Assembly: GCA_029261035.1 (NCBI GenBank)
Contig: JAJDCD010000025.1
Span: 323,952 to 387,951, forward strand
Reading direction: 5' to 3'
DNA: 64,000 nucleotides
From: Candidatus Omnitrophota bacterium
Lineage (GTDB): Bacteria; Omnitrophota; Omnitrophia; Omnitrophales; JACROU01
Made by a program: the position numbers and the translations under genes. Below, piece after piece: positions 1 to 64,000 of this stretch (positions are counted from its first letter, which is position 1; every line of letters starts with the position of its first letter). The notes below the pieces were generated by a model. That model worked only from the letters and a program-made list of their open reading frames with translations. It was not told where the DNA came from and made no database searches.

Positions 1-2
1 AA

Positions 3-911
3 CGGGTTGATTGGAAATGGATGACTAACGGAACCAACCTCTTATGTCATGGCTGGAAGCCAGAAAGTGGCTTTCTTCCCTACTATTGGGATATGTATTC
101 TGAACATCTGATTCTACAAGCTCTTGCAATCGGCTCTCCCACCCATCCTATTCCACAAGCTGCATGGAACGAATGGGAACGCTTAGAAGGCAGTTATAAT
201 AAAAAACAAGTCATCTACTCGTTCTCTGGCAGCATATTCACTTATCAGTTCTCACATGCTTATATTGACTTTAGAAATTTATGGGATAGGGACATTAATT
301 ATTTTGATAACTCTAAGAATGCCACACTCATCAACCGAGAATTCTGTATCAGCAACAAAGAAGAAATACCTTCTTACTCCGAAACGGTGTGGGGACTGAG
401 CGCCTGCTTAGGACCTAAAGGATACAAAGCCTACGGAGCCCCTCCTGGAAAAGCTCTTCATGACGGAACTATCGCAGTCCATTCTGCTGCAGGGTCTATC
501 CCGTTTGCTCCTGAAGAAACCATAGACACTCTTAAGTATTTCTACAACCAATACAAAGATAATATTTACACAGAGTATGGGTTTATTGATAGCTTTAATT
601 TAGAAATGAATTGGTGGTCCAACGAACATCTAGGCATCGATCAAGGTATTAGCATTATGATGATAGAAAATTTCTTAAGAGAAACTATTTGGAAACGTTT
701 TATGACATTGGATTGCGTACAAAGATGGATTGAAATTTGTGAATTAAACAAAAAACCCACTACTAGAAAAGTAACAACCAAAACTGTAGGCCCTAGAAAA
801 AAAAGAATCCCTATAAAAGCTCGTTCAAAAACACCCACCTCTTCCTCATTAAAAACAAAGAATTCACTTACCTTAGAAGAACCCCAACTTAGAATAATTG
901 CAGGAGAATAA
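3..911 (+). CDS. Glucoamylase-family protein (PF10091-like), 5' end cut by window edge
   Basis: The frame is open to the first bases of the window, so this is the C-terminal part of a longer protein; an internal Met at 21 is not the true start. Family landmarks are visible: the ALAIGSPTHPIP stretch, the YQFSHAYIDFRN stretch, NREFCI, WGLSACLGPKGYKAYGAPP, the GSIPFAPEE segment and GIDQGISIMMIEN. This fold is shared by PF10091 proteins, including beta-1,2-glucanases (GH144) and the glucoamylase-like part of cyclic glucan synthases, so it probably acts on a beta-glucan. The last 50 residues are a basic, Thr/Lys-rich tail outside the domain. The exact substrate cannot be told from the fragment. 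Confidence 0.85.
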   Translation, partial: RVDWKWMTNGTNLLCHGWKPESGFLPYYWDMYSEHLILQALAIGSPTHPIPQAAWNEWERLEGSYNKKQVIYSFSGSIFTYQFSHAYIDFRNLWDRDINYFDNSKNATLINREFCISNKEEIPSYSETVWGLSACLGPKGYKAYGAPPGKALHDGTIAVHSAAGSIPFAPEETIDTLKYFYNQYKDNIYTEYGFIDSFNLEMNWWSNEHLGIDQGISIMMIENFLRETIWKRFMTLDCVQRWIEICELNKKPTTRKVTTKTVGPRKKRIPIKARSKTPTSSSLKTKNSLTLEEPQLRIIAGE

Positions 912-933
912 AGATACAGAAACAATTCGTATT

Positions 934-1042
934 TGTCATTGCGAGGTATGAAAAAGAGATGCCGTGGCAATCTCTGAAGTTAAGAGCCTAAACATTCCAC
1001 CCGAGATTGCCACATCCCTTTTGTCTAGACCTTGCAATGACA
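934..1042. repeat. Dispersed inverted repeat (GTCATTGCGAGG type)
   Basis: The two ends read GTCATTGCGAGG and CCTTGCAATGAC, and inside them GGCAATCTC faces GAGATTGCC, so the element can fold into a long imperfect hairpin. A second member lies at 24610-24657. It fills the gap between the convergent glucoamylase-family and FlgM-like genes and could act as a transcription barrier or be a mobile REP-like element. Confidence 0.7.
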
Positions 1043-1095
1043 GATAATTTGTTTTTAAGCTAATGACTAAAAGCTGATAGCTAATTGGATTAAAG

Positions 1096-1335
1096 TTAGG
1101 AAGGAGGGTTGAAAATACGCGACATTTTAAGAGCTACTTCATCAACAATCTCATCAGACACAAGAGTCCCATTTTGAACTCGTTCTTTCAGTTCCTCTAA
1201 CCGTCCACGATTCGGTTCAGGCACATGCTCCATCTCTTTCTTAAAACGATAAACTGCCTCTAGCAAATAAAGTGCTTCCGAAACATTCCATGGGGGGCCG
1301 CTTTTAGAATCTTCTATGTCTTCAGCTTCAAACAT
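1096..1335 (-). CDS. FlgM-like anti-sigma-28 factor (probable)
   Basis: A 79-residue acidic protein. The C-terminal half (NRGRLEELKERVQNGTLVSD then EIVDEVALKMSRIF) resembles FlgM, whose C-terminal helices bind sigma-28 and hold it inactive until the hook is complete. It lies directly downstream of fliA, which supports the role. I chose the ATG at 1335 because AGGAT sits about eight bases upstream; a longer TTG-started version (to 1419) would add a hydrophobic stretch with no supporting ribosome site. FlgM proteins are short and poorly conserved, so the call rests on the tail plus the neighbour. Confidence 0.55.
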   Translation of the reverse strand: MFEAEDIEDSKSGPPWNVSEALYLLEAVYRFKKEMEHVPEPNRGRLEELKERVQNGTLVSDEIVDEVALKMSRIFNPPS

Positions 1336-1494
1336 TATTAATTGTATCCTCAAAATATCTATAGCTATTAAAATTATTATTACTGGTAGAGATACTCCTT
1401 CTACCCAACATCTCAACAAGAAATGATATTAAAAGGTATCGACTTAGTGATTGGAAACTTTAGAAAGGAGAATTAGAAGATTAAATAAACTTTT

Positions 1495-1562
1495 AAAAAA
1501 GGTGCAGTCCTCTAAGATACACAGAGGCGTTCTGTAACTATCAACATACTTGGACTGCTACC
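1495..1562 (-). terminator. Rho-independent terminator after fliA
   Basis: Read leftward, the outer stem pairs GGTAGCAGTCC with GGACTGCACC and is followed at once by six T. A second small stem (CCTCT/AGAGG) is nested inside. It lies between the fliA stop and the FlgM-like start, so it may end or weaken read-through from fliA into that gene. Confidence 0.65.
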
Positions 1563-1569
1563 AAAAACC

Positions 1570-2346
1570 TTAAACTTCTAAAGGAACTTCGCCTGTTTTC
1601 TTCAAATAACTACGAAGGCGAGTTACTACTTTTGTGTGAATCTGACATACTCTAGACTCAGAAACTTTAAGGACTTCCCCAATTTCTCTGAGGGTCAAAT
1701 TCTCATAATAATAAAGAACGACAACAAGGCGTTCTTTTTCTGGAAGTTCTTGGATTGCATTAGCAAGCAAATCCTTAACTTCGTTTTGGTATACATACTT
1801 GAACTGATGCGTGATCATCGAATCTTCAATGGTTTGAAGTCGGCTAATAGGCTTATTACCATCATCGTTCTGCCATACTTCATCCAAAGAAAGAAATGTT
1901 GTTGAATTAAGATCACTGTAGACACCATTCAAATCAGCAACACTAATGTTCAAAGCTTTTGCCAACTCTTCATCCGATGCTTGTCTACCGTTCAGTTCTT
2001 CTAACTCTTTACATTTCTTATCGATTTCTCGTGCTTTCTTACGCAAAAGACGTGGAGCCCAATCTAACTTTCTCAGTTCGTCCATAATAGATCCACGAAC
2101 ACGAGAAACTGCATAAGTTTCAAATTTATTACCTTGAGTCACATCATACTTTTCGATTGCATCAAACAGACCCAAGATACCGTAACTAACCAAATCTCCA
2201 AATTCAATATTTGGAGGCAAAGCAATTGCTACGCGACCAGCAACATACTTTACTAAATAGAGATACTTCTTAATAATTTCTTCTCTCATAGCTAACGACT
2301 TTGTTCTTTTATATCCTTGCCATAGCTTTAATTCTTCTTCTTTCAT
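1570..2346 (-). CDS. fliA: RNA polymerase sigma-28 factor FliA/WhiG family
   Basis: Sigma factor of the flagellar type, directing RNA polymerase to class-3 flagellar and chemotaxis promoters. The 258-residue protein has region 2 (IKKYLYLVKYVAGRVA, then GDLVSYGILGLFDAIEKYD and FETYAVSRVRGSIMDELR), region 3 around residues 100-140, and region 4 (QELPEKERLVVVLYYYENLT with the helix-turn-helix LREIGEVLKVSESRVCQIH). Length fits the family. The start at 2346 has GGAGG five bases upstream; an in-frame ATG at 2358 overlaps that site and is less likely. The FlgM-like gene follows it, and CsrA and FliW are 1.2-2 kb upstream on the same strand. Confidence 0.95.
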   Translation of the reverse strand: MKEEELKLWQGYKRTKSLAMREEIIKKYLYLVKYVAGRVAIALPPNIEFGDLVSYGILGLFDAIEKYDVTQGNKFETYAVSRVRGSIMDELRKLDWAPRLLRKKAREIDKKCKELEELNGRQASDEELAKALNISVADLNGVYSDLNSTTFLSLDEVWQNDDGNKPISRLQTIEDSMITHQFKYVYQNEVKDLLANAIQELPEKERLVVVLYYYENLTLREIGEVLKVSESRVCQIHTKVVTRLRSYLKKTGEVPLEV

Positions 2347-2417
2347 GAACGCCTCCATGGTTTAATCTGCATTTCGTTTATAATTAAATGCCGATCTTTA
2401 CTACACTGTCCTTAAAG

Positions 2418-2657
2418 TTAAACACTTCCAGATTCAAACAACTTTTTAATTTGCATCAATGTATAATTTTTTTCTTGTAACACTTTTATTTTTTCTAAAC
2501 GATCAAAAACATCTTCTCCATACAATCGATGCCCTGAAGGAGTTCTTTTAGCTTCATCAATCAAACCCGCAACCGTATAGTTATGTATGGTTTGTCTTGA
2601 TAACCGAGTCGCTTCCATGACTTCACCTATTTTGTAAAACTTCTCTGGCCTTGCCAT
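2418..2657 (-). CDS. Small MerR-family DNA-binding protein
   Basis: A 79-residue protein that is essentially one MerR winged helix-turn-helix: YKIGEVMEATRLSRQTIHNY, then the wing SGHRLYGEDVFDRLEKIKVL and the hinge helix YTLMQIKKLFESG. It has no effector domain, so it is more like the short MerR proteins that work with partners than a metal sensor. A strong AAGGAGG lies upstream of the start. It sits 60 bases upstream of fliA and is probably in the same transcript, so flagellar or CsrA-linked control is likely, though its targets are not visible. Confidence 0.85.
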   Translation of the reverse strand: MARPEKFYKIGEVMEATRLSRQTIHNYTVAGLIDEAKRTPSGHRLYGEDVFDRLEKIKVLQEKNYTLMQIKKLFESGSV

Positions 2658-2674
2658 ATAACTCCTCCTTAAAA

Positions 2675-3367
2675 CTAACCCAATAACCTTTTAATTTCTT
2701 TTTGTTTCTTCTTCGCTTGTTTGCTTTTAGGATCTAATACCAATACACGACTTAATAAGCGTCGTGCCTGTGAGTAGCTTCTTATTTCAACTAACTCATC
2801 TACTCGCTCTAAATAAACCTTAACTCTTCTTTCAATCTCTTCGTCAATCAAACCATCTTGTTCTTGAAGTAACTCTTTTTGTTCTTGAATAAAGCGATTT
2901 CTTAATCGATCAATTTTTTTCGAAGCTTTTACATTGGCCGGATCCAACAAAAAAACCTTCTCATACTCATCTACAGCCAAATCATAAAGACCTTGTTCCC
3001 CCAATCGATCGCCTTCTTTCATAAAACGTTTTTTCCAAAATTTAAGATCCTTAGAGGTCATTTGATCTTTTAGAGCTAAAATCTTTTCCTCAGTCATCCG
3101 AGGTTCTTCAATCCTTAAACTAGATAAGTAAAGAGCCTCTCTAAACAACTTTCTCGCTTCTCGAAAACGCCCTTCTTTATAAGCTTGGTTTGCATCCTGA
3201 ATCTTTTTATCCGACTCTATTTCTATAGATTCGTTTACATCGAGCAGGAATTCATCCACTCTAGACTCGGGCTCCAATCCATAAACAGAAGGAGTCTCAA
3301 ACCCCAATAGGGCTACTATGACAAAGAACAATATTGAGCAAGTATTTCTCAGTAATATAATATACAT
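2675..3367 (-). CDS. Exported TPR-type repeat protein
   Basis: A 230-residue protein with a short N-terminal hydrophobic segment (residues about 4-28) that looks like a signal peptide or anchor. The rest is helical with tetratricopeptide-like pairs: DANQAYKEGRFREARKLFRE, GEQGLYDLAVDEYEKVFLLD and SYSQARRLLSRVLVLDPKSK. TPR proteins act as protein-protein scaffolds. No Shine-Dalgarno is evident before the ATG. The nearby leftward genes are regulatory (MerR, FliA), and its partner is unknown. Confidence 0.75.
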   Translation of the reverse strand: MYIILLRNTCSILFFVIVALLGFETPSVYGLEPESRVDEFLLDVNESIEIESDKKIQDANQAYKEGRFREARKLFREALYLSSLRIEEPRMTEEKILALKDQMTSKDLKFWKKRFMKEGDRLGEQGLYDLAVDEYEKVFLLDPANVKASKKIDRLRNRFIQEQKELLQEQDGLIDEEIERRVKVYLERVDELVEIRSYSQARRLLSRVLVLDPKSKQAKKKQKEIKRLLG

Positions 3368-3561
3368 AATGTAAAGTACATTTTGTAAACCATGAGTAGA
3401 CTATTAAAGATATCGAGATAAGTCAACTCGGTTTTTACCTTTTTTTAGTTAATTTTAGGCAGACCACTACCAATAGTGGATAAGCTGCAATAGACCCACT
3501 ATGCATAGGTTTTATTTTTGAGGAATTTTTTGGATTTTCTTAGAAAATTGCTTATGAGGAA

Positions 3562-3813
3562 CTACTTATTCTCGTCTTTAGAATCGTCTTCCTTCAATTT
3601 TTCTTCTAATTTTTTCTCGTCAATATGTCCTGTTTTTGAAGACTGATGGTTTTCTTTACGAATAGCATCGTAAACTTCTTTGCGGTGAACAGAGATTTCT
3701 TTAGGAGCAGAAATGCCTAACTTCACATACTCCCCCCTTACTTCAACGATCTTAACTTCGACATTTTCTCCAATAATAATGCTTTCATTTGTTTTTCTAG
3801 AAAGAACTAACAT
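3562..3813 (-). CDS. csrA: Translational regulator CsrA
   Basis: RNA-binding regulator that blocks ribosome sites carrying GGA motifs, classically on flagellin mRNA. The first 60 residues are the canonical fold: [15 protein letters not shown], then [20 protein letters not shown] and the RNA-contacting end [14 protein letters not shown] lysine/glutamate-rich tail of about 25 residues follows, longer than in many homologues. GGATGG lies upstream of the ATG. The gene follows fliW by 31 bases. That pairing is the known FliW-CsrA-flagellin homeostatic switch, in which FliW sequesters CsrA, although no flagellin gene is in this window. Confidence 0.96.
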
Positions 3814-3844
3814 AGTATCAATCCATCCTTGGTCCGTATTTTAT

Positions 3845-4333
3845 TTAAGAGCCAACAGTCACAATCGATGACTGGCTCTTCTTTAGCTTATCTTTTCCGT
3901 TCTTAAGGGTCTCTTTAATAACATGCTGTATAGAATACTTTTCGTCCAAAATAATTTGAAAGCCTAAACGCTTCTTTGTATCAATAACTACAGGGCTTTT
4001 CAAATTAACACTGATAGGATCGTAAGATTCACTTACTGTCACTAAAGATAAAAATACTTGTGTCTTGTCATCGAATGAATCTAAGAGAGGTGCGTTTTCT
4101 GCAGTAAGCTTTGGTGAGAAGAAGTCAACAACCTGAGTTGGCTCTACAACCAAAAAACATAGGTTTGGATTCTGAACAGATTGAAGCCACAAGAACAAAT
4201 CCTTGTCTGCTTTATCAATAAGTATAAATTCTTTAAAACCCTCAAACCCTATTAAACCTTGAGGAAAAGAGATTACATGACTCGGCTCTATCTCAACTTT
4301 ATTGAACCGTGTCGTTTGTATTACTGGTGACAT
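3845..4333 (-). CDS. fliW: Flagellar assembly factor FliW
   Basis: FliW binds flagellin and the CsrA dimer and so couples filament protein level to flagellin translation. The 162-residue protein shows the family pattern: ISFPQGLIGFEGFKEFILID near residue 25, then FLWLQSVQNPNLCFLVVEP and the conserved NLKSPVVIDTKKRLGFQIIL. A GGGG stretch precedes the start. csrA follows immediately, the usual arrangement. An accA gene lies upstream on the same strand, separated by about 180 bases. Confidence 0.95.
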   Translation of the reverse strand: MSPVIQTTRFNKVEIEPSHVISFPQGLIGFEGFKEFILIDKADKDLFLWLQSVQNPNLCFLVVEPTQVVDFFSPKLTAENAPLLDSFDDKTQVFLSLVTVSESYDPISVNLKSPVVIDTKKRLGFQIILDEKYSIQHVIKETLKNGKDKLKKSQSSIVTVGS

Positions 4334-4514
4334 CGCTCGCCCCTTTTTGTTATAAAAACCCTAAAACCTAGGATTTACACATTATGGGAAACTTAATCGT
4401 CTAACCATGCTACAAACTTAAGATATCTTGCCTTTTAACCTTAAATCAAAATCATAAAATCGATCATGAAAAAAAGGCTCAAGAACCATCCCTTGTTCCT
4501 ATTTGAAATTACTT

Positions 4515-5516
4515 TTAACTTACACTCTCTTCAAAAACACCCATTTTTCTAAACTTATCATAACGCAATTCTGTAATATCTTTTTTTGGAATTTTGCTCA
4601 GTTGATTTAAAGAATCAACAATAACATCTTTCAATGTATTTGCCGTTGTTCCAAAATCTCGATGAGCTCCACCTAAAGGCTCTTTAATCACACCGTCAAT
4701 CAGCCCTAAAGATAATAAATCATAAGCGGTCATCTTAAGGGATTCCGCAGCCTCAGGAGCTCTCGCATTATCCTTCCAGAGAATCGCAGCGCAACCTTCT
4801 GGAGAAATAACAGAATAGTAAGCATTTTCCATCACATAAACATGATCCGCAACTCCAATACCTAGGGCTCCACCAGAACCACCTTCCCCAATCACAATAG
4901 CAACAATAGGAGTATGAAGATCAGCCATATCTTTTAAGTTACTTGCGATAGCCTCAGCCTGACCTCTTTCTTCAGCCCCAATACCAGGATAAGCCCCTGG
5001 AGTATCAATAAAACTCACAATAGGAAGACCTGCTTTCTCGGCAAGCTTCATAACTCTAATAGCTTTCCGATATCCTTCGGGATGAGCAGAACCAAACATT
5101 CTAAGCAAATTCTCTTTAGTATCCCTTCCTTTTTGATGCCCTACGACACATACTTTTCTACCCTCAATCATGCCAAAACCAGCAATAAGCGCTTTATCAT
5201 CACTAAAACGTCTATCCCCATGAATCTCAACAAAATCATCCACAAAAGAATCAATATAATCTTGAGTATAAGGTCTTAAAGGATGACGAGCTACTTGAAC
5301 TTTTTGCCAAGGAGACAAGTTGTCATAAACCTCTTTCAACTGTTTTGTTAATTTTTTTTCTACACTCTTAATCTCATCAGAAAGATCAATTCCTTCTTTT
5401 GAATGCTCCCGAAGCTCCACAACGGTCTTCTCTAGCTCTACAATAGGTTTCTCGAAAGGCAAAGAAGAATCAAATAAAGTTCGATTCGAATTAACTGTTT
5501 TTTTAGTTTCGTTCAT
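4515..5516 (-). CDS. accA: Acetyl-CoA carboxylase carboxyltransferase subunit alpha
   Basis: Transfers the carboxyl group from biotin to acetyl-CoA, making malonyl-CoA for fatty acid synthesis; works with AccD in the cytoplasm. At 333 residues it has the normal length. Visible landmarks are the N-terminal helical pair, WQKVQVARHPLRPYTQDYI, DRRFSDDKALIAGFG, FIDTPGAYPGIGAEERGQAE, and the oxyanion-hole region VIGEGGSGGALGIGVAD, followed by EGCAAILWKD. AGGAT precedes the start. accD is not in the window. The L,D-transpeptidase gene lies 22 bases upstream. Confidence 0.97.
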   Translation of the reverse strand: MNETKKTVNSNRTLFDSSLPFEKPIVELEKTVVELREHSKEGIDLSDEIKSVEKKLTKQLKEVYDNLSPWQKVQVARHPLRPYTQDYIDSFVDDFVEIHGDRRFSDDKALIAGFGMIEGRKVCVVGHQKGRDTKENLLRMFGSAHPEGYRKAIRVMKLAEKAGLPIVSFIDTPGAYPGIGAEERGQAEAIASNLKDMADLHTPIVAIVIGEGGSGGALGIGVADHVYVMENAYYSVISPEGCAAILWKDNARAPEAAESLKMTAYDLLSLGLIDGVIKEPLGGAHRDFGTTANTLKDVIVDSLNQLSKIPKKDITELRYDKFRKMGVFEESVS

Positions 5517-5537
5517 AATTATCCTATATCTTTAAGG

Positions 5538-6518
5538 TTAAGCTGCAACAATGACTTGAGTTCCCTGAGGAATCAACTCATACAACTCTTCTACATCTTG
5601 ATTCAACATACGCACACAACCAGATGTTGAGTGCTTCCCAATAGACTCAGGACTCACCGTTCCATGAATGCCATAACCTTTTTTAGAAAAACCCAACCAA
5701 CGCGTTCCAAGTAAATTATCAGGACTATTAGGAGGGACCACAGCACCCGCTTTATACCAAGTAGGGTTTTTTAATTTATTCACAACCGTAAACGTACCTT
5801 CAGGAGTATTAGAACCACTTGCTCCTGTAGCAACGACATAACGTTTAAACAACTGTTCATTCAACAAAACCTTCATTACGTTTTCAGACTTATCAACTAA
5901 TACTGAAAAATTCCCTTTGAGCACTCTTAACTTTTGATCTGGGAAAATAGTGTCTTGCTCTAAACTATTCATCTTTTTAATTAGAGAAATAGGAGTGTCA
6001 TATTTTTTAGCAATCTTATAAAGACTATCCCCCGGTCGAACCGAATAAACTTCAATATCCGAATACTCTTTATCCGAAAACAAAAGCTTCACATTAACTT
6101 CACTGATCTTTTCTTCAATCTGTTTTTTGTCAGAAGAAGAATAAACCTGGTTTAAACGACTAAAAAGTTTTGTTCTCGCTTGCTCTAAATTTCCACCTTC
6201 AATCAATCTCAAAACCTGAGAAGGAACAGCGGGTTCCGGAGCAACTGCTGTTGTTGATGAAGATGTGCCTGTGCTCGTAGCAGGTGCCGAAGTGGTTGTT
6301 GTTATCATTGTCGTAGTAGTTGTCTTCTGGGGTACTGTGGCAGAAGGACTTGTATACGTATATGGATCAGCTGGCTTCGAGTCTGCATAATATGGATCTT
6401 GTTGATAATCAGAATTATCTGAGCTATAAGTGTCCCAAGAATCAGATTGAGCAAATGCCGTTGTTTCTGCTACAAAGAACATGAAGACCAAAACCATTAT
6501 TAACTTCAAATATTTCAT
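5538..6518 (-). CDS. Exported L,D-transpeptidase with LysM domain
   Basis: Periplasmic enzyme forming 3-3 peptidoglycan cross-links or attaching proteins to peptidoglycan. Domains in order: signal peptide (about 24 residues, ending TTAFAQ), a low-complexity Ser/Thr/Pro stretch, a helical segment, a LysM module (YSVRPGDSLYKIAKKYDTPI) that binds glycan, and a YkuD catalytic domain with IHGTVSPESIGKHSTSGCVR, where the His and Cys are the catalytic pair. I chose the ATG at 6518 because AGGAG lies eight bases upstream; an ATG at 6536 has no ribosome site. The DUF212 gene is just upstream. Confidence 0.93.
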   Translation of the reverse strand: MKYLKLIMVLVFMFFVAETTAFAQSDSWDTYSSDNSDYQQDPYYADSKPADPYTYTSPSATVPQKTTTTTMITTTTSAPATSTGTSSSTTAVAPEPAVPSQVLRLIEGGNLEQARTKLFSRLNQVYSSSDKKQIEEKISEVNVKLLFSDKEYSDIEVYSVRPGDSLYKIAKKYDTPISLIKKMNSLEQDTIFPDQKLRVLKGNFSVLVDKSENVMKVLLNEQLFKRYVVATGASGSNTPEGTFTVVNKLKNPTWYKAGAVVPPNSPDNLLGTRWLGFSKKGYGIHGTVSPESIGKHSTSGCVRMLNQDVEELYELIPQGTQVIVAA

Positions 6519-6542
6519 TTCCGTTCTCCTAGTCATCGAACA

Positions 6543-6992
6543 TTACACACAAAATAAAATCGAAATAATTATTCCTAAAAAAGCACCCACAAAAACTTGT
6601 AACGGAGTATGTCCCAAAAGTTCTTTAATCCGTTGTTCTTCCAGCTGTTGTCCTTTAGACAACTCATCTACAATTTTATTCAAAATAATTGCTTGCTTCC
6701 CTACGTTTCTTCGTACGCCAGCAGCATCAAACATAATAATAAGGGAATAACAAAGTGTTATTCCAAAAGGCAAAGATTGAAATCCATAATAAAGCCCTGT
6801 CACGGTTGCCAAACTAGCTACTGCAGCCGAATGAGAGCTGGGCATTCCACCGGTATCCAAAAACCACCTAAAATCGATTTTCTTTTCCCGTATCACACCT
6901 TGAAGCACTTTAAGGGTCTGAGCCAATAACCATGCTGAAATAACAGCATAAAAAGCCCGTATTTCCTCGAAAGGAGGCATCTCATTTACCAT
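6543..6992 (-). CDS. Divergent PAP2-family membrane protein (DUF212)
   Basis: A 149-residue integral membrane protein with about four hydrophobic segments. It has the DUF212 signature: DTGGMPSSHSAAVASLATVT, where the PSSH segment resembles the phosphatase motif of PAP2 enzymes, then DAAGVRRNVGKQA and the C-terminal LGHTPLQVFVGAFLG. A lipid-phosphate or related phosphatase role is likely, but the family's substrate is not established. It is the first gene of a leftward run with the L,D-transpeptidase and accA and is divergent from comM. Confidence 0.9.
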   Translation of the reverse strand: MVNEMPPFEEIRAFYAVISAWLLAQTLKVLQGVIREKKIDFRWFLDTGGMPSSHSAAVASLATVTGLYYGFQSLPFGITLCYSLIIMFDAAGVRRNVGKQAIILNKIVDELSKGQQLEEQRIKELLGHTPLQVFVGAFLGIIISILFCV

Positions 6993-7180
6993 AATAACCT
7001 GTCTAAAGCCTAATATAGGAAGTTAATTGTTGATTTATAATAAAATTTATGCTAAATATTAATATAATTAATACTTCATATTAAAAATCTGTAACTTTTT
7101 GCAAAGATTATAGTACAGCTAATAGGCTAAATCAAGCAACAATAATTGTACGAAACCCTTCTAAATTAAGGAGAAATTTA

Positions 7181-8710
7181 ATGATTTCAAAGGTCAACAG
7201 TGCCACTTGTTTAGGCATCCACTCATATCCGATTGATATTGAGGTCGATGTCAGCTCAGGACAACTCCCGGGCTTCGCAATTGTTGGCTTACCGGATACG
7301 GCTATCAAAGAATCAAAGGAGCGCGTTCGCTCTGCCATTAAAAATTGTGATTATCAGCTTGGCTCTAAAAATATTATCGTTAACCTAGCCCCTGCTGACA
7401 TGAAAAAGGAAGGCCCCTCTTTCGATCTTGCTATTGCCATTGGTATCTTAGCATCTTCAGGGATCATAAACCCTCAATTTTTAGAAGAGTTCATTTTTCT
7501 GGGTGAACTTGCTTTAGACGGAACTCTCAGACACATCCCAGGATCCCTCTCCACAGCAACCTCTTTTGCAAATAAAAACAAAACACTCATCCTTCCCTCT
7601 GAAAGCGCCAAAGAAGCTGGCTTAGAAAAAAATATTTGTGTTTATGGTGCAAAAAATTTAAAAGAAGTCGTTAAATTCTTAAATAAAGAAGGCTCTCTTA
7701 AAAAATTCTCAACAGACATCACTTCTTTTTTCTCGGATGAAAAACAGAACCCATTCGACTTTGCTGAAGTAAAAGGACAAGAGGTAGTAAAGCGCGCTTT
7801 AACAATCGCCGTCAGTGGCTTCCACCATGTCCTTATGATTGGACCCCCAGGCTCTGGAAAATCCATGCTCGCAAAACGCATCCCCAGTATTTTTCCTCCT
7901 CTTGAAGTAAACGAATGTTTAGAAATGGTTCAGATTCACAGCCAAAGCAAAACCCTAGGGCCCAATCAAGCAGCCTTTAAAGCTCTCCGCCCTTTTCGTT
8001 CGCCTCACTGCAGCATTTCTGCAGCTGGATTGATTGGTGGAGGAACATATCCTCGGCCCGGCGAAGTGAGTATGGCTCACCACGGTGTGTTATTTTTAGA
8101 TGAATTTCCAGAATTTAGAAGAGATGTCATCGAATCGTTAAGAAGCCCTTTAGAAGATCGAGTCGTAACCATCTCTAGAGCCAAACAGAAACTCTCATTC
8201 CCCTCAAACTTCATGATGATCTGTGCCATGAACCCGTGTCCCTGTGGGAATCTGGGTTCAAAGAATAAAGAGTGTTCCTGCTTAACCTACAAAGTCAGTC
8301 AATACCGAAACAAAATATCAGGACCTCTCCTGGATCGAATAGACATCCACGTAGAAGTTCCACAAGTCCCTTACGATCAACTCAGCAACAAAAGAAAATC
8401 AGAATCATCCGCAGAAATTAAAAACAAAGTAGAAAAAGCTAGAAGCCTTCAGCAAGAACGATACAAGAAATTAAATTTCTCATACAACTCTCAAATCCCC
8501 GATAAATATTTACATGAATTTTGTTGCTTAGACCCATCTGCAGAAAAATTATTAAAACAAGCCATCAACGAACTCGGCATCAGTGCCAGGGCTTACACCC
8601 GCCTCATCAAACTCTCAAGAACCATCGCCGACTTAGAGTCTTCCCCTTCCATCACCGAAGACCACATCCAAGAAGCCATCCAATACCGTTCCCTAGATCG
8701 GAACTGGTGA
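7181..8710 (+). CDS. comM: ComM/YifB-family Mg-chelatase-like AAA+ ATPase
   Basis: Hexameric branch-migration helicase that helps integrate incoming DNA during natural transformation, known from ComM of Vibrio and Haemophilus. The 509-residue protein has an N-terminal Lon-protease-like domain (residues 1-160), Walker A GPPGSGKSMLAKR, Walker B GVLFLDEFPEF, and a zinc-type cysteine set in CAMNPCPCGNLGSKNKECSC. A C-terminal lid segment ends near SARAYTRLIKLSRTIADLE. AAGGAG lies upstream of the ATG. Transcription probably starts in the AT-rich region shared with the divergent DUF212 gene. Confidence 0.95.
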   Translation: MISKVNSATCLGIHSYPIDIEVDVSSGQLPGFAIVGLPDTAIKESKERVRSAIKNCDYQLGSKNIIVNLAPADMKKEGPSFDLAIAIGILASSGIINPQFLEEFIFLGELALDGTLRHIPGSLSTATSFANKNKTLILPSESAKEAGLEKNICVYGAKNLKEVVKFLNKEGSLKKFSTDITSFFSDEKQNPFDFAEVKGQEVVKRALTIAVSGFHHVLMIGPPGSGKSMLAKRIPSIFPPLEVNECLEMVQIHSQSKTLGPNQAAFKALRPFRSPHCSISAAGLIGGGTYPRPGEVSMAHHGVLFLDEFPEFRRDVIESLRSPLEDRVVTISRAKQKLSFPSNFMMICAMNPCPCGNLGSKNKECSCLTYKVSQYRNKISGPLLDRIDIHVEVPQVPYDQLSNKRKSESSAEIKNKVEKARSLQQERYKKLNFSYNSQIPDKYLHEFCCLDPSAEKLLKQAINELGISARAYTRLIKLSRTIADLESSPSITEDHIQEAIQYRSLDRNW

Positions 8711-8726
8711 CCTAACCCCAGTATCA

Positions 8727-8807
8727 GTGTCCCCAAGGTGACAGTCACTTTCGGGACACCCATTAGCTTATTAGTTTTTGGTGACTGTCACTTTAGTGAC
8801 TGTCACC
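8727..8807. repeat. REP-like palindromes upstream of the Y1 transposase
   Basis: GTGTCCC (8727-8733) faces GGGACAC (8753-8759) around an inner GTGACAGTCAC. Then GGTGACTGTCAC and GTGACTGTCACC lie side by side at 8780-8807. The 11-mer GTGACWGTCAC is itself a palindrome around one base, and ten exact copies occur between 8.7 and 19.2 kb. The position right before the transposase fits the substrate repeats of RAYT enzymes. Confidence 0.8.
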
Positions 8808-8834
8808 ATCAACAACATAAAAAGGAGTAGAGAA

Positions 8835-9428
8835 ATGCCAAGAACAGCAAGATACATTGAAGATCAATGTTTCTATCATGTAATATCAAGATCTATTAAC
8901 GAAACTTACATATTTAAAGATGATACAGATTTTAAGCTATTTTCAAAACTAGTCCTTAGAGCAAAAAAGAAATTCTCAATCAAAATATTTCACTATGTCT
9001 TTATGAATACTCACTTCCACTTTGTTTTACAAGTTATTAACAAAGAAGATTTATCAAAGTTCATAGCTTGGATTAAATGGAAATATACTCATTGGATGAA
9101 GAAAAAATATGATTGGAAAGGACCTTTATGGAGAGAACGTTACAAAAGCATCCCTATCGAAAACGAAAATTACCTTTCAGCATGTGGAATATACATAGAA
9201 TACAATCCTGTAAGAGCTGGGATCTGTAAAAATGCTGAAGCCTATCCTTATAACAGCTATAGCAAGTTTTTAAACAAAATTCATGACCCATTAACTGATG
9301 ATTACATTAATTCATCTAATGAAGACCCCATCATTCCAATGACTGGGCACAAAGAACTATTGAAAACATTCTTTTCTAAGTCCCCTGCTATTGGTGATCC
9401 AGAGTTTATGGATGAAGTAATTAGGTAA
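8835..9428 (+). CDS. REP-associated tyrosine transposase (RAYT, Y1_Tnp)
   Basis: Single-strand DNA nickase of the HUH class that recognises REP palindromes. The 197-residue protein begins PRTARYIEDQCFYHVISRSI, a typical RAYT opening. It carries the metal-binding HFH in MNTHFHFVLQ and the tyrosine-bearing helix CGIYIEYNPVRAGICKNAEA, whose Tyr is the nucleophile candidate. The ATG at 8835 follows AAAGGAG; an upstream in-frame start at 8778 would translate the palindromes themselves (VTVT) and is rejected. REP-like palindromes flank the gene on both sides, so the locus looks like an intact RAYT unit. Confidence 0.9.
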   Translation: MPRTARYIEDQCFYHVISRSINETYIFKDDTDFKLFSKLVLRAKKKFSIKIFHYVFMNTHFHFVLQVINKEDLSKFIAWIKWKYTHWMKKKYDWKGPLWRERYKSIPIENENYLSACGIYIEYNPVRAGICKNAEAYPYNSYSKFLNKIHDPLTDDYINSSNEDPIIPMTGHKELLKTFFSKSPAIGDPEFMDEVIR

Positions 9429-9467
9429 TGCCTGTCCCAAAAGTGACTGTCACCAAAGGGACAGGCA
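9429..9467. repeat. REP-like inverted repeat downstream of the transposase
   Basis: TGCCTGTCCC (9429-9438) and GGGACAGGCA (9458-9467) form a perfect 10-bp stem that encloses GTGACTGTCAC. The stem begins directly after the transposase stop codon. It mirrors the upstream element and shares its 11-mer core. Confidence 0.8.
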
Positions 9468-9471
9468 TGCT

Positions 9472-9693
9472 TTATCGATCTAGGTAGTAGAACTTACCAT
9501 CATATTCTTCAGTGGGTTGGGAGTAATCAATGTAGTTTTCATACTCCGCTTGAACTTCGTTGGAAACGTATTCTTGCTTTAGTTGAAACGTTACAACCAT
9601 TCCCGACAAGGCTGATTTTGAGTAAGCAGTGTGAGTGAATAATAAAAAGAATAAACTCACACAAATTGTTTTGATTAGAAAATTATGCTGCAC
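9472..9693 (-). CDS. Small secreted protein of unknown function
   Basis: About 73 residues. After a GTG start at 9693 (a TTG at 9699 is the alternative) comes a clear signal peptide ending THTAYS. The mature part is about 50 residues, acidic and tyrosine-rich (VQAEYENYIDYSQPTEEYDG). The start lies inside the last codons of the preceding exported IMPase-like gene, so the two are probably translated together. I recognise no family, and the gene could be dispensable or fast-evolving. Confidence 0.55.
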   Translation of the reverse strand: MQHNFLIKTICVSLFFLLFTHTAYSKSALSGMVVTFQLKQEYVSNEVQAEYENYIDYSQPTEEYDGKFYYLDR

Positions 9694-11491
9694 GGGCAAT
9701 CGCTAAATCCGCTTCGTGAGATTGAACTAGAGCTAAGAGAGTTGCTTGAACAACAGAAAAGAATCCATCTACTTTTCTTAACCCATACTTCGTTAGGAAA
9801 GCAAGAGGGTTTTGGGATTGTGTGTAGAGTAAAGCTACTCCTAAGAGGCCGTTCTCATCATTGGGATATCTAAACTTATTGTCTCCCACTAAAGTAAAAT
9901 CCTCTGATGGCTCAATCGTGCGAGATAGATGTAGGTTATATTTAGCTCTGCGTATTCCTTTTGCTGCTTCCTTTGCAGATTGTGGTGTGAAATAAATATT
10001 TGGAAGATTAAGCAATGGGTGTTTGTCATACGAACCTGAATGAGTCACCACCACTTGTAACTGCCCTAGATTTCTTCCTGCTAGTTTGAAGATTTCATCC
10101 AGTTGTTCTGGTGAGAAAAATTTAATATCTTCTCTATGAACAAATACGTTCACTGGTATCTCAAGATCATCCAAGACATATACGGAAGCATCAGATGAAC
10201 TAACACCTTTTCCCAGACTCTTCGCACTAATTTTTTCTGTTACCCCTAAAACTTCTTCAAGAAATATGGGATCTTCTTTTTCCAGACGGACAATATCACT
10301 TTGTAATGCTTTTAAAATACGTGCTTTTTCGCTCTTTGGGCTAAGAATAATTGTTGGCAATTTAAATTCGCCCTGATTCTTTGCTTTAATTTCAGGTAAA
10401 TTTAATTGTGTGATGTCACTACCATAAATGTCATAGGCCGCTCCTCCCATAAGTCGCACAAAATGGATTCCAAGAATAACGTCCCAAATATTGGCATAAC
10501 TATGAGGAAAAAGAAAAATATTAGAAGCAAACTTATGCTTTTGAACTTCTTCTAAAGATTGAATTGCTAATAGAGATTGAACTAAGGCTGCTGAAGGAGC
10601 TTCCTTAACCTTACCAGAAAATAAGGCTAATAAATTTGTTAATTTAGGTACTAAAAGACGATGGGATGGAAAACTTAATTTCATCTCCTCTACTCCTTGT
10701 TCTAAGTTAAGAGGAATTTCTTTTCCATTCACACTCACAGATTTTTCTGAGTAACTTTTTCCTTCCACAATTAAACCTTTCTCGGAAAGAGCTTTATACA
10801 TAGGAGCATAAAGCAAACTTCTTACAGGCGTTCCTTTATACAAGACTGAAAAAGCAATCCCAAACAAACCTCTTTGATCAACTTGCTCTACCTCAGCACC
10901 ATGAGTCCGAAATGTTCCATCAGCAAAATCTTGTTCTAATTTCTCTGCCAACTCTGGAGCTTTATGAGGTTCTAGCCTTAATCGGTAAAGTAAATACAAT
11001 AAAAATGGAGGCGTTCCGTCTATAGGATCAACCACAAAAGTAATATCATTATTTGGATCAAAGGAGCTATCTTCTTCTTCACCGATAACATTTACAGAAC
11101 CTGGTTCAAACTGTGATTCAATTAATTCCCGTATAAACCTTTCGACCGCTTTATCCACTGGAGTTACAGGAGTGTCTCCTTTCACCCCTTCATCTGCTTT
11201 AATTTCCAACATAATCTTTTGAGGGTCGCTGAGAAAACCTTCTATAATCGAAGCCGCATTTTCTTTGATGGATGAAAATACCGTTTCAATCTTTTTTATA
11301 TCTAGTTGGCTTATTCCACCCAAACTGCTTGCCGATGAAGAAATAAGCGCTTGCTCAAAAAAGGACTGAGGTCTAGCTGCGTAGACTGGAGACGCATAGG
11401 AAAAGATATTAAAAAGGATAAAGAAACAGGACACACTAATAGCGATGAATTTATGCAAATACGACCTCTGTTGTTTGAGTGGAAATTTCAT
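9683..11491 (-). CDS. Exported inositol-monophosphatase-like protein with extra C-terminal domain
   Basis: A 602-residue protein with a signal peptide (cleavage near PVYAA at residue 39), unusual for this normally cytoplasmic family. The IMPase metal site is present: TPVTPVDKAVERFI (110s), IGEEED (136-141), VVDPIDGT (153-160) and the late WDVILGIHFVRLMGGAAYD. That supports Mg-dependent phosphate-ester hydrolysis. From about residue 400 onward is an additional domain (starting near ISAKSLGKG) that I do not recognise. The DPIDGT motif is followed by PPFLLYLLYRLRLEPHK, an insertion relative to classic members. The substrate is unknown. Confidence 0.75.
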   Translation of the reverse strand: MKFPLKQQRSYLHKFIAISVSCFFILFNIFSYASPVYAARPQSFFEQALISSSASSLGGISQLDIKKIETVFSSIKENAASIIEGFLSDPQKIMLEIKADEGVKGDTPVTPVDKAVERFIRELIESQFEPGSVNVIGEEEDSSFDPNNDITFVVDPIDGTPPFLLYLLYRLRLEPHKAPELAEKLEQDFADGTFRTHGAEVEQVDQRGLFGIAFSVLYKGTPVRSLLYAPMYKALSEKGLIVEGKSYSEKSVSVNGKEIPLNLEQGVEEMKLSFPSHRLLVPKLTNLLALFSGKVKEAPSAALVQSLLAIQSLEEVQKHKFASNIFLFPHSYANIWDVILGIHFVRLMGGAAYDIYGSDITQLNLPEIKAKNQGEFKLPTIILSPKSEKARILKALQSDIVRLEKEDPIFLEEVLGVTEKISAKSLGKGVSSSDASVYVLDDLEIPVNVFVHREDIKFFSPEQLDEIFKLAGRNLGQLQVVVTHSGSYDKHPLLNLPNIYFTPQSAKEAAKGIRRAKYNLHLSRTIEPSEDFTLVGDNKFRYPNDENGLLGVALLYTQSQNPLAFLTKYGLRKVDGFFSVVQATLLALVQSHEADLAIARAA

Positions 11492-11606
11492 ATAAAGTAA
11501 TAACTCCTTAGAATAAAGAATTTAAGTCTAACATAGATTTTCAGGCATTCAAGGGACTAAGGAAAATAAGTCTAAACGATTATTTTAAGAGGGGTTAGGG
11601 CACTGG

Positions 11607-11717
11607 ATTCCCGCCTATGCGGGAATGACATAAAAGGGACAGTCCCAAGTGGGGACAGTCCCTTTTACTTTTAAATTAATACGTGAAAGACACTGGATCC
11701 CGCATCAAGTGCGGGAT
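11607..11717. repeat. Cluster of three short palindromes
   Basis: ATTCCCGC-ctat-GCGGGAAT (11607-11626), a longer AAAAGGGAC..GTCCCTTTT hairpin (11632-11666), and ATCCCGCA-tcaag-TGCGGGAT (11697-11717). The first and third belong to the 'CTGGAT-CCCGC..GCGGG-ATGACA' class, with a degenerate relative at 12428-12475. The middle one shares the GGGACAGTCCC core seen near the transposase. They lie between the convergently arranged ends of intergenic space and could act as terminators or REP sequences. Confidence 0.65.
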
Positions 11718-11728
11718 GACAGAGGCTT

Positions 11729-11863
11729 CTACGATACTACGTCTTCTACGTCTACGGTTTCTGCTGGGGCTTTTTGGGCTGTGCCGCAGGCAAGTGCAGA
11801 TGTACTATAAACGGTTAGAAATGTAAATAGTACCAACACTAAACTAAGTGATAATTTTTTCAT
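11729..11863 (-). CDS. 44-residue secreted peptide
   Basis: A short frame with an excellent ribosome site (AAGGAG seven bases before ATG). It begins MKKLSLSLVLVLFTFLTVYS, a textbook signal peptide, then TSALAC-GTAQKAPAETVDVE and DVVS. Cleavage after ALA would leave about 19 residues starting with Cys; the ALAC site is not a classical lipobox but a lipopeptide is possible. msrB ends 20 bases upstream in the same direction. Wait for a homologue before assigning a function; an exported peptide or entericidin-like lipopeptide is conceivable. Confidence 0.6.
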   Translation of the reverse strand: MKKLSLSLVLVLFTFLTVYSTSALACGTAQKAPAETVDVEDVVS

Positions 11864-11883
11864 TTTTGTCTCCTTGTTATTTT

Positions 11884-12408
11884 TTATACTTTCTTAAAAT
11901 TAAGAGAAGCTGAATTAATGCAATAACGTTGTCCTGTGGGTTCCGGACCATCTGGAAACACATGCCCTAAATGGGCTCCACAACGGGCGCAATGCACTTC
12001 GGTTCTGGCCATAAATAATTTGTTATCTGTTTCGGTTCCTACATTTTCTTTTGAAACCGGTTCCCAATAACTAGGCCATCCGGTTCCAGAGTCATACTTC
12101 GTTTCTGAACTAAAAAGGTCGAGATCGCAAGCAACACAGGTATACATCCCTTTTTCTTTATTGTCATGGTACTTCCCTGTAAAGGCTCTTTCTGTTCCCT
12201 GCTCACGAGTCACATGGTACTGTTCTTTTGTGAGTTGGCTTTTCCACTCTTTGTTGGTCTTTTCTATTTTTTCCATAACAACCTCTTTTCCAGATGAAGC
12301 GTCATAAAAGACTTTTGAATTCTCTAATTCTTTAGACCCATAACTAGGATAAATATTCAATCCTCCTACTAGCAATACTAACACAACCCATAAGCTTATT
12401 TGTCTCAT
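11884..12408 (-). CDS. msrB: Exported peptide-methionine (R)-S-oxide reductase
   Basis: Reduces methionine-R-sulfoxide in oxidised proteins; here outside the cytoplasm, since residues 1-24 form a signal peptide. The MsrB domain is complete: YHVTREQGTERAFTG, zinc ligands CVACDLDLFSS and HCARCGAHLGHVFPDGPEPT, the substrate-site GTGWPSYWEPV, and the catalytic cysteine in QRYCINSASL. I chose the ATG at 12408, preceded by AAGGTG; a GTG at 12417 is the alternative. It would need a membrane electron carrier or a redox partner; the thioredoxin-reductase-like gene at 17.3 kb is not adjacent. Confidence 0.93.
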   Translation of the reverse strand: MRQISLWVVLVLLVGGLNIYPSYGSKELENSKVFYDASSGKEVVMEKIEKTNKEWKSQLTKEQYHVTREQGTERAFTGKYHDNKEKGMYTCVACDLDLFSSETKYDSGTGWPSYWEPVSKENVGTETDNKLFMARTEVHCARCGAHLGHVFPDGPEPTGQRYCINSASLNFKKV

Positions 12409-12420
12409 AAAACACACCTT

Positions 12421-12838
12421 TGTCTGTCTGGATTCCGCCTACTTACCGGCAGGCAGGCATCAAGTACGGGATGACAATACTCCTTTTATATAAATCCTAA
12501 ACCAAACCCACTTTCTCATTAACGCCTTTATCCCCACCCATAATATAAAACCCTGTAAACAATAAAGCGTTTCGTTATTTAGTCCAATAACGAAACTCCT
12601 TAGACCCAAGGTAAAATAAGGGCTCGATGCCCTTCTTTTACCAACCTCTACACCCCCACAAACATTTACAACTTAAAGGAAAACGGTGTGTCCCCGCCGC
12701 GAGTTCACAAAAGTGCCATTCACTTTTGTGCTGTCTGAGCGCCGGGGATACACCGTTTTCCGACACACCCCTAAATTCCCAAGATTCTTCACTCCGTTCA
12801 GAATGACAAACACCTTCCACACTCTGTATACTTTACGT
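12421..12838. repeat. Gene-free 418-bp stretch with several palindromes
   Basis: No credible gene. It contains a degenerate hairpin of the CTGGATTCC..GGGATGACA class (12428-12475), a perfect 11-bp stem GTTTCGTTATT/AATAACGAAAC with a six-base loop (12569-12596), a large nested palindrome (12678-12761, listed separately), and a single copy of TTCACTCCGTTCAGAATGAC near 12786. Together these look like an accumulation site for REP-type elements between msrB and the S4 protein gene. Confidence 0.7.
12678..12761. repeat. Nested 84-bp palindrome
   Basis: The outer arms GGAAAACGGTGT and ACACCGTTTTCC are perfect 12-mers. A middle pair TCCCCG/CGGGGA and an inner pair CACAAAAGTG/CACTTTTGTG follow, so the RNA or single strand would form one long stem with two bulged regions. 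No T-run follows on either side, which argues against a simple terminator. A miniature mobile element or protein-binding palindrome is more likely. Confidence 0.75.
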
Positions 12839-13045
12839 TTATTGAACCAAAACAGTTTGGTCTGCTAATTGGACTTTTTGTCCTTTTCTAATTTTAGCAG
12901 ATTTTCTAAGCTCAACCTGATCATCGACCTTTACTTGCCCTTCAGATATAAGCGTTTTGGCCATACCACCAGATTCGCAAAGGTTTGTTGTTTTAAGTAA
13001 TTTATGAAGTTCAATAAAGTCGGATTTCAGCTCAAAAGAAATCAT
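12839..13045 (-). CDS. Small S4-domain RNA-binding protein
   Basis: A 68-residue protein that is one S4 fold, the YbcJ/RqcP-like class: FIELHKLLKTTNLCESGGMA, then KTLISEGQVKVDDQVELRKS and KIRKGQKVQL. S4 domains of this type bind structured RNA, often on the ribosome. Its ATG overlaps the stop of the ABC-F gene (ATGA), so the two are translationally coupled, which suggests a shared role at the ribosome. It is the last gene before the palindrome cluster. Confidence 0.88.
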   Translation of the reverse strand: MISFELKSDFIELHKLLKTTNLCESGGMAKTLISEGQVKVDDQVELRKSAKIRKGQKVQLADQTVLVQ

Positions 13046-14658
13046 GCGTGAAACGACGCTCTTTTCTTCTTGAGTTGTTCATCTAAAAGGTAATCGTCAA
13101 ATGCCGTCTCAGGACGATCAATAAAGTCGGTGGGTGAAATTTCGATAATACGGTCCGCAATGGTTTGTATAAACTGGTGATCTTGTGAGGTGAAAATAAC
13201 AGTTCCTTGATATTTTTCCAAAGCCTGGTTTACAGCTTGAATGGACTCCAAGTCTAAATGGTTTGTAGGTTCATCCAAAATAAGAACGTTCGCCTGTTCT
13301 AACATCATCTTCGCAATTAAGCAACGAACACGCTCTCCTCCAGAAAGAACTTTTACACTTTTTAAAGTCTCTTCCCCAGTAAAAAGCATCTTCCCTAAAA
13401 ACCCACGGACAAATTTCTCATCAGTATCGGAGGAGTACTGCCTTAACCAATCGACTAGATTTAAATCAACATCAAAAAAATGTTTGTTGTCTTTCGGAAA
13501 ATAAGATGTTTTAACCGTTTTACCCCAACGGTGATTTCCATTATCCGGCTCTAGTTCATTAACTAAAATACGCAATAAAGCAGTCTTCGCTCTTTCATCT
13601 CTTCCTAAAAGAACTATTTTATCCCCTCTATTGACTCTAAATGACAGATTGTCAAACATAGGTTCAGCATCAACAGACTTCGACAAATGACTCACGTTTA
13701 AAATTTCGTTACCCACTTGTTTATCAAATTCAAAAACAATATGAGGATACTTTCTAGATGAAGGTTTAATGTCATCAAGAGTAAGCTTTTCTAATAATTT
13801 TTTTCTAGACGTCGCTTGCTTTGCTTTAGAAGCGTTAGCACCAAAACGTGCAATAAATTCTTTAAGCTCTCGTCTTTTATCATCTGTTTTTTTGTTCTTT
13901 TCTTGTCTTTGTTTCAGTGCTAATTCGCTCGATTCATACCAAAAAGAATAATTACCTGTATAAAGCTGTATCTTCATAAAGTCGACATCCGCAATCTGAG
14001 TACAGACCTTATCTAAAAAGTGTCTATCATGAGAAACAACAATAGCTGTATTTTTAAAATCTAATAAAAAATCCTCTAACCACATACACGTCTCTACATC
14101 CAATTGGTTTGTAGGCTCATCCAAAAGAAGAACATCTGGGTTTCCAAATAATGCTTGTGCTAGCAGGACACGAACCTTTTGATTTGCCTCCAACTGACTC
14201 ATCTGAATTTCGTGTAACGCATCCTCTATTCCTAAATCACTTAATAGCTTGGCCGCCTCAGCCTCTGCATTCCACCCATCCATTTTCGCAAAATCCGATT
14301 CTAATTCAGAAGCACGGATTCCATCTTTGTCTGAGAAGTCCGTCTTTGCATATATTTCATCCTTCTCTTTCATGATTTCAAATAGTTTGCGGTGCCCCAT
14401 CACGACAGTCATTAAAGCCGTATACTCATCATAAGCAAATTGGTCTTGTTTTAAGACAGAAATTCTTTTTCCAGACTGAATAGAAACATCTCCAGCTGAA
14501 GGTTCAATTTCTCCAGAAAGAATCTTAATAAACGTAGACTTCCCTGAACCATTAGCTCCAATTAAGCCATAGCAATTTCCTTCATTGAACATAATGTTCA
14601 CATTCTCAAACAAGGTTCGCTCGCCAAATTGTAATGTTAATTCTCTAGTTGATATCAC
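13042..14658 (-). CDS. ABC-F family ATPase (YbiT-like)
   Basis: Soluble tandem ABC protein of the ribosome-associated ABC-F class, 538 residues, with no membrane domain. First domain: Walker A GLIGANGSGKSTFIK and Walker B VLLLDEPTNQLD, but the signature is replaced by LEANQKVRVLLAQ. The linker (about residues 240-310) is charged. In the second domain Walker A is degenerate, VLLGRDERAKTALLR, while the signature LSGGERVRC and VLILDEPTNHLD are intact. Degenerate sites like these occur in YbiT-type members. GTG start with AGGAG upstream. Coupled to the S4 gene. Confidence 0.92.
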   Translation of the reverse strand: MISTRELTLQFGERTLFENVNIMFNEGNCYGLIGANGSGKSTFIKILSGEIEPSAGDVSIQSGKRISVLKQDQFAYDEYTALMTVVMGHRKLFEIMKEKDEIYAKTDFSDKDGIRASELESDFAKMDGWNAEAEAAKLLSDLGIEDALHEIQMSQLEANQKVRVLLAQALFGNPDVLLLDEPTNQLDVETCMWLEDFLLDFKNTAIVVSHDRHFLDKVCTQIADVDFMKIQLYTGNYSFWYESSELALKQRQEKNKKTDDKRRELKEFIARFGANASKAKQATSRKKLLEKLTLDDIKPSSRKYPHIVFEFDKQVGNEILNVSHLSKSVDAEPMFDNLSFRVNRGDKIVLLGRDERAKTALLRILVNELEPDNGNHRWGKTVKTSYFPKDNKHFFDVDLNLVDWLRQYSSDTDEKFVRGFLGKMLFTGEETLKSVKVLSGGERVRCLIAKMMLEQANVLILDEPTNHLDLESIQAVNQALEKYQGTVIFTSQDHQFIQTIADRIIEISPTDFIDRPETAFDDYLLDEQLKKKRASFHA

Positions 14659-14690
14659 GAAAAACTCCTAATGGGAAATTTTAAGACTAA

Positions 14691-14744
14691 AATAGTGACA
14701 GTCACCTTGCTCTGCCTGATGGCAGGCAGGTGACAGTCCCTATT
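14691..14744. repeat. REP-like palindrome between cyclophilin and ABC-F genes
   Basis: AATAGTGACAGTCACC at one end faces GGTGACAGTCCCTATT at the other, with an inner TCTGCCTG/CAGGCAGG stem. It contains the 11-mer GTGACAGTCAC and overlaps the last codon of the cyclophilin gene. It is the same family as the elements flanking the transposase. Confidence 0.75.
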
Positions 14745-15357
14745 ATCCGATGATGGTGACCTTGTTCATCACAACATCTTCAAGAGGACGATCTTGAGCA
14801 TCACGATCAACACCTGCAATTTTATTCACAACATCAATACCCTCTGTTACCAGCCCAAAAACAGAATGGTTGTTATCTAAATGAGGTGTAGGAACTTGAG
14901 TAATAAAAAATTGACTTCCATTTGTATTTGGCCCTGAATTAGCCATTGAAAGAATGCCTGGCTGATCATGGCTTAACTCCGGACTAAACTCATCTTCAAA
15001 AGAATAACCTGGGCCGCCTCGACCTGTGCCGGTTGGATCCCCTGTTTGAACCATAAAATTTGGAATAACACGATGGAAAATAATTCCATCATAAAATCCT
15101 TTATTGGCTAATTTCACAAAGTTCTCAACTGTTTTGGGTGTTTGCTCTGCATACAAGTCCAGAACGATATCCCCTAATGTGGTCTCAATTTTAGCTTTCA
15201 CGATTTTCTTCCCTTCTATATTAACTAACGGTTTTGTTGCTTTAACTACAGTGGCCGTACGAATCGCTTCTTCCTTAGGTGTTGGTGAATCAAACCATGT
15301 AAAGGTTGAACAACCAGCCAATAGAATACAACTCATTATTAGACTTAAACGTTTCAT
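14743..15357 (-). CDS. Cyclophilin-type peptidyl-prolyl isomerase lipoprotein
   Basis: Exported prolyl isomerase anchored by lipid. The signal peptide ends at lipobox LLAGC (Cys about residue 16), followed by a 35-residue linker and a complete cyclophilin domain: [40 protein letters not shown], then [17 protein letters not shown] and the [10 protein letters not shown] end. The catalytic Arg, Phe and Gln contacts of the family are in the [11 protein letters not shown] and QFFIT segments. It probably assists outer-membrane or periplasmic folding. Lies next to REP palindromes on both sides. Confidence 0.95.
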
Positions 15358-15419
15358 AAGGATCTCCTTTAAAATGGAGGGGTATTATACTGAAAACACG
15401 GAGAAATGCAAAGGAAGGT

Positions 15420-15531
15420 ATAGTGACTGTCACTTGCCTGCCATTAGGCAGAGCTAAGTGACTGTCACTATTGATGTTTGAGAGTGAATAATTAAACCAA
15501 TGTGGTAACAGTCACTAAAGTGACAGTCACC
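15420..15531. repeat. Two REP-like palindromes upstream of the cyclophilin gene
   Basis: 15420-15471 has ATAGTGACTGTCACTT facing AAGTGACTGTCACTAT with a GCCTGCC..GGCAG segment between. 15504-15531 reads GGTAACAGTCAC then GTGACAGTCACC. Both carry the GTGACWGTCAC core, so this 112-bp gap between the P-II-like and cyclophilin genes is almost all repeat. Confidence 0.75.
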
Positions 15532-15541
15532 CAACAACCCA

Positions 15542-15859
15542 TTATACAGCTACCATACCACGTTCTTTAGTTCGAACTCTAACAAGGTCTTCCATATCAA
15601 ATACAGCTACCTTACCGGCACCCAATTGATCCGATTCACAAGACTGACAAATCACTTCGACCAAATCATCTACTTCGTGATCATTGCAAAAGAGTTCCAC
15701 TTTGGTTTTCGGCAAATAGAGGTAAGACTCTGGACGAGATTGTTCGTTTCCAAAACCCTTTACTTGACTTACGGTCATCCCAGAAACCCCAAACCGTCTT
15801 AAAGCCAATTCTAAATCTTTGAATTTTTTATCTGGAATAATACATTCAATCTTCTTCAT
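15542..15859 (-). CDS. P-II-like nitrogen regulatory protein with short T-loop
   Basis: A 105-residue GlnB/GlnK-type protein that would trimerise and sense 2-oxoglutarate/ATP to set nitrogen uptake or glutamine synthetase activity. Family pattern is present: MKKIECIIPDKKFKDLELAL, GVSGMTVSQVKGFG, a C-terminal VRVRTKERG and a beta-rich middle. Between KGFG and KTKVELF only about 12 residues (NEQSRPESYLYLP) remain, versus about 19 in canonical P-II, so the T-loop is shortened and the usual uridylylated Tyr is not obvious; a Tyr is present in SYLYL. It could be a divergent paralogue. Upstream lies a striking inverted repeat. Confidence 0.8.
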   Translation of the reverse strand: MKKIECIIPDKKFKDLELALRRFGVSGMTVSQVKGFGNEQSRPESYLYLPKTKVELFCNDHEVDDLVEVICQSCESDQLGAGKVAVFDMEDLVRVRTKERGMVAV

Positions 15860-15874
15860 AAACTTAAGCCTCCC

Positions 15875-15967
15875 TACAAAATTGATTATTATTTACAAAA
15901 TTGATTCGTTTTTGGCACAAATCACAACTCTTTCTTTATAAGTGCAATCTCTGTGCCAAAAACGAAT
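15875..15967. promoter_or_regulatory. Direct and inverted repeats upstream of the P-II-like gene
   Basis: TACAAAATTGATT occurs twice (15875-15887, 15894-15906), start to start 19 bp apart, about two helical turns, which suits a regulator binding one face. The second copy abuts a perfect 16-bp inverted repeat: ATTCGTTTTTGGCACA (15904-15919) and TGTGCCAAAAACGAAT (15952-15967), loop 32 bases. The stem could be a terminator for the upstream gene in either direction, or an operator for the P-II-like gene. Confidence 0.55.
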
Positions 15968-15988
15968 TATTTGGAGGTAAAAGGTTCT

Positions 15989-16231
15989 TTATTTTCTATG
16001 CTCTTCTGAAGGAGGTAACGAGTCTGGCGTATAACGATTATGCGCCTTTTGTTCTGAAGGCAGCTCCTTCAACATCTTAGCTTCTTGCTTTGAGATTTGC
16101 TTCAAACACATCTTACGACGTGTCGGATCCAATAACGAAACTTTAAACAGAAGTCCTTTTAACTCAAGAATTTCATCAATTTCAAAACCTATTTTTTCTT
16201 CTTCCACGACAACCTCCTTACTTGTTTTCAT
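15989..16231 (-). CDS. Small hypothetical protein, 80 residues
   Basis: Charged protein, largely Lys/Glu, with one hydrophobic patch (EILELKGLLFKVSLLDPTRR). No signal peptide or membrane segment. It overlaps the end of the FkbM-type methyltransferase by 14 bases, so the two probably form one transcript, and a 16-bp inverted repeat follows. I recognise no family. A role linked to the methyltransferase or the adjacent P-II-like gene would be guesswork. Confidence 0.6.
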   Translation of the reverse strand: MKTSKEVVVEEEKIGFEIDEILELKGLLFKVSLLDPTRRKMCLKQISKQEAKMLKELPSEQKAHNRYTPDSLPPSEEHRK

Positions 16232-17021
16232 CTAAAACAAAAACCTTATCTGCCAATAAAAAAGATTTTTCTTCTACAAAAATCATATCTACCTGCCACA
16301 AAGCATTATCTTGTGGTCTTCTCCAAAAAGTACAAACGTCATAAGCAACAAAACCATGTGTTTTCATGAAGGAAGTAACTTCTTCAATTAGTGGAGCTCC
16401 TTTATTAATCGGAATAAGAGAAACCTCCATCAAAACAACTTCCACAGACTTTAACGTGGATGCAGCCCCTTTAAATACTTCTAGTTCAAAGCCTTGAACA
16501 TCAATTTTTAACAAATCCACATTTGAAAAATTCTGTCCCTCCAACAAATCATCTAGTGAGATAACTGTTTTATTAATAATCGTACGCGCCACATTACTTT
16601 GCTCTTCAAAAACTGAAGACCCTGTTTCCATTTCAAAAAACGAGATGTCTTCTCCACTCTCAGGCCCTAACAAATTAGAGACATAAGAAACCGTCTCCGG
16701 ATATGCTTTAACCACCTGTTCAAGAAAACCTTTTTTGCTTTCCTGAGGTTCCACCATCAACACATGAGAGTTTGGCCATATTTTTTTTATTTGCTTTGTC
16801 CATTCTCCTTGAAATGCTCCAATGTCTAATATGTTTTTGGGGCTAAATCCGATTTGTTTCAGATTTTCTAAACTCCAATCCATAGATGCCACTTGAGCAT
16901 ATTTTGAATGAGAAGAGAAGGTTTCTTTTTCACAAATTTCTCTAAAAACTAAGTCTTTAACTCGAATAGGAATAAGTTTTAATAAAATTTGTTTTAATAC
17001 TGCTTTAATAAAAACCATCAA
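16218..17021 (-). CDS. FkbM-family methyltransferase
   Basis: SAM-dependent O-methyltransferase of the FkbM type, which typically modifies sugars or natural products. Motif I is visible in NILDIGAFQGEWTKQI, the acidic SAM-contact in HVLMVEPQES, motif-like VDLLKIDVQGFELEVFKGA, and the C-terminal KTHGFVAYDV. 267 residues fits the family. It is the fourth gene of a leftward run that begins with the FAD oxidoreductase at 18350 and includes the small membrane protein. The substrate cannot be told from sequence. Confidence 0.85.
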   Translation of the reverse strand: MMVFIKAVLKQILLKLIPIRVKDLVFREICEKETFSSHSKYAQVASMDWSLENLKQIGFSPKNILDIGAFQGEWTKQIKKIWPNSHVLMVEPQESKKGFLEQVVKAYPETVSYVSNLLGPESGEDISFFEMETGSSVFEEQSNVARTIINKTVISLDDLLEGQNFSNVDLLKIDVQGFELEVFKGAASTLKSVEVVLMEVSLIPINKGAPLIEEVTSFMKTHGFVAYDVCTFWRRPQDNALWQVDMIFVEEKSFLLADKVFVLDENK

Positions 17022-17089
17022 ATCACCCCATAAATAAACTAAAAATATTATCTCTCAAACAGGTCTTCTCTGCAATCATTCTTGGCAAA

Positions 17090-17359
17090 TTAATCGGGAA
17101 TATTTTTGTACTGATCTAACCACTTATAAAGTCGGTAAAAAATTAGGGCAGGGATATAAAGAATAATGATAAATAAATAATTGAGAGGTTTAAGAAGATC
17201 AAAAAATTCCTTCACCTGAAACCAAAACTCCTGCATATTACGAATATCCCAGGTATAACCCGTAATACTTAAAACAACAATTAAAGCCGATATTAACAGC
17301 CACAAAAAACATAAGGAATAACATAATCGGGATAAGTAAACCATTGTTTTACTGCTCAC
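17090..17359 (-). CDS. Small two-span membrane protein
   Basis: 89 residues with two hydrophobic segments: CYSLCFLWLLISALIVVL near residue 13 and LNYLFIIILYIPALIFYRLY near 60. Between them is an amphipathic stretch with MQEFWFQVKEF. GTG start at 17359, seven bases after GGAG and 11 bases inside the end of the thioredoxin-reductase-like gene, so it is co-translated; an ATG at 17344 is possible. No family recognised. It may anchor a partner of the upstream flavoprotein. Confidence 0.65.
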   Translation of the reverse strand: MSSKTMVYLSRLCYSLCFLWLLISALIVVLSITGYTWDIRNMQEFWFQVKEFFDLLKPLNYLFIIILYIPALIFYRLYKWLDQYKNIPD

Positions 17360-18350
17360 CCTGAGTCTCCTTCAAAAGTTTGTTTCTCTTTTCTGTCCGA
17401 ACCTTAACATCAATATCATCGAGGGCATCCACCGCCATATCCCAGGCGGTATATATCTGTTTTTTCTTCCCAGCAACCAAATCTCCAACAGCGTAAAAAC
17501 CACTCACAGAAGTCTCCCCTTTTTCGTTAGTCACCAAATGTTCTCTATCATTAAGTGTAACACCTAACTGTTTTGCTAAGTCATTGTAAACCATTGTCCC
17601 CAATGCAACAAAGGCCGTAGTCACATCTATTTTTTTCTCTCCCAACATAAATCCTTCAAGCCCCTTATCTTTAGGATCTCCAAGAATATCTGTAATTTCT
17701 TCCTCTCTTACAGGGATTTGATACAAATCTAATAATTGAGATAACTCCTCTGAAGTCTCAAACGATTTTCCATGAGATAGAACGTAAATATGAGGAAGGT
17801 TATAGCGCTCCTTCAGCATCACAGCAATCCAACCGCTCACTGCTTTTTCTCCAATGACAGCACAGTTTTTTCCAGCCGTTCTATGGCCATCACAACGAAT
17901 ACAATACAAAACATCATTTCGATTTGCATATGGGAGAATAGGGTCAATAGAACCTTGAATGAGGGGTTGAACATCCATTGTGCCCGTACACAATACTACA
18001 TACTTTGCTTGAAAAGAAGTTCCATCCGTCGTGTTCAGAATAAAAATATCTCCGTTCTTCTGAATTGATTCCACCTTCTTTTTTTCAACAGATAAAAAGC
18101 TTTTGAGATCCTCACTCTTATTTATAAATTGTGTCACTTCTCGTGTTGTTGAAGAAATAGGTCTTTTCTTATCAAAAAATCCTGGAATATTATCCACTTC
18201 ACTTACCCATGTTGCCCGGCTTTTTTTATTTGTTTTTGGATCTCCAAGAAAAACAAGGGTCTCTAAATGGTTCAACACAGAACGCAACAAAGCCATTTGA
18301 CCCGCAGCACCACCCCCTATCACAGCAACTTCATAAATCTTTGTACTCAT
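17349..18350 (-). CDS. Thioredoxin-reductase-like FAD/NAD(P) oxidoreductase
   Basis: Flavoprotein disulfide reductase fold, 333 residues. FAD-binding GGGAAGQM at the start, the second nucleotide site NCAVIGEKAVSGWIAVM, a redox CxxC in LYCIRCDGHRTAGK, as in thioredoxin reductase, and the late ISGFYAVGDLVAGK-like segment (VSGFYAVGDLVAGKKKQIYT). The NADPH site lacks a typical GGGxxA, reading GEKAVSG, so it may accept a different nucleotide. I chose the ATG at 18350 with GGAGG before it. It heads a four-gene leftward run. Partner thioredoxin is not in the window. Confidence 0.85.
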   Translation of the reverse strand: MSTKIYEVAVIGGGAAGQMALLRSVLNHLETLVFLGDPKTNKKSRATWVSEVDNIPGFFDKKRPISSTTREVTQFINKSEDLKSFLSVEKKKVESIQKNGDIFILNTTDGTSFQAKYVVLCTGTMDVQPLIQGSIDPILPYANRNDVLYCIRCDGHRTAGKNCAVIGEKAVSGWIAVMLKERYNLPHIYVLSHGKSFETSEELSQLLDLYQIPVREEEITDILGDPKDKGLEGFMLGEKKIDVTTAFVALGTMVYNDLAKQLGVTLNDREHLVTNEKGETSVSGFYAVGDLVAGKKKQIYTAWDMAVDALDDIDVKVRTEKRNKLLKETQGEQ

Positions 18351-18405
18351 AACTTCCTCCAGAGCACATTGTAACATTGAAAAAAAGAGGTTAGGATACT
18401 TTTAT

Positions 18406-18654
18406 TTATCGAACGCAACGGAAGATAATATGTTCTTTTTGAATTAAAGAGGATAGAGCTTCTAAAAGCTCATTTGGAATTTCTCCACAACTAACTTCAG
18501 ACTCCCCGTTGCCAAACCGCTCACCCATACTGCGAATAAAGCGTTGGCAATCATCACAGTCTCGGATATGCTGCTTGAGCAACTTTTCTTCTTGAGACTG
18601 AGGATCTCTTTTCCAATACCCAAATATAAGACAAGCCATTTCACTACACGTCAT
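18406..18654 (-). CDS. Small zinc-finger-type protein, paralogue A
   Basis: 82 residues. Near the middle is HIRDCDDCQRF, an HxxxCxxC set like the zinc-binding anti-sigma (ZAS) or mycothiol-type zf-HC2 motif, which binds zinc in anti-sigma factors. The ends are shared with the neighbour at 18807-19049 (MTC-EMA... and GEIPNELLEAL / GEIPDELMEAI). There is no membrane segment, so it is not a classic membrane-bound anti-sigma. It may bind a small regulator or DNA-binding partner. GGGAGAA lies upstream of the start. Confidence 0.7.
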   Translation of the reverse strand: MTCSEMACLIFGYWKRDPQSQEEKLLKQHIRDCDDCQRFIRSMGERFGNGESEVSCGEIPNELLEALSSLIQKEHIIFRCVR

Positions 18655-18806
18655 GGAACTTCTCCCTCATTTAAACTATACCACTTATCAATAAGGGCAA
18701 AGCTGTCCTCTGAAGAAACTAACACCTTATATATAGTCTGTGAAATAAGATAGAGGTATTACGAGAGTAAGGGCCGCAAAATAATCGCTCTCAAATCAAA
18801 CTTCTT

Positions 18807-19049
18807 TTAACAAGCGATTGGTATAGAAGCTTTGCGAATCAAGGGTGTAATTGCTTCCATTAATTCGTCCGGGATTTCCCCATAACTCATGTTTAATTCA
18901 CCCTTCTCATAACAACGCCTCATCTTTATAAGAAATGCTTGGCATTGCTTTGAAGAACGAATCAAAGAATGAATTTGGATTTCTTCTTTGGTAGAAGGCT
19001 TTTTCTTACAGTACCAATAAACAACCTGAGCCATTTCATGACAAGTCAT
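18807..19049 (-). CDS. Small zinc-finger-type protein, paralogue B (ligands lost)
   Basis: 80 residues, a tandem paralogue of the protein at 18406-18654; about one third of residues align without gaps, including MTC-EMA at the start and GEIPDELMEAITPLIRK near the end. In the zinc motif the His and the first Cys are replaced by Leu and Ser (LIRSSKQC versus HIRDCDDC). It probably no longer binds zinc as the paralogue does. I chose the ATG at 19049, preceded by GGAGGTG. Their shared target is unknown. Confidence 0.7.
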   Translation of the reverse strand: MTCHEMAQVVYWYCKKKPSTKEEIQIHSLIRSSKQCQAFLIKMRRCYEKGELNMSYGEIPDELMEAITPLIRKASIPIAC

Positions 19050-19108
19050 AGTCACCACCTCCATTAATATTATCGACTTTTGGAGGCTTATGGTTGAGTG
19101 GTCAGGAT

Positions 19109-19162
19109 TTTGGTGACAGTCACTTTGCTCAGCCTTACGGCAGGCCAGTGACAGTCACCAAA
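19109..19162. repeat. REP-like palindrome upstream of the paralogue pair
   Basis: TTTGGTGACAGTCACTTT at one end faces AGTGACAGTCACCAAA at the other; inner TGCTCAGCC/GGCAGGCC pairs loosely. Contains two GTGACAGTCAC cores. Lies directly beside the glnN terminator. Confidence 0.75.
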
Positions 19163-19163
19163 C

Positions 19164-19195
19164 AAAAAAGGGCGGTTCGAATAAACGAACCGCCC
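19164..19195 (-). terminator. Rho-independent terminator of glnN
   Basis: Reading leftward: perfect 10-bp stem GGGCGGTTCG / CGAACCGCCC around a six-base loop, then six T. It lies 51 bases past the glutamine synthetase stop, so that gene is a single-gene transcript or the end of one. Confidence 0.92.
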
Positions 19196-19245
19196 TTAGC
19201 ATTTTTATCTGTCTTCAGACTTCCGTCCTCTGACTTCTGTTTTCC

Positions 19246-21357
19246 TTATGACTGAAACAACATTTGTGAGTATGTTGGTACTGGCCACAAACGTGCTGGA
19301 GCGATGTCTTCAATCGCATCGATATCCGCTCGAAGAGATTCTGCTGTTGTTTTAACTTTGTCTCTGTAAATTTTCGCTTGAGACTCTAAGTCCGTAGCTT
19401 TTTGAGCTTTTTTTGTAGCAGACTCAAGTTCTGCAAGTTTTACTGTAGCAGACTCTAACAAGTCAGACACTCTTTTCAGAAGATCTTTTTGAACGCTTGC
19501 TTTTCCAGAAGCTGCTTTAAGCTTAGCAATCGTATCTGCCAACTCAGATGTAATACGAATTGCCGCTGGGATATATTGTCTTTTAACCATTGTAATTGCT
19601 GCTTGAGCTTCGATGTTAATTGTTTTGCAATAATGCTCTAAATAGATTTCGTATCTTGAACCCAATTCTTCTCTAGATAGAACTTTATATTTACCAAACA
19701 ACTTAATCGCTTCTGGCGTATTCATATAAGGTAAAGCAAGAGGTGTATTTTTTATATTAGCAAGACCCCGCTTCTTCGCTTCTTTTACCCATTCATCCGA
19801 ATAGTTATTACCATTAAAAATAACTCGGCCATGCTTCTTATACGCCTCTTTAATGATCGATGCTGCTTCTTTATTAATATCTTTCTTGCTTACCTTTTCA
19901 AGACGAGTAGCAATCTCATCAAACGCTTCAGCCGCAATCGTATTTAATACAACATTTGCACCTGAAATAGAAGCAGAAGATGGCATCATACGAAACTCAA
20001 ACTTGTTCCCTGTAAATGCAAAAGGAGAAGTTCTGTTTCGGTCCGTGTTGTCTTTAGGTAATTTAGGAAGAGAATCAGCCCCAATACTCAAGAAAGATTG
20101 TCCTTGAGATGTGTACTTTTTACCTTTAGATATACAGTCCAAAATCTCTGTTAATTGAGTTCCCATAAAGATAGAAATAATGGCAGGAGGCGCTTCATTC
20201 GCACCCAAACGCAAATCATTTCCTGGATTAGCAGCAGAAGCACGAAGCTTATCGGCATGTCTATCAATTGCTGTAATCACAGCACTTAAGAAAACAAGGA
20301 ACTGTTCGTTATCATGCGGAGTATTACCTGGTTCTAGCAAATTCTGACCATCATTGGTAGCTAAAGACCAGTTGTTATGTTTACCAGATCCATTGACACC
20401 ATCAAATGGTTTTTCATGTAGCAAACAAACCAAACCATGTCTTAACGCCATTTTTTGCATTGTTTCCATAACCAACTGATTGTGATCAGAAGCAATGTTC
20501 GTTGTAGAAAAAACAGAAGCCATTTCGAATTGCGCTGGAGCTACTTCGTTATGCTTTGTTTTTGCAGCAACGCCCATTCTCCAAAGTTCCACATCAAGAT
20601 CTTGCATAAACGCAGAAACACGATCACGAATAGCACCAAAATATTGGTCTTCCATCTCTTGCCCTTTTGGAGCATTTGCCCCAAAAAGAGTTCTTCCAGA
20701 AGTAATTAAATCTAAACGTTGATCATAATATTTCTTATCGATAAGAAAATATTCTTGCTCTGGTCCAACGGTTGAAAATACACGTTCGGAAGTCGTGTTT
20801 CCTAAAGCTCTCAAAACACGAAGCGCTTGTTTAGAAACAGCTTCCATGGATCTCAATACAGGTGTTTTTTTATCCAAAGCTTCTCCTGTATAAGAACAAA
20901 AAGCCGTAGGAATACAAAGTGTTACATTACCAACACCATCTTTCTTCAAGAAAGCTGGTGAAGTACAATCCCATGCAGTATAACCACGCGCTTCAAAGGT
21001 TGTTCTCAAACCACCGCTAGGAAATGAAGATGCATCTGGCTCCCCTTGTACTAACTGAGCTCCAGAAAATTCCATAATAATACTTCCATTACCATTTGGA
21101 GAAATAAAGGAGTCGTGCTTTTCAGCAGTAGCACCTGTTAAGGGTTGAAACCAATGACTGTAGTGAGTAGCTCCTTTTTCAAGAGCCCAATCTTTCATCG
21201 CGCTGGCAATTACATCTGCAACTTGAGGAGGCAAAGTAGCTCCCGTATCAATGGTTTTCTTGATTGATTTATAAGTTTCTTTAGGTAATCTTTGTTGCAT
21301 TAACTTTAAATTAAATACATTTGATCCATATAACTTAGCTACGTCTTTATCTGACAT
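19246..21357 (-). CDS. glnN: Glutamine synthetase type III
   Basis: Makes glutamine from glutamate, ammonia and ATP; type III enzymes are large dodecamers. 703 residues matches the family. Visible: the N-terminal [35 protein letters not shown], active-site regions [72 protein letters not shown] and [15 protein letters not shown], then a helical C-terminal. GAGGA precedes the ATG. A terminator follows and a 313-bp leader precedes. A P-II-like gene is 3.4 kb away, which fits nitrogen control, but they are not adjacent. Confidence 0.96.
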
Positions 21358-21671
21358 TTTTCTTCCTCCAATTACATTTTATTAATAAAATAACAAAAAA
21401 TCTGATAGATCTTTTTGCTTAGGCCAATAGGTGGCTCAAAAGCAAAACATTGAGCTTATCAGGATACTACTAAGATTTATTTCCTACAAGAGTTTTTTAC
21501 TATACAAAAATGATGTCTTATCTACAAAATTGTAACAAAACACAGACCTCCTATAGTAAACATGCGTCTTGCCTTATTTTAATCGCAATAACCGTGCCTA
21601 TCTAAAAAATAGGTGAAAACTTAATCAATTTTATGTAACATACTGTCGTTAAAACTAATTACAAATTAACT
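21358..21671. promoter_or_regulatory. Divergent intergenic region, glnN / Omp85-like gene
   Basis: No gene seen in 314 bp. It must hold both promoters. In the glnN leader a stem TTTTGCTT/AAGCAAAA (about 21412-21446) brackets a GC-rich middle with AGCC/GGCC. It is not a known riboswitch to me. The rest is AT-rich; I could not place -35/-10 boxes with confidence. Confidence 0.5.
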
Positions 21672-23015
21672 ATGCATAAATTATTTCTAAACACTCTCAA
21701 CTTTGTTCTCGTTTTTAGCATCATCTTCAGTGGCTCTCCTTCTCTTTTTGCAGAAGCAACCACTCCGAATGTCCGCGGCATTGAACAAGAAGAAACCAAA
21801 ACTTTAGACACCACATTAGCTGCTCTTTCTGCAGGACTTTACCTTCCTAGAAAACTCGTGGACGGTACTTTTTTTGGTGCAGCAAAAACAGCTAAAGTTG
21901 TAAGCGATCCTGACTTCATTCGTAAAGTTGAAGACATCCTTTATATATACAAAAGAGACCTTGCTTGGTTTCCAACATTTTCTTGGCAATCCGGTTATCG
22001 CCCTAATTATGGTGCAGGTATTTACTATAGTAAAAATGGTGTCAAATCACTGACACGCTTTTCTTTAAACGATTCTGATTATTATTCTTTCAGCACAAAA
22101 GCCTCATACACTCAATATTTTGGTCGAGTTAAATGGAAAACATCTGTAGCGGGTTTATATGAAAAGCGGGATGACCGGAGATTCTACGGCATCGGATCTT
22201 CCCCAATGGCTGATACAAGAAACGTCTTTTTATCCCCCGAAGATTTTGGTGTCTTCACCGAAGAACGTAGAAAATTAGAATGGAGTTCTTCTATCTATCC
22301 TGCAGAAAAATGGGGCTTCACTTATTTGGGCTATTACCAACGAAGAGGTCTTTTAGCTTCAGGCAAAGGCGACAACGATCTTCGAGATCGTTTTAGAGTG
22401 TCTGCCATTCAAGGTTTTAATAATGCTCCTATCACACAAATATATAACGAACTCTCTTTTAAAGTTGATACTCGTGATAATGATAAAATGATTTCTAGAG
22501 GATTTAGAAGTGAAGTTTATTCAGGCATTTCTGTTGGGCTTGAAAATAATGACTCTGACTTTGTTCGTTTCGGTGCTGATGTTGCTGCCTTTATTCCAGT
22601 TATAAAAGAAAATCGTGTTCTTGTTCCTCGGATTGTATTTAATGGTGTTAACGAGTTTGATGACAGGAACCCAATTCCTTTTACAGAATTTCCAAGAAAC
22701 AGAACCTTTAGAGGCGTTTCTGATAAAGATTTAATTCGTAGTGATAAATTAGCTTTTGTTCCTTCTCTAGAATATCAATGGCCTTTATCTCATGTACTTT
22801 CAGGTCATATATTTATAGACACGCTTATCGTTGGGCCTACTATTAGTGATTTAGGTTGGGATGATGGGCTCTGGGCCGCTGGTGTTGGCGTTGATTTTCA
22901 TTATAGGGAAAGAGAATTCGGACGAGCTCAATTTGCTGTAGGCTCCGAAGGATTTCAATTTACATTTACTATTGGAACCCCTCTTCGATCTAACAGTCGA
23001 TCAGATTGGAAATAA
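21672..23015 (+). CDS. Omp85/BamA-like outer-membrane barrel protein
   Basis: 447 residues, with a signal peptide (about residues 1-26, ending SLFAEA), no clear POTRA, and a beta-rich barrel of the surface-antigen (BamA/TamA/patatin-barrel) type. Landmarks are RRFYGIGSSPMADTRNVFL, the ISRGFRSEV segment (RGFR-like), NRTFRGVSDKDLI and the C-terminal FQFTFTIGTP. The Omp85 superfamily inserts or secretes proteins or lipids across the outer membrane. The lipoprotein gene follows, its start 3 bases past this stop. A transporter or assembly role is inferred from fold only. Confidence 0.8.
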   Translation: MHKLFLNTLNFVLVFSIIFSGSPSLFAEATTPNVRGIEQEETKTLDTTLAALSAGLYLPRKLVDGTFFGAAKTAKVVSDPDFIRKVEDILYIYKRDLAWFPTFSWQSGYRPNYGAGIYYSKNGVKSLTRFSLNDSDYYSFSTKASYTQYFGRVKWKTSVAGLYEKRDDRRFYGIGSSPMADTRNVFLSPEDFGVFTEERRKLEWSSSIYPAEKWGFTYLGYYQRRGLLASGKGDNDLRDRFRVSAIQGFNNAPITQIYNELSFKVDTRDNDKMISRGFRSEVYSGISVGLENNDSDFVRFGADVAAFIPVIKENRVLVPRIVFNGVNEFDDRNPIPFTEFPRNRTFRGVSDKDLIRSDKLAFVPSLEYQWPLSHVLSGHIFIDTLIVGPTISDLGWDDGLWAAGVGVDFHYREREFGRAQFAVGSEGFQFTFTIGTPLRSNSRSDWK

Positions 23016-23017
23016 AG

Positions 23018-24592
23018 ATGAATAAAATAAACTCCACCCTTGTTGTCTTATGCTTAGTCTTTCTAGTTTCTGGCTGTGCAAATAAACACTATGTTTTCAG
23101 TGATACAAGTCCCGTCAAAACCTTAAACGACATGCAAGCTTCCCCATTACCTACAACAAATGATTTTGACTTCGCAGAAAATGCAGTAACTTCTGCCGGA
23201 AGATATCCTATCTCAGGTCATTTAGATCTAAGAAGAGCTAGTCGCAGTGCTGATGTAAACTCAATGGATCAAGTTCCAAATTCAACCTGGTACAACGCGA
23301 GATTGGGTTACACAGATATCAGCCCTAACGATTTGCTTCAAGGACCTATTTCTATTGGGGCTCCTCAAAAACCTATTACTGTAATTAAAACTAAAAAAAT
23401 TGGTGATAGCAAAGGATTTATTGTTAAGGACAGTAAAGGAAATAAATATTTAATCAAATTTGATCCTGCAGAGTATCCATTACTTCAAACAACAAACAAC
23501 TTAGTTGTGAATCGCCTTTTTTGGGGTTTCGGTTTTAATGTCCCTGAAGATTTTATTTTTTATTTCAAACGCAATGATTTAAATGTAGATTCCAATATCA
23601 ATGAGTCTGATGTGGACTCACTGCTTTTCGAAGTAGGTGCGGATAAAACAGGCCAGTATAGAACTACTGCAAGTTTATTGATTGAAGGCACTGTCCTAGG
23701 AGGAACACATCAAAAAGGAGTTCGTAAAGGGGATCTGAACGATAGAGTACCTCATGAGAACCTCCGTTCCCTAAGATCTCTTCGTGTCTTCTGTGCTTGG
23801 CTTGACCATACCGGAATGAGAACCGATAACTCTTTAGATGTTTATACCGGAACTGCGGGTAATGGTTACACAAAACACTACCTTCTTGATTTTGGTGAAA
23901 CTCTAGGAGCACATGGGGTAGAAAAAGGCCGCCCTTGGGATGGTCATGAACACTACTTCTCTTTAAAAGACTCTATAATAAAATTTGCAGAACTAGGTCT
24001 ATTTGTCCAACCTTGGGAAAACAGGGATCCAAAATCGAGCACACCTAAAGATTACTATCAAGTAGAAAATTTTAGTTTTGAAAAATGGAAAGAGTCACTA
24101 CCTTTTCAACCCATACAAAAAAGCCAACCCGACGACGACTACTGGGCTGTAAAAATTTTAGCATCTGTTACACGGGAACATCTCGAAACATTATTTAATG
24201 CAACGAACAATCCTCAAAAAGAATACCTAAACTATTTAATCGAAACCTTAGTTTCTCGCAAACAAATCATATTAAACGAAGTTCTTTCTTCCGTATCTCC
24301 TGTTGAAAGTACAGGTATTACTAACGGAGAACTTCAAATCACAAATATGGGTCAGAAAATTTTAGGTGGATTAGATAATATTAGTTACAAAATAAATTTC
24401 TATAATGAGAAGAATAAAAAAATATCGGAAACCCTTTTACTTGAAAACCAATCTACAAATTTCAGTATTCCTATAAACACCTCAAGCAATTACCTACGTG
24501 TTGATGTCCGAGTTTGGAAGAATGGAAAGAAAGCGCCTCGATCTGCAGAATTTCATATCCGCAACAATAAACTCGTTGGCGTTGTTCATTAA
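23018..24592 (+). CDS. Large lipoprotein of unknown function (partner of the barrel)
   Basis: 524 residues. ATG at 23018 (an upstream in-frame ATG at 23006 overlaps the barrel stop) with GGAAATAAAG upstream. Lipobox LVSGC near residue 22. A segment resembling a kinase-type fold follows: KGFIVKDSKGNKYLIKFDPA, then NRLFWGFGFNVPEDFIFYF and LDFGETLGAHG, reminiscent of CotH- or HipA-like atypical kinases. Other landmarks are DHTGMRTDNSLDVYTGTAG and RPWDGHEHYFSLKDSI. I infer a possible periplasmic kinase-like role but cannot identify the substrate. Translationally coupled to the Omp85-like barrel. Confidence 0.7.
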   Translation: MNKINSTLVVLCLVFLVSGCANKHYVFSDTSPVKTLNDMQASPLPTTNDFDFAENAVTSAGRYPISGHLDLRRASRSADVNSMDQVPNSTWYNARLGYTDISPNDLLQGPISIGAPQKPITVIKTKKIGDSKGFIVKDSKGNKYLIKFDPAEYPLLQTTNNLVVNRLFWGFGFNVPEDFIFYFKRNDLNVDSNINESDVDSLLFEVGADKTGQYRTTASLLIEGTVLGGTHQKGVRKGDLNDRVPHENLRSLRSLRVFCAWLDHTGMRTDNSLDVYTGTAGNGYTKHYLLDFGETLGAHGVEKGRPWDGHEHYFSLKDSIIKFAELGLFVQPWENRDPKSSTPKDYYQVENFSFEKWKESLPFQPIQKSQPDDDYWAVKILASVTREHLETLFNATNNPQKEYLNYLIETLVSRKQIILNEVLSSVSPVESTGITNGELQITNMGQKILGGLDNISYKINFYNEKNKKISETLLLENQSTNFSIPINTSSNYLRVDVRVWKNGKKAPRSAEFHIRNNKLVGVVH

Positions 24593-24609
24593 TTTTTAGG
24601 AAAAAGTGT

Positions 24610-24657
24610 GTCATTGCGAGGCCATTGGTAATTGAGCCGTGGCAACCTCACAATGAC
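24610..24657. repeat. Dispersed inverted repeat (GTCATTGCGAGG type), second copy
   Basis: GTCATTGCGAGG faces CCTCACAATGAC, a 12-bp stem with one mismatch, loop about 24 bases. Same end sequence as the element at 934-1042. Sits between the convergent lipoprotein gene and pstB. Confidence 0.75.
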
Positions 24658-24713
24658 GGTGCTTTTAGGCAGAATAAATGGAGACAGGTAACTTTACTCT
24701 CTCATTGCAGGAA

Positions 24714-25490
24714 TTAAACTTCTGAAATAAGATATCGTTTCAACTCTTTAGTTTTAGGACAAGAAACAAGATCCTCCACACTTCCCTGTTCTATTAAACG
24801 CCCTACACCCTCTTTAGAAGATAAGAATACAATTCGATCACTCACCCTTCTTCCTTGAGCTAGTTGATGTGTTACAAGAATAATCGATTTAGTTTGCTTC
24901 ATTTCTAAAAGAGCTTCTTCTATTTCATGCGTGGAATGAGGATCTAAGCTCGAAGTAGGCTCATCTAATAATAAAATTTCTGGATCTGCTGCTAAAACTC
25001 GAGCAAAGCACAGCCTTTGTTTTTGTCCCAAAGATAGGATAGATGCAGATTTATTCAACCTATCTTTAACTTCATCCCACAAATGCGCTTTCTTCAAAAC
25101 CTCTTCTGCTAATCCATCAGCTTCTTTTCTATCTAACTTTAAATGATGCCTTACCCCAAACAACACATTTCGCATAATAGAACCTGGAAAAATACAAGGC
25201 TTCTGAAAAACGAGTCCAATTTTTTTTCTTAAGAAATAAATAGAATAATTTTCAAAAATACTTTTACCACAACAAGTAACATCTCCTGTCACATTCAATT
25301 TGGACTCCAAATCTGCTAAACGGTTCAAAACACGAAGCAAAGTTGACTTACCCGATCCAGACGGGCCCATCAAAGTTAAAATTTCATTAGAATATAGGTC
25401 AAAGGATACATCCTTTACTATAGGTTCATCCCCGGCTGAAACAGAAATATTTTTAACCGAAAGAACTTTACTAGAATGTAGATTTGTCAT
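24714..25490 (-). CDS. pstB: Phosphate ABC transporter ATP-binding protein
   Basis: Energises the Pst phosphate importer at the inner membrane. 258 residues. Walker A GPSGSGKSTLLRVLNRL, Q-loop GLVFQKPCIFPGSIMRNV, a signature reading LSLGQKQRLC in place of LSGGQ, Walker B EILLLDEPTSSLD and the switch HQ (VTHQLAQ). The family usually has five residues LEVFY before Walker A; here the loop is LESKLNV. Last gene of pstSCAB; overlaps pstA by 4 bases. No phoU follows. Confidence 0.9.
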   Translation of the reverse strand: MTNLHSSKVLSVKNISVSAGDEPIVKDVSFDLYSNEILTLMGPSGSGKSTLLRVLNRLADLESKLNVTGDVTCCGKSIFENYSIYFLRKKIGLVFQKPCIFPGSIMRNVLFGVRHHLKLDRKEADGLAEEVLKKAHLWDEVKDRLNKSASILSLGQKQRLCFARVLAADPEILLLDEPTSSLDPHSTHEIEEALLEMKQTKSIILVTHQLAQGRRVSDRIVFLSSKEGVGRLIEQGSVEDLVSCPKTKELKRYLISEV

Positions 25491-26347
25491 ACTTTTGCCT
25501 CCTCATGCGCTCTAAGCCTAAACGGAAGAGCAATCCCACTAATTAAAATAACCAACATGATCAACACCAGAGAACTTCCCCAAGCATTACTCAGAGCTTG
25601 TGGATGATAAGACTCCTGAACTAAATTAAAAATATGATAAGGCAAAGAAAGAATTGGACTTTCCTTTACTCCTGTAGGGATGGTCGCCCCAGAAAAAATG
25701 GTTGCTGTAAACATAATGGGAGCTGTTTCTCCCACAGCACGTGCCAAACCCAACAACACTCCTGATAAAAAACTGGAAAAACTCTGTGGCAAAATAATGG
25801 AAAATATAATCTGCGTCTTTCTCATCCCTAACGCCAAACCATTTTCGATATACTCTGAAGATATTCTGTTAATCCCTTCTGACAATGCAAGAGTTGTCGT
25901 TGGTAAAATCATCATTGCTAACAAGAATCCTCCAGTGAACCAAGACTTACCCCAACCTAAATATTTAACAAAAAAGAAGAATCCAAAAATCCCGAATAAA
26001 ACAGAAGGAATTCCATTTAAAATATAAAGAAATAATTCCATGGTTTTTTTAACAAATGCTTTTTGAATATAGATCGATTTAACAAGAGCAAAACCCATAG
26101 ACAAAGGAAACACAATAAACAAAGTCGTTATTGCTAAAATTAAAGTCCCTAGGATTTGGTAAAAAATTCCACCAGAAATTCCACCCTCCCGCATAGGTGA
26201 CAACAAAAATTCTAACGAAAGAGACTGAAAACCTTTTGATAGAAGTAATATAAATCCAAGAAAAAGTAAACTCACCGTAATAAAACCAGATAAGTAGACT
26301 AATAAGATAAATAACTGATTCTTCCAAATTCGAATTGAACTAACCAT
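25487..26347 (-). CDS. pstA: Phosphate ABC transporter permease PstA
   Basis: 286 residues, six hydrophobic segments, the second of the two permeases. Conserved LGMRKTQIIFSIILPQSFSS (EAA-type loop), then LGLARAVGETAPIMFTAT, the characteristic PstA tail-facing motif, and LNGIPSVLFGIFGFFFF. Starts inside the last bases of pstC, so co-translated. Together with PstC it forms the channel for phosphate. Confidence 0.93.
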   Translation of the reverse strand: MVSSIRIWKNQLFILLVYLSGFITVSLLFLGFILLLSKGFQSLSLEFLLSPMREGGISGGIFYQILGTLILAITTLFIVFPLSMGFALVKSIYIQKAFVKKTMELFLYILNGIPSVLFGIFGFFFFVKYLGWGKSWFTGGFLLAMMILPTTTLALSEGINRISSEYIENGLALGMRKTQIIFSIILPQSFSSFLSGVLLGLARAVGETAPIMFTATIFSGATIPTGVKESPILSLPYHIFNLVQESYHPQALSNAWGSSLVLIMLVILISGIALPFRLRAHEEAKV

Positions 26348-27284
26348 GTTGATATTTTCTCCCTAACCAATTCACGGCTTCCCCCATAGCAACAATAACC
26401 CCAACAAAAACAAATAGAATTAAGCCTAGACCAATCATTGCAGACCAATGTGTCGGTTCTCCATAAGCAATATAAAGCTCCGACCCACCTAATTTACTCG
26501 TAATGGTTTGCCCTGCCTCAAATAAAGGCTTTAAAGAGAAAAGAGAATCAGACAATCGATTATCAGCCCTTCCAATCACTAAATACACAGCTATCGTCTC
26601 CCCCAACGCACGCCCTAAACCCAGAAGAACCGCTGCAATAATACCGGGAATGGCTCTAGGCAATACTCCGTGAACAAAGGTTTCCAAACGAGTTAAACCC
26701 AAAGATAAAGCCACTTCACGGTGCTCTTTGCTAACACCTCTAAGAGCATCTTCAGACAGACTCATGACTGTCGGCAAAATCATAACTGCCAAAATAACAC
26801 TCGCAGTTAAAAGAGTGTCTCCACTTTCTGGAGAAAATGGAGCAAACCATTTAAAAATAAGTGGGCGCAAAAAAAGAACTCCCAACAAACCATATACAAC
26901 CGAAGGAATACCCGCTAGAAGTTCGATAAAACTCTTAACATAGACCCGAATAGAATTGGGCAAAAACTCTGAAGTTAAAATTGCAGAACCTAAAGCAAAA
27001 GGTAAGCTCAACACAATAGCTAAGAATGAAACCAGTATCGTTCCATAAATCATGGAAGCAGCGCCGTATTGGTTTATGCGATAAAACCAATCTGCATCTG
27101 TAATAAAACTTAGTTGTTCTTGAAAAAAAATAGGGGATCCTTGAATCAGTAAAAAAAGGGCCATCCCACAAAAAAACAATAGACTCACTAATGTAAAAAT
27201 TAACGAGAAAGCACCTGTAACACTAAATGGAAATGTGGGTTTGGATAAAATTGCTTTGGAGCTAACGAACACTAAGATACCCAT
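26340..27284 (-). CDS. pstC: Phosphate ABC transporter permease PstC
   Basis: 314 residues with about six transmembrane segments. PstC landmarks are FIELLAGIPSVVYGLLGVLF, LTASVILAVMILPTVMSLSE, EHREVALSLGLTRLETFV and LLGLGRALGETIAVYLVIG. The start overlaps the end of pstS by 23 bases, which argues for translational coupling. Partner of PstA; membrane-bound. Confidence 0.93.
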   Translation of the reverse strand: MGILVFVSSKAILSKPTFPFSVTGAFSLIFTLVSLLFFCGMALFLLIQGSPIFFQEQLSFITDADWFYRINQYGAASMIYGTILVSFLAIVLSLPFALGSAILTSEFLPNSIRVYVKSFIELLAGIPSVVYGLLGVLFLRPLIFKWFAPFSPESGDTLLTASVILAVMILPTVMSLSEDALRGVSKEHREVALSLGLTRLETFVHGVLPRAIPGIIAAVLLGLGRALGETIAVYLVIGRADNRLSDSLFSLKPLFEAGQTITSKLGGSELYIAYGEPTHWSAMIGLGLILFVFVGVIVAMGEAVNWLGRKYQHG

Positions 27285-28107
27285 ATTTCTTTACAAGCTC
27301 TTGCCCACGATCTGATAAAATAAAGTCGATAAATTCCTTTTGATAGCCTGTGGGTTTACCATTCGTAACTAAAAATAAAGAACGAGACAAAGGGTACTCT
27401 CCGCTCATAATGGTTTCCTTCGTAGGCATAACACTCTCGCCTGTAGGAAGCTGAATGCCAATAGCTTTTATTCTTTCAGAATTTTCTGCCCAAGCATAAG
27501 ACAGTTGGGTAATAGCACTATTATGAAATGCCACTTTATTTTTGGCTTCTTCATTAGCTCCAACTTCAGGGTGGGCAACTAATGGAGAATTTTTGTAGCT
27601 CCCATACGCCCAATTCGAGAAAACTTCCCACGTCCCTCTCCCAGGCTCTTTATTGTAAAAAACAACCTTGGAATCTTGTCCTCCCAATTCTTTCCAATTA
27701 AGGATTTTTCTCTCATACAATTGTTGAATCTGTTTTTTTGACAAAAACTGGATACCCGAATCCCATACGGGTTGAGAGACAACTAAAGCAAGACCATCAA
27801 TCCCTATCTTAAAAGATTCGAAATTAGCTGAAGCATATTTATTGCGATCGGCCTCGGAAATAGGTTTAGAAATCATACCTATATCAACAAAACCTTCTCC
27901 TACAGCTGAAATCCCTCCAGAAGACCCCCCTTGGGTATCTACATAAATAGTCCATCCACGCTCTGCCCTTAAAATCTCAGCCGCTTCCGAAATAACAGGG
28001 TTCACCGTGGTAGAACCTTGTATTTTAATTTTAACCTCACCTTCTTTAGCATTCAGAATCGAGGGTAATAGCAAAATAGCTAAAACAATCCAACCTATTT
28101 TCTTCAT
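27262..28107 (-). CDS. pstS: Periplasmic phosphate-binding protein PstS
   Basis: Solute-binding protein delivering phosphate to PstCA. Signal peptide about residues 1-20 (MKKIGWIVLAILLLPSILNA), then the phosphate-site regions KIQGSTTVNPVISEAAEIL, TQGGSSGGISAVGEGFVDIG, YNKEPGRGTWEVF. ATG at 28107 with GGAGG before it; an upstream in-frame start has no site. About 280 residues, at the short end of the family. First gene of the transporter run; the ArsR-family gene is 57 bases upstream. Confidence 0.92.
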   Translation of the reverse strand: MKKIGWIVLAILLLPSILNAKEGEVKIKIQGSTTVNPVISEAAEILRAERGWTIYVDTQGGSSGGISAVGEGFVDIGMISKPISEADRNKYASANFESFKIGIDGLALVVSQPVWDSGIQFLSKKQIQQLYERKILNWKELGGQDSKVVFYNKEPGRGTWEVFSNWAYGSYKNSPLVAHPEVGANEEAKNKVAFHNSAITQLSYAWAENSERIKAIGIQLPTGESVMPTKETIMSGEYPLSRSLFLVTNGKPTGYQKEFIDFILSDRGQELVKKYGYLSVR

Positions 28108-28163
28108 ATCTCCTCCAAGAATCAAAGAATCAAAATTCTTTGATGGATTTTAAACAAAAAAAA

Positions 28164-28472
28164 TCAATCCTTAAATTTCACTTCACAACAACCTAGCTGC
28201 AATGTCTGTTGCTGACTCTCATTCAAACTACTTTTAACCTGAGGGCAAAGCTGATAAAAAATCTTATGGCCTTCTCTTACAGAAGAAATTAAGCCAGCTG
28301 TTTTTAAAATTTTTAAGTGATGAGAGACATGCGATTGAGTTAAGTTTAGTTCAGACATTAAATCTGTTACACATTTTTCATCTTTAAATAAGGAATGCAA
28401 AATATCTAATCGGATTCGATCAGCTAAAGCTTTGAATAACTCAGCACTATCTTTATTTTTCAAATCTGCCAT
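28164..28472 (-). CDS. ArsR/SmtB-family repressor upstream of pstSCAB
   Basis: 102-residue winged helix-turn-helix metalloregulator. ELFKALADRIRLDILHSLF, then LNLTQSHVSHHLKILKTAGL and SVREGHKIFYQL are the standard fold. Candidate metal or arsenic thiols are the Cys in DEKCVTDLM, one in QLCPQV and a Cys pair near the C-terminus (LGCCEV). Placed directly before the pst genes and in the same direction, it may link phosphate uptake to arsenate exposure, as seen in some arsenic-resistance loci, but no arsenic transport genes are in the window. Confidence 0.88.
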   Translation of the reverse strand: MADLKNKDSAELFKALADRIRLDILHSLFKDEKCVTDLMSELNLTQSHVSHHLKILKTAGLISSVREGHKIFYQLCPQVKSSLNESQQQTLQLGCCEVKFKD

Positions 28473-28562
28473 TCAACTTGTCCTTTTCGATTTTTAAAAA
28501 ATCTATTAAAAGATAAGTTCTGAGTATAGCGAGCTCATTTTTGTTGTCAAGCATCTCAAGTC

Positions 28563-28593
28563 AAAAAAAAAGGGATGTCACTATAGACACCCC
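28563..28593 (-). terminator. Rho-independent terminator of the fasciclin gene
   Basis: Reading leftward: GGGGTGTC-TATAGT-GACATCCC (eight pairs, one G-T), then nine T. It lies 23 bases past the fasciclin stop. Confidence 0.9.
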
Positions 28594-28615
28594 TTTAAGT
28601 TAATCAGTTAAATGC

Positions 28616-29113
28616 TTAGCCTTTTGCTGGAACAATCACGTTATCGATAACATGAATAATACCATTCGATGTCACGATATCTGTTTTAACAACCTTTGCT
28701 CCATCAACCATAACACCTGCATCTGTCACATTAATTTCAATAGCAGAGCCTTGTAAAGTTTTAGCTGAGCTAAGACCCACAACTTGTTCTGCTTTTACAC
28801 TACCTGAAACCACATGATAAAGCAAAATTTGCTTAAGCTGCTCTGGTTGAGCAATTAGAGATTCTAAAGTTCCCTTTGGCAATTTTGCAAAAGCTTCATC
28901 TGTAGGCGCAAATACAGTAAAAGGACCTTCTCCCTGTAATGCGTCAACCAAACCTGCTACTTGAAGTGCTTTAGCAAGGGTATTAAATTGACCTGCTTCA
29001 ACAGCAGTTTCTACGATATTTTTCTTTTCCATTCCAGCTTCAACTTCATCTGCAGGAACTGCAACAGCTCCACAAAGAAGCGCAAGCATTAAAGTCATCA
29101 TCTTAATTTTCAT
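28616..29113 (-). CDS. Exported fasciclin-domain protein
   Basis: 165 residues: signal peptide to about residue 20-22 (VAVPAD), then one FAS1 domain from FNTLAKALQVAGLVDALQGE through GPFTVFAPTDEAFAKLPKGT, LLYHVVSGSVKAEQVV, to NGIIHVIDNVIVPAKG, with the family's conserved FTVFAPTDEAF and HVID motifs. FAS1 domains mediate adhesion or ligand binding at the cell surface. Single-gene unit with its own terminator. Confidence 0.93.
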   Translation of the reverse strand: MKIKMMTLMLALLCGAVAVPADEVEAGMEKKNIVETAVEAGQFNTLAKALQVAGLVDALQGEGPFTVFAPTDEAFAKLPKGTLESLIAQPEQLKQILLYHVVSGSVKAEQVVGLSSAKTLQGSAIEINVTDAGVMVDGAKVVKTDIVTSNGIIHVIDNVIVPAKG

Positions 29114-29205
29114 TGATACTTCCTCCTATTAATTTGCAGCTCTTTTGGCTGCTTTACCCTTTTCTACGCCACCTAACACCATCCGGATTGCCCCTCGCTT
29201 CCTCC

Positions 29206-29228
29206 CTAAGGGGCAAGGCGCCCCTTAG
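29206..29228. other. Perfect short hairpin upstream of the metallopeptidase gene
   Basis: CTAAGGGGC-aaggc-GCCCCTTAG, nine pairs with a five-base loop. It lies about 20-30 bases upstream of the metallopeptidase start and has no T-run; it may be part of that gene's 5' leader. Confidence 0.5.
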
Positions 29229-29248
29229 TAGGCTCTTAATATGTTAAA

Positions 29249-30274
29249 ATGGGTTCTATGGATACAAAACCTTGGTACCGTCTTAAAGAAGATGAACTCA
29301 TTCATAAGAGAATTACAGAGTTTAAGCTAGAGATCCAGGGGACTCCAGTTGAAAGCTATATCACCCAGTTATATAGTGAATTAGAAGCTCAAGGGCTCTC
29401 ATTCAAGCCTCCCTGTTTCCTTGCAGATGAGTGGTTTTGCCCTGTAGGAGTTCCTGCTATTGGCATCCCTTTTTACCTAGCTCATTCTCGTCTAAAAAAG
29501 ATAGAAAACAACTATATGCTTGAAGTCGAAGGCGGCACAAAAACAGAGTTCATGAAACTCATTCGTCACGAAGCCGGCCACGCCTACTCTTATGCCTATA
29601 ATTTATACAAAAAGTGGAAATGGAGACGCCTCTTCGGCTCTGCATCGCAAGAGTATTTAGACACCTACCGACCTCGACCCTACAGTAAATCTTTTGTTCT
29701 TCATCTAGATAATTGGTATGCACAAAGTCATCCTGATGAAGACTTCGCTGAAACTTTTGCTGTTTGGTTAACACCTAAAATGAAATGGAAAACAAAATAT
29801 CGAGGGTGGAAAGCTTTAGAAAAACTAGAATACGTTGATGAGTTAATGAATTCCATAAAAGGAAAAGATCTGAAAAGAAAGCCCGAAGAAAATCTTGTTT
29901 CACATTCAGGATTAAACATCAAACTTAAAACTTACTACAAAAGAAAAACAAAAGAATACGAACAAGACTCCCCTGATTTTTTCGACAAAGACCTTAAACG
30001 ACTCTTCACTGATCTTTTAGAAGAAAAATCTAATTTAAAAGCTTCCCATTATTTAAAAAAATATCGGCGTAAAATAACCCCCTCCGTTTCTTTTTGGACT
30101 AAAGAAAAAAAGTATATTATCCAACAACTTATGGATAACCTTATTGCTCGCACAGATCAATTAAATCTTTATATACGTAAAGATATGGCCGATATTGATA
30201 TAAATATTACCTCTTATATCACAACACTTGTAACGACGTATTTATTTACAGGAAAGTTCAAAAGGTCAAAATGA
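29249..30274 (+). CDS. Putative zinc metallopeptidase
   Basis: 341 residues, cytoplasmic by sequence. KLIRHEAGHAYSYAY is a zincin HExxH-type site (HEAGH), with a likely third ligand in HPDEDFAETFAVWL, the glutamate-zincin arrangement. Resembles the 'putative zinc-binding metallopeptidase' families; substrate unknown. No good Shine-Dalgarno before ATG 29249 or before the internal ATG 29258. Its stop overlaps the start of the ATP-grasp gene (ATGA), so the two act together. The C-terminal 140 residues are charged and helical. A peptide ligase plus peptidase pair suggests making and cutting, or maturation, of a small peptide. Confidence 0.7.
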   Translation: MGSMDTKPWYRLKEDELIHKRITEFKLEIQGTPVESYITQLYSELEAQGLSFKPPCFLADEWFCPVGVPAIGIPFYLAHSRLKKIENNYMLEVEGGTKTEFMKLIRHEAGHAYSYAYNLYKKWKWRRLFGSASQEYLDTYRPRPYSKSFVLHLDNWYAQSHPDEDFAETFAVWLTPKMKWKTKYRGWKALEKLEYVDELMNSIKGKDLKRKPEENLVSHSGLNIKLKTYYKRKTKEYEQDSPDFFDKDLKRLFTDLLEEKSNLKASHYLKKYRRKITPSVSFWTKEKKYIIQQLMDNLIARTDQLNLYIRKDMADIDINITSYITTLVTTYLFTGKFKRSK

Positions 30275-31290
30275 GTGGAAACGAAAAAATCTTAGTCGTC
30301 TTTGACACATCAAATCCCACTACCCTTGATCAAGATTTCTCTGAAAATCTCAAAGATCCAGGATGGGAAACAGAAAAGAATGTTTGCAAAGCCTTAAAAA
30401 CATTAGGTCATCCGTTTGAACTTCTAGGGGTTTACAATGAAACAAAAATTATTGCAGAAAAAATAAAACAATTTGAACCTACAATGATTTTAAATCTAGT
30501 GGAACGCTTTAATGACACCGCTTCTCTAGACAGAGATATCGCTTCTTATTTTAAATTACAAGGCATTCCCTACACCGGTTGTGGTGCTACCGGTTTAACG
30601 CTATGCAAGAATAAAGGGCTCTCAAAAAAAATCTTAAGCTACCATCGAATTCGAGTCCCTGAATTTCTAATTATTCCAAAAAAAACTAAAATCTACCGCC
30701 CAAAAAAACTACGCTTTCCTATTTTAATTAAACCCTTACAAGAAGAGGCTTCGTACGGAATTTCTCAAAACTCCTTTGTTGAAAATGATCAAGATTTTAA
30801 TGAGCGTATTCAATTTATTCATGAAAAAATGAATCAAGATGCCATAGCCGAAGAATACATACACGGCAGAGAAATCTATGTGAGTATTTTAGGAAACAAA
30901 CGCCTCGATGTCCTTCCTTTCCGAGAACTCACATTCACACGAGTGCCAGACGACGAGCCTAAAATCGCAACCTATAAAGCAAAATGGGATGAGAAATATA
31001 GAAAAAAATGGGGGATTCGTAATCGGTTTGCTAAAAATATTTCAGATTCTTTAACAGAGAAAATTAATGCCACCTGTAAGAAAATCTATCATTTACTTGC
31101 CATTCGCGGTTATGCGAGATTAGACATGCGCCTAACAGAAAACAACGAACTTGTCTTCATTGAAGCGAATCCTAATCCTATTTTAGCTGAAGAGGAAGAT
31201 TTCTCTGAATCCGCAAAAAAAGCAGGCATTCCCTACCCAGACCTAATCAAACGCATTCTAAATTTAAGCCGTTATGAGGAAGTAGAATAA
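30271..31290 (+). CDS. D-Ala-D-Ala-ligase-like ATP-grasp enzyme
   Basis: 339 residues. ATP-grasp fold: an N-terminal Rossmann-like part with MILNLVERFND and GIPYTGCGATGLTLCKNKGL, ATP-site LRFPILIKPLQEEASYGIS, acid-rich loop EEYIHGREIYV, and the Mg site RLDMRLTENNELVFIEANPN. It resembles D-alanine--D-alanine ligases and related peptide ligases, but it is not the ordinary Ddl of this cell as far as can be seen, since no cell-wall genes are next to it. Translationally coupled to the metallopeptidase and followed by a terminator-like stem. Confidence 0.82.
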   Translation: MSGNEKILVVFDTSNPTTLDQDFSENLKDPGWETEKNVCKALKTLGHPFELLGVYNETKIIAEKIKQFEPTMILNLVERFNDTASLDRDIASYFKLQGIPYTGCGATGLTLCKNKGLSKKILSYHRIRVPEFLIIPKKTKIYRPKKLRFPILIKPLQEEASYGISQNSFVENDQDFNERIQFIHEKMNQDAIAEEYIHGREIYVSILGNKRLDVLPFRELTFTRVPDDEPKIATYKAKWDEKYRKKWGIRNRFAKNISDSLTEKINATCKKIYHLLAIRGYARLDMRLTENNELVFIEANPNPILAEEEDFSESAKKAGIPYPDLIKRILNLSRYEEVE

Positions 31291-31291
31291 C

Positions 31292-31333
31292 AAAAAAAGG
31301 TGTTAGCGACTGAAGTGACAGTCCCCTTTTTTT
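31292..31333 (+). terminator. Terminator after the ATP-grasp gene
   Basis: AAAAAAAGG (31292-31300) pairs with CCTTTTTTT (31325-31333), with an inner GACTG-aagtga-CAGTC stem. The T-run suits termination rightward. The A-run on the other arm would allow leftward use, but only rightward genes end here. It includes GTGACAGTCCC, a near match to the REP core. Confidence 0.6.
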
Positions 31334-31378
31334 GTTGTACAATACGCCTCTTCTATGCGTATTTTGAGAGTTCTTTGA

Positions 31379-31455
31379 GGGTCCGTAGCTCAGCTGGTTA
31401 GAGCAGTCGACTCATAATCGATTGGTCGCAGGTTCAAGTCCTGCCGGACCCACCA
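31379..31455 (+). tRNA. tRNA with CAU anticodon, probably tRNA-Ile2 (lysidine type)
   Basis: A full cloverleaf of 77 bases with encoded CCA: acceptor GGGTCCG/CGGACCC, D-arm GCTC..GAGC, anticodon stem GTCGA/TCGAT around loop CTCATAA, T-arm GCAGG/CCTGC. Anticodon CAU could be Met or Ile2; AGTCGACTCATAATCGATTG and the GGTCGC extra loop resemble tRNA-Ile2 (CAU, needing TilS lysidine) more than elongator Met. A possible promoter (TTGTTG 31332, TATGCG 31354) lies ahead, overlapping the preceding terminator. Confidence 0.9.
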
Positions 31456-31462
31456 GACTACG

Positions 31463-31490
31463 CTAAAGGGCTAACGTGCCTTTAGTTTCT
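31463..31490 (+). terminator. Possible terminator of the tRNA gene
   Basis: CTAAAGG-(nine bases)-CCTTTAG, a seven-pair stem followed by TTTC. It overlaps the last codons of the leftward membrane-protein gene. Weak T-run, so moderate support only. Confidence 0.45.
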
Positions 31491-32034
31491 TCAAGACCCA
31501 AGATCCATACAAATACAACACAATAACTAAATCTAAGACAATCTCACAAAAAGCAAACTCCATCCCATAATGTTTCGAGTCCCAATAGCTAATTGGGCTC
31601 GAAAATCGAAAATTCCAATCGAATGGAAATAACAATAAAGGACCATCATCATGATGCGTCACCACATCCACCATACTATGGATAAGGCAAGCAAGTAGAA
31701 ACCATGCCCATCCTGAAGCAACAAAACCCTTTTTCCCTTTTCGAAACAAAATCCAAAGAAGCCCTGAGACTAATAGGATGGGTGCATGTAGCAGATTATG
31801 TAAAAAAATCCAAATTGGATGATTGAAATAAAGAGTCCCCCAAATATGCTCACTGGCCTTTTGAATATCCCACCCTAAAAAAAATAAAAAATAAACATAC
31901 GCTCCTATAGCCAAAAAATACAAAGGAATATCTGGCATGATAGAGCCCCATAAGAAGGGTTGTGTCCTAATTGGTTTTTTATTAAAGATTTTCCGGAGAG
32001 CTGCTGTCATTAAAAAGTGGGATGGCGTATTCAT
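31471..32034 (-). CDS. YdjM-like membrane-bound hydrolase family protein
   Basis: 187 residues, about four to five hydrophobic segments. His/Asp motifs fit the PF04307-type (YdjM) family: MNTPSHFLMTAALRK, LHNLLHAPILL, LIHSMVDVVTHHDDGPLLL and FPFDWNFRFSSPISYWD. The His and Asp residues could form a metal site at the membrane face. Function of the family is unsettled. No ribosome site is evident at 32034. It follows the 1400-residue secreted protein by 44 bases. Confidence 0.75.
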   Translation of the reverse strand: MNTPSHFLMTAALRKIFNKKPIRTQPFLWGSIMPDIPLYFLAIGAYVYFLFFLGWDIQKASEHIWGTLYFNHPIWIFLHNLLHAPILLVSGLLWILFRKGKKGFVASGWAWFLLACLIHSMVDVVTHHDDGPLLLFPFDWNFRFSSPISYWDSKHYGMEFAFCEIVLDLVIVLYLYGSWVLKKLKAR

Positions 32035-32078
32035 ATACGACTAATTTATAACGAACTTCTAGAAAAAACAATGAATCA

Positions 32079-35000
32079 TTATTCTCTAGCTACGGGTGCT
32101 TCCATAACTTCGAGAATTCTACCTCTCATGTTTCCCATAAGAATTTTTTTGAATAAATCTCTATCAATATTTCCATCAATGATAATGGATGCTGAATGAG
32201 TGCGAACCAATCTCATGATCAAAGAACTCATTTCACGAAGAGAGAGAGCTCCATACCCACCCTCATAAGTAATTCCTTCTAAATGGGACTTTTCAACTCC
32301 AGGCAAGTTTATATATTGAGCCCCACCTTCAATGCCAAAAAGTAAACCCGCAGATTGATACGCTTCATTAAGAGCAGACATCAATCCCTTTCCACGATCA
32401 TAACTTAAATCAACGTCCACTTCTTCCCCACCATCTGTTTTAATACGAACGGTTCTACCTCGAATAAGGTTATCTAGCCCCCTCTCTATTTCTGCCTGTC
32501 TGGCCGTAAGGGGTTGATAGCCTATTCCACGCTGTGCTATTGGTTCTTCTAAAAGAAACGCTCTTAAAGGCATTCCTTTAGGGGTATCTCGAGCAATAAT
32601 TTCTTGCTCAACATGAGATAAGTTTTCTTTTGCAATTCTAAGCTCTTCATTGAGTTTTACTAAACTTGTTCTTAAATTTAATCTAACAGCATCAACTCTA
32701 TTATAATGATTTTCTTTCATCACTTTGTCTGGGTCTAAATAAAGTCTATTTCCTATCTTCAAAATGCGCTCTGCTTCATTCTCAGCCTCTTGAATCGCTG
32801 TTTCAATTCGCTCAACTTCTGCTTCTGCCTTTTCTTTTTTATCATCTAAAGGATCTCGAGTTAGTTTTCTTTTAAATGCTTCTCTATCAATTTCTCCCTC
32901 AACAATAAAGTCAGCTCCATGTTGCCTGACAAATCTAATAACAAGCTCCCGTATGTGCCTTAAAGATAATACCTCAACCCTTTCCACACTATCATCTTGA
33001 TATCCATCAAAAGCTTCTCTAAACCCAGCCATATCACGGTAACGCTCAATTCCCCTTACCTCTTCCAAAGCAGACAAAAGTCCCTTCTCACTATCATTTC
33101 CTAGAAGAACCTCTACGCCCTCTCCATCATCGGTAATAACACGTACTTTTCTATCATCAAGTAATTCACTCAAACCCTTTTCTATTTCAACTTGTCGATC
33201 GCTATATGCTGGGACCTCTAATCCAGCAATAGGAACGATAGGTTCCTCAATAATAGCTTTAATCGGCCGACCCGTATCTCTTTCAGTTATTTCCCTTCCT
33301 ATTCGTCTCAAATCTCCTTTTGCCATCCTTAACTCTTCTGTAAGCCGCATGAGACCTTCTCTTAAGGAAGCTCTTACAGACATAATTCGTTTATAATGAT
33401 TGTCCTTCATAACCCTATCCGGGTCTGAATAAAGACGCCTTCCAATATTCAACAACCTTTCAGCTTCATTCTCAACATCTTGAATCTCTGATTTAATTCT
33501 TTCTATTTCGGCTTCTGCCACCTCTTTCTTTTCCATCAATGGATCCACTTCTGGGGTGACTGACTCTAATACCTCGATAGGCATAGCCTCAATTTCTCTT
33601 GGGCGTAAAGAGGCTATCAGATTGGCTGCAGATTCTTGATTTTCACTTTTAGTAACATCAAGACCTACGATACCTTTATCCGTTATCTTTTTCATCACCT
33701 CTACATAGACTTTATTTCCATCCACTTCATATTCTCTTGTCGATCGGTATATGGAGGAATTAGTTTCCCTATCCATCACAATGGCATCATTATGGTAAGC
33801 TCCTGTTTGTGTTACTTCTCGATTCCCCACTAAACTCTGCACCTTTTCTAATATGAGTTTTTCAGCATCTTCAATAGCTCCAATGACGGGCAGCTCCCTA
33901 ACAATAGGCTCCAAAATAATAGGAACTTCAACAACTCGAGGCACTTCAATAACTGGAGCAACAGCGTATTCTCTTGGACGCAAAGAAGCTATAAGGCGTG
34001 CTGCCATTTCTTGATTCTCACTTTTAGTAACATCAAGACCAACAATTCCAGCAGCTGTTCTTTTTTCTTTAATATCCAAATAAACCTTTTCGCCATTCAC
34101 TTCATATTCTCTAATAGAGTCATAAATTGAGGCTCCTGACTGTCGATCTGTCATAATAGCGTCATTATAATAAGCTCCCGTTTGCTCAACATTTCTGCTT
34201 TGAAGTAAGGCTTGAACCTTTTCTAATATAAGTCTTTCGGAATCTTCAACAGACCCAATCACGGGTAGCTGAATCAATACAGGCAATTCTATAAGAACAG
34301 GTTCTTCAACAAGAGGGGGTGCTACTTCTATTGGAGCTTCTTGTACTACAATAGCTCTTTCAATCAATGTATTCGTATCAGGATCAATTTCAATAAAACC
34401 TGAACTCGCTATTTGTCTTAACCCGGATCGAGGCTCATTAGAGCTTAATTCAGTAACCATATTAGCTCGCAATAAGATGGATGGAAAATTTTGATCCCTA
34501 ATCAATTGATTAAAATCATCCAAAACAGCATTCGCCTGTCTATTCACACTCGTTGTGAAATTAGCGTTCTGCAAAGGATAATCTCTTCTCTCATGATATA
34601 TTTCCCCATTCCCAAAAGTATAAATATCAAAAGATTCTATTCCTACATTTCCAGGACTATGAAAATTTCTAATCTCCAGCTTTTTAGCTTCTCCATTTGT
34701 CGTGTCATATTCAACCTTAAAAGCACGACTCATTGCGTTCGAAGCAAAACTATAATCTGTCCCTTCAAAAGCAATCAAAGTTCCATTAATATACGTCTTC
34801 GTTAACGACTGACTCAACCCTCCACCCGCCGCATAAGACATAGATGAAATTGTAGAAGAAAATACATTTCCATCGCTATCATAATTCTCAACCGATGTAA
34901 AAATAGGTTTACCATCTAAATTATCTAAACGCATCTGTCTATTTTGTATTGTTCCGTTATTCATTCTAACAAAAAGAGATTGGCGAGACCCGTCTGGCAA

Positions 35001-36281
35001 AGTTAAGTTTTCTCTATATTCTTTAACTTGACCTTGATTATCCAAACGATAATTCGCAACTTCTTCTCCTTGAGCATCTTTAAGAATCACTTGATAAACA
35101 TTCATTTCACCGGTTGTGACATCTTCATTGATATAAAATTCATAACTCTCTAGTTCAGGAAGAGCAACTCGTGTACCTAGTTGAGTCATCGTTGCAACCA
35201 AAGCACCATTTTTACTTGAAACTAAAACTTGTGCTCCCACAGGCAATCTCAATTGCCCTACATAATCAATGACTCTTTGTTGGACTTGAGGCGTCTTTTG
35301 CCTAACAACCTCAGGGTCAAGTACGATATCCACCTCAGCCAACATAATTTGAGGCGCAGCTAATGTTAAGGGAACAGATATAACAGGTTTTGCTTCAGGG
35401 GTAGCAACTCTTATTAGAGGCTCTATTCTTACTTCCTCTTCTTCCATGATAAGAGGCTGTAAGACCATTGGAGATTCTTCTACTATCCTTTCTTTTGGCA
35501 GTGTAAGTACCGGAGCTCCTAATATAGGTTCTATTACTTCTATTCGTTTCTCCTCAACAGGTTCTTCCGATACAGGAAGTTCTGATTTTATCTGTTCTAC
35601 CTCATCTTGTATGGACCTTGCCCTTTCAAGAATGGGTTGGATAGTCGGTTTTGAAGCAACAATTTCTTGTTGTGTACGATCAAATTTTGAAGAGAAATCT
35701 TCACTGCTTTCTACTGCGCTTAAAACCTCAACAACTTCTCCTTTTTCATTTAAATCTAACTGAACATTAAAATAGCGAATTTGCTCATTGACTGAAACTT
35801 CAAATACATCTTCTCTGTTAGAGTAAATTTTTTCCGCGGCTTCATCTTTCTTTTCTTCGACTTCTCCTTTAATAGTTCTACCCGTTAAGTTTACTCCTCT
35901 AAATTTATTCAAAGCGCCCATCACTTTTCTTCGAACATCTTTCCCTATATCTTCATCAGACAAAACATCTTTAATCTGAGATTCGTCCATTCGAGTTAAA
36001 TCAACATCCTCTGAATCAAAAGTTGCTTTTTGAAGAGGGCCTGAAGACATCCAGTTCGTACTTTCTTCTGGGGATTTTTCAGGCTCAAAAGCCTGAATAG
36101 ACTCTTCCTCTTTTTCTTTTTGAAGAGCTTCTTCTTCGACTTCTTCTTGGGATATAGTCTGGGTCTTAGGGTCTAAGGATGGATCTAGCCCTGGAGGTGC
36201 TTGGGCCAATAGATTTGAAATAGGTAAAGCTTGTTGTAAAACAAAACAAAAAATGACTATTTTTATGCAAAAATTTTTCAT
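32079..36281 (-). CDS. Giant secreted protein with two pairs of internal repeats
   Basis: 1400 residues. ATG at 36281 has GGAG seven bases upstream; signal peptide about residues 1-26 (FVLQQALPISNLLAQ). The N-terminal third is acidic and proline-rich. Two repeat types follow. Type 1 occurs twice (around residues 670-790 and 800-930), each with QTGAYYNDAI- or QTGAYHNDAI-, GIVGLDVTKSENQE and LIASLRPRE. Type 2, also twice (about 940-1170 and 1170-1400), has a coiled-coil with EAEIERIKSEIQDVENEAE / EAEVERIETAIQEAENEAER, NHYKR/NHYNR and an HGADFIVEGEIDREAF / HSASIIIDGNIDRDLF close. No family recognised. Probably outer-membrane or extracellular. Confidence 0.7.
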   Translation of the reverse strand: MKNFCIKIVIFCFVLQQALPISNLLAQAPPGLDPSLDPKTQTISQEEVEEEALQKEKEEESIQAFEPEKSPEESTNWMSSGPLQKATFDSEDVDLTRMDESQIKDVLSDEDIGKDVRRKVMGALNKFRGVNLTGRTIKGEVEEKKDEAAEKIYSNREDVFEVSVNEQIRYFNVQLDLNEKGEVVEVLSAVESSEDFSSKFDRTQQEIVASKPTIQPILERARSIQDEVEQIKSELPVSEEPVEEKRIEVIEPILGAPVLTLPKERIVEESPMVLQPLIMEEEEVRIEPLIRVATPEAKPVISVPLTLAAPQIMLAEVDIVLDPEVVRQKTPQVQQRVIDYVGQLRLPVGAQVLVSSKNGALVATMTQLGTRVALPELESYEFYINEDVTTGEMNVYQVILKDAQGEEVANYRLDNQGQVKEYRENLTLPDGSRQSLFVRMNNGTIQNRQMRLDNLDGKPIFTSVENYDSDGNVFSSTISSMSYAAGGGLSQSLTKTYINGTLIAFEGTDYSFASNAMSRAFKVEYDTTNGEAKKLEIRNFHSPGNVGIESFDIYTFGNGEIYHERRDYPLQNANFTTSVNRQANAVLDDFNQLIRDQNFPSILLRANMVTELSSNEPRSGLRQIASSGFIEIDPDTNTLIERAIVVQEAPIEVAPPLVEEPVLIELPVLIQLPVIGSVEDSERLILEKVQALLQSRNVEQTGAYYNDAIMTDRQSGASIYDSIREYEVNGEKVYLDIKEKRTAAGIVGLDVTKSENQEMAARLIASLRPREYAVAPVIEVPRVVEVPIILEPIVRELPVIGAIEDAEKLILEKVQSLVGNREVTQTGAYHNDAIVMDRETNSSIYRSTREYEVDGNKVYVEVMKKITDKGIVGLDVTKSENQESAANLIASLRPREIEAMPIEVLESVTPEVDPLMEKKEVAEAEIERIKSEIQDVENEAERLLNIGRRLYSDPDRVMKDNHYKRIMSVRASLREGLMRLTEELRMAKGDLRRIGREITERDTGRPIKAIIEEPIVPIAGLEVPAYSDRQVEIEKGLSELLDDRKVRVITDDGEGVEVLLGNDSEKGLLSALEEVRGIERYRDMAGFREAFDGYQDDSVERVEVLSLRHIRELVIRFVRQHGADFIVEGEIDREAFKRKLTRDPLDDKKEKAEAEVERIETAIQEAENEAERILKIGNRLYLDPDKVMKENHYNRVDAVRLNLRTSLVKLNEELRIAKENLSHVEQEIIARDTPKGMPLRAFLLEEPIAQRGIGYQPLTARQAEIERGLDNLIRGRTVRIKTDGGEEVDVDLSYDRGKGLMSALNEAYQSAGLLFGIEGGAQYINLPGVEKSHLEGITYEGGYGALSLREMSSLIMRLVRTHSASIIIDGNIDRDLFKKILMGNMRGRILEVMEAPVARE

Positions 36282-36398
36282 GGGTATACTCCACTCCATT
36301 TTCTCTAGCCAGCCCCATAAATAAATCTTTTTTAAACTTGTTTAAATGTTCGCATACATATTGTTACATTGCAAATCTTTATAGTCATTATCTGTTAA

Positions 36399-37226
36399 TT
36401 ATATTGGAGATGGAAAAAGACTAATATCTCTAGGCCTTATATGGGCCAAAATATCATTCTTTCTATACTGTGGAAGGATGTACTGAGATGGTAATTCATA
36501 CTTTTCAGCTAAAGAAATTCCTAAATCGAAACGATTCAAGTTCTCAGCTTCTGCTATGTGGAATATTCCCTGTTTTTTCATTTGAATTAACAAACCTACA
36601 GACTGACATAAACGATCTGCAGAAACGGGAGATCTCCACTCATCAACAAAAAGGGTGGTTTCTTTTTTCTTTCTCAACCGATTGCACAGAAAATCCTTTG
36701 GTCCTTTATTCCCCTGCAAGCTATCCCCTATAACAAGCCCTGGTCGTATAATTAAAAAAGGAAGGCCTGAATTCAAAACGGCTAATTCTGCAGATCTCTT
36801 CGTTTTGCCATAGACATGCTTTGGCTTAGGCTCATCATCAATGGTATAAGATCCTTTTTCACCATCAAAAACATGATCCGTCGAAATAAAAATAAATCGT
36901 TCTAAATTCTTTAGGTTTGAAATTTCCTTTAAAAGGAGCTCGGTTCCTTTAACATTAACACGCTCAGCTAATTCTGGAAATTCTTCACATACATCCAAAT
37001 CACAGATGGCTCGAGAGTGAATAATAATGTCAGGTTGAATTCTGTTAAGAGTTTGACGTATTTCTTTTTCAGAATCTAAATCAATACGGAAACAGTTTTT
37101 TTCTAAAAGAAGTTTGGGGTGAGGGCTTCGATATGTGGCGTAAACATCATAACGGTCTTGAAAAAATTGAAATAAATTCCAACCAATAAGTCCATTCAGG
37201 CCGGTAATTAGTAATTTTCTACTCAT
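36399..37226 (-). CDS. RmlD-like NAD(P)-dependent sugar reductase
   Basis: 275 residues, extended SDR fold. TGLNGLIGWNLFQFF is the nucleotide site, STDHVFDGEKGSYTIDDEPK carries the RmlD-type 'SSDyvFDG' segment, and YGKTKRSAEL holds the catalytic Tyr/Lys. This matches dTDP-4-dehydrorhamnose reductase and similar sugar-nucleotide reductases, but no rmlA-C genes are in the window, so the real substrate is uncertain. The small coiled-coil membrane gene precedes it and overlaps its start by 4 bases. Confidence 0.82.
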   Translation of the reverse strand: MSRKLLITGLNGLIGWNLFQFFQDRYDVYATYRSPHPKLLLEKNCFRIDLDSEKEIRQTLNRIQPDIIIHSRAICDLDVCEEFPELAERVNVKGTELLLKEISNLKNLERFIFISTDHVFDGEKGSYTIDDEPKPKHVYGKTKRSAELAVLNSGLPFLIIRPGLVIGDSLQGNKGPKDFLCNRLRKKKETTLFVDEWRSPVSADRLCQSVGLLIQMKKQGIFHIAEAENLNRFDLGISLAEKYELPSQYILPQYRKNDILAHIRPRDISLFPSPI

Positions 37227-37474
37227 GTATCTTTATGGGGAGAATTGTCTTTAGGTTTTTGTCTTTCTAATATTTCTTTATACTTCAAAATCTCTTCTTT
37301 AAGTTCTTCATTAATTTGAATCAACTCTGCTCGAGTTTTATCCAAATCTTCGATCTTTTCTTCTTCCTCCCCTTTAAGCTCACCTATACGCTTAGCCGAT
37401 TTAATCAATAAAACCAAGCAAATACAGCCTAAAATAAAAAGTAGAAGAATCGTAATGGAGGTAAATAATGTCAT
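37223..37474 (-). CDS. Small single-span membrane protein with coiled coil
   Basis: 83 residues. One N-terminal hydrophobic segment (ITILLLFILGCICLVLLI, about 7-24), then a charged helix likely to be coiled-coil (GELKGEEEEKIEDLDKTRAE, LIQINEELKEEILKYKEIL). ATG preceded by GGACAC. It overlaps the start of the RmlD-like gene by 4 bases, so they are co-translated. No family recognised; it could be a membrane anchor for the reductase or for a complex. Confidence 0.6.
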   Translation of the reverse strand: MTLFTSITILLLFILGCICLVLLIKSAKRIGELKGEEEEKIEDLDKTRAELIQINEELKEEILKYKEILERQKPKDNSPHKDT

Positions 37475-37489
37475 AGGTGTCCTTATAAT

Positions 37490-37527
37490 AAAAAAAGGAT
37501 TTAAGGGTTAAAAAACCCCTAAATCCT
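37490..37527 (-). terminator. Terminator after the small basic peptide
   Basis: Reading leftward: GGATTTAGGGGTT-TTTT-AACCCTTAAATCC (about 12 pairs with one bulge), followed by seven T. It ends the exported Hsp20 / basic-peptide unit. Confidence 0.88.
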
Positions 37528-37553
37528 TTTAGCTTGCTTAGGCAGCAGGTGAA

Positions 37554-37640
37554 CTATTTATTTTTTTCTGCTTTCTTTTTTCTTTTAGCGCGAGCTTTAC
37601 TTTTTTGTCTTTTTTGTCTTAGCTTTACGTCTTGTCCCAT
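37554..37640 (-). CDS. 28-residue very basic peptide
   Basis: MGQDVKLRQKRQKSKARAKR then KKKAEKNK. GGAG lies 8 bases upstream of the ATG. It has no hydrophobic stretch and would be strongly positively charged, so it may bind RNA or DNA, as short ribosome-associated proteins do. It follows the Hsp20 gene by 38 bases and is followed by a strong terminator, so it is a real transcript end rather than random reading. I do not recognise a family. Confidence 0.6.
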   Translation of the reverse strand: MGQDVKLRQKRQKSKARAKRKKKAEKNK

Positions 37641-37678
37641 GAAAGTAACTCCTTTGTTTTCATTATAAGTAATTTATA

Positions 37679-38296
37679 CTAATTAATATCTATTTGAACT
37701 GTTTTTTCTGGCTCTGCTTTAAGAACGGTAACCTCAAGAACTCCATTTTCAAAATTTGCGGTTACGCCTTTTTCTTTAACTGGCTGTGGTAAACGAATAA
37801 TTCGCTGCGCAGCTCCTTGAATACGTTCTCTAGAAACAATTTGTCTATCATCATTGGCTTTATTTTCTGTAGACGCCTGTTTTAATTCTGCCTGGATCAA
37901 TAAAGCATTTTTCTTCAACTGAACTTGAATATCTTCTTTTTGATAACCTGGAAGGTCAATAGTCACAATATAAGTATCGATCGTTTCTTCCACATCAGCT
38001 CTAAGAGGAGATCCCATACCCGAACGACTCATCTTTTCAGCAAGCGGCCCCAAACGTTCTCCTGCTAAGGGTTCAAACATACTAAGCAAACGTTGCTGAA
38101 TCTCTTTAATATCATTAAGAGGATCATAATCATCCCACTCTTCCCCTATAGGAGAACTATACGTATCCTCATCTTCAAATTCTACAGCCATCTTTTTGAT
38201 CTGCTGTGTTGATTGCTGATCATCTTCCTTAGCACAAGAAGAAGTTGTCATCGATACAAAAAAGATCATTAAAAAGAGTAAGTATCTTAATTTCAT
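37679..38296 (-). CDS. Exported small heat-shock protein (Hsp20 / alpha-crystallin)
   Basis: 205 residues. An alpha-crystallin domain occupies the second half: PLRADVEETIDTYIVTIDLP, GYQKEDIQVQLKKNALLIQA, then FENGVLEVTV. The classical IxI-like tail is VQIDIN. Unlike ordinary cytoplasmic Hsp20, the N-terminus is a signal peptide (LFLMIFFVSMTTSSCA); the Cys could be lipidated although SSC is not a typical lipobox. An acidic linker (EFEDEDTYSS) separates it from the domain. An ATP-independent holdase for the envelope is a fair inference. Confidence 0.8.
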   Translation of the reverse strand: MKLRYLLFLMIFFVSMTTSSCAKEDDQQSTQQIKKMAVEFEDEDTYSSPIGEEWDDYDPLNDIKEIQQRLLSMFEPLAGERLGPLAEKMSRSGMGSPLRADVEETIDTYIVTIDLPGYQKEDIQVQLKKNALLIQAELKQASTENKANDDRQIVSRERIQGAAQRIIRLPQPVKEKGVTANFENGVLEVTVLKAEPEKTVQIDIN

Positions 38297-38340
38297 GGGT
38301 TTACCTCCACGTAAAATTAGGTGTTATTGTCAAAAGCTCT

Positions 38341-38712
38341 CTAAAAAGCATTAATAAGATGTTTGACGTCAAACGCTGCTACATATTCATCACACATCAC
38401 TGAAATCACATCTAAATAAATATCAAAATCTTGATACTTTCGATTCATAGGATCAGATAAAAACACCTGCGCCACTTGCTTTATCTTTGCTTGCTTTTTT
38501 GCAGTCACAGCTTCTTCAGGATGACCAAATTCTACTGAGCTTCGGGTTTTCACTTCAACAAAATGAAGCTCTCTTTTTTTAGAAACAATGAGGTCTATCT
38601 CACCAAAATCATTTCGGTAATTAGCTATCAATAATTTAAACTTATTTTTCTTTAAATGTTGAAGCGCTACATCTTCACCCTTACGCCCCAACTCCATTTT
38701 TGATAATGCCAT
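38341..38712 (-). CDS. YraN-family (UPF0102) putative nuclease
   Basis: 123 residues from the ATG at 38712, which has GGAAG upstream and overlaps the rnhB end; a farther ATG at 38784 is unlikely. The restriction-like core LGRKGEDVALQHLKK, then YRNDFGEIDLIVSKKRELHF, VEVKTRSSVEFGHPEEAV, carries the D-E-K nuclease signature. YraN proteins have that fold, with no settled cellular role. Standard neighbour of rnhB. Confidence 0.9.
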   Translation of the reverse strand: MALSKMELGRKGEDVALQHLKKNKFKLLIANYRNDFGEIDLIVSKKRELHFVEVKTRSSVEFGHPEEAVTAKKQAKIKQVAQVFLSDPMNRKYQDFDIYLDVISVMCDEYVAAFDVKHLINAF

Positions 38713-39319
38713 CACGCGCTTCCAACGCCTTTCTAACAGGTGCAAATGTTGCACGATGTATCGGGCAAGGCCCAATGTCTTCAATTACTTTTTTATGCCT
38801 TGGAGTCCCATACCCTTTATGCTTGTGAAATAAATATTCTGGGTATTTCTCGTGATATTTCTTCATCATTCGATCACGTGTCACTTTAGCGACAATACTA
38901 GCTGCAGCAATCGATGCCGATTTACGATCACCCTTAATAATGTTTTGATAAGGGCAAAAAATATCTAATTTCATAGGACCATCAACTAATAAATAATTGG
39001 GTGACAAGGGCAAGTTTTCAAAAGCAAGCTTCATAGCAAGGCGCGTGGCTTGATAAATATTAATCTTATCAATTTCTTTCTCAGAAACAACTGCCACACC
39101 TACTTGAGCTTGTTCTTGAATCAACTCAAACAAACTCTCTCTTTTTTTCTCACTTAAGAGTTTAGAATCATTTAAACCATGAATAATAAAATGCTCTGGT
39201 TTAGGAAGAACCACACAAGCGGCAACAACAGGTCCCGCTAAAGGACCTCTTCCCGCCTCATCGGTACCGGCAATGACCTGAACACCTTTACCCCACAAAG
39301 ACTGCTCAAATTGGTACAC
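38681..39319 (-). CDS. rnhB: Ribonuclease HII
   Basis: Removes RNA and single ribonucleotides from DNA. 212 residues. GTDEAGRGPLAGPVVAACVV carries the first metal-site Asp-Glu, YLLVDG, KGDRKSASIAAASIVAKVTR the third carboxylate region, and HKGYGTPRHKKVI the family end. Its neighbours rplS upstream and yraN downstream are the usual ones. Overlap with yraN is 32 bases. Confidence 0.95.
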   Translation of the reverse strand: MYQFEQSLWGKGVQVIAGTDEAGRGPLAGPVVAACVVLPKPEHFIIHGLNDSKLLSEKKRESLFELIQEQAQVGVAVVSEKEIDKINIYQATRLAMKLAFENLPLSPNYLLVDGPMKLDIFCPYQNIIKGDRKSASIAAASIVAKVTRDRMMKKYHEKYPEYLFHKHKGYGTPRHKKVIEDIGPCPIHRATFAPVRKALEARDGIIKNGVGA

Positions 39320-39363
39320 TCAACCTCCTAATAACAGAAGTCGACTTCTTAGACTTCTATTCT

Positions 39364-39696
39364 TTAAACGACTTCTTTTCTCTTCCACAAATGATACAAA
39401 CGAGATTGTCTTACTTTTTTAGCTGGCTTAGATACAGTAACTTTTTCCACTGTTTGAGAGTGAAGATGAAAATTCTTTTCAACCATATCCGCTCTTACTT
39501 GTCTTAAAACAGAAAAAGTTTCTCTTGTGCCATTTCCTCTACGACGAATCACAACACCTTCGAATATCTGAGTACGAGTCTTTTTTCCTTCAATTACTTT
39601 TTGGTAAACCTTTACTTGGTCTCCAACTTGAAACGAAGGGATCTCTTTCTTCAAATGTTGTTTTTCTATATATTGAAGTGCTTCTTGTGCTTTCAT
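39364..39696 (-). CDS. rplS: 50S ribosomal protein L19
   Basis: 110 residues from the ATG at 39696, preceded by GAAAGGA; an ATG six codons upstream overlaps that site. Family landmarks are IPSFQVGDQVKVYQKVIEG, FEGVVIRRRGNGTRETFSVL, and VRQSRLYHLWKRKEVV. Lies between trmD and rnhB as in most bacteria. Confidence 0.95.
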   Translation of the reverse strand: MKAQEALQYIEKQHLKKEIPSFQVGDQVKVYQKVIEGKKTRTQIFEGVVIRRRGNGTRETFSVLRQVRADMVEKNFHLHSQTVEKVTVSKPAKKVRQSRLYHLWKRKEVV

Positions 39697-39764
39697 TCTT
39701 TTTTCCTTTCTCATTACAGTTTGCCATTCTGAACCGTCTGCTCAGGATGACAATCATACAAAAC

Positions 39765-40508
39765 TTATTTCAATAAATCAGGTCTTCTATCACCTGTTCT
39801 TTGCATTGCTTGTTGCTTTCGCCAAGATTCTATTTGAGCATGATTTCCAGAAACTAATTCCTCAGGAACTTCGTGCCCACGATATATTTTAGGTCTAGTA
39901 TAGTGCGGATGATCTAAACTGTTACTTTGAAAAGATTCATACCGAATAGACTCATCATTCCCTAGCACCCCTGGGATCAGTCGTGTTACTGAATCCACTA
40001 ATGCCATCGAGGGTATCTCACCCCCAGTCAAAACAAAATCACCCAAAGAAATTTCTTCATCTACTAAACACTCTCTGACGCGCTCATCAACACCTTCATA
40101 ATGACCGCAAAGAAGAATTAAATGTTTTTTCTTTGATAGCTCATCTGCTTTTTTCTGCTCAAACTTTGTTCCTGCAGGCGTTAATAATATAACATGCGCT
40201 TCAGGAGAATTTTTTTTAAGCTCTTCAACACAGTTAAAAAAAGGCTCTGGTTTCATAACCATTCCAGGACCTCCACCAAAAGGCTTGTCATCCGTTAACT
40301 TGTGTTTGCCTTCAGCATAATCTCTAAGCTGGACCAACCTGAGCTGCACAATATTTTTTTCTTGTGCAATTCGAAGCATCGACTCACCAAAAGGACCTTC
40401 AAACATTTCAGGAAATGTGGTAACCACATCCACCAAAAGAGTGGGTTCCTTTTGTTTAACGCTCTCTGCTTTTAAAACTCTCTTTTTATCTGTCAACTCA
40501 CTACTCAT
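39765..40508 (-). CDS. trmD: tRNA (guanine-N1)-methyltransferase TrmD
   Basis: Methylates G37 of tRNAs reading CNN codons to prevent frameshifting. 247 residues, with trefoil-knot methyltransferase features: DVVTTFPEMFEGPFGESML, DDKPFGGGPGMVMKPEPFF, LLCGHYEGVDERV, ISLGDFVLTGGE and PHYTRPKIYRGHEVPEELVS. The first 25 residues are an extra Lys-rich stretch. rpsP lies directly upstream (1 base); the usual rimM is absent between them. Confidence 0.95.
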   Translation of the reverse strand: MSSELTDKKRVLKAESVKQKEPTLLVDVVTTFPEMFEGPFGESMLRIAQEKNIVQLRLVQLRDYAEGKHKLTDDKPFGGGPGMVMKPEPFFNCVEELKKNSPEAHVILLTPAGTKFEQKKADELSKKKHLILLCGHYEGVDERVRECLVDEEISLGDFVLTGGEIPSMALVDSVTRLIPGVLGNDESIRYESFQSNSLDHPHYTRPKIYRGHEVPEELVSGNHAQIESWRKQQAMQRTGDRRPDLLK

Positions 40509-40509
40509 A

Positions 40510-40767
40510 CTATCGTTGCTTAGGAACTACAATTCCCTTTGTCTTAAGTAAACTCTTAACGCTTGCAGTCGCTTTAGCGCCTTCACTCACCCAGTATTGC
40601 ACACGATCTGCTTTTACTTCGACCGTAGCTGGATGTGTTAAAGGATCATAATGACCTAAAAGTTCAATAAAACCACCGTCTCTTTTAGATAATTTATGTG
40701 CCGCAACAAATCTCCACTTAGCATTATTTGTTGACCCTCTTCTTTGAAGTCTTAATGTTACTCCCAC
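40510..40767 (-). CDS. rpsP: 30S ribosomal protein S16
   Basis: 85 residues, with VTLRLQRRGSTNNAKWRFVA, RDGGFIELLGHYDP and the VQYWVSEGAKATASVKSLLK end. Normal length. First gene of an rpsP-trmD-rplS-rnhB-yraN run. Confidence 0.95.
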   Translation of the reverse strand: MGVTLRLQRRGSTNNAKWRFVAAHKLSKRDGGFIELLGHYDPLTHPATVEVKADRVQYWVSEGAKATASVKSLLKTKGIVVPKQR

Positions 40768-40815
40768 GTGATTTCCTCCCTAATTGGCTAATAGCTAAAA
40801 GCTAATAGACCTTTT

Positions 40816-42081
40816 TTATTCTTTTTCTCTCCAAATCTTAGCTCCCAAGGAAATTAATTTTTCTTCAATCCTCTCGTAGCCTCGATCCAGATGATAAACT
40901 CGATGTATTTCTGTACATCCTTCAGCAACTAGCCCTGCTAAAACTAAAGCAGCACTCGCTCTTAAATCTGACGCCATAACAGGAGCCCCGCTCAATCGCT
41001 TAACTCCAGTTACAACAGCCGTTGAACCTTCTAAAAAAATTCGAGAACCCATTCGATTTAATTCAGAAATATGCATAAATCGATCTGGATAAATCTTTTC
41101 TGTTATTACATTAATCCCAGGCGTAACGGTCATCAAAGCCATCATTTGCGCCTGTAAATCTGTAGGAAATGCGGGATACGCCAATGTGGTTACATCCACA
41201 GAACGTAATGCCTTTTTCCCTGTTACTCTTAACTTTCTTTCACCAAGCCTCTTAAATGAAACGCCGGCTTCCGACAACTTATCAATTAATGCATTATTAT
41301 GCTCAGGGATACAATCCTCTAAGTAAATATCTCCATGTGTAATCGCGCTTGCCACCATGTAAGTTCCCGCTTCTATTCGATCCGGAATCACACGGTGATG
41401 TGCTCCATGTAACTTTTGAACACCTTCAATTTCAATTAAATGCGAGCCCGCTCCCTTAACCTTCGCACCCATTGCGTTTAAAAAATTGGCTAAATCAACA
41501 ATCTCTGGTTCACATGCTGCACTTTCAATTCGAGTTACACCTTCAGCTAAAGTCGCACACATCATCACATTGGCTGTCGCCAAAACGGAAGAACCAAAAG
41601 GTCCTCCTAAATAAATATCAGCACCCTTCAACTTTTTTGCTTCTGCTTGAACGTTACCATGTTCTATTTTAATCTTCGCTCCAAAAGATTCAAAACCTTT
41701 GAGGTGTAGATCAATAGGACGAAGCCCAATAACACAACCTCCCGGCATAGAAACTTCTGCTTGTTTCAAACGACCCAACAAAGGGCCTAACAAACAAACC
41801 GAAGCACGCATCACACTCACATAACGATATGGAGCCACATGCTTAATTTGCCGACCTGGTTTTACCGTAACAACATCATCTTGCTGAGTTACTTTTGCGC
41901 CCAGATTTCTAAGAATACGAATCATGGTCGTTATATCTCGAAGTTGAGGCACATTTTCAATGACCGATTCTTTCTCCGTCAACAAAGTAGCAGCAAGGAT
42001 AGGTAAAGCAGAATTCTTTGCGCCAGAAATAACAACATTTCCCTTAAGGCGTTTTCCCCCTTCGACAACTAATTTATCCAC
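40816..42081 (-). CDS. murA: UDP-N-acetylglucosamine 1-carboxyvinyltransferase MurA
   Basis: First committed step of peptidoglycan synthesis. 421 residues. SGAKNSALPILAATLL near the start, the loop with the nucleophile Cys MPGGCVIGLRPIDLHLKGFE (Cys present, so classic fosfomycin-type chemistry), and YPAFPTDLQAQMMALMTV. Ends near RGYERIEEKLISLGA. Starts 16 bases after prmC; same transcript likely. Confidence 0.97.
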   Translation of the reverse strand: MDKLVVEGGKRLKGNVVISGAKNSALPILAATLLTEKESVIENVPQLRDITTMIRILRNLGAKVTQQDDVVTVKPGRQIKHVAPYRYVSVMRASVCLLGPLLGRLKQAEVSMPGGCVIGLRPIDLHLKGFESFGAKIKIEHGNVQAEAKKLKGADIYLGGPFGSSVLATANVMMCATLAEGVTRIESAACEPEIVDLANFLNAMGAKVKGAGSHLIEIEGVQKLHGAHHRVIPDRIEAGTYMVASAITHGDIYLEDCIPEHNNALIDKLSEAGVSFKRLGERKLRVTGKKALRSVDVTTLAYPAFPTDLQAQMMALMTVTPGINVITEKIYPDRFMHISELNRMGSRIFLEGSTAVVTGVKRLSGAPVMASDLRASAALVLAGLVAEGCTEIHRVYHLDRGYERIEEKLISLGAKIWREKE

Positions 42082-42097
42082 AAAAACTCCGTCTACA

Positions 42098-42958
42098 CTA
42101 GTTTGTTGCTTTCACAATTCTTTCGATTCGGCAATCGTCCAAAATAATTTCAATTTGTTTAAAATTCGCTGCCTCAAGCAACCGTTTTACATCGCTCGCC
42201 TGTTTCCAGCCCACTTCGAAAAAAATCATCCCATTCGGCTTCAAAAAACTAAGCGCCCTTTGAATAATTTTTTCATAACACTCTAAACCTGTATTTCCAG
42301 CTAGAAGAGCTTGTCTTGGTTCTTGACGAACTTCCTTAGCTAAACTATCCCACTCTTGATCTGCGATATAAGGTGGGTTAGAAACAATCACATCAAATTT
42401 TTTTAACTCTACGGATTCAAACCAACAACTCTTTAAAAGCTGCGCTCTATTTTCTAACTGTAACTGAATCGTATTTTTATTCGCAATTTCAAGGGCTTCT
42501 TCAGAAGAGTCAACACCCAAGCCATTACTTTGATCAAAATATTTTAATAAAGACAGTAAAATACATCCGCTTCCTGTTCCTAAATCTAAAAATTCCAGCG
42601 GCTCAGTTTTACGTTTATTCAAGCGTTGTACAATCACTTCAACTAAATTTTCTGTTTCAGGTCTAGGAATGAGTACTTGCTCATTAATTCGAAAAGAAAA
42701 ATCCATAAAGTCAGCAGTTCCTTCAATATACTGTAAAGGAAAACCCGAAACTCTTTTAGCTAACAACGACAAATAAGTTTTTTCAGAAAAATCACTTAAA
42801 AGAATAGGCGTTTTACCTATTTCTTGCTTAGAAACACCTAAGTGATGACATAGAAGACGTTCCGATTGTATTTTTGCTTCTCGAGGTTCTAAACCTCTTT
42901 CAACTAAATACTTATACCCTTTGTCAAAAAACACCTGAATATCTAAATTCAACCTCAT
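42098..42958 (-). CDS. prmC: Release-factor glutamine methyltransferase PrmC
   Basis: Methylates the GGQ glutamine of release factors. 286 residues. SAM site DLGTGSGCILLSL, substrate NPPY motif in VIVSNPPYIADQEW, and ESVELKKFDV. Adjacent to prfA (2 bases apart), its substrate gene. Confidence 0.96.
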   Translation of the reverse strand: MRLNLDIQVFFDKGYKYLVERGLEPREAKIQSERLLCHHLGVSKQEIGKTPILLSDFSEKTYLSLLAKRVSGFPLQYIEGTADFMDFSFRINEQVLIPRPETENLVEVIVQRLNKRKTEPLEFLDLGTGSGCILLSLLKYFDQSNGLGVDSSEEALEIANKNTIQLQLENRAQLLKSCWFESVELKKFDVIVSNPPYIADQEWDSLAKEVRQEPRQALLAGNTGLECYEKIIQRALSFLKPNGMIFFEVGWKQASDVKRLLEAANFKQIEIILDDCRIERIVKATN

Positions 42959-42960
42959 AA

Positions 42961-44046
42961 CTACGAATCAAACCCCTCACTCAACCTTTTCGCTCGGTCT
43001 TCCCTCGCTAGGGCTTGAATAACGTCGTCTAATTGGCCCTCTAGAATAGCATCGAGTGAATGTAAAGTCAATCCAATGCGATGGTCTGTTACCCTATTAT
43101 CCGGGAAGTTATAGGTCCTTATCTTCCCTGAACGGTCTCCAGTACCTACCATCGAGCGTCTTTGGACAGACAATTCTTTGTTTTTTATCTCTTGTTCATA
43201 GTCGTAAAGTCTTGCTCTTAATATCTTTAAGGCTTTATCCTTGTTCTTGTGTTGAGATTTTTCATCCTGACAGCTAACCACAAGTTTTGTAGGTATATGG
43301 GTAATTCGAACGGCAGAATCCGTCGTATTTACACTTTGCCCACCTGGCCCTGAAGAACGGTAAACATCCACACGAATGTCACCAGGGTCAATTTGGACTT
43401 CTACCTCACTCACTTCCGCCAAAACAACTACGGTCACTGCAGAAGTATGAATTCGTCCACTGGCTTCTGTTTCAGGAACTCTCTGCACACGGTGAATTCC
43501 TGCTTCAAAACGAAATACTTGAAAAGCATTCGCCCCGGCCACTTCAATCACTATTTCTTTATAGCCACCTTTTCCTGTTTCATTAGAACTTAAAATTTCA
43601 AATTTAAATCCTTTCTGAACACAATATTTGGTGTACATGCGAAATAGATCTGCCGCAAAAAGGGCCGCTTCTTCCCCTCCCGTGCCCGCACGAATTTCAA
43701 TAATCGTATCTTTATCGCTATCTGGATCCGACTGTTCCAATAATTTCTCTTCTAGCTGTAGTTGAACTGTTTTTCTTTTTTTAGCGAGTGCATCTAACTC
43801 TTCTTCAGAAATATCTTTCAGTTCTTTTTCTGTTTCAGGATCTTCAAGCATGGAGTTTAGATCAGCAACTTCTTTGTCTATTTTTTTAAGCGCTTCAAAA
43901 ATTTCGACAACAGGACGAATTCGCGCCAACTCTCTAGATACAGCCTGTAGCCTAGTGGTATCCTGAGCAATCTCTGGTTTGCTTAGCTCAGACTCTAACT
44001 CTCTCGCTCTTTTTTCTAATGTTTCTAGTTTATCTTGTAATGACAT
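42961..44046 (-). CDS. prfA: Peptide chain release factor 1
   Basis: Recognises UAA/UAG and triggers hydrolysis. 361 residues. Anticodon-like region HRVQRVPETEASGRIHTSA (P-x-T type) and the catalytic YRSSGPGGQSVNTTDSAVRI. Coiled N-terminal domain as usual. Its Gln in GGQ would be methylated by the neighbouring PrmC. Confidence 0.97.
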   Translation of the reverse strand: MSLQDKLETLEKRARELESELSKPEIAQDTTRLQAVSRELARIRPVVEIFEALKKIDKEVADLNSMLEDPETEKELKDISEEELDALAKKRKTVQLQLEEKLLEQSDPDSDKDTIIEIRAGTGGEEAALFAADLFRMYTKYCVQKGFKFEILSSNETGKGGYKEIVIEVAGANAFQVFRFEAGIHRVQRVPETEASGRIHTSAVTVVVLAEVSEVEVQIDPGDIRVDVYRSSGPGGQSVNTTDSAVRITHIPTKLVVSCQDEKSQHKNKDKALKILRARLYDYEQEIKNKELSVQRRSMVGTGDRSGKIRTYNFPDNRVTDHRIGLTLHSLDAILEGQLDDVIQALAREDRAKRLSEGFDS

Positions 44047-44081
44047 GCTTTCCCTTTGTTTACTAGCGTCTTCTCTAAAAT

Positions 44082-44127
44082 AAAAAAGGCCAAGAAACGA
44101 TACGATTATCTATATCGTTCCTTGACC
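44082..44127 (-). terminator. Terminator downstream of rpmE
   Basis: Reading leftward: GGTCAAGGAACGATA faces TATCGTTTCTTGGCC with a ten-base loop and two mismatches, followed by six T. It divides the rho-rpmE side from prfA. Confidence 0.85.
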
Positions 44128-44162
44128 TTTAAGACGGCTTTCTCAAGCCTAATACTTTTTAG

Positions 44163-44720
44163 CTAAGCTTTGTCTTCTTTATTTTCTTCAGCTTTTTCTT
44201 CAGGCTTTGCTTTTTCTGGTGCTTCGTTCTTTTCTTCAGCAACAGAATCTTTCGCTGCATTTTCCGAAGCGTCCGCTTTTGGAGCTCCTTCTACTGCTAC
44301 AGCTTCTTCAGCCTTAGGAGCTTCTTCTACTTTTGGTGCCGCAGCTTCTTGCTTCAGTTTTTCAGCAGCTTTTTTCTCTTCTTTCTCAGCACGCTCTTTT
44401 GCTTTCGCTTCTTCTTTACGAGCTTTCTCTAGCTTTTTCTCTTCTTTTTCTTGCTCGATGCGCTCGTGCTCTCTTGACTTCTTAGCTAACTCTTCTTCTT
44501 TTTTCTTTTTCTTTAGCTCTTCTGCATCCGCAAATTTCTTCTTAAACTTATCAATTCTACCAGCGGTATCCATCAGTTTTTGCTTACCTGTATAAAAAGG
44601 ATGACAAGCAGCGCAAACGTCTATTGCTAAATTTTGTTTTGTGCTACGTGTTTCATAGGTTGCCCCACACGCACATTTGATTGTTGTAACCTCATATTGA
44701 GGATGAATTTCTGCTTTCAT
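44163..44720 (-). CDS. rpmE: 50S ribosomal protein L31 with long charged tail
   Basis: 185 residues. The first 70 are a complete L31 with zinc cysteines: [16 protein letters not shown] and [20 protein letters not shown], then [10 protein letters not shown]. An extra tail of about 115 residues rich in Lys, Glu and Ala follows (for example [20 protein letters not shown]), far longer than usual L31 of about 70-80. The tail is low-complexity, likely unstructured, and may not be on the ribosome's folded part. AAGGAGG lies upstream of the start. It follows rho by about 110 bases and has its own terminator. Confidence 0.9.
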
Positions 44721-44833
44721 TGTCTTATTAAAACCTCCTTGAAAAAGGCGAGAATTATAGCATTATGGTATGGGCATGGCAAGGATAAAGACATTTGCCA
44801 GACTTACCTTAATTGCTGTTTCAGGCCTATAAA

Positions 44834-46186
44834 TTAGTCTGATTTACCTAAACTCATTAAGAATTCGGCATTCGATTTTGTCTTAGAAATACGATCCACC
44901 AACAGCTCCATAGCCTCAACAGAACTCAGTTCGTTTAAGACCTTTCTTAAGAGCCAGACACGAGTTAGCTCATCTGGATGCATAAGAATATCCTCTTTAC
45001 GCGTATTCGATTTCTTAACATCAATAGCTGGGTAAATACGTTTTTGGAATAAGCTTCGATCCAACTGAATTTCCATATTACCGGTCCCTTTAAATTCCTC
45101 GAAAATAACCTCATCCATTCGGGAACCTGTATCTACAAGGGCCGTAGCTATAATCGTTAAACTTCCACCTTCTTCCACATTTCTAGCAGCACCAAAAAAA
45201 CGTTTTGGTTTATGAAGCGCATTCGAATCCACACCCCCTGAAAGAATTTTTCCAGAATGAGGCTCTACCGTATTATAGGCACGTGCTAAACGAGTAATAC
45301 TATCCAACAAGATAACAACGTCTTTTTTGTGTTCCACAAGTCGTTTTGCTTTTTCAATAACCATTTCAGCAACTTGAAGATGTCGTTCGGCGGGCTCATC
45401 AAAAGTAGATGCAACCACTTCGCCTTTAACAGAACGGATCATGTCCGTTACCTCTTCAGGCCGTTCATCAATCAAGAGAACGATCATTGTCACCTCAGGA
45501 TGATTTTGAGTAATACTATTTGCAAGCTTCTGTAAAAGAATCGTTTTACCACTATAAGGAGGCGCTACAATCAAACCTCTTTGCCCTTTCCCTGTAGGTG
45601 TCAAAATATCCATGATACGTGTAGACACTTCATCAGGTGCATTTTCCAAAAGAAGTCTCTCATCTGGGTACAAGGGCGTTAAATCATCAAACGGAATTTT
45701 ATCTTTTATTTTATCAGGAGACTCAAAGTTCACTTTCTCAACTTTCAACAAAGCAAAGTAACGTTCCCCTTCTTTAGGAGGGCGAATCTGTCCGCTAACG
45801 GTGTCCCCTTTTCTTAAACTAAATTTTCTAATCTGAGAGGGTGAAACATAAATATCATCCGGACAAGGAAGGTAATTATAATTTGGAGACCTTAAGAACC
45901 CAAAACCATCCTGCAAAATTTCCAGAACGCCTTCTCCATACATAGCTCCGTTTTCACCGGTGCGGGATTGCAAGATTTTAAAAATGAGCTCCTGCTTTTT
46001 TAGTCCCGGTCCAATTTCCACACCTTTCTCTTGAGCCAGTTCCGACAATTCCACCGTGCTCATTCTCTTCAACGTAGTTACATTAAAAAGAGGTTCTTTT
46101 CCTTCAGCTTCTTTCGTTTGTACAGAATCAGCAGGTTTCCCTTTTGTCCCTGTAGATTTTTTGACTGACTTTGAATCTTTAACCAT
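44834..46186 (-). CDS. rho: Transcription termination factor Rho
   Basis: RNA-dependent ATPase that ends transcription. 450 residues. N-terminal basic lead, Rho_N fold ([20 protein letters not shown]), cold-shock-type RNA site with [20 protein letters not shown], Walker [41 protein letters not shown], and [20 protein letters not shown]. The P-loop reads PYSGKT versus the common PKAGKT. Sits between coaE and rpmE. Confidence 0.97.
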
Positions 46187-46204
46187 TTTATTTCTCCTAT
46201 TAAT

Positions 46205-46804
46205 TTAATTAAATATTTTTTCCCAAACGTGCTTTACTTGCTTTTGGGTATTGCTTAACGTTCGTTCATTACGAATAACATAATCTGCTTTTTTCTTCTT
46301 CTCAGCCAAACTCATCTGAGATTTAATTCTTTTTTTTATTTCCGATGTTTCTAAACCTGTTTTTTTCTTCAATCGATCTATTTGTATCTTTTGACTTACC
46401 GCAACCACCACCGTTTTATCTACTTTTCGGTGAAAACCCGTTTCGAATAAAAGCGGAACTTCTAAAACACAAACACCTTTATGTTTTTTAATAAACCTGC
46501 TCAATTCCAAAAACACAAAAGGATGAATGATGGATTCTAAAATCTTTTTTTTTCGCGCATTATTAAAAATTAACGCTGCTATCTTTTTCTTATTTAAACT
46601 ACCACTCGAATTCAAAATCGAATCCGGTTTAAATGCATGACAAATCTTTTTATAAGTAGGAGTACCTTTTTTAAGAGCTTTATGTGCCAACCGATCACTA
46701 TCAACAACCTTAGCTCCGAGCTGTTTAAACATGTGAGCTACAGTCGTTTTTCCTGTCCCAACACCCCCTGTCAGGCCAATCACTCTAGGCTTCTTATTCC
46801 TCAT
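46205..46804 (-). CDS. coaE: Dephospho-CoA kinase
   Basis: Last step of coenzyme A synthesis. 199 residues. P-loop GLTGGVGTGKTTVAHMFKQL, KVVDSDRLAHKALKKGTP and VLEVPLLFETGFHRKVDKTV. Start overlaps polA's end by 11 bases, the frequent polA-coaE arrangement. rho follows 18 bases later. Confidence 0.95.
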   Translation of the reverse strand: MRNKKPRVIGLTGGVGTGKTTVAHMFKQLGAKVVDSDRLAHKALKKGTPTYKKICHAFKPDSILNSSGSLNKKKIAALIFNNARKKKILESIIHPFVFLELSRFIKKHKGVCVLEVPLLFETGFHRKVDKTVVVAVSQKIQIDRLKKKTGLETSEIKKRIKSQMSLAEKKKKADYVIRNERTLSNTQKQVKHVWEKIFN

Positions 46805-49466
46805 ACCAACTCTTTCCTACCGATAAATCTACAATTAATGGTACCTTCAGTTTTAAAGCCCTTTCCATTTCTTCTGTCACCAGCTTTGTAATTTCATCCA
46901 ACTCAGTCTCCGGCACATCAAATACAAGCTCGTCATGTACTTGTAAAATCATTTTTGTTTCGTATTTCTTTTCCAATAATTTTTTATCCAACTCAAGCAT
47001 TGCCAATTTAATCAAGTCTGCTGCAGAACCCTGAAGAGGAGCGTTAATCGCAGCCCTTTCTGCAAATTGCCGCCTCATTCCATTGGAGCTATTAATTTCT
47101 GGAAAGTAAGCGCGGCGTCCTAATATCGTAGTAACAAAACCATTTTTCTGAGCTTTCTCTTTTTGTGATTCTAAATATTCTTTAACATGGTCATATCGCT
47201 TGAAGTAATTTTTAATAAATTCATCTGCTTCAGGAATGCTCATGTTTAAATCTTTAGAAAGACCAAATGCTGTTTTCCCATAAATAATACTGAAATTCAC
47301 CGTCTTAGCCGAATAACGCATTTCTTTAGTAACATCTTCTTCTTTTACATCAAAAAGAAGTGCTGCCGTATATTTATGTACATCCACTCCTTCTTGAAAA
47401 GCTTTACATAGATTTGGATCTTCCGAAAAATGAGCTAATAATCTTAACTCCACCTGAGAGTAATCCGCAGAAACCAAACTTCGGTTTTTATCTCTAGGAA
47501 TAAATGCCCTACGAATTTGCCTCCCTAAATCGGATTTAATCGGAATATTCTGAAGGTTTGGATTAGAGCTACTTAAACGCCCCGTAGCTGCGATCGTCTG
47601 ATTAAATGATGTATGAACTAAATCGTCTTTATCAACAAGCTCGGGTAAAGCATCTACATATGTAGATTTAAGTTTTGCTCTCCCCCTATAATCTAATATT
47701 AATTTAGGAACTTCATGCTCTGCAGCCAGCTTCTCTAGTACGGAAACATCTGTAGAAAAGCCTGTTTTTGTCTTCTTCACGACCGGAAGCTCTAACTTAG
47801 TAAATAAAATCTCAGCAAGTTGTTTGGTTGAATTTATATTGAATTCTTCTCCGGAGTGCTTATAGATCTGCTTAGTGAGCTGTTCTAATTCTTTATCGAG
47901 CTTTTTAGACAATTTCTTTAGAAAATCTATATCTAATTTAATTCCATTAATTTCCATCCGTCCCAGAACCACCGATAAAGGAAGCTCCAAATCATTCAGT
48001 AAATCTTCCCCTTCGTTTTCTTTCAAAATCTTTTTTATCTTTTTCTCAATACGAAAAACACAGTCTGCATCTTCACAAGCATATTCATAAACTTGCTTTA
48101 AAGGAACCTCATCCATGGTGACAGAGCTTTTACCCGAACCCAACAAACCTTTCGTCGGGATCTTTCGAACCCCAAGATAATTCATCGAAATTTCATCCAA
48201 ATTGTGGTTAGGTTTAGCTGGATTAATAAGATAAGAAGCAATCATCGTATCAAATGAAAGCCCTTTCATTTCAACACCATGTTTTAGAATAACAATCCAA
48301 TCATATTTAATGTTTTGTCCTACTTTTTTAATTTTTTCATTTTCGAGAATAGGCCGTAACGCTTCTATTACTTGTTCTCGAGGAAGCCCTTCCCCTTTGT
48401 GTTCTGGGTGAGAACAAGGCACATAGTAAGCTTGTAGGTCCTTAAAAGAGAAACTAAATCCCACCAAACTAGCCTGCGTTGGTTCTGTAGAAGTTGTCTC
48501 CGTATCTACTGATACTTTTTTAGCTTTTTCTAATTCAGAAACCAAATCTTTTAGCTTTTTCTCAGTATCAACCAGAATATAATCTCTATCTTCAGATTTT
48601 GCATCTGCCGTTGATTCCACACTTTTTAACAATGTTCTAAATTCAAATTTTTTATACAATTCAACTAACTTATTCTGGTTTGGCTCCTTAACTTTGAGAT
48701 CTTCGAACTTAACTTTGATTGGCGCTGACGTATCAATCGTTGCCAGGTCTCTAGACATGTATGCCAGCTTTTTATTCTCTTTTAAAGACTTCTTAACCGC
48801 TTCTCCCTTAACATCGTCTACATGCTCATATATTTTGTCCAAAGAACCAAAGTTATTCAATAAGCTAATCGCTGTCTTTTCCCCTACTTTAGGGACTCCT
48901 GGGATATTATCTGCAGCATCCCCCATCAAAGCCATAAGATCAAGCACCTTCTCTGGCCCCAACCCCTGATAACGCTCTTCTACCTTTTTCGAATCATAAA
49001 TAAGACCCGCTTTATGAGGGTTATAGATAAAAATTGAAGGTGTTACAAGCTGCAAAAAGTCCTTATCCCCTGAAACAACATATACCTTATATTTCTCTTT
49101 CGAGGCCTTAACGGCCAAGGTTCCTAAAAGATCATCCGCCTCAAAACCCTCCATTTCAAACATAGGTATATTATAGGCCGCTATCATCTCTTTAATGAGA
49201 GGCATTTGGCTTCTTAAGTCCTCTGGCATAGGCTTTCTCTGAGCCTTGTACTCTTTATACTGCTCATGCCTAAAGGTAGGCCCTTTCACATCAAAGCAAA
49301 CCCCTATTAAATCGGGCTTATCCTCTTCTATGAGCTTACGAATCATGGTTAAAACACCATATATAGCATTCGTAGGCTGACCTTTAGAGGTTATTAGGCC
49401 TTGAATAGCATAAAAAGCTCTGTAACAAAATGAATTTCCGTCTATTAGGTATATTTTTTGTTTCAT
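46794..49466 (-). CDS. polA: DNA polymerase I
   Basis: 890 residues with all three domains. N-terminal 5'-3' exonuclease (LIDGNSFCYRAFYAIQGL, YVVSGDKDFLQLVTP, MGDAADNIPGVPKVGEKTA), a middle 3'-5' exonuclease with apparently complete acidic residues (VDTETTSTEP, QNIKYDW, YACEDADCVFR), and the polymerase (SADYSQVELRLLAHFSED, KTVNFSIIYGKTAFGLS, QVHDELVFDVPE). So proofreading is probably active. First gene of the leftward polA-coaE-rho run. Confidence 0.97.
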   Translation of the reverse strand: MKQKIYLIDGNSFCYRAFYAIQGLITSKGQPTNAIYGVLTMIRKLIEEDKPDLIGVCFDVKGPTFRHEQYKEYKAQRKPMPEDLRSQMPLIKEMIAAYNIPMFEMEGFEADDLLGTLAVKASKEKYKVYVVSGDKDFLQLVTPSIFIYNPHKAGLIYDSKKVEERYQGLGPEKVLDLMALMGDAADNIPGVPKVGEKTAISLLNNFGSLDKIYEHVDDVKGEAVKKSLKENKKLAYMSRDLATIDTSAPIKVKFEDLKVKEPNQNKLVELYKKFEFRTLLKSVESTADAKSEDRDYILVDTEKKLKDLVSELEKAKKVSVDTETTSTEPTQASLVGFSFSFKDLQAYYVPCSHPEHKGEGLPREQVIEALRPILENEKIKKVGQNIKYDWIVILKHGVEMKGLSFDTMIASYLINPAKPNHNLDEISMNYLGVRKIPTKGLLGSGKSSVTMDEVPLKQVYEYACEDADCVFRIEKKIKKILKENEGEDLLNDLELPLSVVLGRMEINGIKLDIDFLKKLSKKLDKELEQLTKQIYKHSGEEFNINSTKQLAEILFTKLELPVVKKTKTGFSTDVSVLEKLAAEHEVPKLILDYRGRAKLKSTYVDALPELVDKDDLVHTSFNQTIAATGRLSSSNPNLQNIPIKSDLGRQIRRAFIPRDKNRSLVSADYSQVELRLLAHFSEDPNLCKAFQEGVDVHKYTAALLFDVKEEDVTKEMRYSAKTVNFSIIYGKTAFGLSKDLNMSIPEADEFIKNYFKRYDHVKEYLESQKEKAQKNGFVTTILGRRAYFPEINSSNGMRRQFAERAAINAPLQGSAADLIKLAMLELDKKLLEKKYETKMILQVHDELVFDVPETELDEITKLVTEEMERALKLKVPLIVDLSVGKSWYEE

Positions 49467-49751
49467 GAAGATTTATAGGGTTGGAACCAGATGAAACTGG
49501 TATCAGTACTACTTAAAAGTGCCTTTCATAATTTTGAATTTTGATAATTTTCTCTTATTTAAGAACATAATAACTTGGAAACAATATTAATTTGATTGGA
49601 AATAGTATTTTGAAGATAATTCGTGGGATCTCAATAATTTACGCGACGTTGAACATTTCCTATATATAATGTGTAGACTAAAGTATCTGATTCCAAAAAG
49701 CAAGAATTATATTTACACTATATATATAGTCTATTTTAAAGGAGCTAATTC
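49467..49751. promoter_or_regulatory. Divergent intergenic region, polA / O-methyltransferase
   Basis: No gene in 285 bp. On the plus strand a TATAAT box lies at 49665-49670 without an obvious 17-bp-spaced -35. TAGACTA (49674-49680) and TAGTCTA (49727-49733) form an inverted repeat just before the ribosome site (AAAGGAG, 49738-49744) of the methyltransferase. This could be an operator. Confidence 0.45.
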
Positions 49752-50387
49752 ATGCACTCACTTGTAGAAGAAGCATTAGAACAATACTGTTTAGAACACA
49801 GCACCCCTGACTCGAACCTTTTTCAGCAAATAACAGAAGAGACTCACCAATCAACAGATCTCCCTCAGATGCTTACAGGTAATATTGAAGGAACTCTACT
49901 GAAACTCTTAGTTCAGATTTCAGGGGCAAAACTGGCATTGGAAATTGGAACCTTTACAGGATATAGCGCCCTTAAAATTGCCGAAGGACTTCCCCTTGAC
50001 GGAAAGATCATCACCTGTGACATTAGTGAGAAATACACAGACATAGCCAAAGAGTTTTGGAGCCGGAGTACCCACCTGCCCAAAATTGAATTACGGCTAG
50101 CACCTGCTTTGGAAACGATAGACAAAATAAGCGAACCCTTAGACTTTGTTTTCATTGATGCAGATAAGGAAAACTATTCTAACTATTGGGAGTCTTGCAT
50201 TCCCAAGGTACGTTCCGGAGGAATCATTGTTGCCGACAATGTGTTATGGAGCGGTCGTGTTTTAAACCCTAGCAAAAAATCAGACAAAGCAATCCATGCC
50301 TTTAATACGCTCGTAAAACAAGATAAGCGTGTGGAACAAGTTCTCCTGTCGGTACGAGATGGCATCACCATTGCCAGAAAAAAGTAA
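49752..50387 (+). CDS. Class I SAM-dependent O-methyltransferase (caffeoyl-CoA-type)
   Basis: 211 residues, a metal-dependent O-methyltransferase of the catechol/caffeoyl-CoA family. Motif I ALEIGTFTGYSALKIAEGLP, motif II ITCDISEKYTDIAKEFW, metal-site DFVFIDADKENYSNYWESC and SGGIIVADNVLWSGRVL. The substrate is not known. AAAGGAG precedes the ATG. No operon partner: the giant exoprotein follows only after 263 bases. Confidence 0.93.
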   Translation: MHSLVEEALEQYCLEHSTPDSNLFQQITEETHQSTDLPQMLTGNIEGTLLKLLVQISGAKLALEIGTFTGYSALKIAEGLPLDGKIITCDISEKYTDIAKEFWSRSTHLPKIELRLAPALETIDKISEPLDFVFIDADKENYSNYWESCIPKVRSGGIIVADNVLWSGRVLNPSKKSDKAIHAFNTLVKQDKRVEQVLLSVRDGITIARKK

Positions 50388-50650
50388 ATTCACACTGACA
50401 GAGTTACCATAAAGACGAAGCCTCTTAAAAATGTACTCGAAAAATAATTTCTAAGTATAGTGGGTAAATTATCAGAACCATACCAGGACTAATGCCCCCT
50501 AAAAAAAAGGCTTTTTTTACCTAAATACCCCTTTAACTGCAACCGATATCTCTTTATACTCCCTAGTCCATTTGGGGATTGTATGGATTGAGCTAATTTG
50601 CAAGGCTAACCCCCTACTGTTAAACTTTTTATTATGGGGTAAGGAGCATG
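50388..50650. promoter_or_regulatory. Leader of the giant exoprotein gene
   Basis: No gene in 263 bp. AAAAAAAAGGCTTTTTTT (50502-50519) is a palindromic A/T stretch that may be a weak terminator of the methyltransferase. Farther on, TTGGGG..CCCCCT (50571-50625) brackets a looser GAGC/GGCT pair, so the leader could fold. The ribosome site AAGGAG (50641-50646) serves ATG 50651. I looked for a cyclic-di-GMP riboswitch and did not find its core. Confidence 0.45.
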
Positions 50651-53600
50651 ATGTTCCAAACTAAACGTAAAACACATAGAGATAAAAACGTCACTATTTT
50701 CGTAGCCGTGATCGTTTGCCTATTTTTTTCTGTAGGTTCCCTCTATGCTCTTCCTCAACAATCTGAAGTTGTTTCTGGAAATGCAAATTTCGATCAATCC
50801 GATTCCAGCACGTTAAATATCACAGCTTCTGATAATTCGATTATCAATTACTCTTCTTTCAATATCGCTCAAAACGAAACAGTTAATTTCTTCTTACCTT
50901 CCGTCGACTCATTTTCTTTGAACCGGGTTATCGATGGTGGACAAACTCAAATTTTAGGAACACTTACGGCTAACGGAAATTTGATCTTAGTTAATACGGA
51001 TGGATTTTTCTTTGGCTCTTCTGCTGACGTTCAAGTCGGTGGACTTATTGCTTCTGGTTTAGATATCTCAAATCAAAACTTTTTGAATGGAAATTATATT
51101 TTTGGATCTATCGATGACGCACTTAATCAATCTTTATCCCAAGTTGTTAATCAAGGAACGATTGTTACCCGTGATGGAGGTTTTGCAATTTTAGTTGCAG
51201 GTGCTGTTAGCAACGAAGGAATTATTCAAGCTCCTCTCGGAACAGCAATTCTTGCCGCCGGCGAAGTTGTCACTGTCGGAGTTTCTGCAAACAATCTTGT
51301 TTCCATCGCAATTGATGAAGCTGTTTCATCTCAAGTTCTAGATGCCGACGGAAATCCAATCTCAAATCAAATTTCAAATGACGGACAAATTACAGCTCCA
51401 AATGGTAAAGTGATGCTCAAAGCAAAAGCCATGGATGATATCTTTGACCAATCCATAAACATGGAAGGTCATATTGAAGCCGATCAGGCTGTCATGAAAG
51501 ACGGTGTGATCGAAATCTTCGGCTCAGGAGATATTTCAATGACAGGGCAAATCGATGCTCGAAAAGGCGGTATCGACATTTCAACCCCAAAGTCCGTTAA
51601 CGTATCTGGAAATTATAATGCGAGTGAAAATGACTTTACTATAGAGGTAGGAAAAAACATAAATATAACAAAGCCATTAACGACCGTTGGAGACACTAAC
51701 TTTAGAGCTAATGAAAGTATTTTAGTGTTATCCAACATATCCACAGAGGCTGGGGATTTATCCTTCATAGCCGACCTAGATCAGAACGGCACAGGAGCAA
51801 TCACTCAGATAGCAAACACTTCTATTGAAACCACCAGCTTCGGAGATATTACCTTTGAAGCATCTGAAGACATTTCCTTATCCCATATAAGTAGTGTCGG
51901 TTCGGTTACAGTAGAGACAGCTTCTGACCTTTATATTAAAGGTGACATTCTCTCTATAGGAAACACCGATTTCTCAGCTGCTGGGGACATACAAATAGAA
52001 GCTGATATTACGGTTCAATCAGGAAACCTCCGTATTCTAGCTGATTCTGATTTGAACGGTTCTGGCGGAATTGTCCAATTAGCTAATACAGAGATAAAAA
52101 CCGTCACCTCTGGAGATATTACTCTTAAAGCTTCTGAACCTACACAACTGGAAACCGTGGTTTCTGCTGGAAGCCTTACTGTAGAATCCGCTTCCGATAT
52201 CCAGATTAATGCTCCTATCACCGCAATTGGCAATAGTGAGTTCAAATCAGACAATAATATATATGTTACCTCTGATATTACTGTAGATTCCGGTAATCTT
52301 AGTTTACTAGCAGATGCAGATTTAGATGGATCAGGCGCTTATTTACAAACAGCCGGAACCATCAAAACTACCACATTTGGAGATATTACCCTTACCAGCT
52401 CGGGCACGAGCAGCGTTGGAAGTGTCATCTCAGCAGGCCATCTCTATCTTAATAGTGCTGGATCCCCTGCTACCTATACTCAATTATTAGATACCAAGGT
52501 AGAAACCGCTGGATCCTTAATTATTGCGGATCAGTCTACTTATAACGCTGGAAACGCTACTTTAGAAATTGCTAAGGATTTCATCAATTTAGGTCAATTT
52601 ATACCCGGCATCTCGACAGTCCATCTTATCGGACCTGCAGAAGCCATCGTCCAAGGTGATAATACATATCACAACTTGGTCATTATCGAACCAGGAAAGA
52701 CAGTCACATTTGAGTCCGGTTCCACTCAAACCATCACTGGTATTTTTACTGCCCAAGGCGGATTCGGGAAGCTTCTTACCCTAAAATCTTCCCAAGCCGA
52801 AATCCCTTGGAAAATTAATGCCACCGGTACGAGTGATTTGCAATTCGTCCGAGTTCTCAATTCTGACAATGTCAATATCCACGGTCCACCATTGGCGCCT
52901 CTTTACAGTCAAAACGCTTTAGGTAATACAGGTTGGGACTTCTCACAGTCAGGCCCTGTCTGGACTGGCTCTAATTCCCTTATTTGGTCTGATTCTCTTA
53001 ATTGGAACGGTGGATTTGTGCCCTCGTCAGGAGACATTGTGTCTTTTTCTGATCTTTCTGGGTCAAACTCTATTTCAGACTCCCCTTTCGAAATATCTGG
53101 TTTAACTCTTAATTCTTCATATTCTGGAAATCTCTCTTTAAATAGTAATTTAGTGGTCAATGGAAATGTCAGCTTAGCTGGCGGCACTCTTGAAACAAAT
53201 GGTCACTCCATTTCAGCATCTGGATCCTTCGAAACCTCTGGAACGCAAATTGATGCTTTTGGTGGATTGACGGTAGATGCTCAAACCATCGAAATCAGCG
53301 GTCAAATTATTGGGTCTGAGTTGATCCAATTTACTGGAATCGACGGAACCACATTAAAATCAGATTCCAGCATTGTGGCTCATTCTGGCACAATAGTTTT
53401 GTATAGCCCAAATGGGGATACCATCCTAGAATCTGGCTCTTCGATTGATGTCTCTTCCCCATCCGCTCAAGGAGGAACTATTCACGTCCTTGGAAACCGA
53501 GTTGGACTTATTAATGCCTCTCTCAATGCTTCTGGACCTTTAGGTGGTGGAACTATTCTAGTGGGTGGTGAATATCGTGGACAAGGAGATATCCCAACAG

Positions 53601-56600
53601 CCAATAGAACTTATGTAGACTCCAACTCTCTAATTCAAGCCAATGCTCTAAATAATGGCGATGGTGGAAGAGTTATTTTCTGGGCAGATGATCAAACTCA
53701 GTTCTATGGAACAGTTGAAGCTCAAGGTGGTCCTCAAGGTGGAAATGGTGGGTTCATCGAAATTTCTGGAAAAGAAAATTTAGACTATCAAGGAAATGCT
53801 AGTGCTAAAGCTCCTTTAGGAAATCCTGGAACCGTTCTTTTTGACCCAGCCACTATTGATGTAGATACTGATGGAACAGATGGAGCTAATGGTGGAACCA
53901 TTGCTTTTGCAGACGCTCCAGCTGCAGAACCTTGGAATGTAACCCCTGCCCAACTGGATGCTGTGGGTGGAAATATTATTTTGGAAGCAACCAACGACAT
54001 TAATATTAATAGTGCGATCAGCTTAACTACCAACGGTGCCAGCATCACTATGAGAGCTGGAGACGACATTACAATTAGTGCAACAATCACAACTCGTGGT
54101 GGAGATATTAATATCACTTCTAACGATGCAGGTGGTCCTGGCAGTGGCAATGGTGAAGTACAAGTGGATTTTGCTTTAGATACGACAGGCGGTGGACAAA
54201 CCGGTGGTGCTGTAACCATTACCGTCGCTGGTGGAAACCAAGAACTCGAAGTGGATGCAGGAATCACAACAGATAGTGCTAACATTAATTTAATTTCAAA
54301 TGCTACCTCTGGAAATCAAACAGACATTCGTGTTGATGCCGACCTTCTCATTAATGGAACAACAGGAAACGTAGTCATCACTCAAACTTCAGGTACAGCG
54401 GACGACATTCTTCTACGAGCTGATATTACTACAGGTGGTGGAGATATTACTATTACATGGGCTGGGGACGATGTGAATTTCAACAATGGCTTTGATGCAG
54501 ACTTGACTACAGGTGCTGGTGGAGATATTACTATTACGGATAGCGGCAACCTAGGACAATCCATCTTAATTCAAGATCCAACAGGTTCTATTGCTCCAGG
54601 TGCTGGTGGAAATATTTCTTTAGATGCGGATGATATTAACCAAAATGCAGCAGGGGTTGGTTTTGCTATTACGGGTGGTGGCAACGGAACATCTGTAACT
54701 CTTTCAGCAGTTGACGACCAAACACTTCGCGCAAACTTGATTACTCAAACAGGAACAGGAACTGTTACTCTTACTACCACCGGTGGTGGTAATAATGACA
54801 TGAATTTATTAGGACCAACCGTCATTACTATTAATGAAGGCCTATTAACTATTGATTCTGATCGTCGTATTAATGCCGTTAATGCTGGAAATGAAATTGA
54901 TGCCGATGGTGATATTACCATTCAAGGTGTTCGTATTGGTAACTCAGCTGCTAATGCTGAAATCGGAATCACCGGAGATGGAAGCGCTGATAGCACACTA
55001 ACCATTACCAAAATCACAAACAATGCGGATGTTACAAATATTACTTTAGCTTCTGACTTATTTAGTGACATCGACTTAGATGTTGCTGACCGTGATGCTC
55101 CTGTAGACATCAACTTCTCTTTCAGTGGAACGGACGACATTGATATTGATAATGCTGCCGAATGGCAAATTACTAATATTGTATTAACAGGCACAGACAT
55201 CGAACTCACCATTGATTTATTGGATACACAAAACTCTGATATCGATATCAATAATATTGATATGGGAACAGCTGACTTAACCATTACCACCGTTAACAGT
55301 GACATCGATGTGGTTAATGCAACTGGTGGTATTACCACAGAAGGTGGAGATCTTACTTTTACGACAACCACAAATGCGAATCGAGTTATTCGAATTTCTG
55401 AAGCTATCGATACCAATGGTGGAAACATTAGTTTTTCTTCTTTAAACAATGTAGTAATAAATAATGCGGCAGCAGATATTGTTACCGATGGTGGAACTTT
55501 CACTGTCGATGCGGACTCTGAAGACAATGGAACCGGAAATTTTAATATTAATGATGCTGGAGCATCTGTAACCACCACATCAGGTGCCATTCAAATTACT
55601 TCAAATAATATTACTGTTACAGGAACTTTAGATAGTGGAACAGCCTCCACAACCCTTCTTGTTTCTGATGGTGGCACTATGGGTGTTGGTGCTACTGCGG
55701 GTGCTTGGACACTCGATGGAGCAGAACTTGAAAACATCACAGCAACCGGCTTAACAATTGGAGATACAACTAACGGCAATATTACGGTAGATGGAATCAC
55801 AGCAGCAAATAGCAACAACATTTCAGGAATTACAACTTTAGTTGCTACACAAGATAATGCTTCCGTTAACTTCTCTACAACTGCTTCTACTTTCAATGCC
55901 CTTACAGTTAACGCTGACGATGGAATTGATGTCAACGTGGATGTTACGACAGATGTTGGTGCTCTTAACTTTAATGGTGACTTCGATAGCGCTGCAGATA
56001 CCAATGACAACATTGATATTGCTGGTGGCATTACTCTTCTCTCTGCTAGCAACTTAACTCTTGCAGCAACCACCGGGGGTGTTCTCCTTAGCGGTGCTGA
56101 TGCTACCACAGTAACTTTAGATGCTGATGGAGATGGACTTATAACCATTCCAGCAGTAACAGCAACTAACAATCCCAACTTAACAATTAACTCTCAAGGA
56201 AACTTAACATCTAGCACTATCAATATTGGCACCGGTGCCTTAGACATCGATATCGATAGTGACAATGATGAAAGTTTAACCACCACCTTCACTACCCTAA
56301 CTTCTGGAACATTAAATGTGGATGGTCAAGGAGACAATGAAACATTTACTTTTAATAGCGCTGTTGCTACAAGCGCTGCTGGAGGAATTGATATCAACGG
56401 CGGTGCTATTAATATCAATAACACTTTTACGACCACAGGCACAGGCACCGTTACAATCACGAATGCAGGATTATTAACCATCGCTGCTGCTGGCGACATG
56501 ACTTTAGATGGTGCTTTTAACCAAGACGGCGCTGGTGCAGTTTCAACCGCTGGAAATATTGTCACCACGAATGATGCCATCAGTTTTACCGGAGTTGTTA

Positions 56601-59600
56601 CATTAACAGGAAATATTGTTCTTACTTCAGGAACAGCAACCGTAACAACCAATGCCAACTTTAACAGTGGCTCTAATGACTTAGACATTAACGGAGACTT
56701 AAGTGTCGCTGGAGGAACCTTTACTGCTCCAGCAGGTGGACAAACATTCACTGTTTCAGGAGATATCACCCTAGGAACTTTTGCAGCTAACGGAGGGACT
56801 CTTACCCTAGATGGCACTGCCGATCAAACCTTTACAACAAACGTTCAAACATTCAACAACTTAATCATTAATAATACAGGTGGCGGTACGGCCGATGACA
56901 TCATAACCAGTGGCAACCTTGATGTAGATGGCAACTTAACCATTACTCTAGGAAACCTAGACATGGATACTAACAATAGCACTCTAGATCTAGAAGGAAA
57001 TTTAACTTTAGCCAATGCCGCTCAGGCAACTTTAACTACAGATCAAAACATGAATATTGCAGGTAATGTTTTAGTCAACAATGCAGCCACACTTACTATT
57101 AATGGCGGGACTCTTACTATAGATGGTACAACCGATCAAACTTTTGACGTGGATGGTCAAGCGCTCAATAATTTAACCATTAATAACACAGGTGGCGCTG
57201 GCACAGATGACATCATTGTTACTGACACTTTAGATATTAACGGAAATTTTATTATTACCGATGGAGACTTAGACATTAATACGAATGACCCTGACGTAAA
57301 CACTGCTGGAGATGTCACCATTGCTGCAGCAGGCTCCGTAGATGCCGGTACTGGAACTTGGACTTTTGATGGTACAGGAACAAATACTCTTATTGCTAAT
57401 TCTCAAAACTTAGGTGCTGTTACCATTGACGGTACTGCAAAAGTTATTCAACTCAGCACTGATTCTGTAACGATCACAACACTAACTATTGGCGCCGATG
57501 ATGAACTCAGTTTAGAGGCACAAGACATAACCATCACCACCCTATCCAACGATGGAACATTTAGACTTCAAGGTTCCGAAACAGTCACTTTAGCAGCTAA
57601 TGATATTGACTCAGGCACTTGGATTTACGTTGGAGATAATGATGCCGTTCTAGACACTTACACAGTAAAAGATTTTGGCGGAACTGATTATTTCAACGTA
57701 GAATATAATGCTACAGATGGCTTAGACGTTTTTCAATTAGCTGCCAACCTAACAGTAGCAAACAATTCAACAAGCACCGATGGTGTTCTTGATTTGGAAG
57801 GTAATGATTTAAGCGTTACCGGAGCTTTAGTTAATGGGTCTAGCGCCACATTAGAACTTTTTGGAGATGAAACCATCACCTTTGGTGGAGGTTCCGCTAA
57901 CCTAGCTGGAGCTACTATTCGCTACACCGGCGATGGCGATGGCGCTGCTGATACTTACAATTTAACTGGTTTAATTGCTACTCACCAAAATTTAATTGTA
58001 AACTCAACCGATGGTATTTTAGATATTTTCGAACTTAACGCTAACTTAAGCGTTCTCGTTGATTTTACCGTTACTGCAGGAATAGTTGATTTGAACGGAT
58101 TTAACTTATCCGTTACTGGAACATTTTCAAATGACGCCACCATTAGACTGCAAGGAAATGAAACAGCTACTCTTACTCAAGACACCGACTCTGGTATTTG
58201 GGAATATGTTGGGGATGGCGATGCTCTAGCAGATACATTTACTGTAATTGATTTTGGTGGCACAGATTATTTTAATCTTGTCATTAATGCTACAGACGGT
58301 TCCATAGATATTTTTCAATCAGCCGCAGCCAAATCAGTAGCAGGTACTCTTACTGTCACAGCAGGTATTCTAGATATTAATGGAAATGATCTTACCGTCA
58401 CTGGAATAGTAACTAACGATTCTACCATTCGCGCGGATGGCGGTGAAACAGTAACACTTACTTCCGGAAATGATATCGATTCAGGAACATGGGAATATGT
58501 CGGTGACGCAGATGCTGCAGCAGACACATTAGCTCTTCATGATTTTGGTGCTACTGATTTCTTCAACCTTACGATTAATACTACGGATGCTGCTGATGTT
58601 ATTCAATCAGGTGCTGCTAAAGTAATTGCTGGTGCCTTAGTTGTTTCTGGTGGTTCTCTAGATGCCAATGGGAATACAACAACCATTACTGGACTCACAA
58701 CTGTTAGCGGTGGAACATACCTAGCCTCTACTGCGACTCAAACATTCAATGGCGGATTAACTCTTACCACAGGTACTTTCACTGGGGCTTCTGGAATTGT
58801 TGATGTAAACGGAGATTTAACTGCTAGCGGCGGAACTTTCACAGCATCTTCAACGACTACTTCTGTTTCTGGCAACGTAAATTTGAGCGGAACCACATTT
58901 GGAGCTAATGGAGGAACATTCACTTTAGATGGGACCACGGACCAAACGTTTAATAATGGAAGCGCTACATTCAACAACCTAATTGTTAATAATACGGGTG
59001 GTGGTACAGCCGATGACATCATTGTTTCAGGAGGAACATTAAATGTAGATGGAGCTCTAGCTGTAACAGAAGGTAACTTAGACTTAACCACCAACAGCAT
59101 TGCTCTTGATGTTGAAGGATCTTTAACTTTAGCTAATGATGCGGATGCTACTTTAACCACGGACAGCAACATTAATGCCGCTGGAGATGTTCTCGTAAAT
59201 GACTTAGCTATTCTAACCGTCACTTCTGGCACTTTTATCTTAGATGGTACAGCAGACCAAAACTTTGATGTCGATGGACAAGCCATTAATAATTTAACTC
59301 TTAACAACACCGGCGGAGGTACCGCGGATGACATCATCGTTAATGGCGGTACTTTAGATATCAACGGTGACCTTCTTATCACCTTAGGAAATTTAGATCT
59401 AACCACGAACAGCATCGCAATGGACCTTGAAGGAAACTTAACTCTTGCCGATGCCGCTCAAGCAACTTTAACCACCAACAGTAATATGAATATTGCGGGC
59501 AACGTTCTTGTGAATGATTCTGCTACCATCACAGTTACAGGTGGCACTCTTGAACTGGATGGAACCGCAGATCAAACTTTTGATGTTGACGGACAAGCTA

Positions 59601-62600
59601 TCAATAACTTAACCATCAATAACACTGGTGGTGGTACTTCGGATGACATCATTGTTGATGGAGGTGGATTAGATGTGAATGGGAATTTAGTTATCACTCT
59701 CGGTAACTTAGACTTAACCACCAACAGTCAATCTTTAGATCTTGAAGGTGATCTTACGTTAGCCAATGCAGCTCAAGCAACTTTGACTACCAACAGTAAT
59801 ATAAATATTGCGGGTAACGTTTTAGTTAATGATGCTGCTACCATCACAGTTACGGGTGGCACTCTTGAACTGGATGGAACCGCAGATCAAACTTTTGATG
59901 TTGACGGACAAGCTATCAATAACTTGACCATCAATAACACCGGTGGTGGTACCAATGATGACATTATTGTTTCTGGTGGTACTTTAGATGTGAATGGGAA
60001 TTTAGTTGTCACTTTAGGTAACTTAGACTTAACGACGAACAGTATTTCTTTAGACCTTGAAGGTGATCTTACGTTAGCCAATGCAGCTCAAGCAACTTTG
60101 ACTACCAACAGCAACATGAATATTGCGGGTAACGTTTTAGTTAATGATGCTGCTACCCTTTCCATCTCTGCGGGTACTTTAACCTTAGATGGTACAGCGG
60201 ATCAAACTTTCGATATTGATGGACAAGCTTTGAATAACCTTACCATAAATAACACCGGCGGCGGTACCGCGGATGACATTATTGTGAACGGTGGTACTTT
60301 AGATGTGAACGGTAATTTAGTGGTTACTTTAGGTAACTTAGATTTGACCACCAACAGCATTGCTTTAGATCTTGAAGGCGACTTAACTTTAGTAGACGCT
60401 GCTCAAGCAACTTTAACTACGAATAGTAATATGAATATCGCTGGCAATGTTCTCGTGAATGATTCTGCCACAATCACCATTACCGGTGGCACCCTTGAAC
60501 TCGATGGAACCGCAGATCAAACTTTCGATGTCGATGGTCAAGCTTTAAACAATTTAACCATCAATAACACCGGTGGTGGTACCGCGGATGACATCGTTGT
60601 TAACGGCGGTGGATTAGATGTGAATGGTAACTTGATTGTCACTCTCGGTAATTTAGACTTAACCACCAACAGTCAAACTTTAGATCTTGAAGGTGATTTA
60701 ACTTTAGCTGACGCGGCTCAAGCGACTTTAACCACGAACAGTAATATGAATATCGCTGGTAATGTTCTTGTCAATGATTCTGCCACAATCACCATTACCG
60801 GTGGCACCCTTGAACTCGATGGAACCGCAGATCAAACCTTTGATGTTGACGGACAAGCTTTAAATAATCTTACCATCAACAACACTGGCGGTGGTACCAA
60901 TGATGACATTGTTGTTTCTGGTGGTACGTTAGATGTGAATGGAAATTTAGTTGTCACTTTAGGTAACTTAGACTTAACGACGAACAGTATTTCTTTAGAC
61001 CTTGAAGGTGCCCTTACTCTTGCGGATGCGGCTCAAGCGACTTTAACCACGAACAGTAATATGAATATCGCTGGCAATGTTCTCGTCAATGATTCTGCTA
61101 CGATTACAGTTACCGGTGGTACTCTTGAATTAGACGGTACAGCCGATCAAACCTTTGATATTGATGGCCAAGCACTGAACAACCTTACCATCAATAACAC
61201 CGGCGGCGGTACAGCCGATGATATTATTGTTAACGGAGGTGCCTTAGATGTAAACGGTAACTTAGCTGTCACTTTGGGTAACTTAGACTTAACCACCAAC
61301 AGCATCACTCTTGACCTTGAAGGTGATCTTACGCTAGCCGATGCAGCTCAAGCGACCTTAACAACAAATAGCAATATGAACATTGCGGGTAACGTTCTCG
61401 TCAATGATTCAGCTACGATCACGGTTACCGGTGGTACTCTTGAACTGGATGGTACCGCTGATCAAACCTTTGATATCGATGGTCAAGCGTTGAACAACTT
61501 AACCATCAACAACACCGGTGGCGGCACCGCTGATGATATTATCGTTGATGGCGGTACTTTGGATGTGAATGGTAATTTAGTTGTCACTCTCGGTAACTTA
61601 GACTTAACCACCAACAGTCAAACTTTAGATCTTGAAGGTGATCTTACGTTAGCCGATGCTGCTCAAGCTACCTTAACAACAAATAGCAATATAAACATTG
61701 CGGGTAACGTTCTCGTCAATGATGCGGCTACGATTACTATAACTGGTGGTACTCTCACCCTTGATGGCACGACTGACCAAACCTTTGACGTTGACGGACA
61801 AGCCTTGAACAACTTAACCTTAAATAATACGGGCGGTGGCACCGCGGATGACATCATCGTTGACGGCGGTACTCTCGATGTGAATGGTAACTTGCTTATT
61901 ACTTTAGGTAATTTAGACCTTGGAACTAATAACGTTGCTCTAGACTTAGAAGGAAATTTAACGTTAGCGGATGCGGCTCAAGCCACTTTAACGACAGACT
62001 CTGATATGAGTATTGCTGGAGATGTTCTCGTTAATGATTCTGCAATCATTACGGTTACCGGTGGCACACTCACCCTTGACGGTACAGCGGATCAAACTTT
62101 CGATGTCGATGGGCAAACTTTGAATAACTTAACCATCAACAACACCGGTGGTGGTACCAATGATGACATCATTGTTGCGGGTGGCGCCCTTGATGTAAAC
62201 GGCAATTTAACAATCACCTTAGGTAACTTAGATCTTACAACCAACAGTACTTCCCTAGACTTGGAAGGAAGTTTAACTTTAGCGAATGCGGCTCAAGCGA
62301 CTTTAACCACTAACAGCAATATGAATATTGCTGGCGACGTCTTAGTCAATGACGCGGCTACGATTACAATAACCGGCGGCACTTTAGAGTTAGATGGTAC
62401 AGCCGACCAAATCTTCGATATTGATGGCCAGGCTGTTAACAACTTAACCATTAACAACACCGGTGGCGGTACCAATGACGACATCATCGTTACGGGTGGC
62501 GCTTTGGATGTAAATGGCAATTTAGTGGTTACTCTCGGTAATTTAGATCTTACAACCAATAGTCTCACTCTTGACCTTGAAGGCGACTTAACTTTAGCCA

Positions 62601-64000
62601 ATGCAACTCAAGCGACCTTAACCACCAACAGCAATATGAATATTGCGGGCAATGTTTTGGTGAACGATGCGGCTACGATTACCGTTACCGGTGGCACTTT
62701 AGAACTTGATGGTACGGCGGATCAAACTTTCGACGTCGATGGTCAAGCCCTTAACAATTTAACCATTAATAACACCGGTGGGGGCACGAATGACGACATC
62801 ATCGTGGGCGGTGGTGCTTTAGACGTGAACGGTAATTTAGTTGTCACTTTAGGTAACTTAGACTTAACAACGAATAGTATCGCTCTTGATCTTGAAGGTG
62901 ATTTAACTTTAGCCGATGCAGCTCAAGCTACATTAACAACGAATAGCAATATGAACATCGCTGGTAATGTTCTTGTTAATGATGCAGCCACCATCACCGT
63001 TACCGGTGGTACTCTTGAGTTAGACGGTATAGCTGATCAAACTTTTGATATCGACGGTCAAGCGTTGAACAATTTAACCATCAACAACACCGGCGGTGGC
63101 ACGAATGACGACATCATCGTGAGTGGTGGAACATTAGACGTAAACGGTAACTTAGTTGTAACCTTGGGTAATTTAGATCTTACAACCAACAGCATTGCTC
63201 TTGACCTTGAAGGTGATCTTACTTTAGCTAACGCAGCTCAAGCGACTTTAACTACAAACTCGAATATGAACATCGCGGGTAATGTTCTCGTCAATGACGC
63301 GGCGACCATCACAGTTACTGGTGGCACTTTAGAACTCGATGGCACCGCAGATCAAACCTTTGATGTTGATGGGCAAGCTTTAAATAATTTAACGATTAAC
63401 AACACGGGCGGTGGTACGAATGACGACATCATCGTGGATGGCGGTACTCTCGATGTCAATGGTAACCTTCTTATTACTTTAGGTAACTTGGATCTTGGGA
63501 CCAATAACGCGGTTCTCGACCTTGAAGGTAATCTTACTTTAGCCGATGCGGCTCAAGCGACTTTAACTACAGATGCGGATATGAGTATTGCTGGAGATGT
63601 TCTCGTTAATGATTCTGCGATCATCACAGTCACAGGTGGCACACTTACCCTTGATGGTACCGCGGATCAAACTTTTGATGTCGATGGTCAAGCGTTGAAC
63701 AATCTAACGATTAATAACACCGGTGGCGGCACAGCCGATGACATCATCGTTGCGGGTGGTGCTCTTGATGTTAATGGTAACCTTCTTATCACTTTGGGTA
63801 ATTTAGATCTTACAACCAATAGCACTTCCCTAGACTTGGAAGGAAGTTTAACTTTAGCGAATGCGGCTCAAGCTACTTTAACTACGAACAGCAATATGAA
63901 CATTGCTGGAGATGTTCTCGTTAATGATGCGGCTACCATCACGGTTACTGCTGGAATTCTTACTTTAGATGGTGCAGCTGATCAAACTTTTGATGTCGAC
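50651..64000 (+). CDS. Giant TPS-type (filamentous-haemagglutinin-like) exoprotein, 3' end beyond window
   Basis: One frame stays open for all 4450 codons to the window edge. AAGGAG lies 4 bases before ATG 50651; a second ATG at 50648 is too near it. Signal peptide about residues 1-34 (ends SLYA). TPS domain: SLNRVIDGGQTQILGTLTAN, then NTDGFFFGSSADVQVGGLIA. Later landmarks are NWNGGFVPSSGDIVSF (autotransporter-type) near 53000 and TVLFDPATIDVDTDG near 53840. After that come beta-helix-type repeats, with two repeat families described separately. Sequence is rich in Asp, Asn, Thr, Gly. Probably secreted by an Omp85/TpsB pore not adjacent here, and used as an adhesin, surface layer or predation factor; that is inference. 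Confidence 0.93.
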   Translation, partial: MFQTKRKTHRDKNVTIFVAVIVCLFFSVGSLYALPQQSEVVSGNANFDQSDSSTLNITASDNSIINYSSFNIAQNETVNFFLPSVDSFSLNRVIDGGQTQILGTLTANGNLILVNTDGFFFGSSADVQVGGLIASGLDISNQNFLNGNYIFGSIDDALNQSLSQVVNQGTIVTRDGGFAILVAGAVSNEGIIQAPLGTAILAAGEVVTVGVSANNLVSIAIDEAVSSQVLDADGNPISNQISNDGQITAPNGKVMLKAKAMDDIFDQSINMEGHIEADQAVMKDGVIEIFGSGDISMTGQIDARKGGIDISTPKSVNVSGNYNASENDFTIEVGKNINITKPLTTVGDTNFRANESILVLSNISTEAGDLSFIADLDQNGTGAITQIANTSIETTSFGDITFEASEDISLSHISSVGSVTVETASDLYIKGDILSIGNTDFSAAGDIQIEADITVQSGNLRILADSDLNGSGGIVQLANTEIKTVTSGDITLKASEPTQLETVVSAGSLTVESASDIQINAPITAIGNSEFKSDNNIYVTSDITVDSGNLSLLADADLDGSGAYLQTAGTIKTTTFGDITLTSSGTSSVGSVISAGHLYLNSAGSPATYTQLLDTKVETAGSLIIADQSTYNAGNATLEIAKDFINLGQFIPGISTVHLIGPAEAIVQGDNTYHNLVIIEPGKTVTFESGSTQTITGIFTAQGGFGKLLTLKSSQAEIPWKINATGTSDLQFVRVLNSDNVNIHGPPLAPLYSQNALGNTGWDFSQSGPVWTGSNSLIWSDSLNWNGGFVPSSGDIVSFSDLSGSNSISDSPFEISGLTLNSSYSGNLSLNSNLVVNGNVSLAGGTLETNGHSISASGSFETSGTQIDAFGGLTVDAQTIEISGQIIGSELIQFTGIDGTTLKSDSSIVAHSGTIVLYSPNGDTILESGSSIDVSSPSAQGGTIHVLGNRVGLINASLNASGPLGGGTILVGGEYRGQGDIPTANRTYVDSNSLIQANALNNGDGGRVIFWADDQTQFYGTVEAQGGPQGGNGGFIEISGKENLDYQGNASAKAPLGNPGTVLFDPATIDVDTDGTDGANGGTIAFADAPAAEPWNVTPAQLDAVGGNIILEATNDININSAISLTTNGASITMRAGDDITISATITTRGGDINITSNDAGGPGSGNGEVQVDFALDTTGGGQTGGAVTITVAGGNQELEVDAGITTDSANINLISNATSGNQTDIRVDADLLINGTTGNVVITQTSGTADDILLRADITTGGGDITITWAGDDVNFNNGFDADLTTGAGGDITITDSGNLGQSILIQDPTGSIAPGAGGNISLDADDINQNAAGVGFAITGGGNGTSVTLSAVDDQTLRANLITQTGTGTVTLTTTGGGNNDMNLLGPTVITINEGLLTIDSDRRINAVNAGNEIDADGDITIQGVRIGNSAANAEIGITGDGSADSTLTITKITNNADVTNITLASDLFSDIDLDVADRDAPVDINFSFSGTDDIDIDNAAEWQITNIVLTGTDIELTIDLLDTQNSDIDINNIDMGTADLTITTVNSDIDVVNATGGITTEGGDLTFTTTTNANRVIRISEAIDTNGGNISFSSLNNVVINNAAADIVTDGGTFTVDADSEDNGTGNFNINDAGASVTTTSGAIQITSNNITVTGTLDSGTASTTLLVSDGGTMGVGATAGAWTLDGAELENITATGLTIGDTTNGNITVDGITAANSNNISGITTLVATQDNASVNFSTTASTFNALTVNADDGIDVNVDVTTDVGALNFNGDFDSAADTNDNIDIAGGITLLSASNLTLAATTGGVLLSGADATTVTLDADGDGLITIPAVTATNNPNLTINSQGNLTSSTINIGTGALDIDIDSDNDESLTTTFTTLTSGTLNVDGQGDNETFTFNSAVATSAAGGIDINGGAININNTFTTTGTGTVTITNAGLLTIAAAGDMTLDGAFNQDGAGAVSTAGNIVTTNDAISFTGVVTLTGNIVLTSGTATVTTNANFNSGSNDLDINGDLSVAGGTFTAPAGGQTFTVSGDITLGTFAANGGTLTLDGTADQTFTTNVQTFNNLIINNTGGGTADDIITSGNLDVDGNLTITLGNLDMDTNNSTLDLEGNLTLANAAQATLTTDQNMNIAGNVLVNNAATLTINGGTLTIDGTTDQTFDVDGQALNNLTINNTGGAGTDDIIVTDTLDINGNFIITDGDLDINTNDPDVNTAGDVTIAAAGSVDAGTGTWTFDGTGTNTLIANSQNLGAVTIDGTAKVIQLSTDSVTITTLTIGADDELSLEAQDITITTLSNDGTFRLQGSETVTLAANDIDSGTWIYVGDNDAVLDTYTVKDFGGTDYFNVEYNATDGLDVFQLAANLTVANNSTSTDGVLDLEGNDLSVTGALVNGSSATLELFGDETITFGGGSANLAGATIRYTGDGDGAADTYNLTGLIATHQNLIVNSTDGILDIFELNANLSVLVDFTVTAGIVDLNGFNLSVTGTFSNDATIRLQGNETATLTQDTDSGIWEYVGDGDALADTFTVIDFGGTDYFNLVINATDGSIDIFQSAAAKSVAGTLTVTAGILDINGNDLTVTGIVTNDSTIRADGGETVTLTSGNDIDSGTWEYVGDADAAADTLALHDFGATDFFNLTINTTDAADVIQSGAAKVIAGALVVSGGSLDANGNTTTITGLTTVSGGTYLASTATQTFNGGLTLTTGTFTGASGIVDVNGDLTASGGTFTASSTTTSVSGNVNLSGTTFGANGGTFTLDGTTDQTFNNGSATFNNLIVNNTGGGTADDIIVSGGTLNVDGALAVTEGNLDLTTNSIALDVEGSLTLANDADATLTTDSNINAAGDVLVNDLAILTVTSGTFILDGTADQNFDVDGQAINNLTLNNTGGGTADDIIVNGGTLDINGDLLITLGNLDLTTNSIAMDLEGNLTLADAAQATLTTNSNMNIAGNVLVNDSATITVTGGTLELDGTADQTFDVDGQAINNLTINNTGGGTSDDIIVDGGGLDVNGNLVITLGNLDLTTNSQSLDLEGDLTLANAAQATLTTNSNINIAGNVLVNDAATITVTGGTLELDGTADQTFDVDGQAINNLTINNTGGGTNDDIIVSGGTLDVNGNLVVTLGNLDLTTNSISLDLEGDLTLANAAQATLTTNSNMNIAGNVLVNDAATLSISAGTLTLDGTADQTFDIDGQALNNLTINNTGGGTADDIIVNGGTLDVNGNLVVTLGNLDLTTNSIALDLEGDLTLVDAAQATLTTNSNMNIAGNVLVNDSATITITGGTLELDGTADQTFDVDGQALNNLTINNTGGGTADDIVVNGGGLDVNGNLIVTLGNLDLTTNSQTLDLEGDLTLADAAQATLTTNSNMNIAGNVLVNDSATITITGGTLELDGTADQTFDVDGQALNNLTINNTGGGTNDDIVVSGGTLDVNGNLVVTLGNLDLTTNSISLDLEGALTLADAAQATLTTNSNMNIAGNVLVNDSATITVTGGTLELDGTADQTFDIDGQALNNLTINNTGGGTADDIIVNGGALDVNGNLAVTLGNLDLTTNSITLDLEGDLTLADAAQATLTTNSNMNIAGNVLVNDSATITVTGGTLELDGTADQTFDIDGQALNNLTINNTGGGTADDIIVDGGTLDVNGNLVVTLGNLDLTTNSQTLDLEGDLTLADAAQATLTTNSNINIAGNVLVNDAATITITGGTLTLDGTTDQTFDVDGQALNNLTLNNTGGGTADDIIVDGGTLDVNGNLLITLGNLDLGTNNVALDLEGNLTLADAAQATLTTDSDMSIAGDVLVNDSAIITVTGGTLTLDGTADQTFDVDGQTLNNLTINNTGGGTNDDIIVAGGALDVNGNLTITLGNLDLTTNSTSLDLEGSLTLANAAQATLTTNSNMNIAGDVLVNDAATITITGGTLELDGTADQIFDIDGQAVNNLTINNTGGGTNDDIIVTGGALDVNGNLVVTLGNLDLTTNSLTLDLEGDLTLANATQATLTTNSNMNIAGNVLVNDAATITVTGGTLELDGTADQTFDVDGQALNNLTINNTGGGTNDDIIVGGGALDVNGNLVVTLGNLDLTTNSIALDLEGDLTLADAAQATLTTNSNMNIAGNVLVNDAATITVTGGTLELDGIADQTFDIDGQALNNLTINNTGGGTNDDIIVSGGTLDVNGNLVVTLGNLDLTTNSIALDLEGDLTLANAAQATLTTNSNMNIAGNVLVNDAATITVTGGTLELDGTADQTFDVDGQALNNLTINNTGGGTNDDIIVDGGTLDVNGNLLITLGNLDLGTNNAVLDLEGNLTLADAAQATLTTDADMSIAGDVLVNDSAIITVTGGTLTLDGTADQTFDVDGQALNNLTINNTGGGTADDIIVAGGALDVNGNLLITLGNLDLTTNSTSLDLEGSLTLANAAQATLTTNSNMNIAGDVLVNDAATITVTAGILTLDGAADQTFDVD
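56823..57300 (+). repeat. Early copies of the 105-residue repeat
   Basis: One complete copy (QTF at 56823) and one partial copy (57135, 312 bases later) of the unit that later forms the long array. They share LTLDGTADQTF, NNLIINNTGGGTADDI and LEGNLTLANAAQATL. After the second copy the pattern stops and a different repeat family intervenes. Confidence 0.85.
57560..58640 (+). repeat. About 97-residue repeat family, four degenerate copies
   Basis: A block recurs with the anchor Trp/Arg codon at 57620, 57920, 58199 and 58490, i.e. spaced 300, 279 and 291 bases. Shared features are SGTWEYVGDGDA-like, then DTFTVIDFGGTDYFNLVINA and ATDGSIDIFQ. It separates the early and main copies of the 105-residue family, inside the same frame. 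In the second copy the anchor Trp is Arg (TIRYTGDGD). Confidence 0.8.
58941..64000 (+). repeat. Main array: exact 315-bp (105-residue) tandem repeats
   Basis: The anchor ATCAAACTTT-like motif recurs at 58941, 59256, 59571, 59886, 60201, 60516, 60831, 61146, 61461, 61776, 62091, 62406, 62721, 63036, 63351, 63666 and 63981, each 315 bases apart without a single slip. Unit consensus runs through TADQTFDVDGQALNNLTINN, TGGGTADDIIVNGGTLDVNG, NLVVTLGNLDLTTNSIALDL, EGDLTLADAAQATLTTNSNM and NIAGNVLVNDSATITVTGGT then LELDG. The array continues beyond the window. Confidence 0.95.

Follow-up and report, generated by a model that had tools for sequence, protein, structure and literature searches.

The window analyzed here, a stretch of 64,000 nucleotides from a Candidatus Omnitrophota genome (2.7 Mb in 26 contigs, about 95% complete), contains a forward-strand gene for a zincin metallopeptidase of 341 amino acids (29249..30274), followed by a gene on the same strand for an ATP-grasp ligase of 339 amino acids (30271..31290), which has the D-Ala-D-Ala ligase fold but is not a Ddl. 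As a first-pass annotation of this DNA had claimed, both open reading frames are present and the stop codon of the first overlaps the start codon of the second in an ATGA (30271..30274, forward strand). The true start of the peptidase may lie 9 bases further downstream, at the ATG at 29258 (Met4), because most of its relatives begin at the equivalent of Met4. The peptidase, predicted to be cytosolic, combines a divergent PF15887-like N-terminal half with a helical C-terminal region that is specific to the family.

The pair is flanked by a FAS1/ArsR/pst cluster, encoded divergently on the opposite strand, and by a downstream tRNA-Met gene, so that it indeed stands apart from cell-wall genes, as had been proposed. 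A terminator-like hairpin with a T-run lies 3' of the pair (31308..31330, forward strand); it was not above chance in the scan. Beside the pair, on the reverse strand, the window encodes a protein of 1406 amino acids whose start is signal-like and which contains internal repeats of some segments (32079-36299).

Conservation and distribution of the gene pair

Among 285 Omnitrophota genomes, 54 encode both proteins and 224 neither, while the peptidase occurs alone in 3 and the ligase, with no peptidase detected, in 4 (Fisher p = 1.6e-49, a value inflated because the genomes are related and not independent). The peptidase gene is single-copy in the 57 genomes that contain it, the sole exception being one gene split across two contigs, and the ligase gene is present in 58 of the 285. 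In two of the three genomes that have the peptidase only, the locus is cut by a contig end and part of a ligase gene is present. Two related Omnitrophota that have kept the ligase and have no detected peptidase (L147 and L148) both carry a GNAT gene nearby.

A search of GTDB gave 338 candidate stretches that code for relatives of the peptidase, and the best 80 of these come from Omnitrophota, Verrucomicrobiota and a third phylum (with a record titled Clostridia), which comprises three genomes, all three of them positive. A ligase gene is located, at least in part, on the same strand and 3' of the peptidase gene in 75 of these best 80 loci. Exceptions are three loci that run off the contig (L020, L023 and L083), one in which the ligase occupies two frames (L039), and L030, the only one of the 80 that truly has no ligase gene nearby, its ligase being encoded elsewhere in the genome (498 bits). 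Pairwise distances of the peptidase and of the ligase correlate with r = 0.97 over 100 loci, and none of 2000 permutations gave a correlation as high. Four genomes of a divergent clade of Verrucomicrobiota have the two genes side by side yet convergent, and adjacency therefore outlasted rearrangement. Co-occurrence, adjacency across loci and the correlation of distances rule out chance neighbors: the two genes form a conserved module. Its conservation elsewhere had been set beforehand as a test, and the survey shows that Omnitrophota, Verrucomicrobiota and the third phylum carry it.

No third gene was constant beside the pair over 80 loci, which rules out a larger operon as the general rule. 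Similarly, no small open reading frame within 900 bases of the pair was conserved beyond close kin in 117 loci, which gives no support to a peptide precursor encoded in cis. This result bears on the possibility of a graspetide-like maturation of a ribosomal peptide encoded elsewhere, with the zincin serving as leader or core peptidase. Known graspetide loci do join ATP-grasp ligases with peptidases, zincins included (PMC8939145), but the pair differs from these in that no precursor peptide gene is found near the ligase, which itself has a Ddl fold and reaches only 15.4 bits against the RimK domain PF08443, under the cut-off of 21. We consider a role of this kind very improbable.

The distribution of the pair is patchy even inside the window's order, with the pair present in 6 of roughly 45 order-mates examined, and this pattern fits loss or transfer. 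Plasmid spread of the peptidase was rejected, given that it had no match among 72,556 plasmids. Neither protein matched a known defense or phage family, the PADLOC anti-phage defense models included, although a new kind of defense system would be missed by such a library. The pair also occurs in a divergent form (33-37% identity; L095:4965-7084) on a contig of a viral catalogue, with phage-like tail genes on one side and a glycosidase-like gene on the other, possibly at a prophage border. In three order-mates, a sirtuin gene (PF02146) lies directly upstream of the pair on the same strand (L007:522-1337, L008:731-1477 and L009:671-1495). This arrangement is limited to three genera of the order; there is no such gene beside the window's pair, and it is not recurrent elsewhere.

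A Ddl-type ligase with an altered substrate site

The ligase had been described earlier as D-Ala-D-Ala-ligase-like, and it matches PF07478 (Dala_Dala_lig_C) with 98.1 bits at a cut-off of 24. Its scores against the curated NCBIfam Ddl models, 123.4 and 111.9 bits, are below both cut-offs (243 and 245.65, respectively). The predicted structure (pLDDT 91.7) has a Ddl fold, with a TM score of about 0.75. On another contig, the genome encodes a separate Ddl (L001), which passes the curated Ddl cut-offs with 312.7 and 279.9 bits, matches PF07478 better than the window ligase and has neighbors read as MurB and FtsQ, as in a murB-ddl-ftsQ cluster. This refutes the possibility, named earlier as one that would undermine the proposal, that the ligase is the only Ddl of the cell.

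We compared 36 members of the ligase family with the L001 Ddl and with what we take to be the E. coli DdlB sequence, according to which residues are numbered. L001 is identical to DdlB at all catalytic and substrate positions discussed here, except for a conservative V18I. At the positions checked for ATP and Mg binding and phosphoryl transfer, all 36 ligases have the same residues as Ddl: K97, K144, S151, E180, E187, K215, R255, D257, E270 and N272. By contrast, the Ddl substrate positions E15, H63, S150, Y216, G276, S281 and L282 are lost in the family. S150 is replaced by Ala or Gly and Y216 by Trp (Phe in one sequence), and no consistent equivalent of E15 or H63 is seen, E15 being kept in at most 3 of the 36, in the N-terminal part of the alignment, which is its least certain part. 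An Asp or Glu is present at the position of S281 in 35 and at that of L282 in all 36 ligases. In the window ligase these acids are E309-D310 (31195..31200, forward strand), in place of the Ser-Leu of Ddl that contacts the second D-Ala.

Because all checked ATP/Mg/phosphoryl-transfer residues are shared with the Ddl/Van family, as is the fold, whereas the triad E15/S150/Y216 and the D-Ala2 contacts S281/L282 are replaced, the ligase is most likely still an ATP-dependent amide ligase, with an acceptor other than D-alanine. The alignment places two acids in the D-Ala2 pocket, which suggests a cationic acceptor, with a basic residue, a polyamine or a Lys-rich protein tail as the likeliest candidates. 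A second Ddl is ruled out by the sub-cut-off scores, the lost substrate residues and the presence of a true Ddl, and an automatic annotation as such, which the ligase is likely to receive, would need correction. The same observations weigh against an accessory editing of the cell wall, whereby wall precursors would receive a residue from the ligase, to be trimmed by the peptidase. The D-Ala-D-Ala ligase fold would suit such a function, but in addition to the lost Ddl substrate residues and the dedicated Ddl, wall genes do not recur in the neighborhood of the pair and no export signal is visible by eye in either protein, making this the least probable of the functions considered here.

The zincin peptidase and its conserved C-terminal tail

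The HEAGH zincin of the first-pass annotation is present, with HEAGH at residues 107-111 (29567..29581, forward strand) and a match to PF15887 (Peptidase_Mx) of 29.6 bits, above the cut-off of 27, that covers model positions 90-165 only (76/236). H107, E108, H111 and E168, that is, an HExxH and a downstream acid, are invariant in 42 relatives. The motif HPDEDFAE (29729..29752, forward strand), in which H161, P162, D163, D165 and E168 are invariant and E164 nearly so among these relatives, contains a candidate third zinc ligand. With its catalytic residues intact, the peptidase is predicted to be active. The predicted structure (pLDDT 87.3) has a zincin core, and the nearest solved folds are M34-type domains, including the Pro-Pro endopeptidases PPEP-1 and PPEP-3 (Z of about 7-10.2 over 130-165 residues, 12-16% identity), and a putative zinc-binding peptidase from Bacteroides (Z 7.3); Foldseek gave E values above 0.02. 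A sequence search of solved structures with the peptidase gave one weak and spurious-looking match. The M34 zincins are exported, unlike what is visible for the peptidase, and the modeled likeness appears to concern the fold only, implying no toxin or secretion role.

Members of Peptidase_Mx, including lone phage-borne copies, share the HExxH and EDFAE motifs with the peptidase, which matches the family weakly but above threshold. The peptidase differs from them in an additional C-terminal region of about 130 residues plus the tail, and in its obligate-looking partnership with an ATP-grasp ligase. Peptidase_Mx-like domains are also encoded on viral contigs of 181 kb (L096:4965-5588) and 80 kb (L097:4539-5708); no ATP-grasp partner was found in these two records, and the L097 domain is preceded by an N-terminal region of unrelated sequence, with a match to a phage family of phosphoheptose isomerases.

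At its C-terminus the peptidase carries a basic tail, LFTGKFKRSK-COOH in the window (30242..30271, forward strand) and LFTGKFKR(S/T)K in the family. Its last 9 residues are 95% identical to the consensus in 85 sequences and rank 17th among 333 segments of nine residues; the higher-ranking segments listed are at residues 155-176, around HPDEDFAE. The tail is thus nearly as conserved as the active site of the peptidase, and residues 332-341 have a pLDDT under 50 and are predicted to be disordered. Since the tail remains C-terminal whether the ligase gene overlaps by 4 bases (a gap of -4) or begins as far as +244 bases away, and its synonymous codons vary freely in the 85 sequences, we rejected its interpretation as a masked ribosome-binding site of the ligase gene. 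A motif common to another protein was ruled out in this genome, in which no long open reading frame besides the peptidase ends in FKR(S/T)K. In more distant members the tail is reduced to TG(K/R)F or lost, and KFKR(S/T)K is replaced in the divergent members L143-L146, L095 and L174, which are still paired; this part of the tail is therefore not essential for the module. The tail and the acidic replacement in the D-Ala2 pocket, both absent from the first-pass annotation, provide the best clues to mechanism.

One way to connect these two features is that the ligase modifies the peptidase itself, the tail being the acceptor and its modification a switch of peptidase activity in either direction. 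Several features agree with this: the tail is basic, disordered, exactly C-terminal and conserved nearly at the level of the active site, no other long open reading frame of this genome ends in FKR(S/T)K, the acceptor site of the ligase is acidic, and a sirtuin gene directly precedes the pair in the three order-mates. Yet divergent paired members do without the basic tail, and in L030, although this is one case only, a peptidase with its ligase elsewhere has an altered tail. We regard self-modification of the peptidase as distinctly improbable.

A possible cycle of addition and cleavage

Taken together, the pair is probably an undescribed make-and-trim system. We assign a probability of about 45% to the reading that ligase and peptidase form a self-contained module in the cytosol, comparable in its working to RimK/RimB, with addition opposed by cleavage and the two coupled through the tail. 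Based on the retained catalytic residues, the ligase would activate a carboxylate as an acyl-phosphate and join it to an amine acceptor other than D-alanine, and the zincin would cleave the same or a nearby bond, so that the product is trimmed or the addition reversed. The unfolded basic tail of the zincin would dock on the ligase and thereby couple both activities. Short conserved tails outside the folded part of a protein are usually partner-binding. We propose tail docking and a cycle of addition and removal because the tail is conserved, the acceptor site of the ligase acidic and the pairing obligate-looking; gene linkage as such does not imply that the two enzymes act on one shared bond. 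The joining-and-trimming role put forward in the first-pass annotation fits the data, including its variant of a protein-tail modification, except that a conserved precursor open reading frame beside the pair is absent.

Free amino acids are the typical substrates joined by ATP-grasp enzymes of the Ddl type, and the main rival of an opposed addition and cleavage on a protein is a small-metabolite cycle, in which the ligase would make a free di- or oligopeptide or an amino-acid or polyamine conjugate for storage, as an osmolyte or as a signal, to be hydrolyzed by the zincin for recycling. It would also agree with the finding that no protein target or precursor is linked to the pair, and a tandem ATP-grasp system in the same phyla, with lysine aminomutase and GNAT, suggests that related ligases serve amino-acid conjugates. 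On the other hand, the shape of the zincin is nearest to endopeptidases acting on protein chains, transporter, amino-acid or osmotic genes are not conserved near the pair, and an exact conserved C-terminal tail would be more natural for a protein-protein complex. On balance, we consider a small-metabolite cycle somewhat unlikely, and peptidase self-modification or a role in ribosomal peptide maturation less likely still. Within the RimK/RimB-like reading, a more specific and rather unlikely version is a protein-modification switch, evolved independently in Omnitrophota, Verrucomicrobiota and neighbors, in which a ligase-zincin complex, its basic tail occupying or modified in the acidic acceptor site, would couple the attachment of a peptide-bonded group to a cellular target with its removal.

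In the RimABK system of Pseudomonas, RimB takes off the glutamates that the ATP-grasp ligase RimK has added, and it also stimulates RimK (PMC11957791). The likeness would lie in a co-transcribed ATP-grasp ligase and cognate protease and in a protease that counteracts the extension of a protein tail by amino acids (PMC11957791); for the pair, co-transcription is predicted from gene overlap or short gaps and from co-occurrence. RimK is a RimK-family glutamate ligase, whereas the ligase described here has a Ddl fold and no sign of glutamate specificity, and RimB is a retropepsin-like aspartic protease without sequence relation to the zincin. Belonging to another ATP-grasp family and another protease class, the pair is not a member of RimK/RimB.

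A ligase with a cognate peptidase is a known kind of system. The gene neighborhoods of ATP-grasp amidoligases and peptidases reportedly surveyed by Iyer et al. in 2009 are of the same general kind, an amidoligase with an associated peptidase, and an earlier mention of the pair is possible there. In line with the earlier statement that no described system of this exact pair was known to its author, we found no paper on the pair in the open-access literature. To our knowledge, there are few bacterial examples of a reversible ATP-grasp amino-acid addition opposed by a dedicated protease. If our reading is correct, the pair would add another from mostly uncultured phyla, one that is widespread, self-contained and of independent construction. 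As it consists of two genes with no fixed partners, the complete unit could be transferred to a laboratory strain for direct tests.

The tandem ATP-grasp system mentioned above consists of a recurring lysine 2,3-aminomutase-like radical SAM protein and two tandem ATP-grasp ligases (L170:3353-7327, L171:3168-7076 and L151:2827-6024). In L170 and L171 the second ligase and a GNAT domain form one fusion protein, and a separate GNAT is found beside the tandem in L169. This cluster looks like a pathway for a beta-lysine conjugate.

Follow-up and report, generated by a model that had tools for sequence, protein, structure and literature searches.

A probable giant TpsA exoprotein of an Omnitrophota bacterium with an old tandem array of 105-residue units in exact register

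The TpsA exoprotein EtpA of enterotoxigenic E. coli (PDB 8VBA, 8VBB and 8CPK) contains three 228-residue modules and a 219-residue partial module that form an unbroken three-sided β-helix, and its repeats are needed for binding to the blood-group A glycan (PMC11463764). An array in exact register is also found in region II of MpAFP, a giant ice-binding surface adhesin of Marinomonas primoryensis, which has about 120 units of 104 residues (PMC4083281). Protein repeats usually diverge quickly from one another under relaxed or positive selection (PMC5120217), and accelerated divergence between repeats has been reported to be universal for protein repeats (Persi 2016). In the phylum Omnitrophota, giant ORFs are reported to be common, and extracellular as well as adhesive regions have been predicted in them; the paper that describes them stresses transmembrane helices and the scarcity of annotated domains, and mentions neither two-partner secretion nor haemagglutinins (PMC10066038). 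A limited literature search returned no report of two-partner secretion in this phylum.

We analyzed a stretch of 64,000 nucleotides (the window) from a metagenome-assembled genome (2.70 Mb, 26 contigs) that belongs to Omnitrophota, as do the three closest relatives of its Rho protein. The ORF list and translation reveal a giant frame at 50648-64000 (+) that encodes at least 4451 residues and is open at its 3' end. Contig C18 stops at position 387951, precisely where the window stops; the gene and the repeat array within it are therefore cut by the assembly rather than by our choice of window, and the gene, its unit count and its 3' end are incomplete. A segment resembling a signal peptide, as judged by eye, precedes a TPS secretion domain at residues 39-288 (50762-51511, +), which matches PF05860 with an E-value of 2.3e-20 and 74 bits (Pfam cut-off 33.5). 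Against PDB chains the domain matches EtpA (E = 4.6e-35), HMW1 (1e-21) and HxuA (1.2e-20). The frame probably encodes part of a very large secreted bacterial protein, and probably an adhesive one. Elsewhere in the window, a 1406-residue ORF at 32079-36299 (-) has no Pfam match; the first of two overlapping ORFs at 21672-24592 (+) weakly matches Omp85, and the second has no match.

The array occupies 59069-64000 (+) and consists of 15 full units of 315 bp, or 105 residues (59069-63793), and a 207-bp partial unit (63794-64000) that is cut by the contig end; all of it lies within the single uninterrupted frame. A sequence-only reading of this DNA had described a perfect 315-bp register, and this is what we observe: 17 DQxF anchors, at 58940, 59255 and onwards to 63980, mark out head-to-tail modules of constant length, with all 16 intervals being exactly 315 bp. 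The same holds for the 16 GNLDL anchors from 59069 to 63794 (15/15 intervals), and TRF gives a period of 315 bp with 15.6 copies. Self-comparison, which that reading had proposed as a check, gives an identity of 0.784 at a lag of 315, compared to 0.293 and 0.296 at lags of 312 and 318, respectively. The 15 full units align without any gap using MAFFT, and the in-frame period agrees with the 105-residue unit that had been proposed.

Upstream copies of the unit in the same frame (+ strand) are less regular. A shorter, gapped copy at 56670-56950 is about 52% identical, and the copy that follows it at 56951-57259 is 75% identical to the array units but one residue shorter, owing to a deletion near unit position 92, and is out of register with the array. 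The lead-in copy at 58780-59068 is about 53% identical and has three gaps, all in its first half; from about 58940 onwards it shares the register of the array. Searching 285 Omnitrophota genomes with a profile of the unit returned distant copies, single or few, in eight other genomes, and no second array of the 105-residue unit. No relative was found by scanning genome contigs with the array protein, no match by searching the PDB sequences with the array profile, and no Pfam family matches the unit. Matches of the array to KSHV_K1, DCDC1, YdbH and other Pfam families were rejected as artefacts of repeat composition, since no stretch passes alone. In a genome of the same family, a protein of 3.7-3.8 kaa (contig G001:C27) carries β-propeller-like repeats of ~50 residues (TVALKTDGTVWAWG...GQLGDGTT) whose lengths vary by one residue.

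The relationships between units record how the array grew. In a FastTree phylogeny units 2 and 5, 3 and 6, and 4 and 7 are sister pairs with SH-like support of 0.91, 0.97, and 0.95, respectively, identifying two consecutive three-unit blocks at 59384-61273 (+): units 2-3-4 (59384-60328) and units 5-6-7 (60329-61273). A five-unit duplication has left its trace at 61904-64000 (+), where unit 10 (starting at 61904) pairs with unit 15 (63479) with a support of 0.998, and unit 11 with the partial unit 16; amino acid identity is 0.94 between units 10 and 15 and 0.90 between unit 11 and the partial unit 16. Silent identity falls weakly with the distance between units (rho -0.25; 42/5000 permutations). 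The array grew long ago, whole units being added three and five at a time, and it is this whole-unit duplication, together with constraint on the frame and the protein, that best explains the exact 315-bp register.

The units are much more alike as protein than as DNA. Among the 15 full units mean base identity is about 76%, leaving some 24% of bases different between units, and residue identity averages 86-88%. Third-position identity has a mean of 0.51 and reaches 0.71 in the best pair, with 0.44 expected at saturation from independent codon draws; 103/105 third positions are variable and 61/105 residues are invariant. The median dN/dS among unit pairs is 0.062 (pN/pS 0.15), although this value is imprecise because dS is near saturation, with 14/105 pairs saturated and not correctable. 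With silent sites near saturation at about 87% amino acid identity, the array is old, as had been supposed from the sequence, lacks recent homogenisation and is held to a single amino acid consensus. That copies old at their silent sites have barely changed in protein sequence is the only unusual point about the array, and it sets these units apart from protein repeats generally, which diverge rapidly (PMC5120217). Since short-read assembly favours arrays whose units have diverged, the combination of age and uniformity may be partly a sampling effect; a second array of this genome, with 79-residue units on contigs C2 and C3 (described below), shows the same pattern, and there the assembly breaks where units become alike.

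A structure prediction of three units, another of the checks that had been suggested, returned an all-β solenoid with a β-helix fold. This AlphaFold2 model is of moderate confidence (mean pLDDT 69.7, pTM 0.64) and its input alignment comprised the array sequences alone. It contains 13-14 strands per unit, which fits about five three-strand coils per unit, plausibly a whole number. VIA aligns the model to β-helix proteins with Z-scores of 13-19, including VacA p55 (18.7), pertactin (16.4), the repeat region of EtpA (16.3) and HMW1 (14.9); Foldseek alone returned no match below an E-value of 0.001. The array is thus predicted to form a long parallel β-helix stalk.

Comparison with the described systems suggests EtpA as the closest working model for the protein, by analogy. 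The TPS domain has its best PDB sequence match in EtpA, both proteins carry tandem modules of exact length, and the model resembles the EtpA repeats (VIA Z 16.3). The window gene differs in having modules of 105 rather than 228 residues, at least 16 of them rather than 4, a size at least 3x larger, and an origin in another phylum; we found no sequence relation between the modules of the two proteins. FHA, HMW1 and HxuA likewise share the TPS domain, the β-helix (here a predicted one) and TpsB partner genes, which are present in this genome, but have no long array of 105-residue modules. MpAFP is similar in its very long in-register array, its nearly equal unit length and its nature as a giant surface adhesin, yet it is another type of protein: its units are Ca2+-dependent Ig-like domains that are mutually identical, whereas those of the window form a predicted β-helix, are about 87% identical and have silent sites near saturation. 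The giant ORFs described from Omnitrophota (PMC10066038) come from the same phylum and are, like the window gene, very long.

Four TPS N-termini are encoded in the genome, together with four TpsB genes of the ShlB type (TpsB confirmed by matches to POTRA_2 and ShlB); all four TpsA frames reach contig ends. The three TpsA genes other than the window gene lie on C18, C8, and C21 and so far encode 7494, 7145, and 2654 residues, respectively, each cut by a contig end, and on C8 two TpsB genes stand in tandem upstream of the TpsA gene. Within the window no TpsB adjoins the giant gene. Two further contigs probably continue it. C2 is an open frame over its whole length and is the contig closest to the window gene, both in protein score (457 bits, as against 250-300) and in shared DNA words. 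A second exact-register array, with units of 79 residues, closes C2 (1-3564, -) and resumes at the start of C3 (2-2338, +), with identical shared stretches of at least 99 bases. Its seven full units lack indels, some of them being 95% identical in DNA, and a diverged eighth follows. C3 ends the frame with a C-terminal fragment, directly after which lies a TpsB gene (2586-4346). Because C2 is the most similar to the window gene, C18, C2 and C3 probably represent a single gene of at least 6,400 residues followed by its TpsB, an arrangement that we infer across the contig gaps. No overlap by shared k-mers joins C18 to C2 or C15, and the window gene could for this reason not be closed. C15 carries, at 5224-17241 (-), the 4005-residue C-terminal part of another giant β-helix protein, with a 204/205-residue repeat. 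The C terminus of the window gene lies beyond the window; in the C-terminal fragments on C3 and C15 no toxin domain of the CdiA type was seen, and their weak, dispersed Pfam matches include no stretch that passes alone.

The sequence-only reading had also held that arrays of this age normally show indels, and had suggested that unit length may be under strong structural selection. The expectation turns out to be small. Parsimony requires a minimum of 103-112 amino acid changes across the 15 units. Calibrated on Rho compared with 80 orthologues (50 gaps per 10,800 differences; 47/80 comparisons without any gap), 0.5 indels are predicted; calibrated on other arrays of the same genome, which are few in number (1 indel per 116 changes), 1.0 are predicted. 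A 26,187-residue open frame on contig G003:C33 was excluded from this calibration as it is a long masked run of N. At that number of changes the probability of seeing no indel is 0.38-0.62, so zero is unremarkable, the first of the two claims fails this calibration, and no special explanation for the missing indels is needed. For this reason we regard it as unlikely, though worth keeping in view, that unit length is itself selected, with whole coils keeping a surface feature on one face and indels being purged on that account. Such selection would fit the absence of indels over about 103-112 amino acid and at least 608 nucleotide changes, the indel-free seven full units of the 79-residue array in what is probably the same gene, and the 228-residue repeats of EtpA, each with 9 strands per side (PMC11463764); general protein constraint alone, however, fully predicts a zero. 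Moreover, the diverged copies in the same frame (56670-57259 and 58780-59068) carry gaps and units of the 204/205-residue array on C15 differ by an indel of one residue, so the fold tolerates changes of length by whole residues. What stands of the second claim is strong selection on the protein (dN/dS about 0.06), from which a part specific to length is inseparable.

The similarity of the units could instead reflect recent concerted evolution, in which gene conversion or unequal exchange keeps them alike and in register, as the exact period and the three- and five-unit duplications in the tree might suggest. Homogenisation would equalise silent sites too, and these are near saturation (third-position identity 0.71 in the best pair, mean 0.51); the events that are visible are all ancient. 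For the units assembled here we consider this reading largely refuted and improbable. The very high silent divergence of a conserved protein might alternatively have been selected, lowering DNA identity and thereby stabilising the array against recombination. This appears quite improbable to us, given that silent identity, at 0.51, lies above rather than below the 0.44 expected, for which neutral drift suffices, and that short-read assembly itself selects diverged arrays. An assembler that collapsed or multiplied units is the least credible account, and a very improbable one. Its appeal lies in the contig ending within the array, in all four TpsA genes reaching contig ends, and in the C2/C3 break falling exactly where units become 95% identical; the units in the C18 locus, in contrast, differ at about 24% of bases and no 77-mer recurs there, leaving them too different for the assembled stretch to have been collapsed or multiplied. 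Collapse may have occurred beyond the contig end, outside the assembled units.

We therefore favour, with good confidence, the interpretation that the window encodes the N-terminal portion of a giant exoprotein of the TpsA class, from an uncultured member of Omnitrophota, whose register stems from block growth by whole units and from purifying selection. According to this proposal, the TPS domain would be recognised by an outer-membrane pore of the TpsB (FhaC/ShlB) type; threaded through it, the chain would then take the form of a long right-handed β-helix at the cell surface. A 105-residue module of about five coils would have been multiplied by unequal homologous recombination, in blocks of three and five units, with whole-unit additions setting the exact 315-bp period. 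Sequence exchange between units would later have ceased, and purifying selection would have held each of them near the same amino acid consensus. Frameshifts would have been purged for disrupting the frame, and the scarcity of in-frame indels would reflect a protein with little tolerance for change of whatever sort. By analogy to EtpA, the likely function would be that of a long stalk or a multivalent adhesin, whose equal and similarly facing modules may bind a repetitive surface as the 228-residue modules of EtpA do.

Going further, and tentatively, each unit may have been kept separately at one consensus up to near-saturation of its silent sites, with neither homogenisation nor accelerated divergence, such that every module does the same job. 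If true, each module could, for example, serve as one of a series of equivalent binding sites on a rigid ruler. The array also offers a case of protein repeats apparently conserved against one another over a long time. To the giant ORFs for which Omnitrophota is known, the window gene would add an adhesin-like example of the two-partner-secretion type, and it would give these ORFs a concrete secretion route to test.
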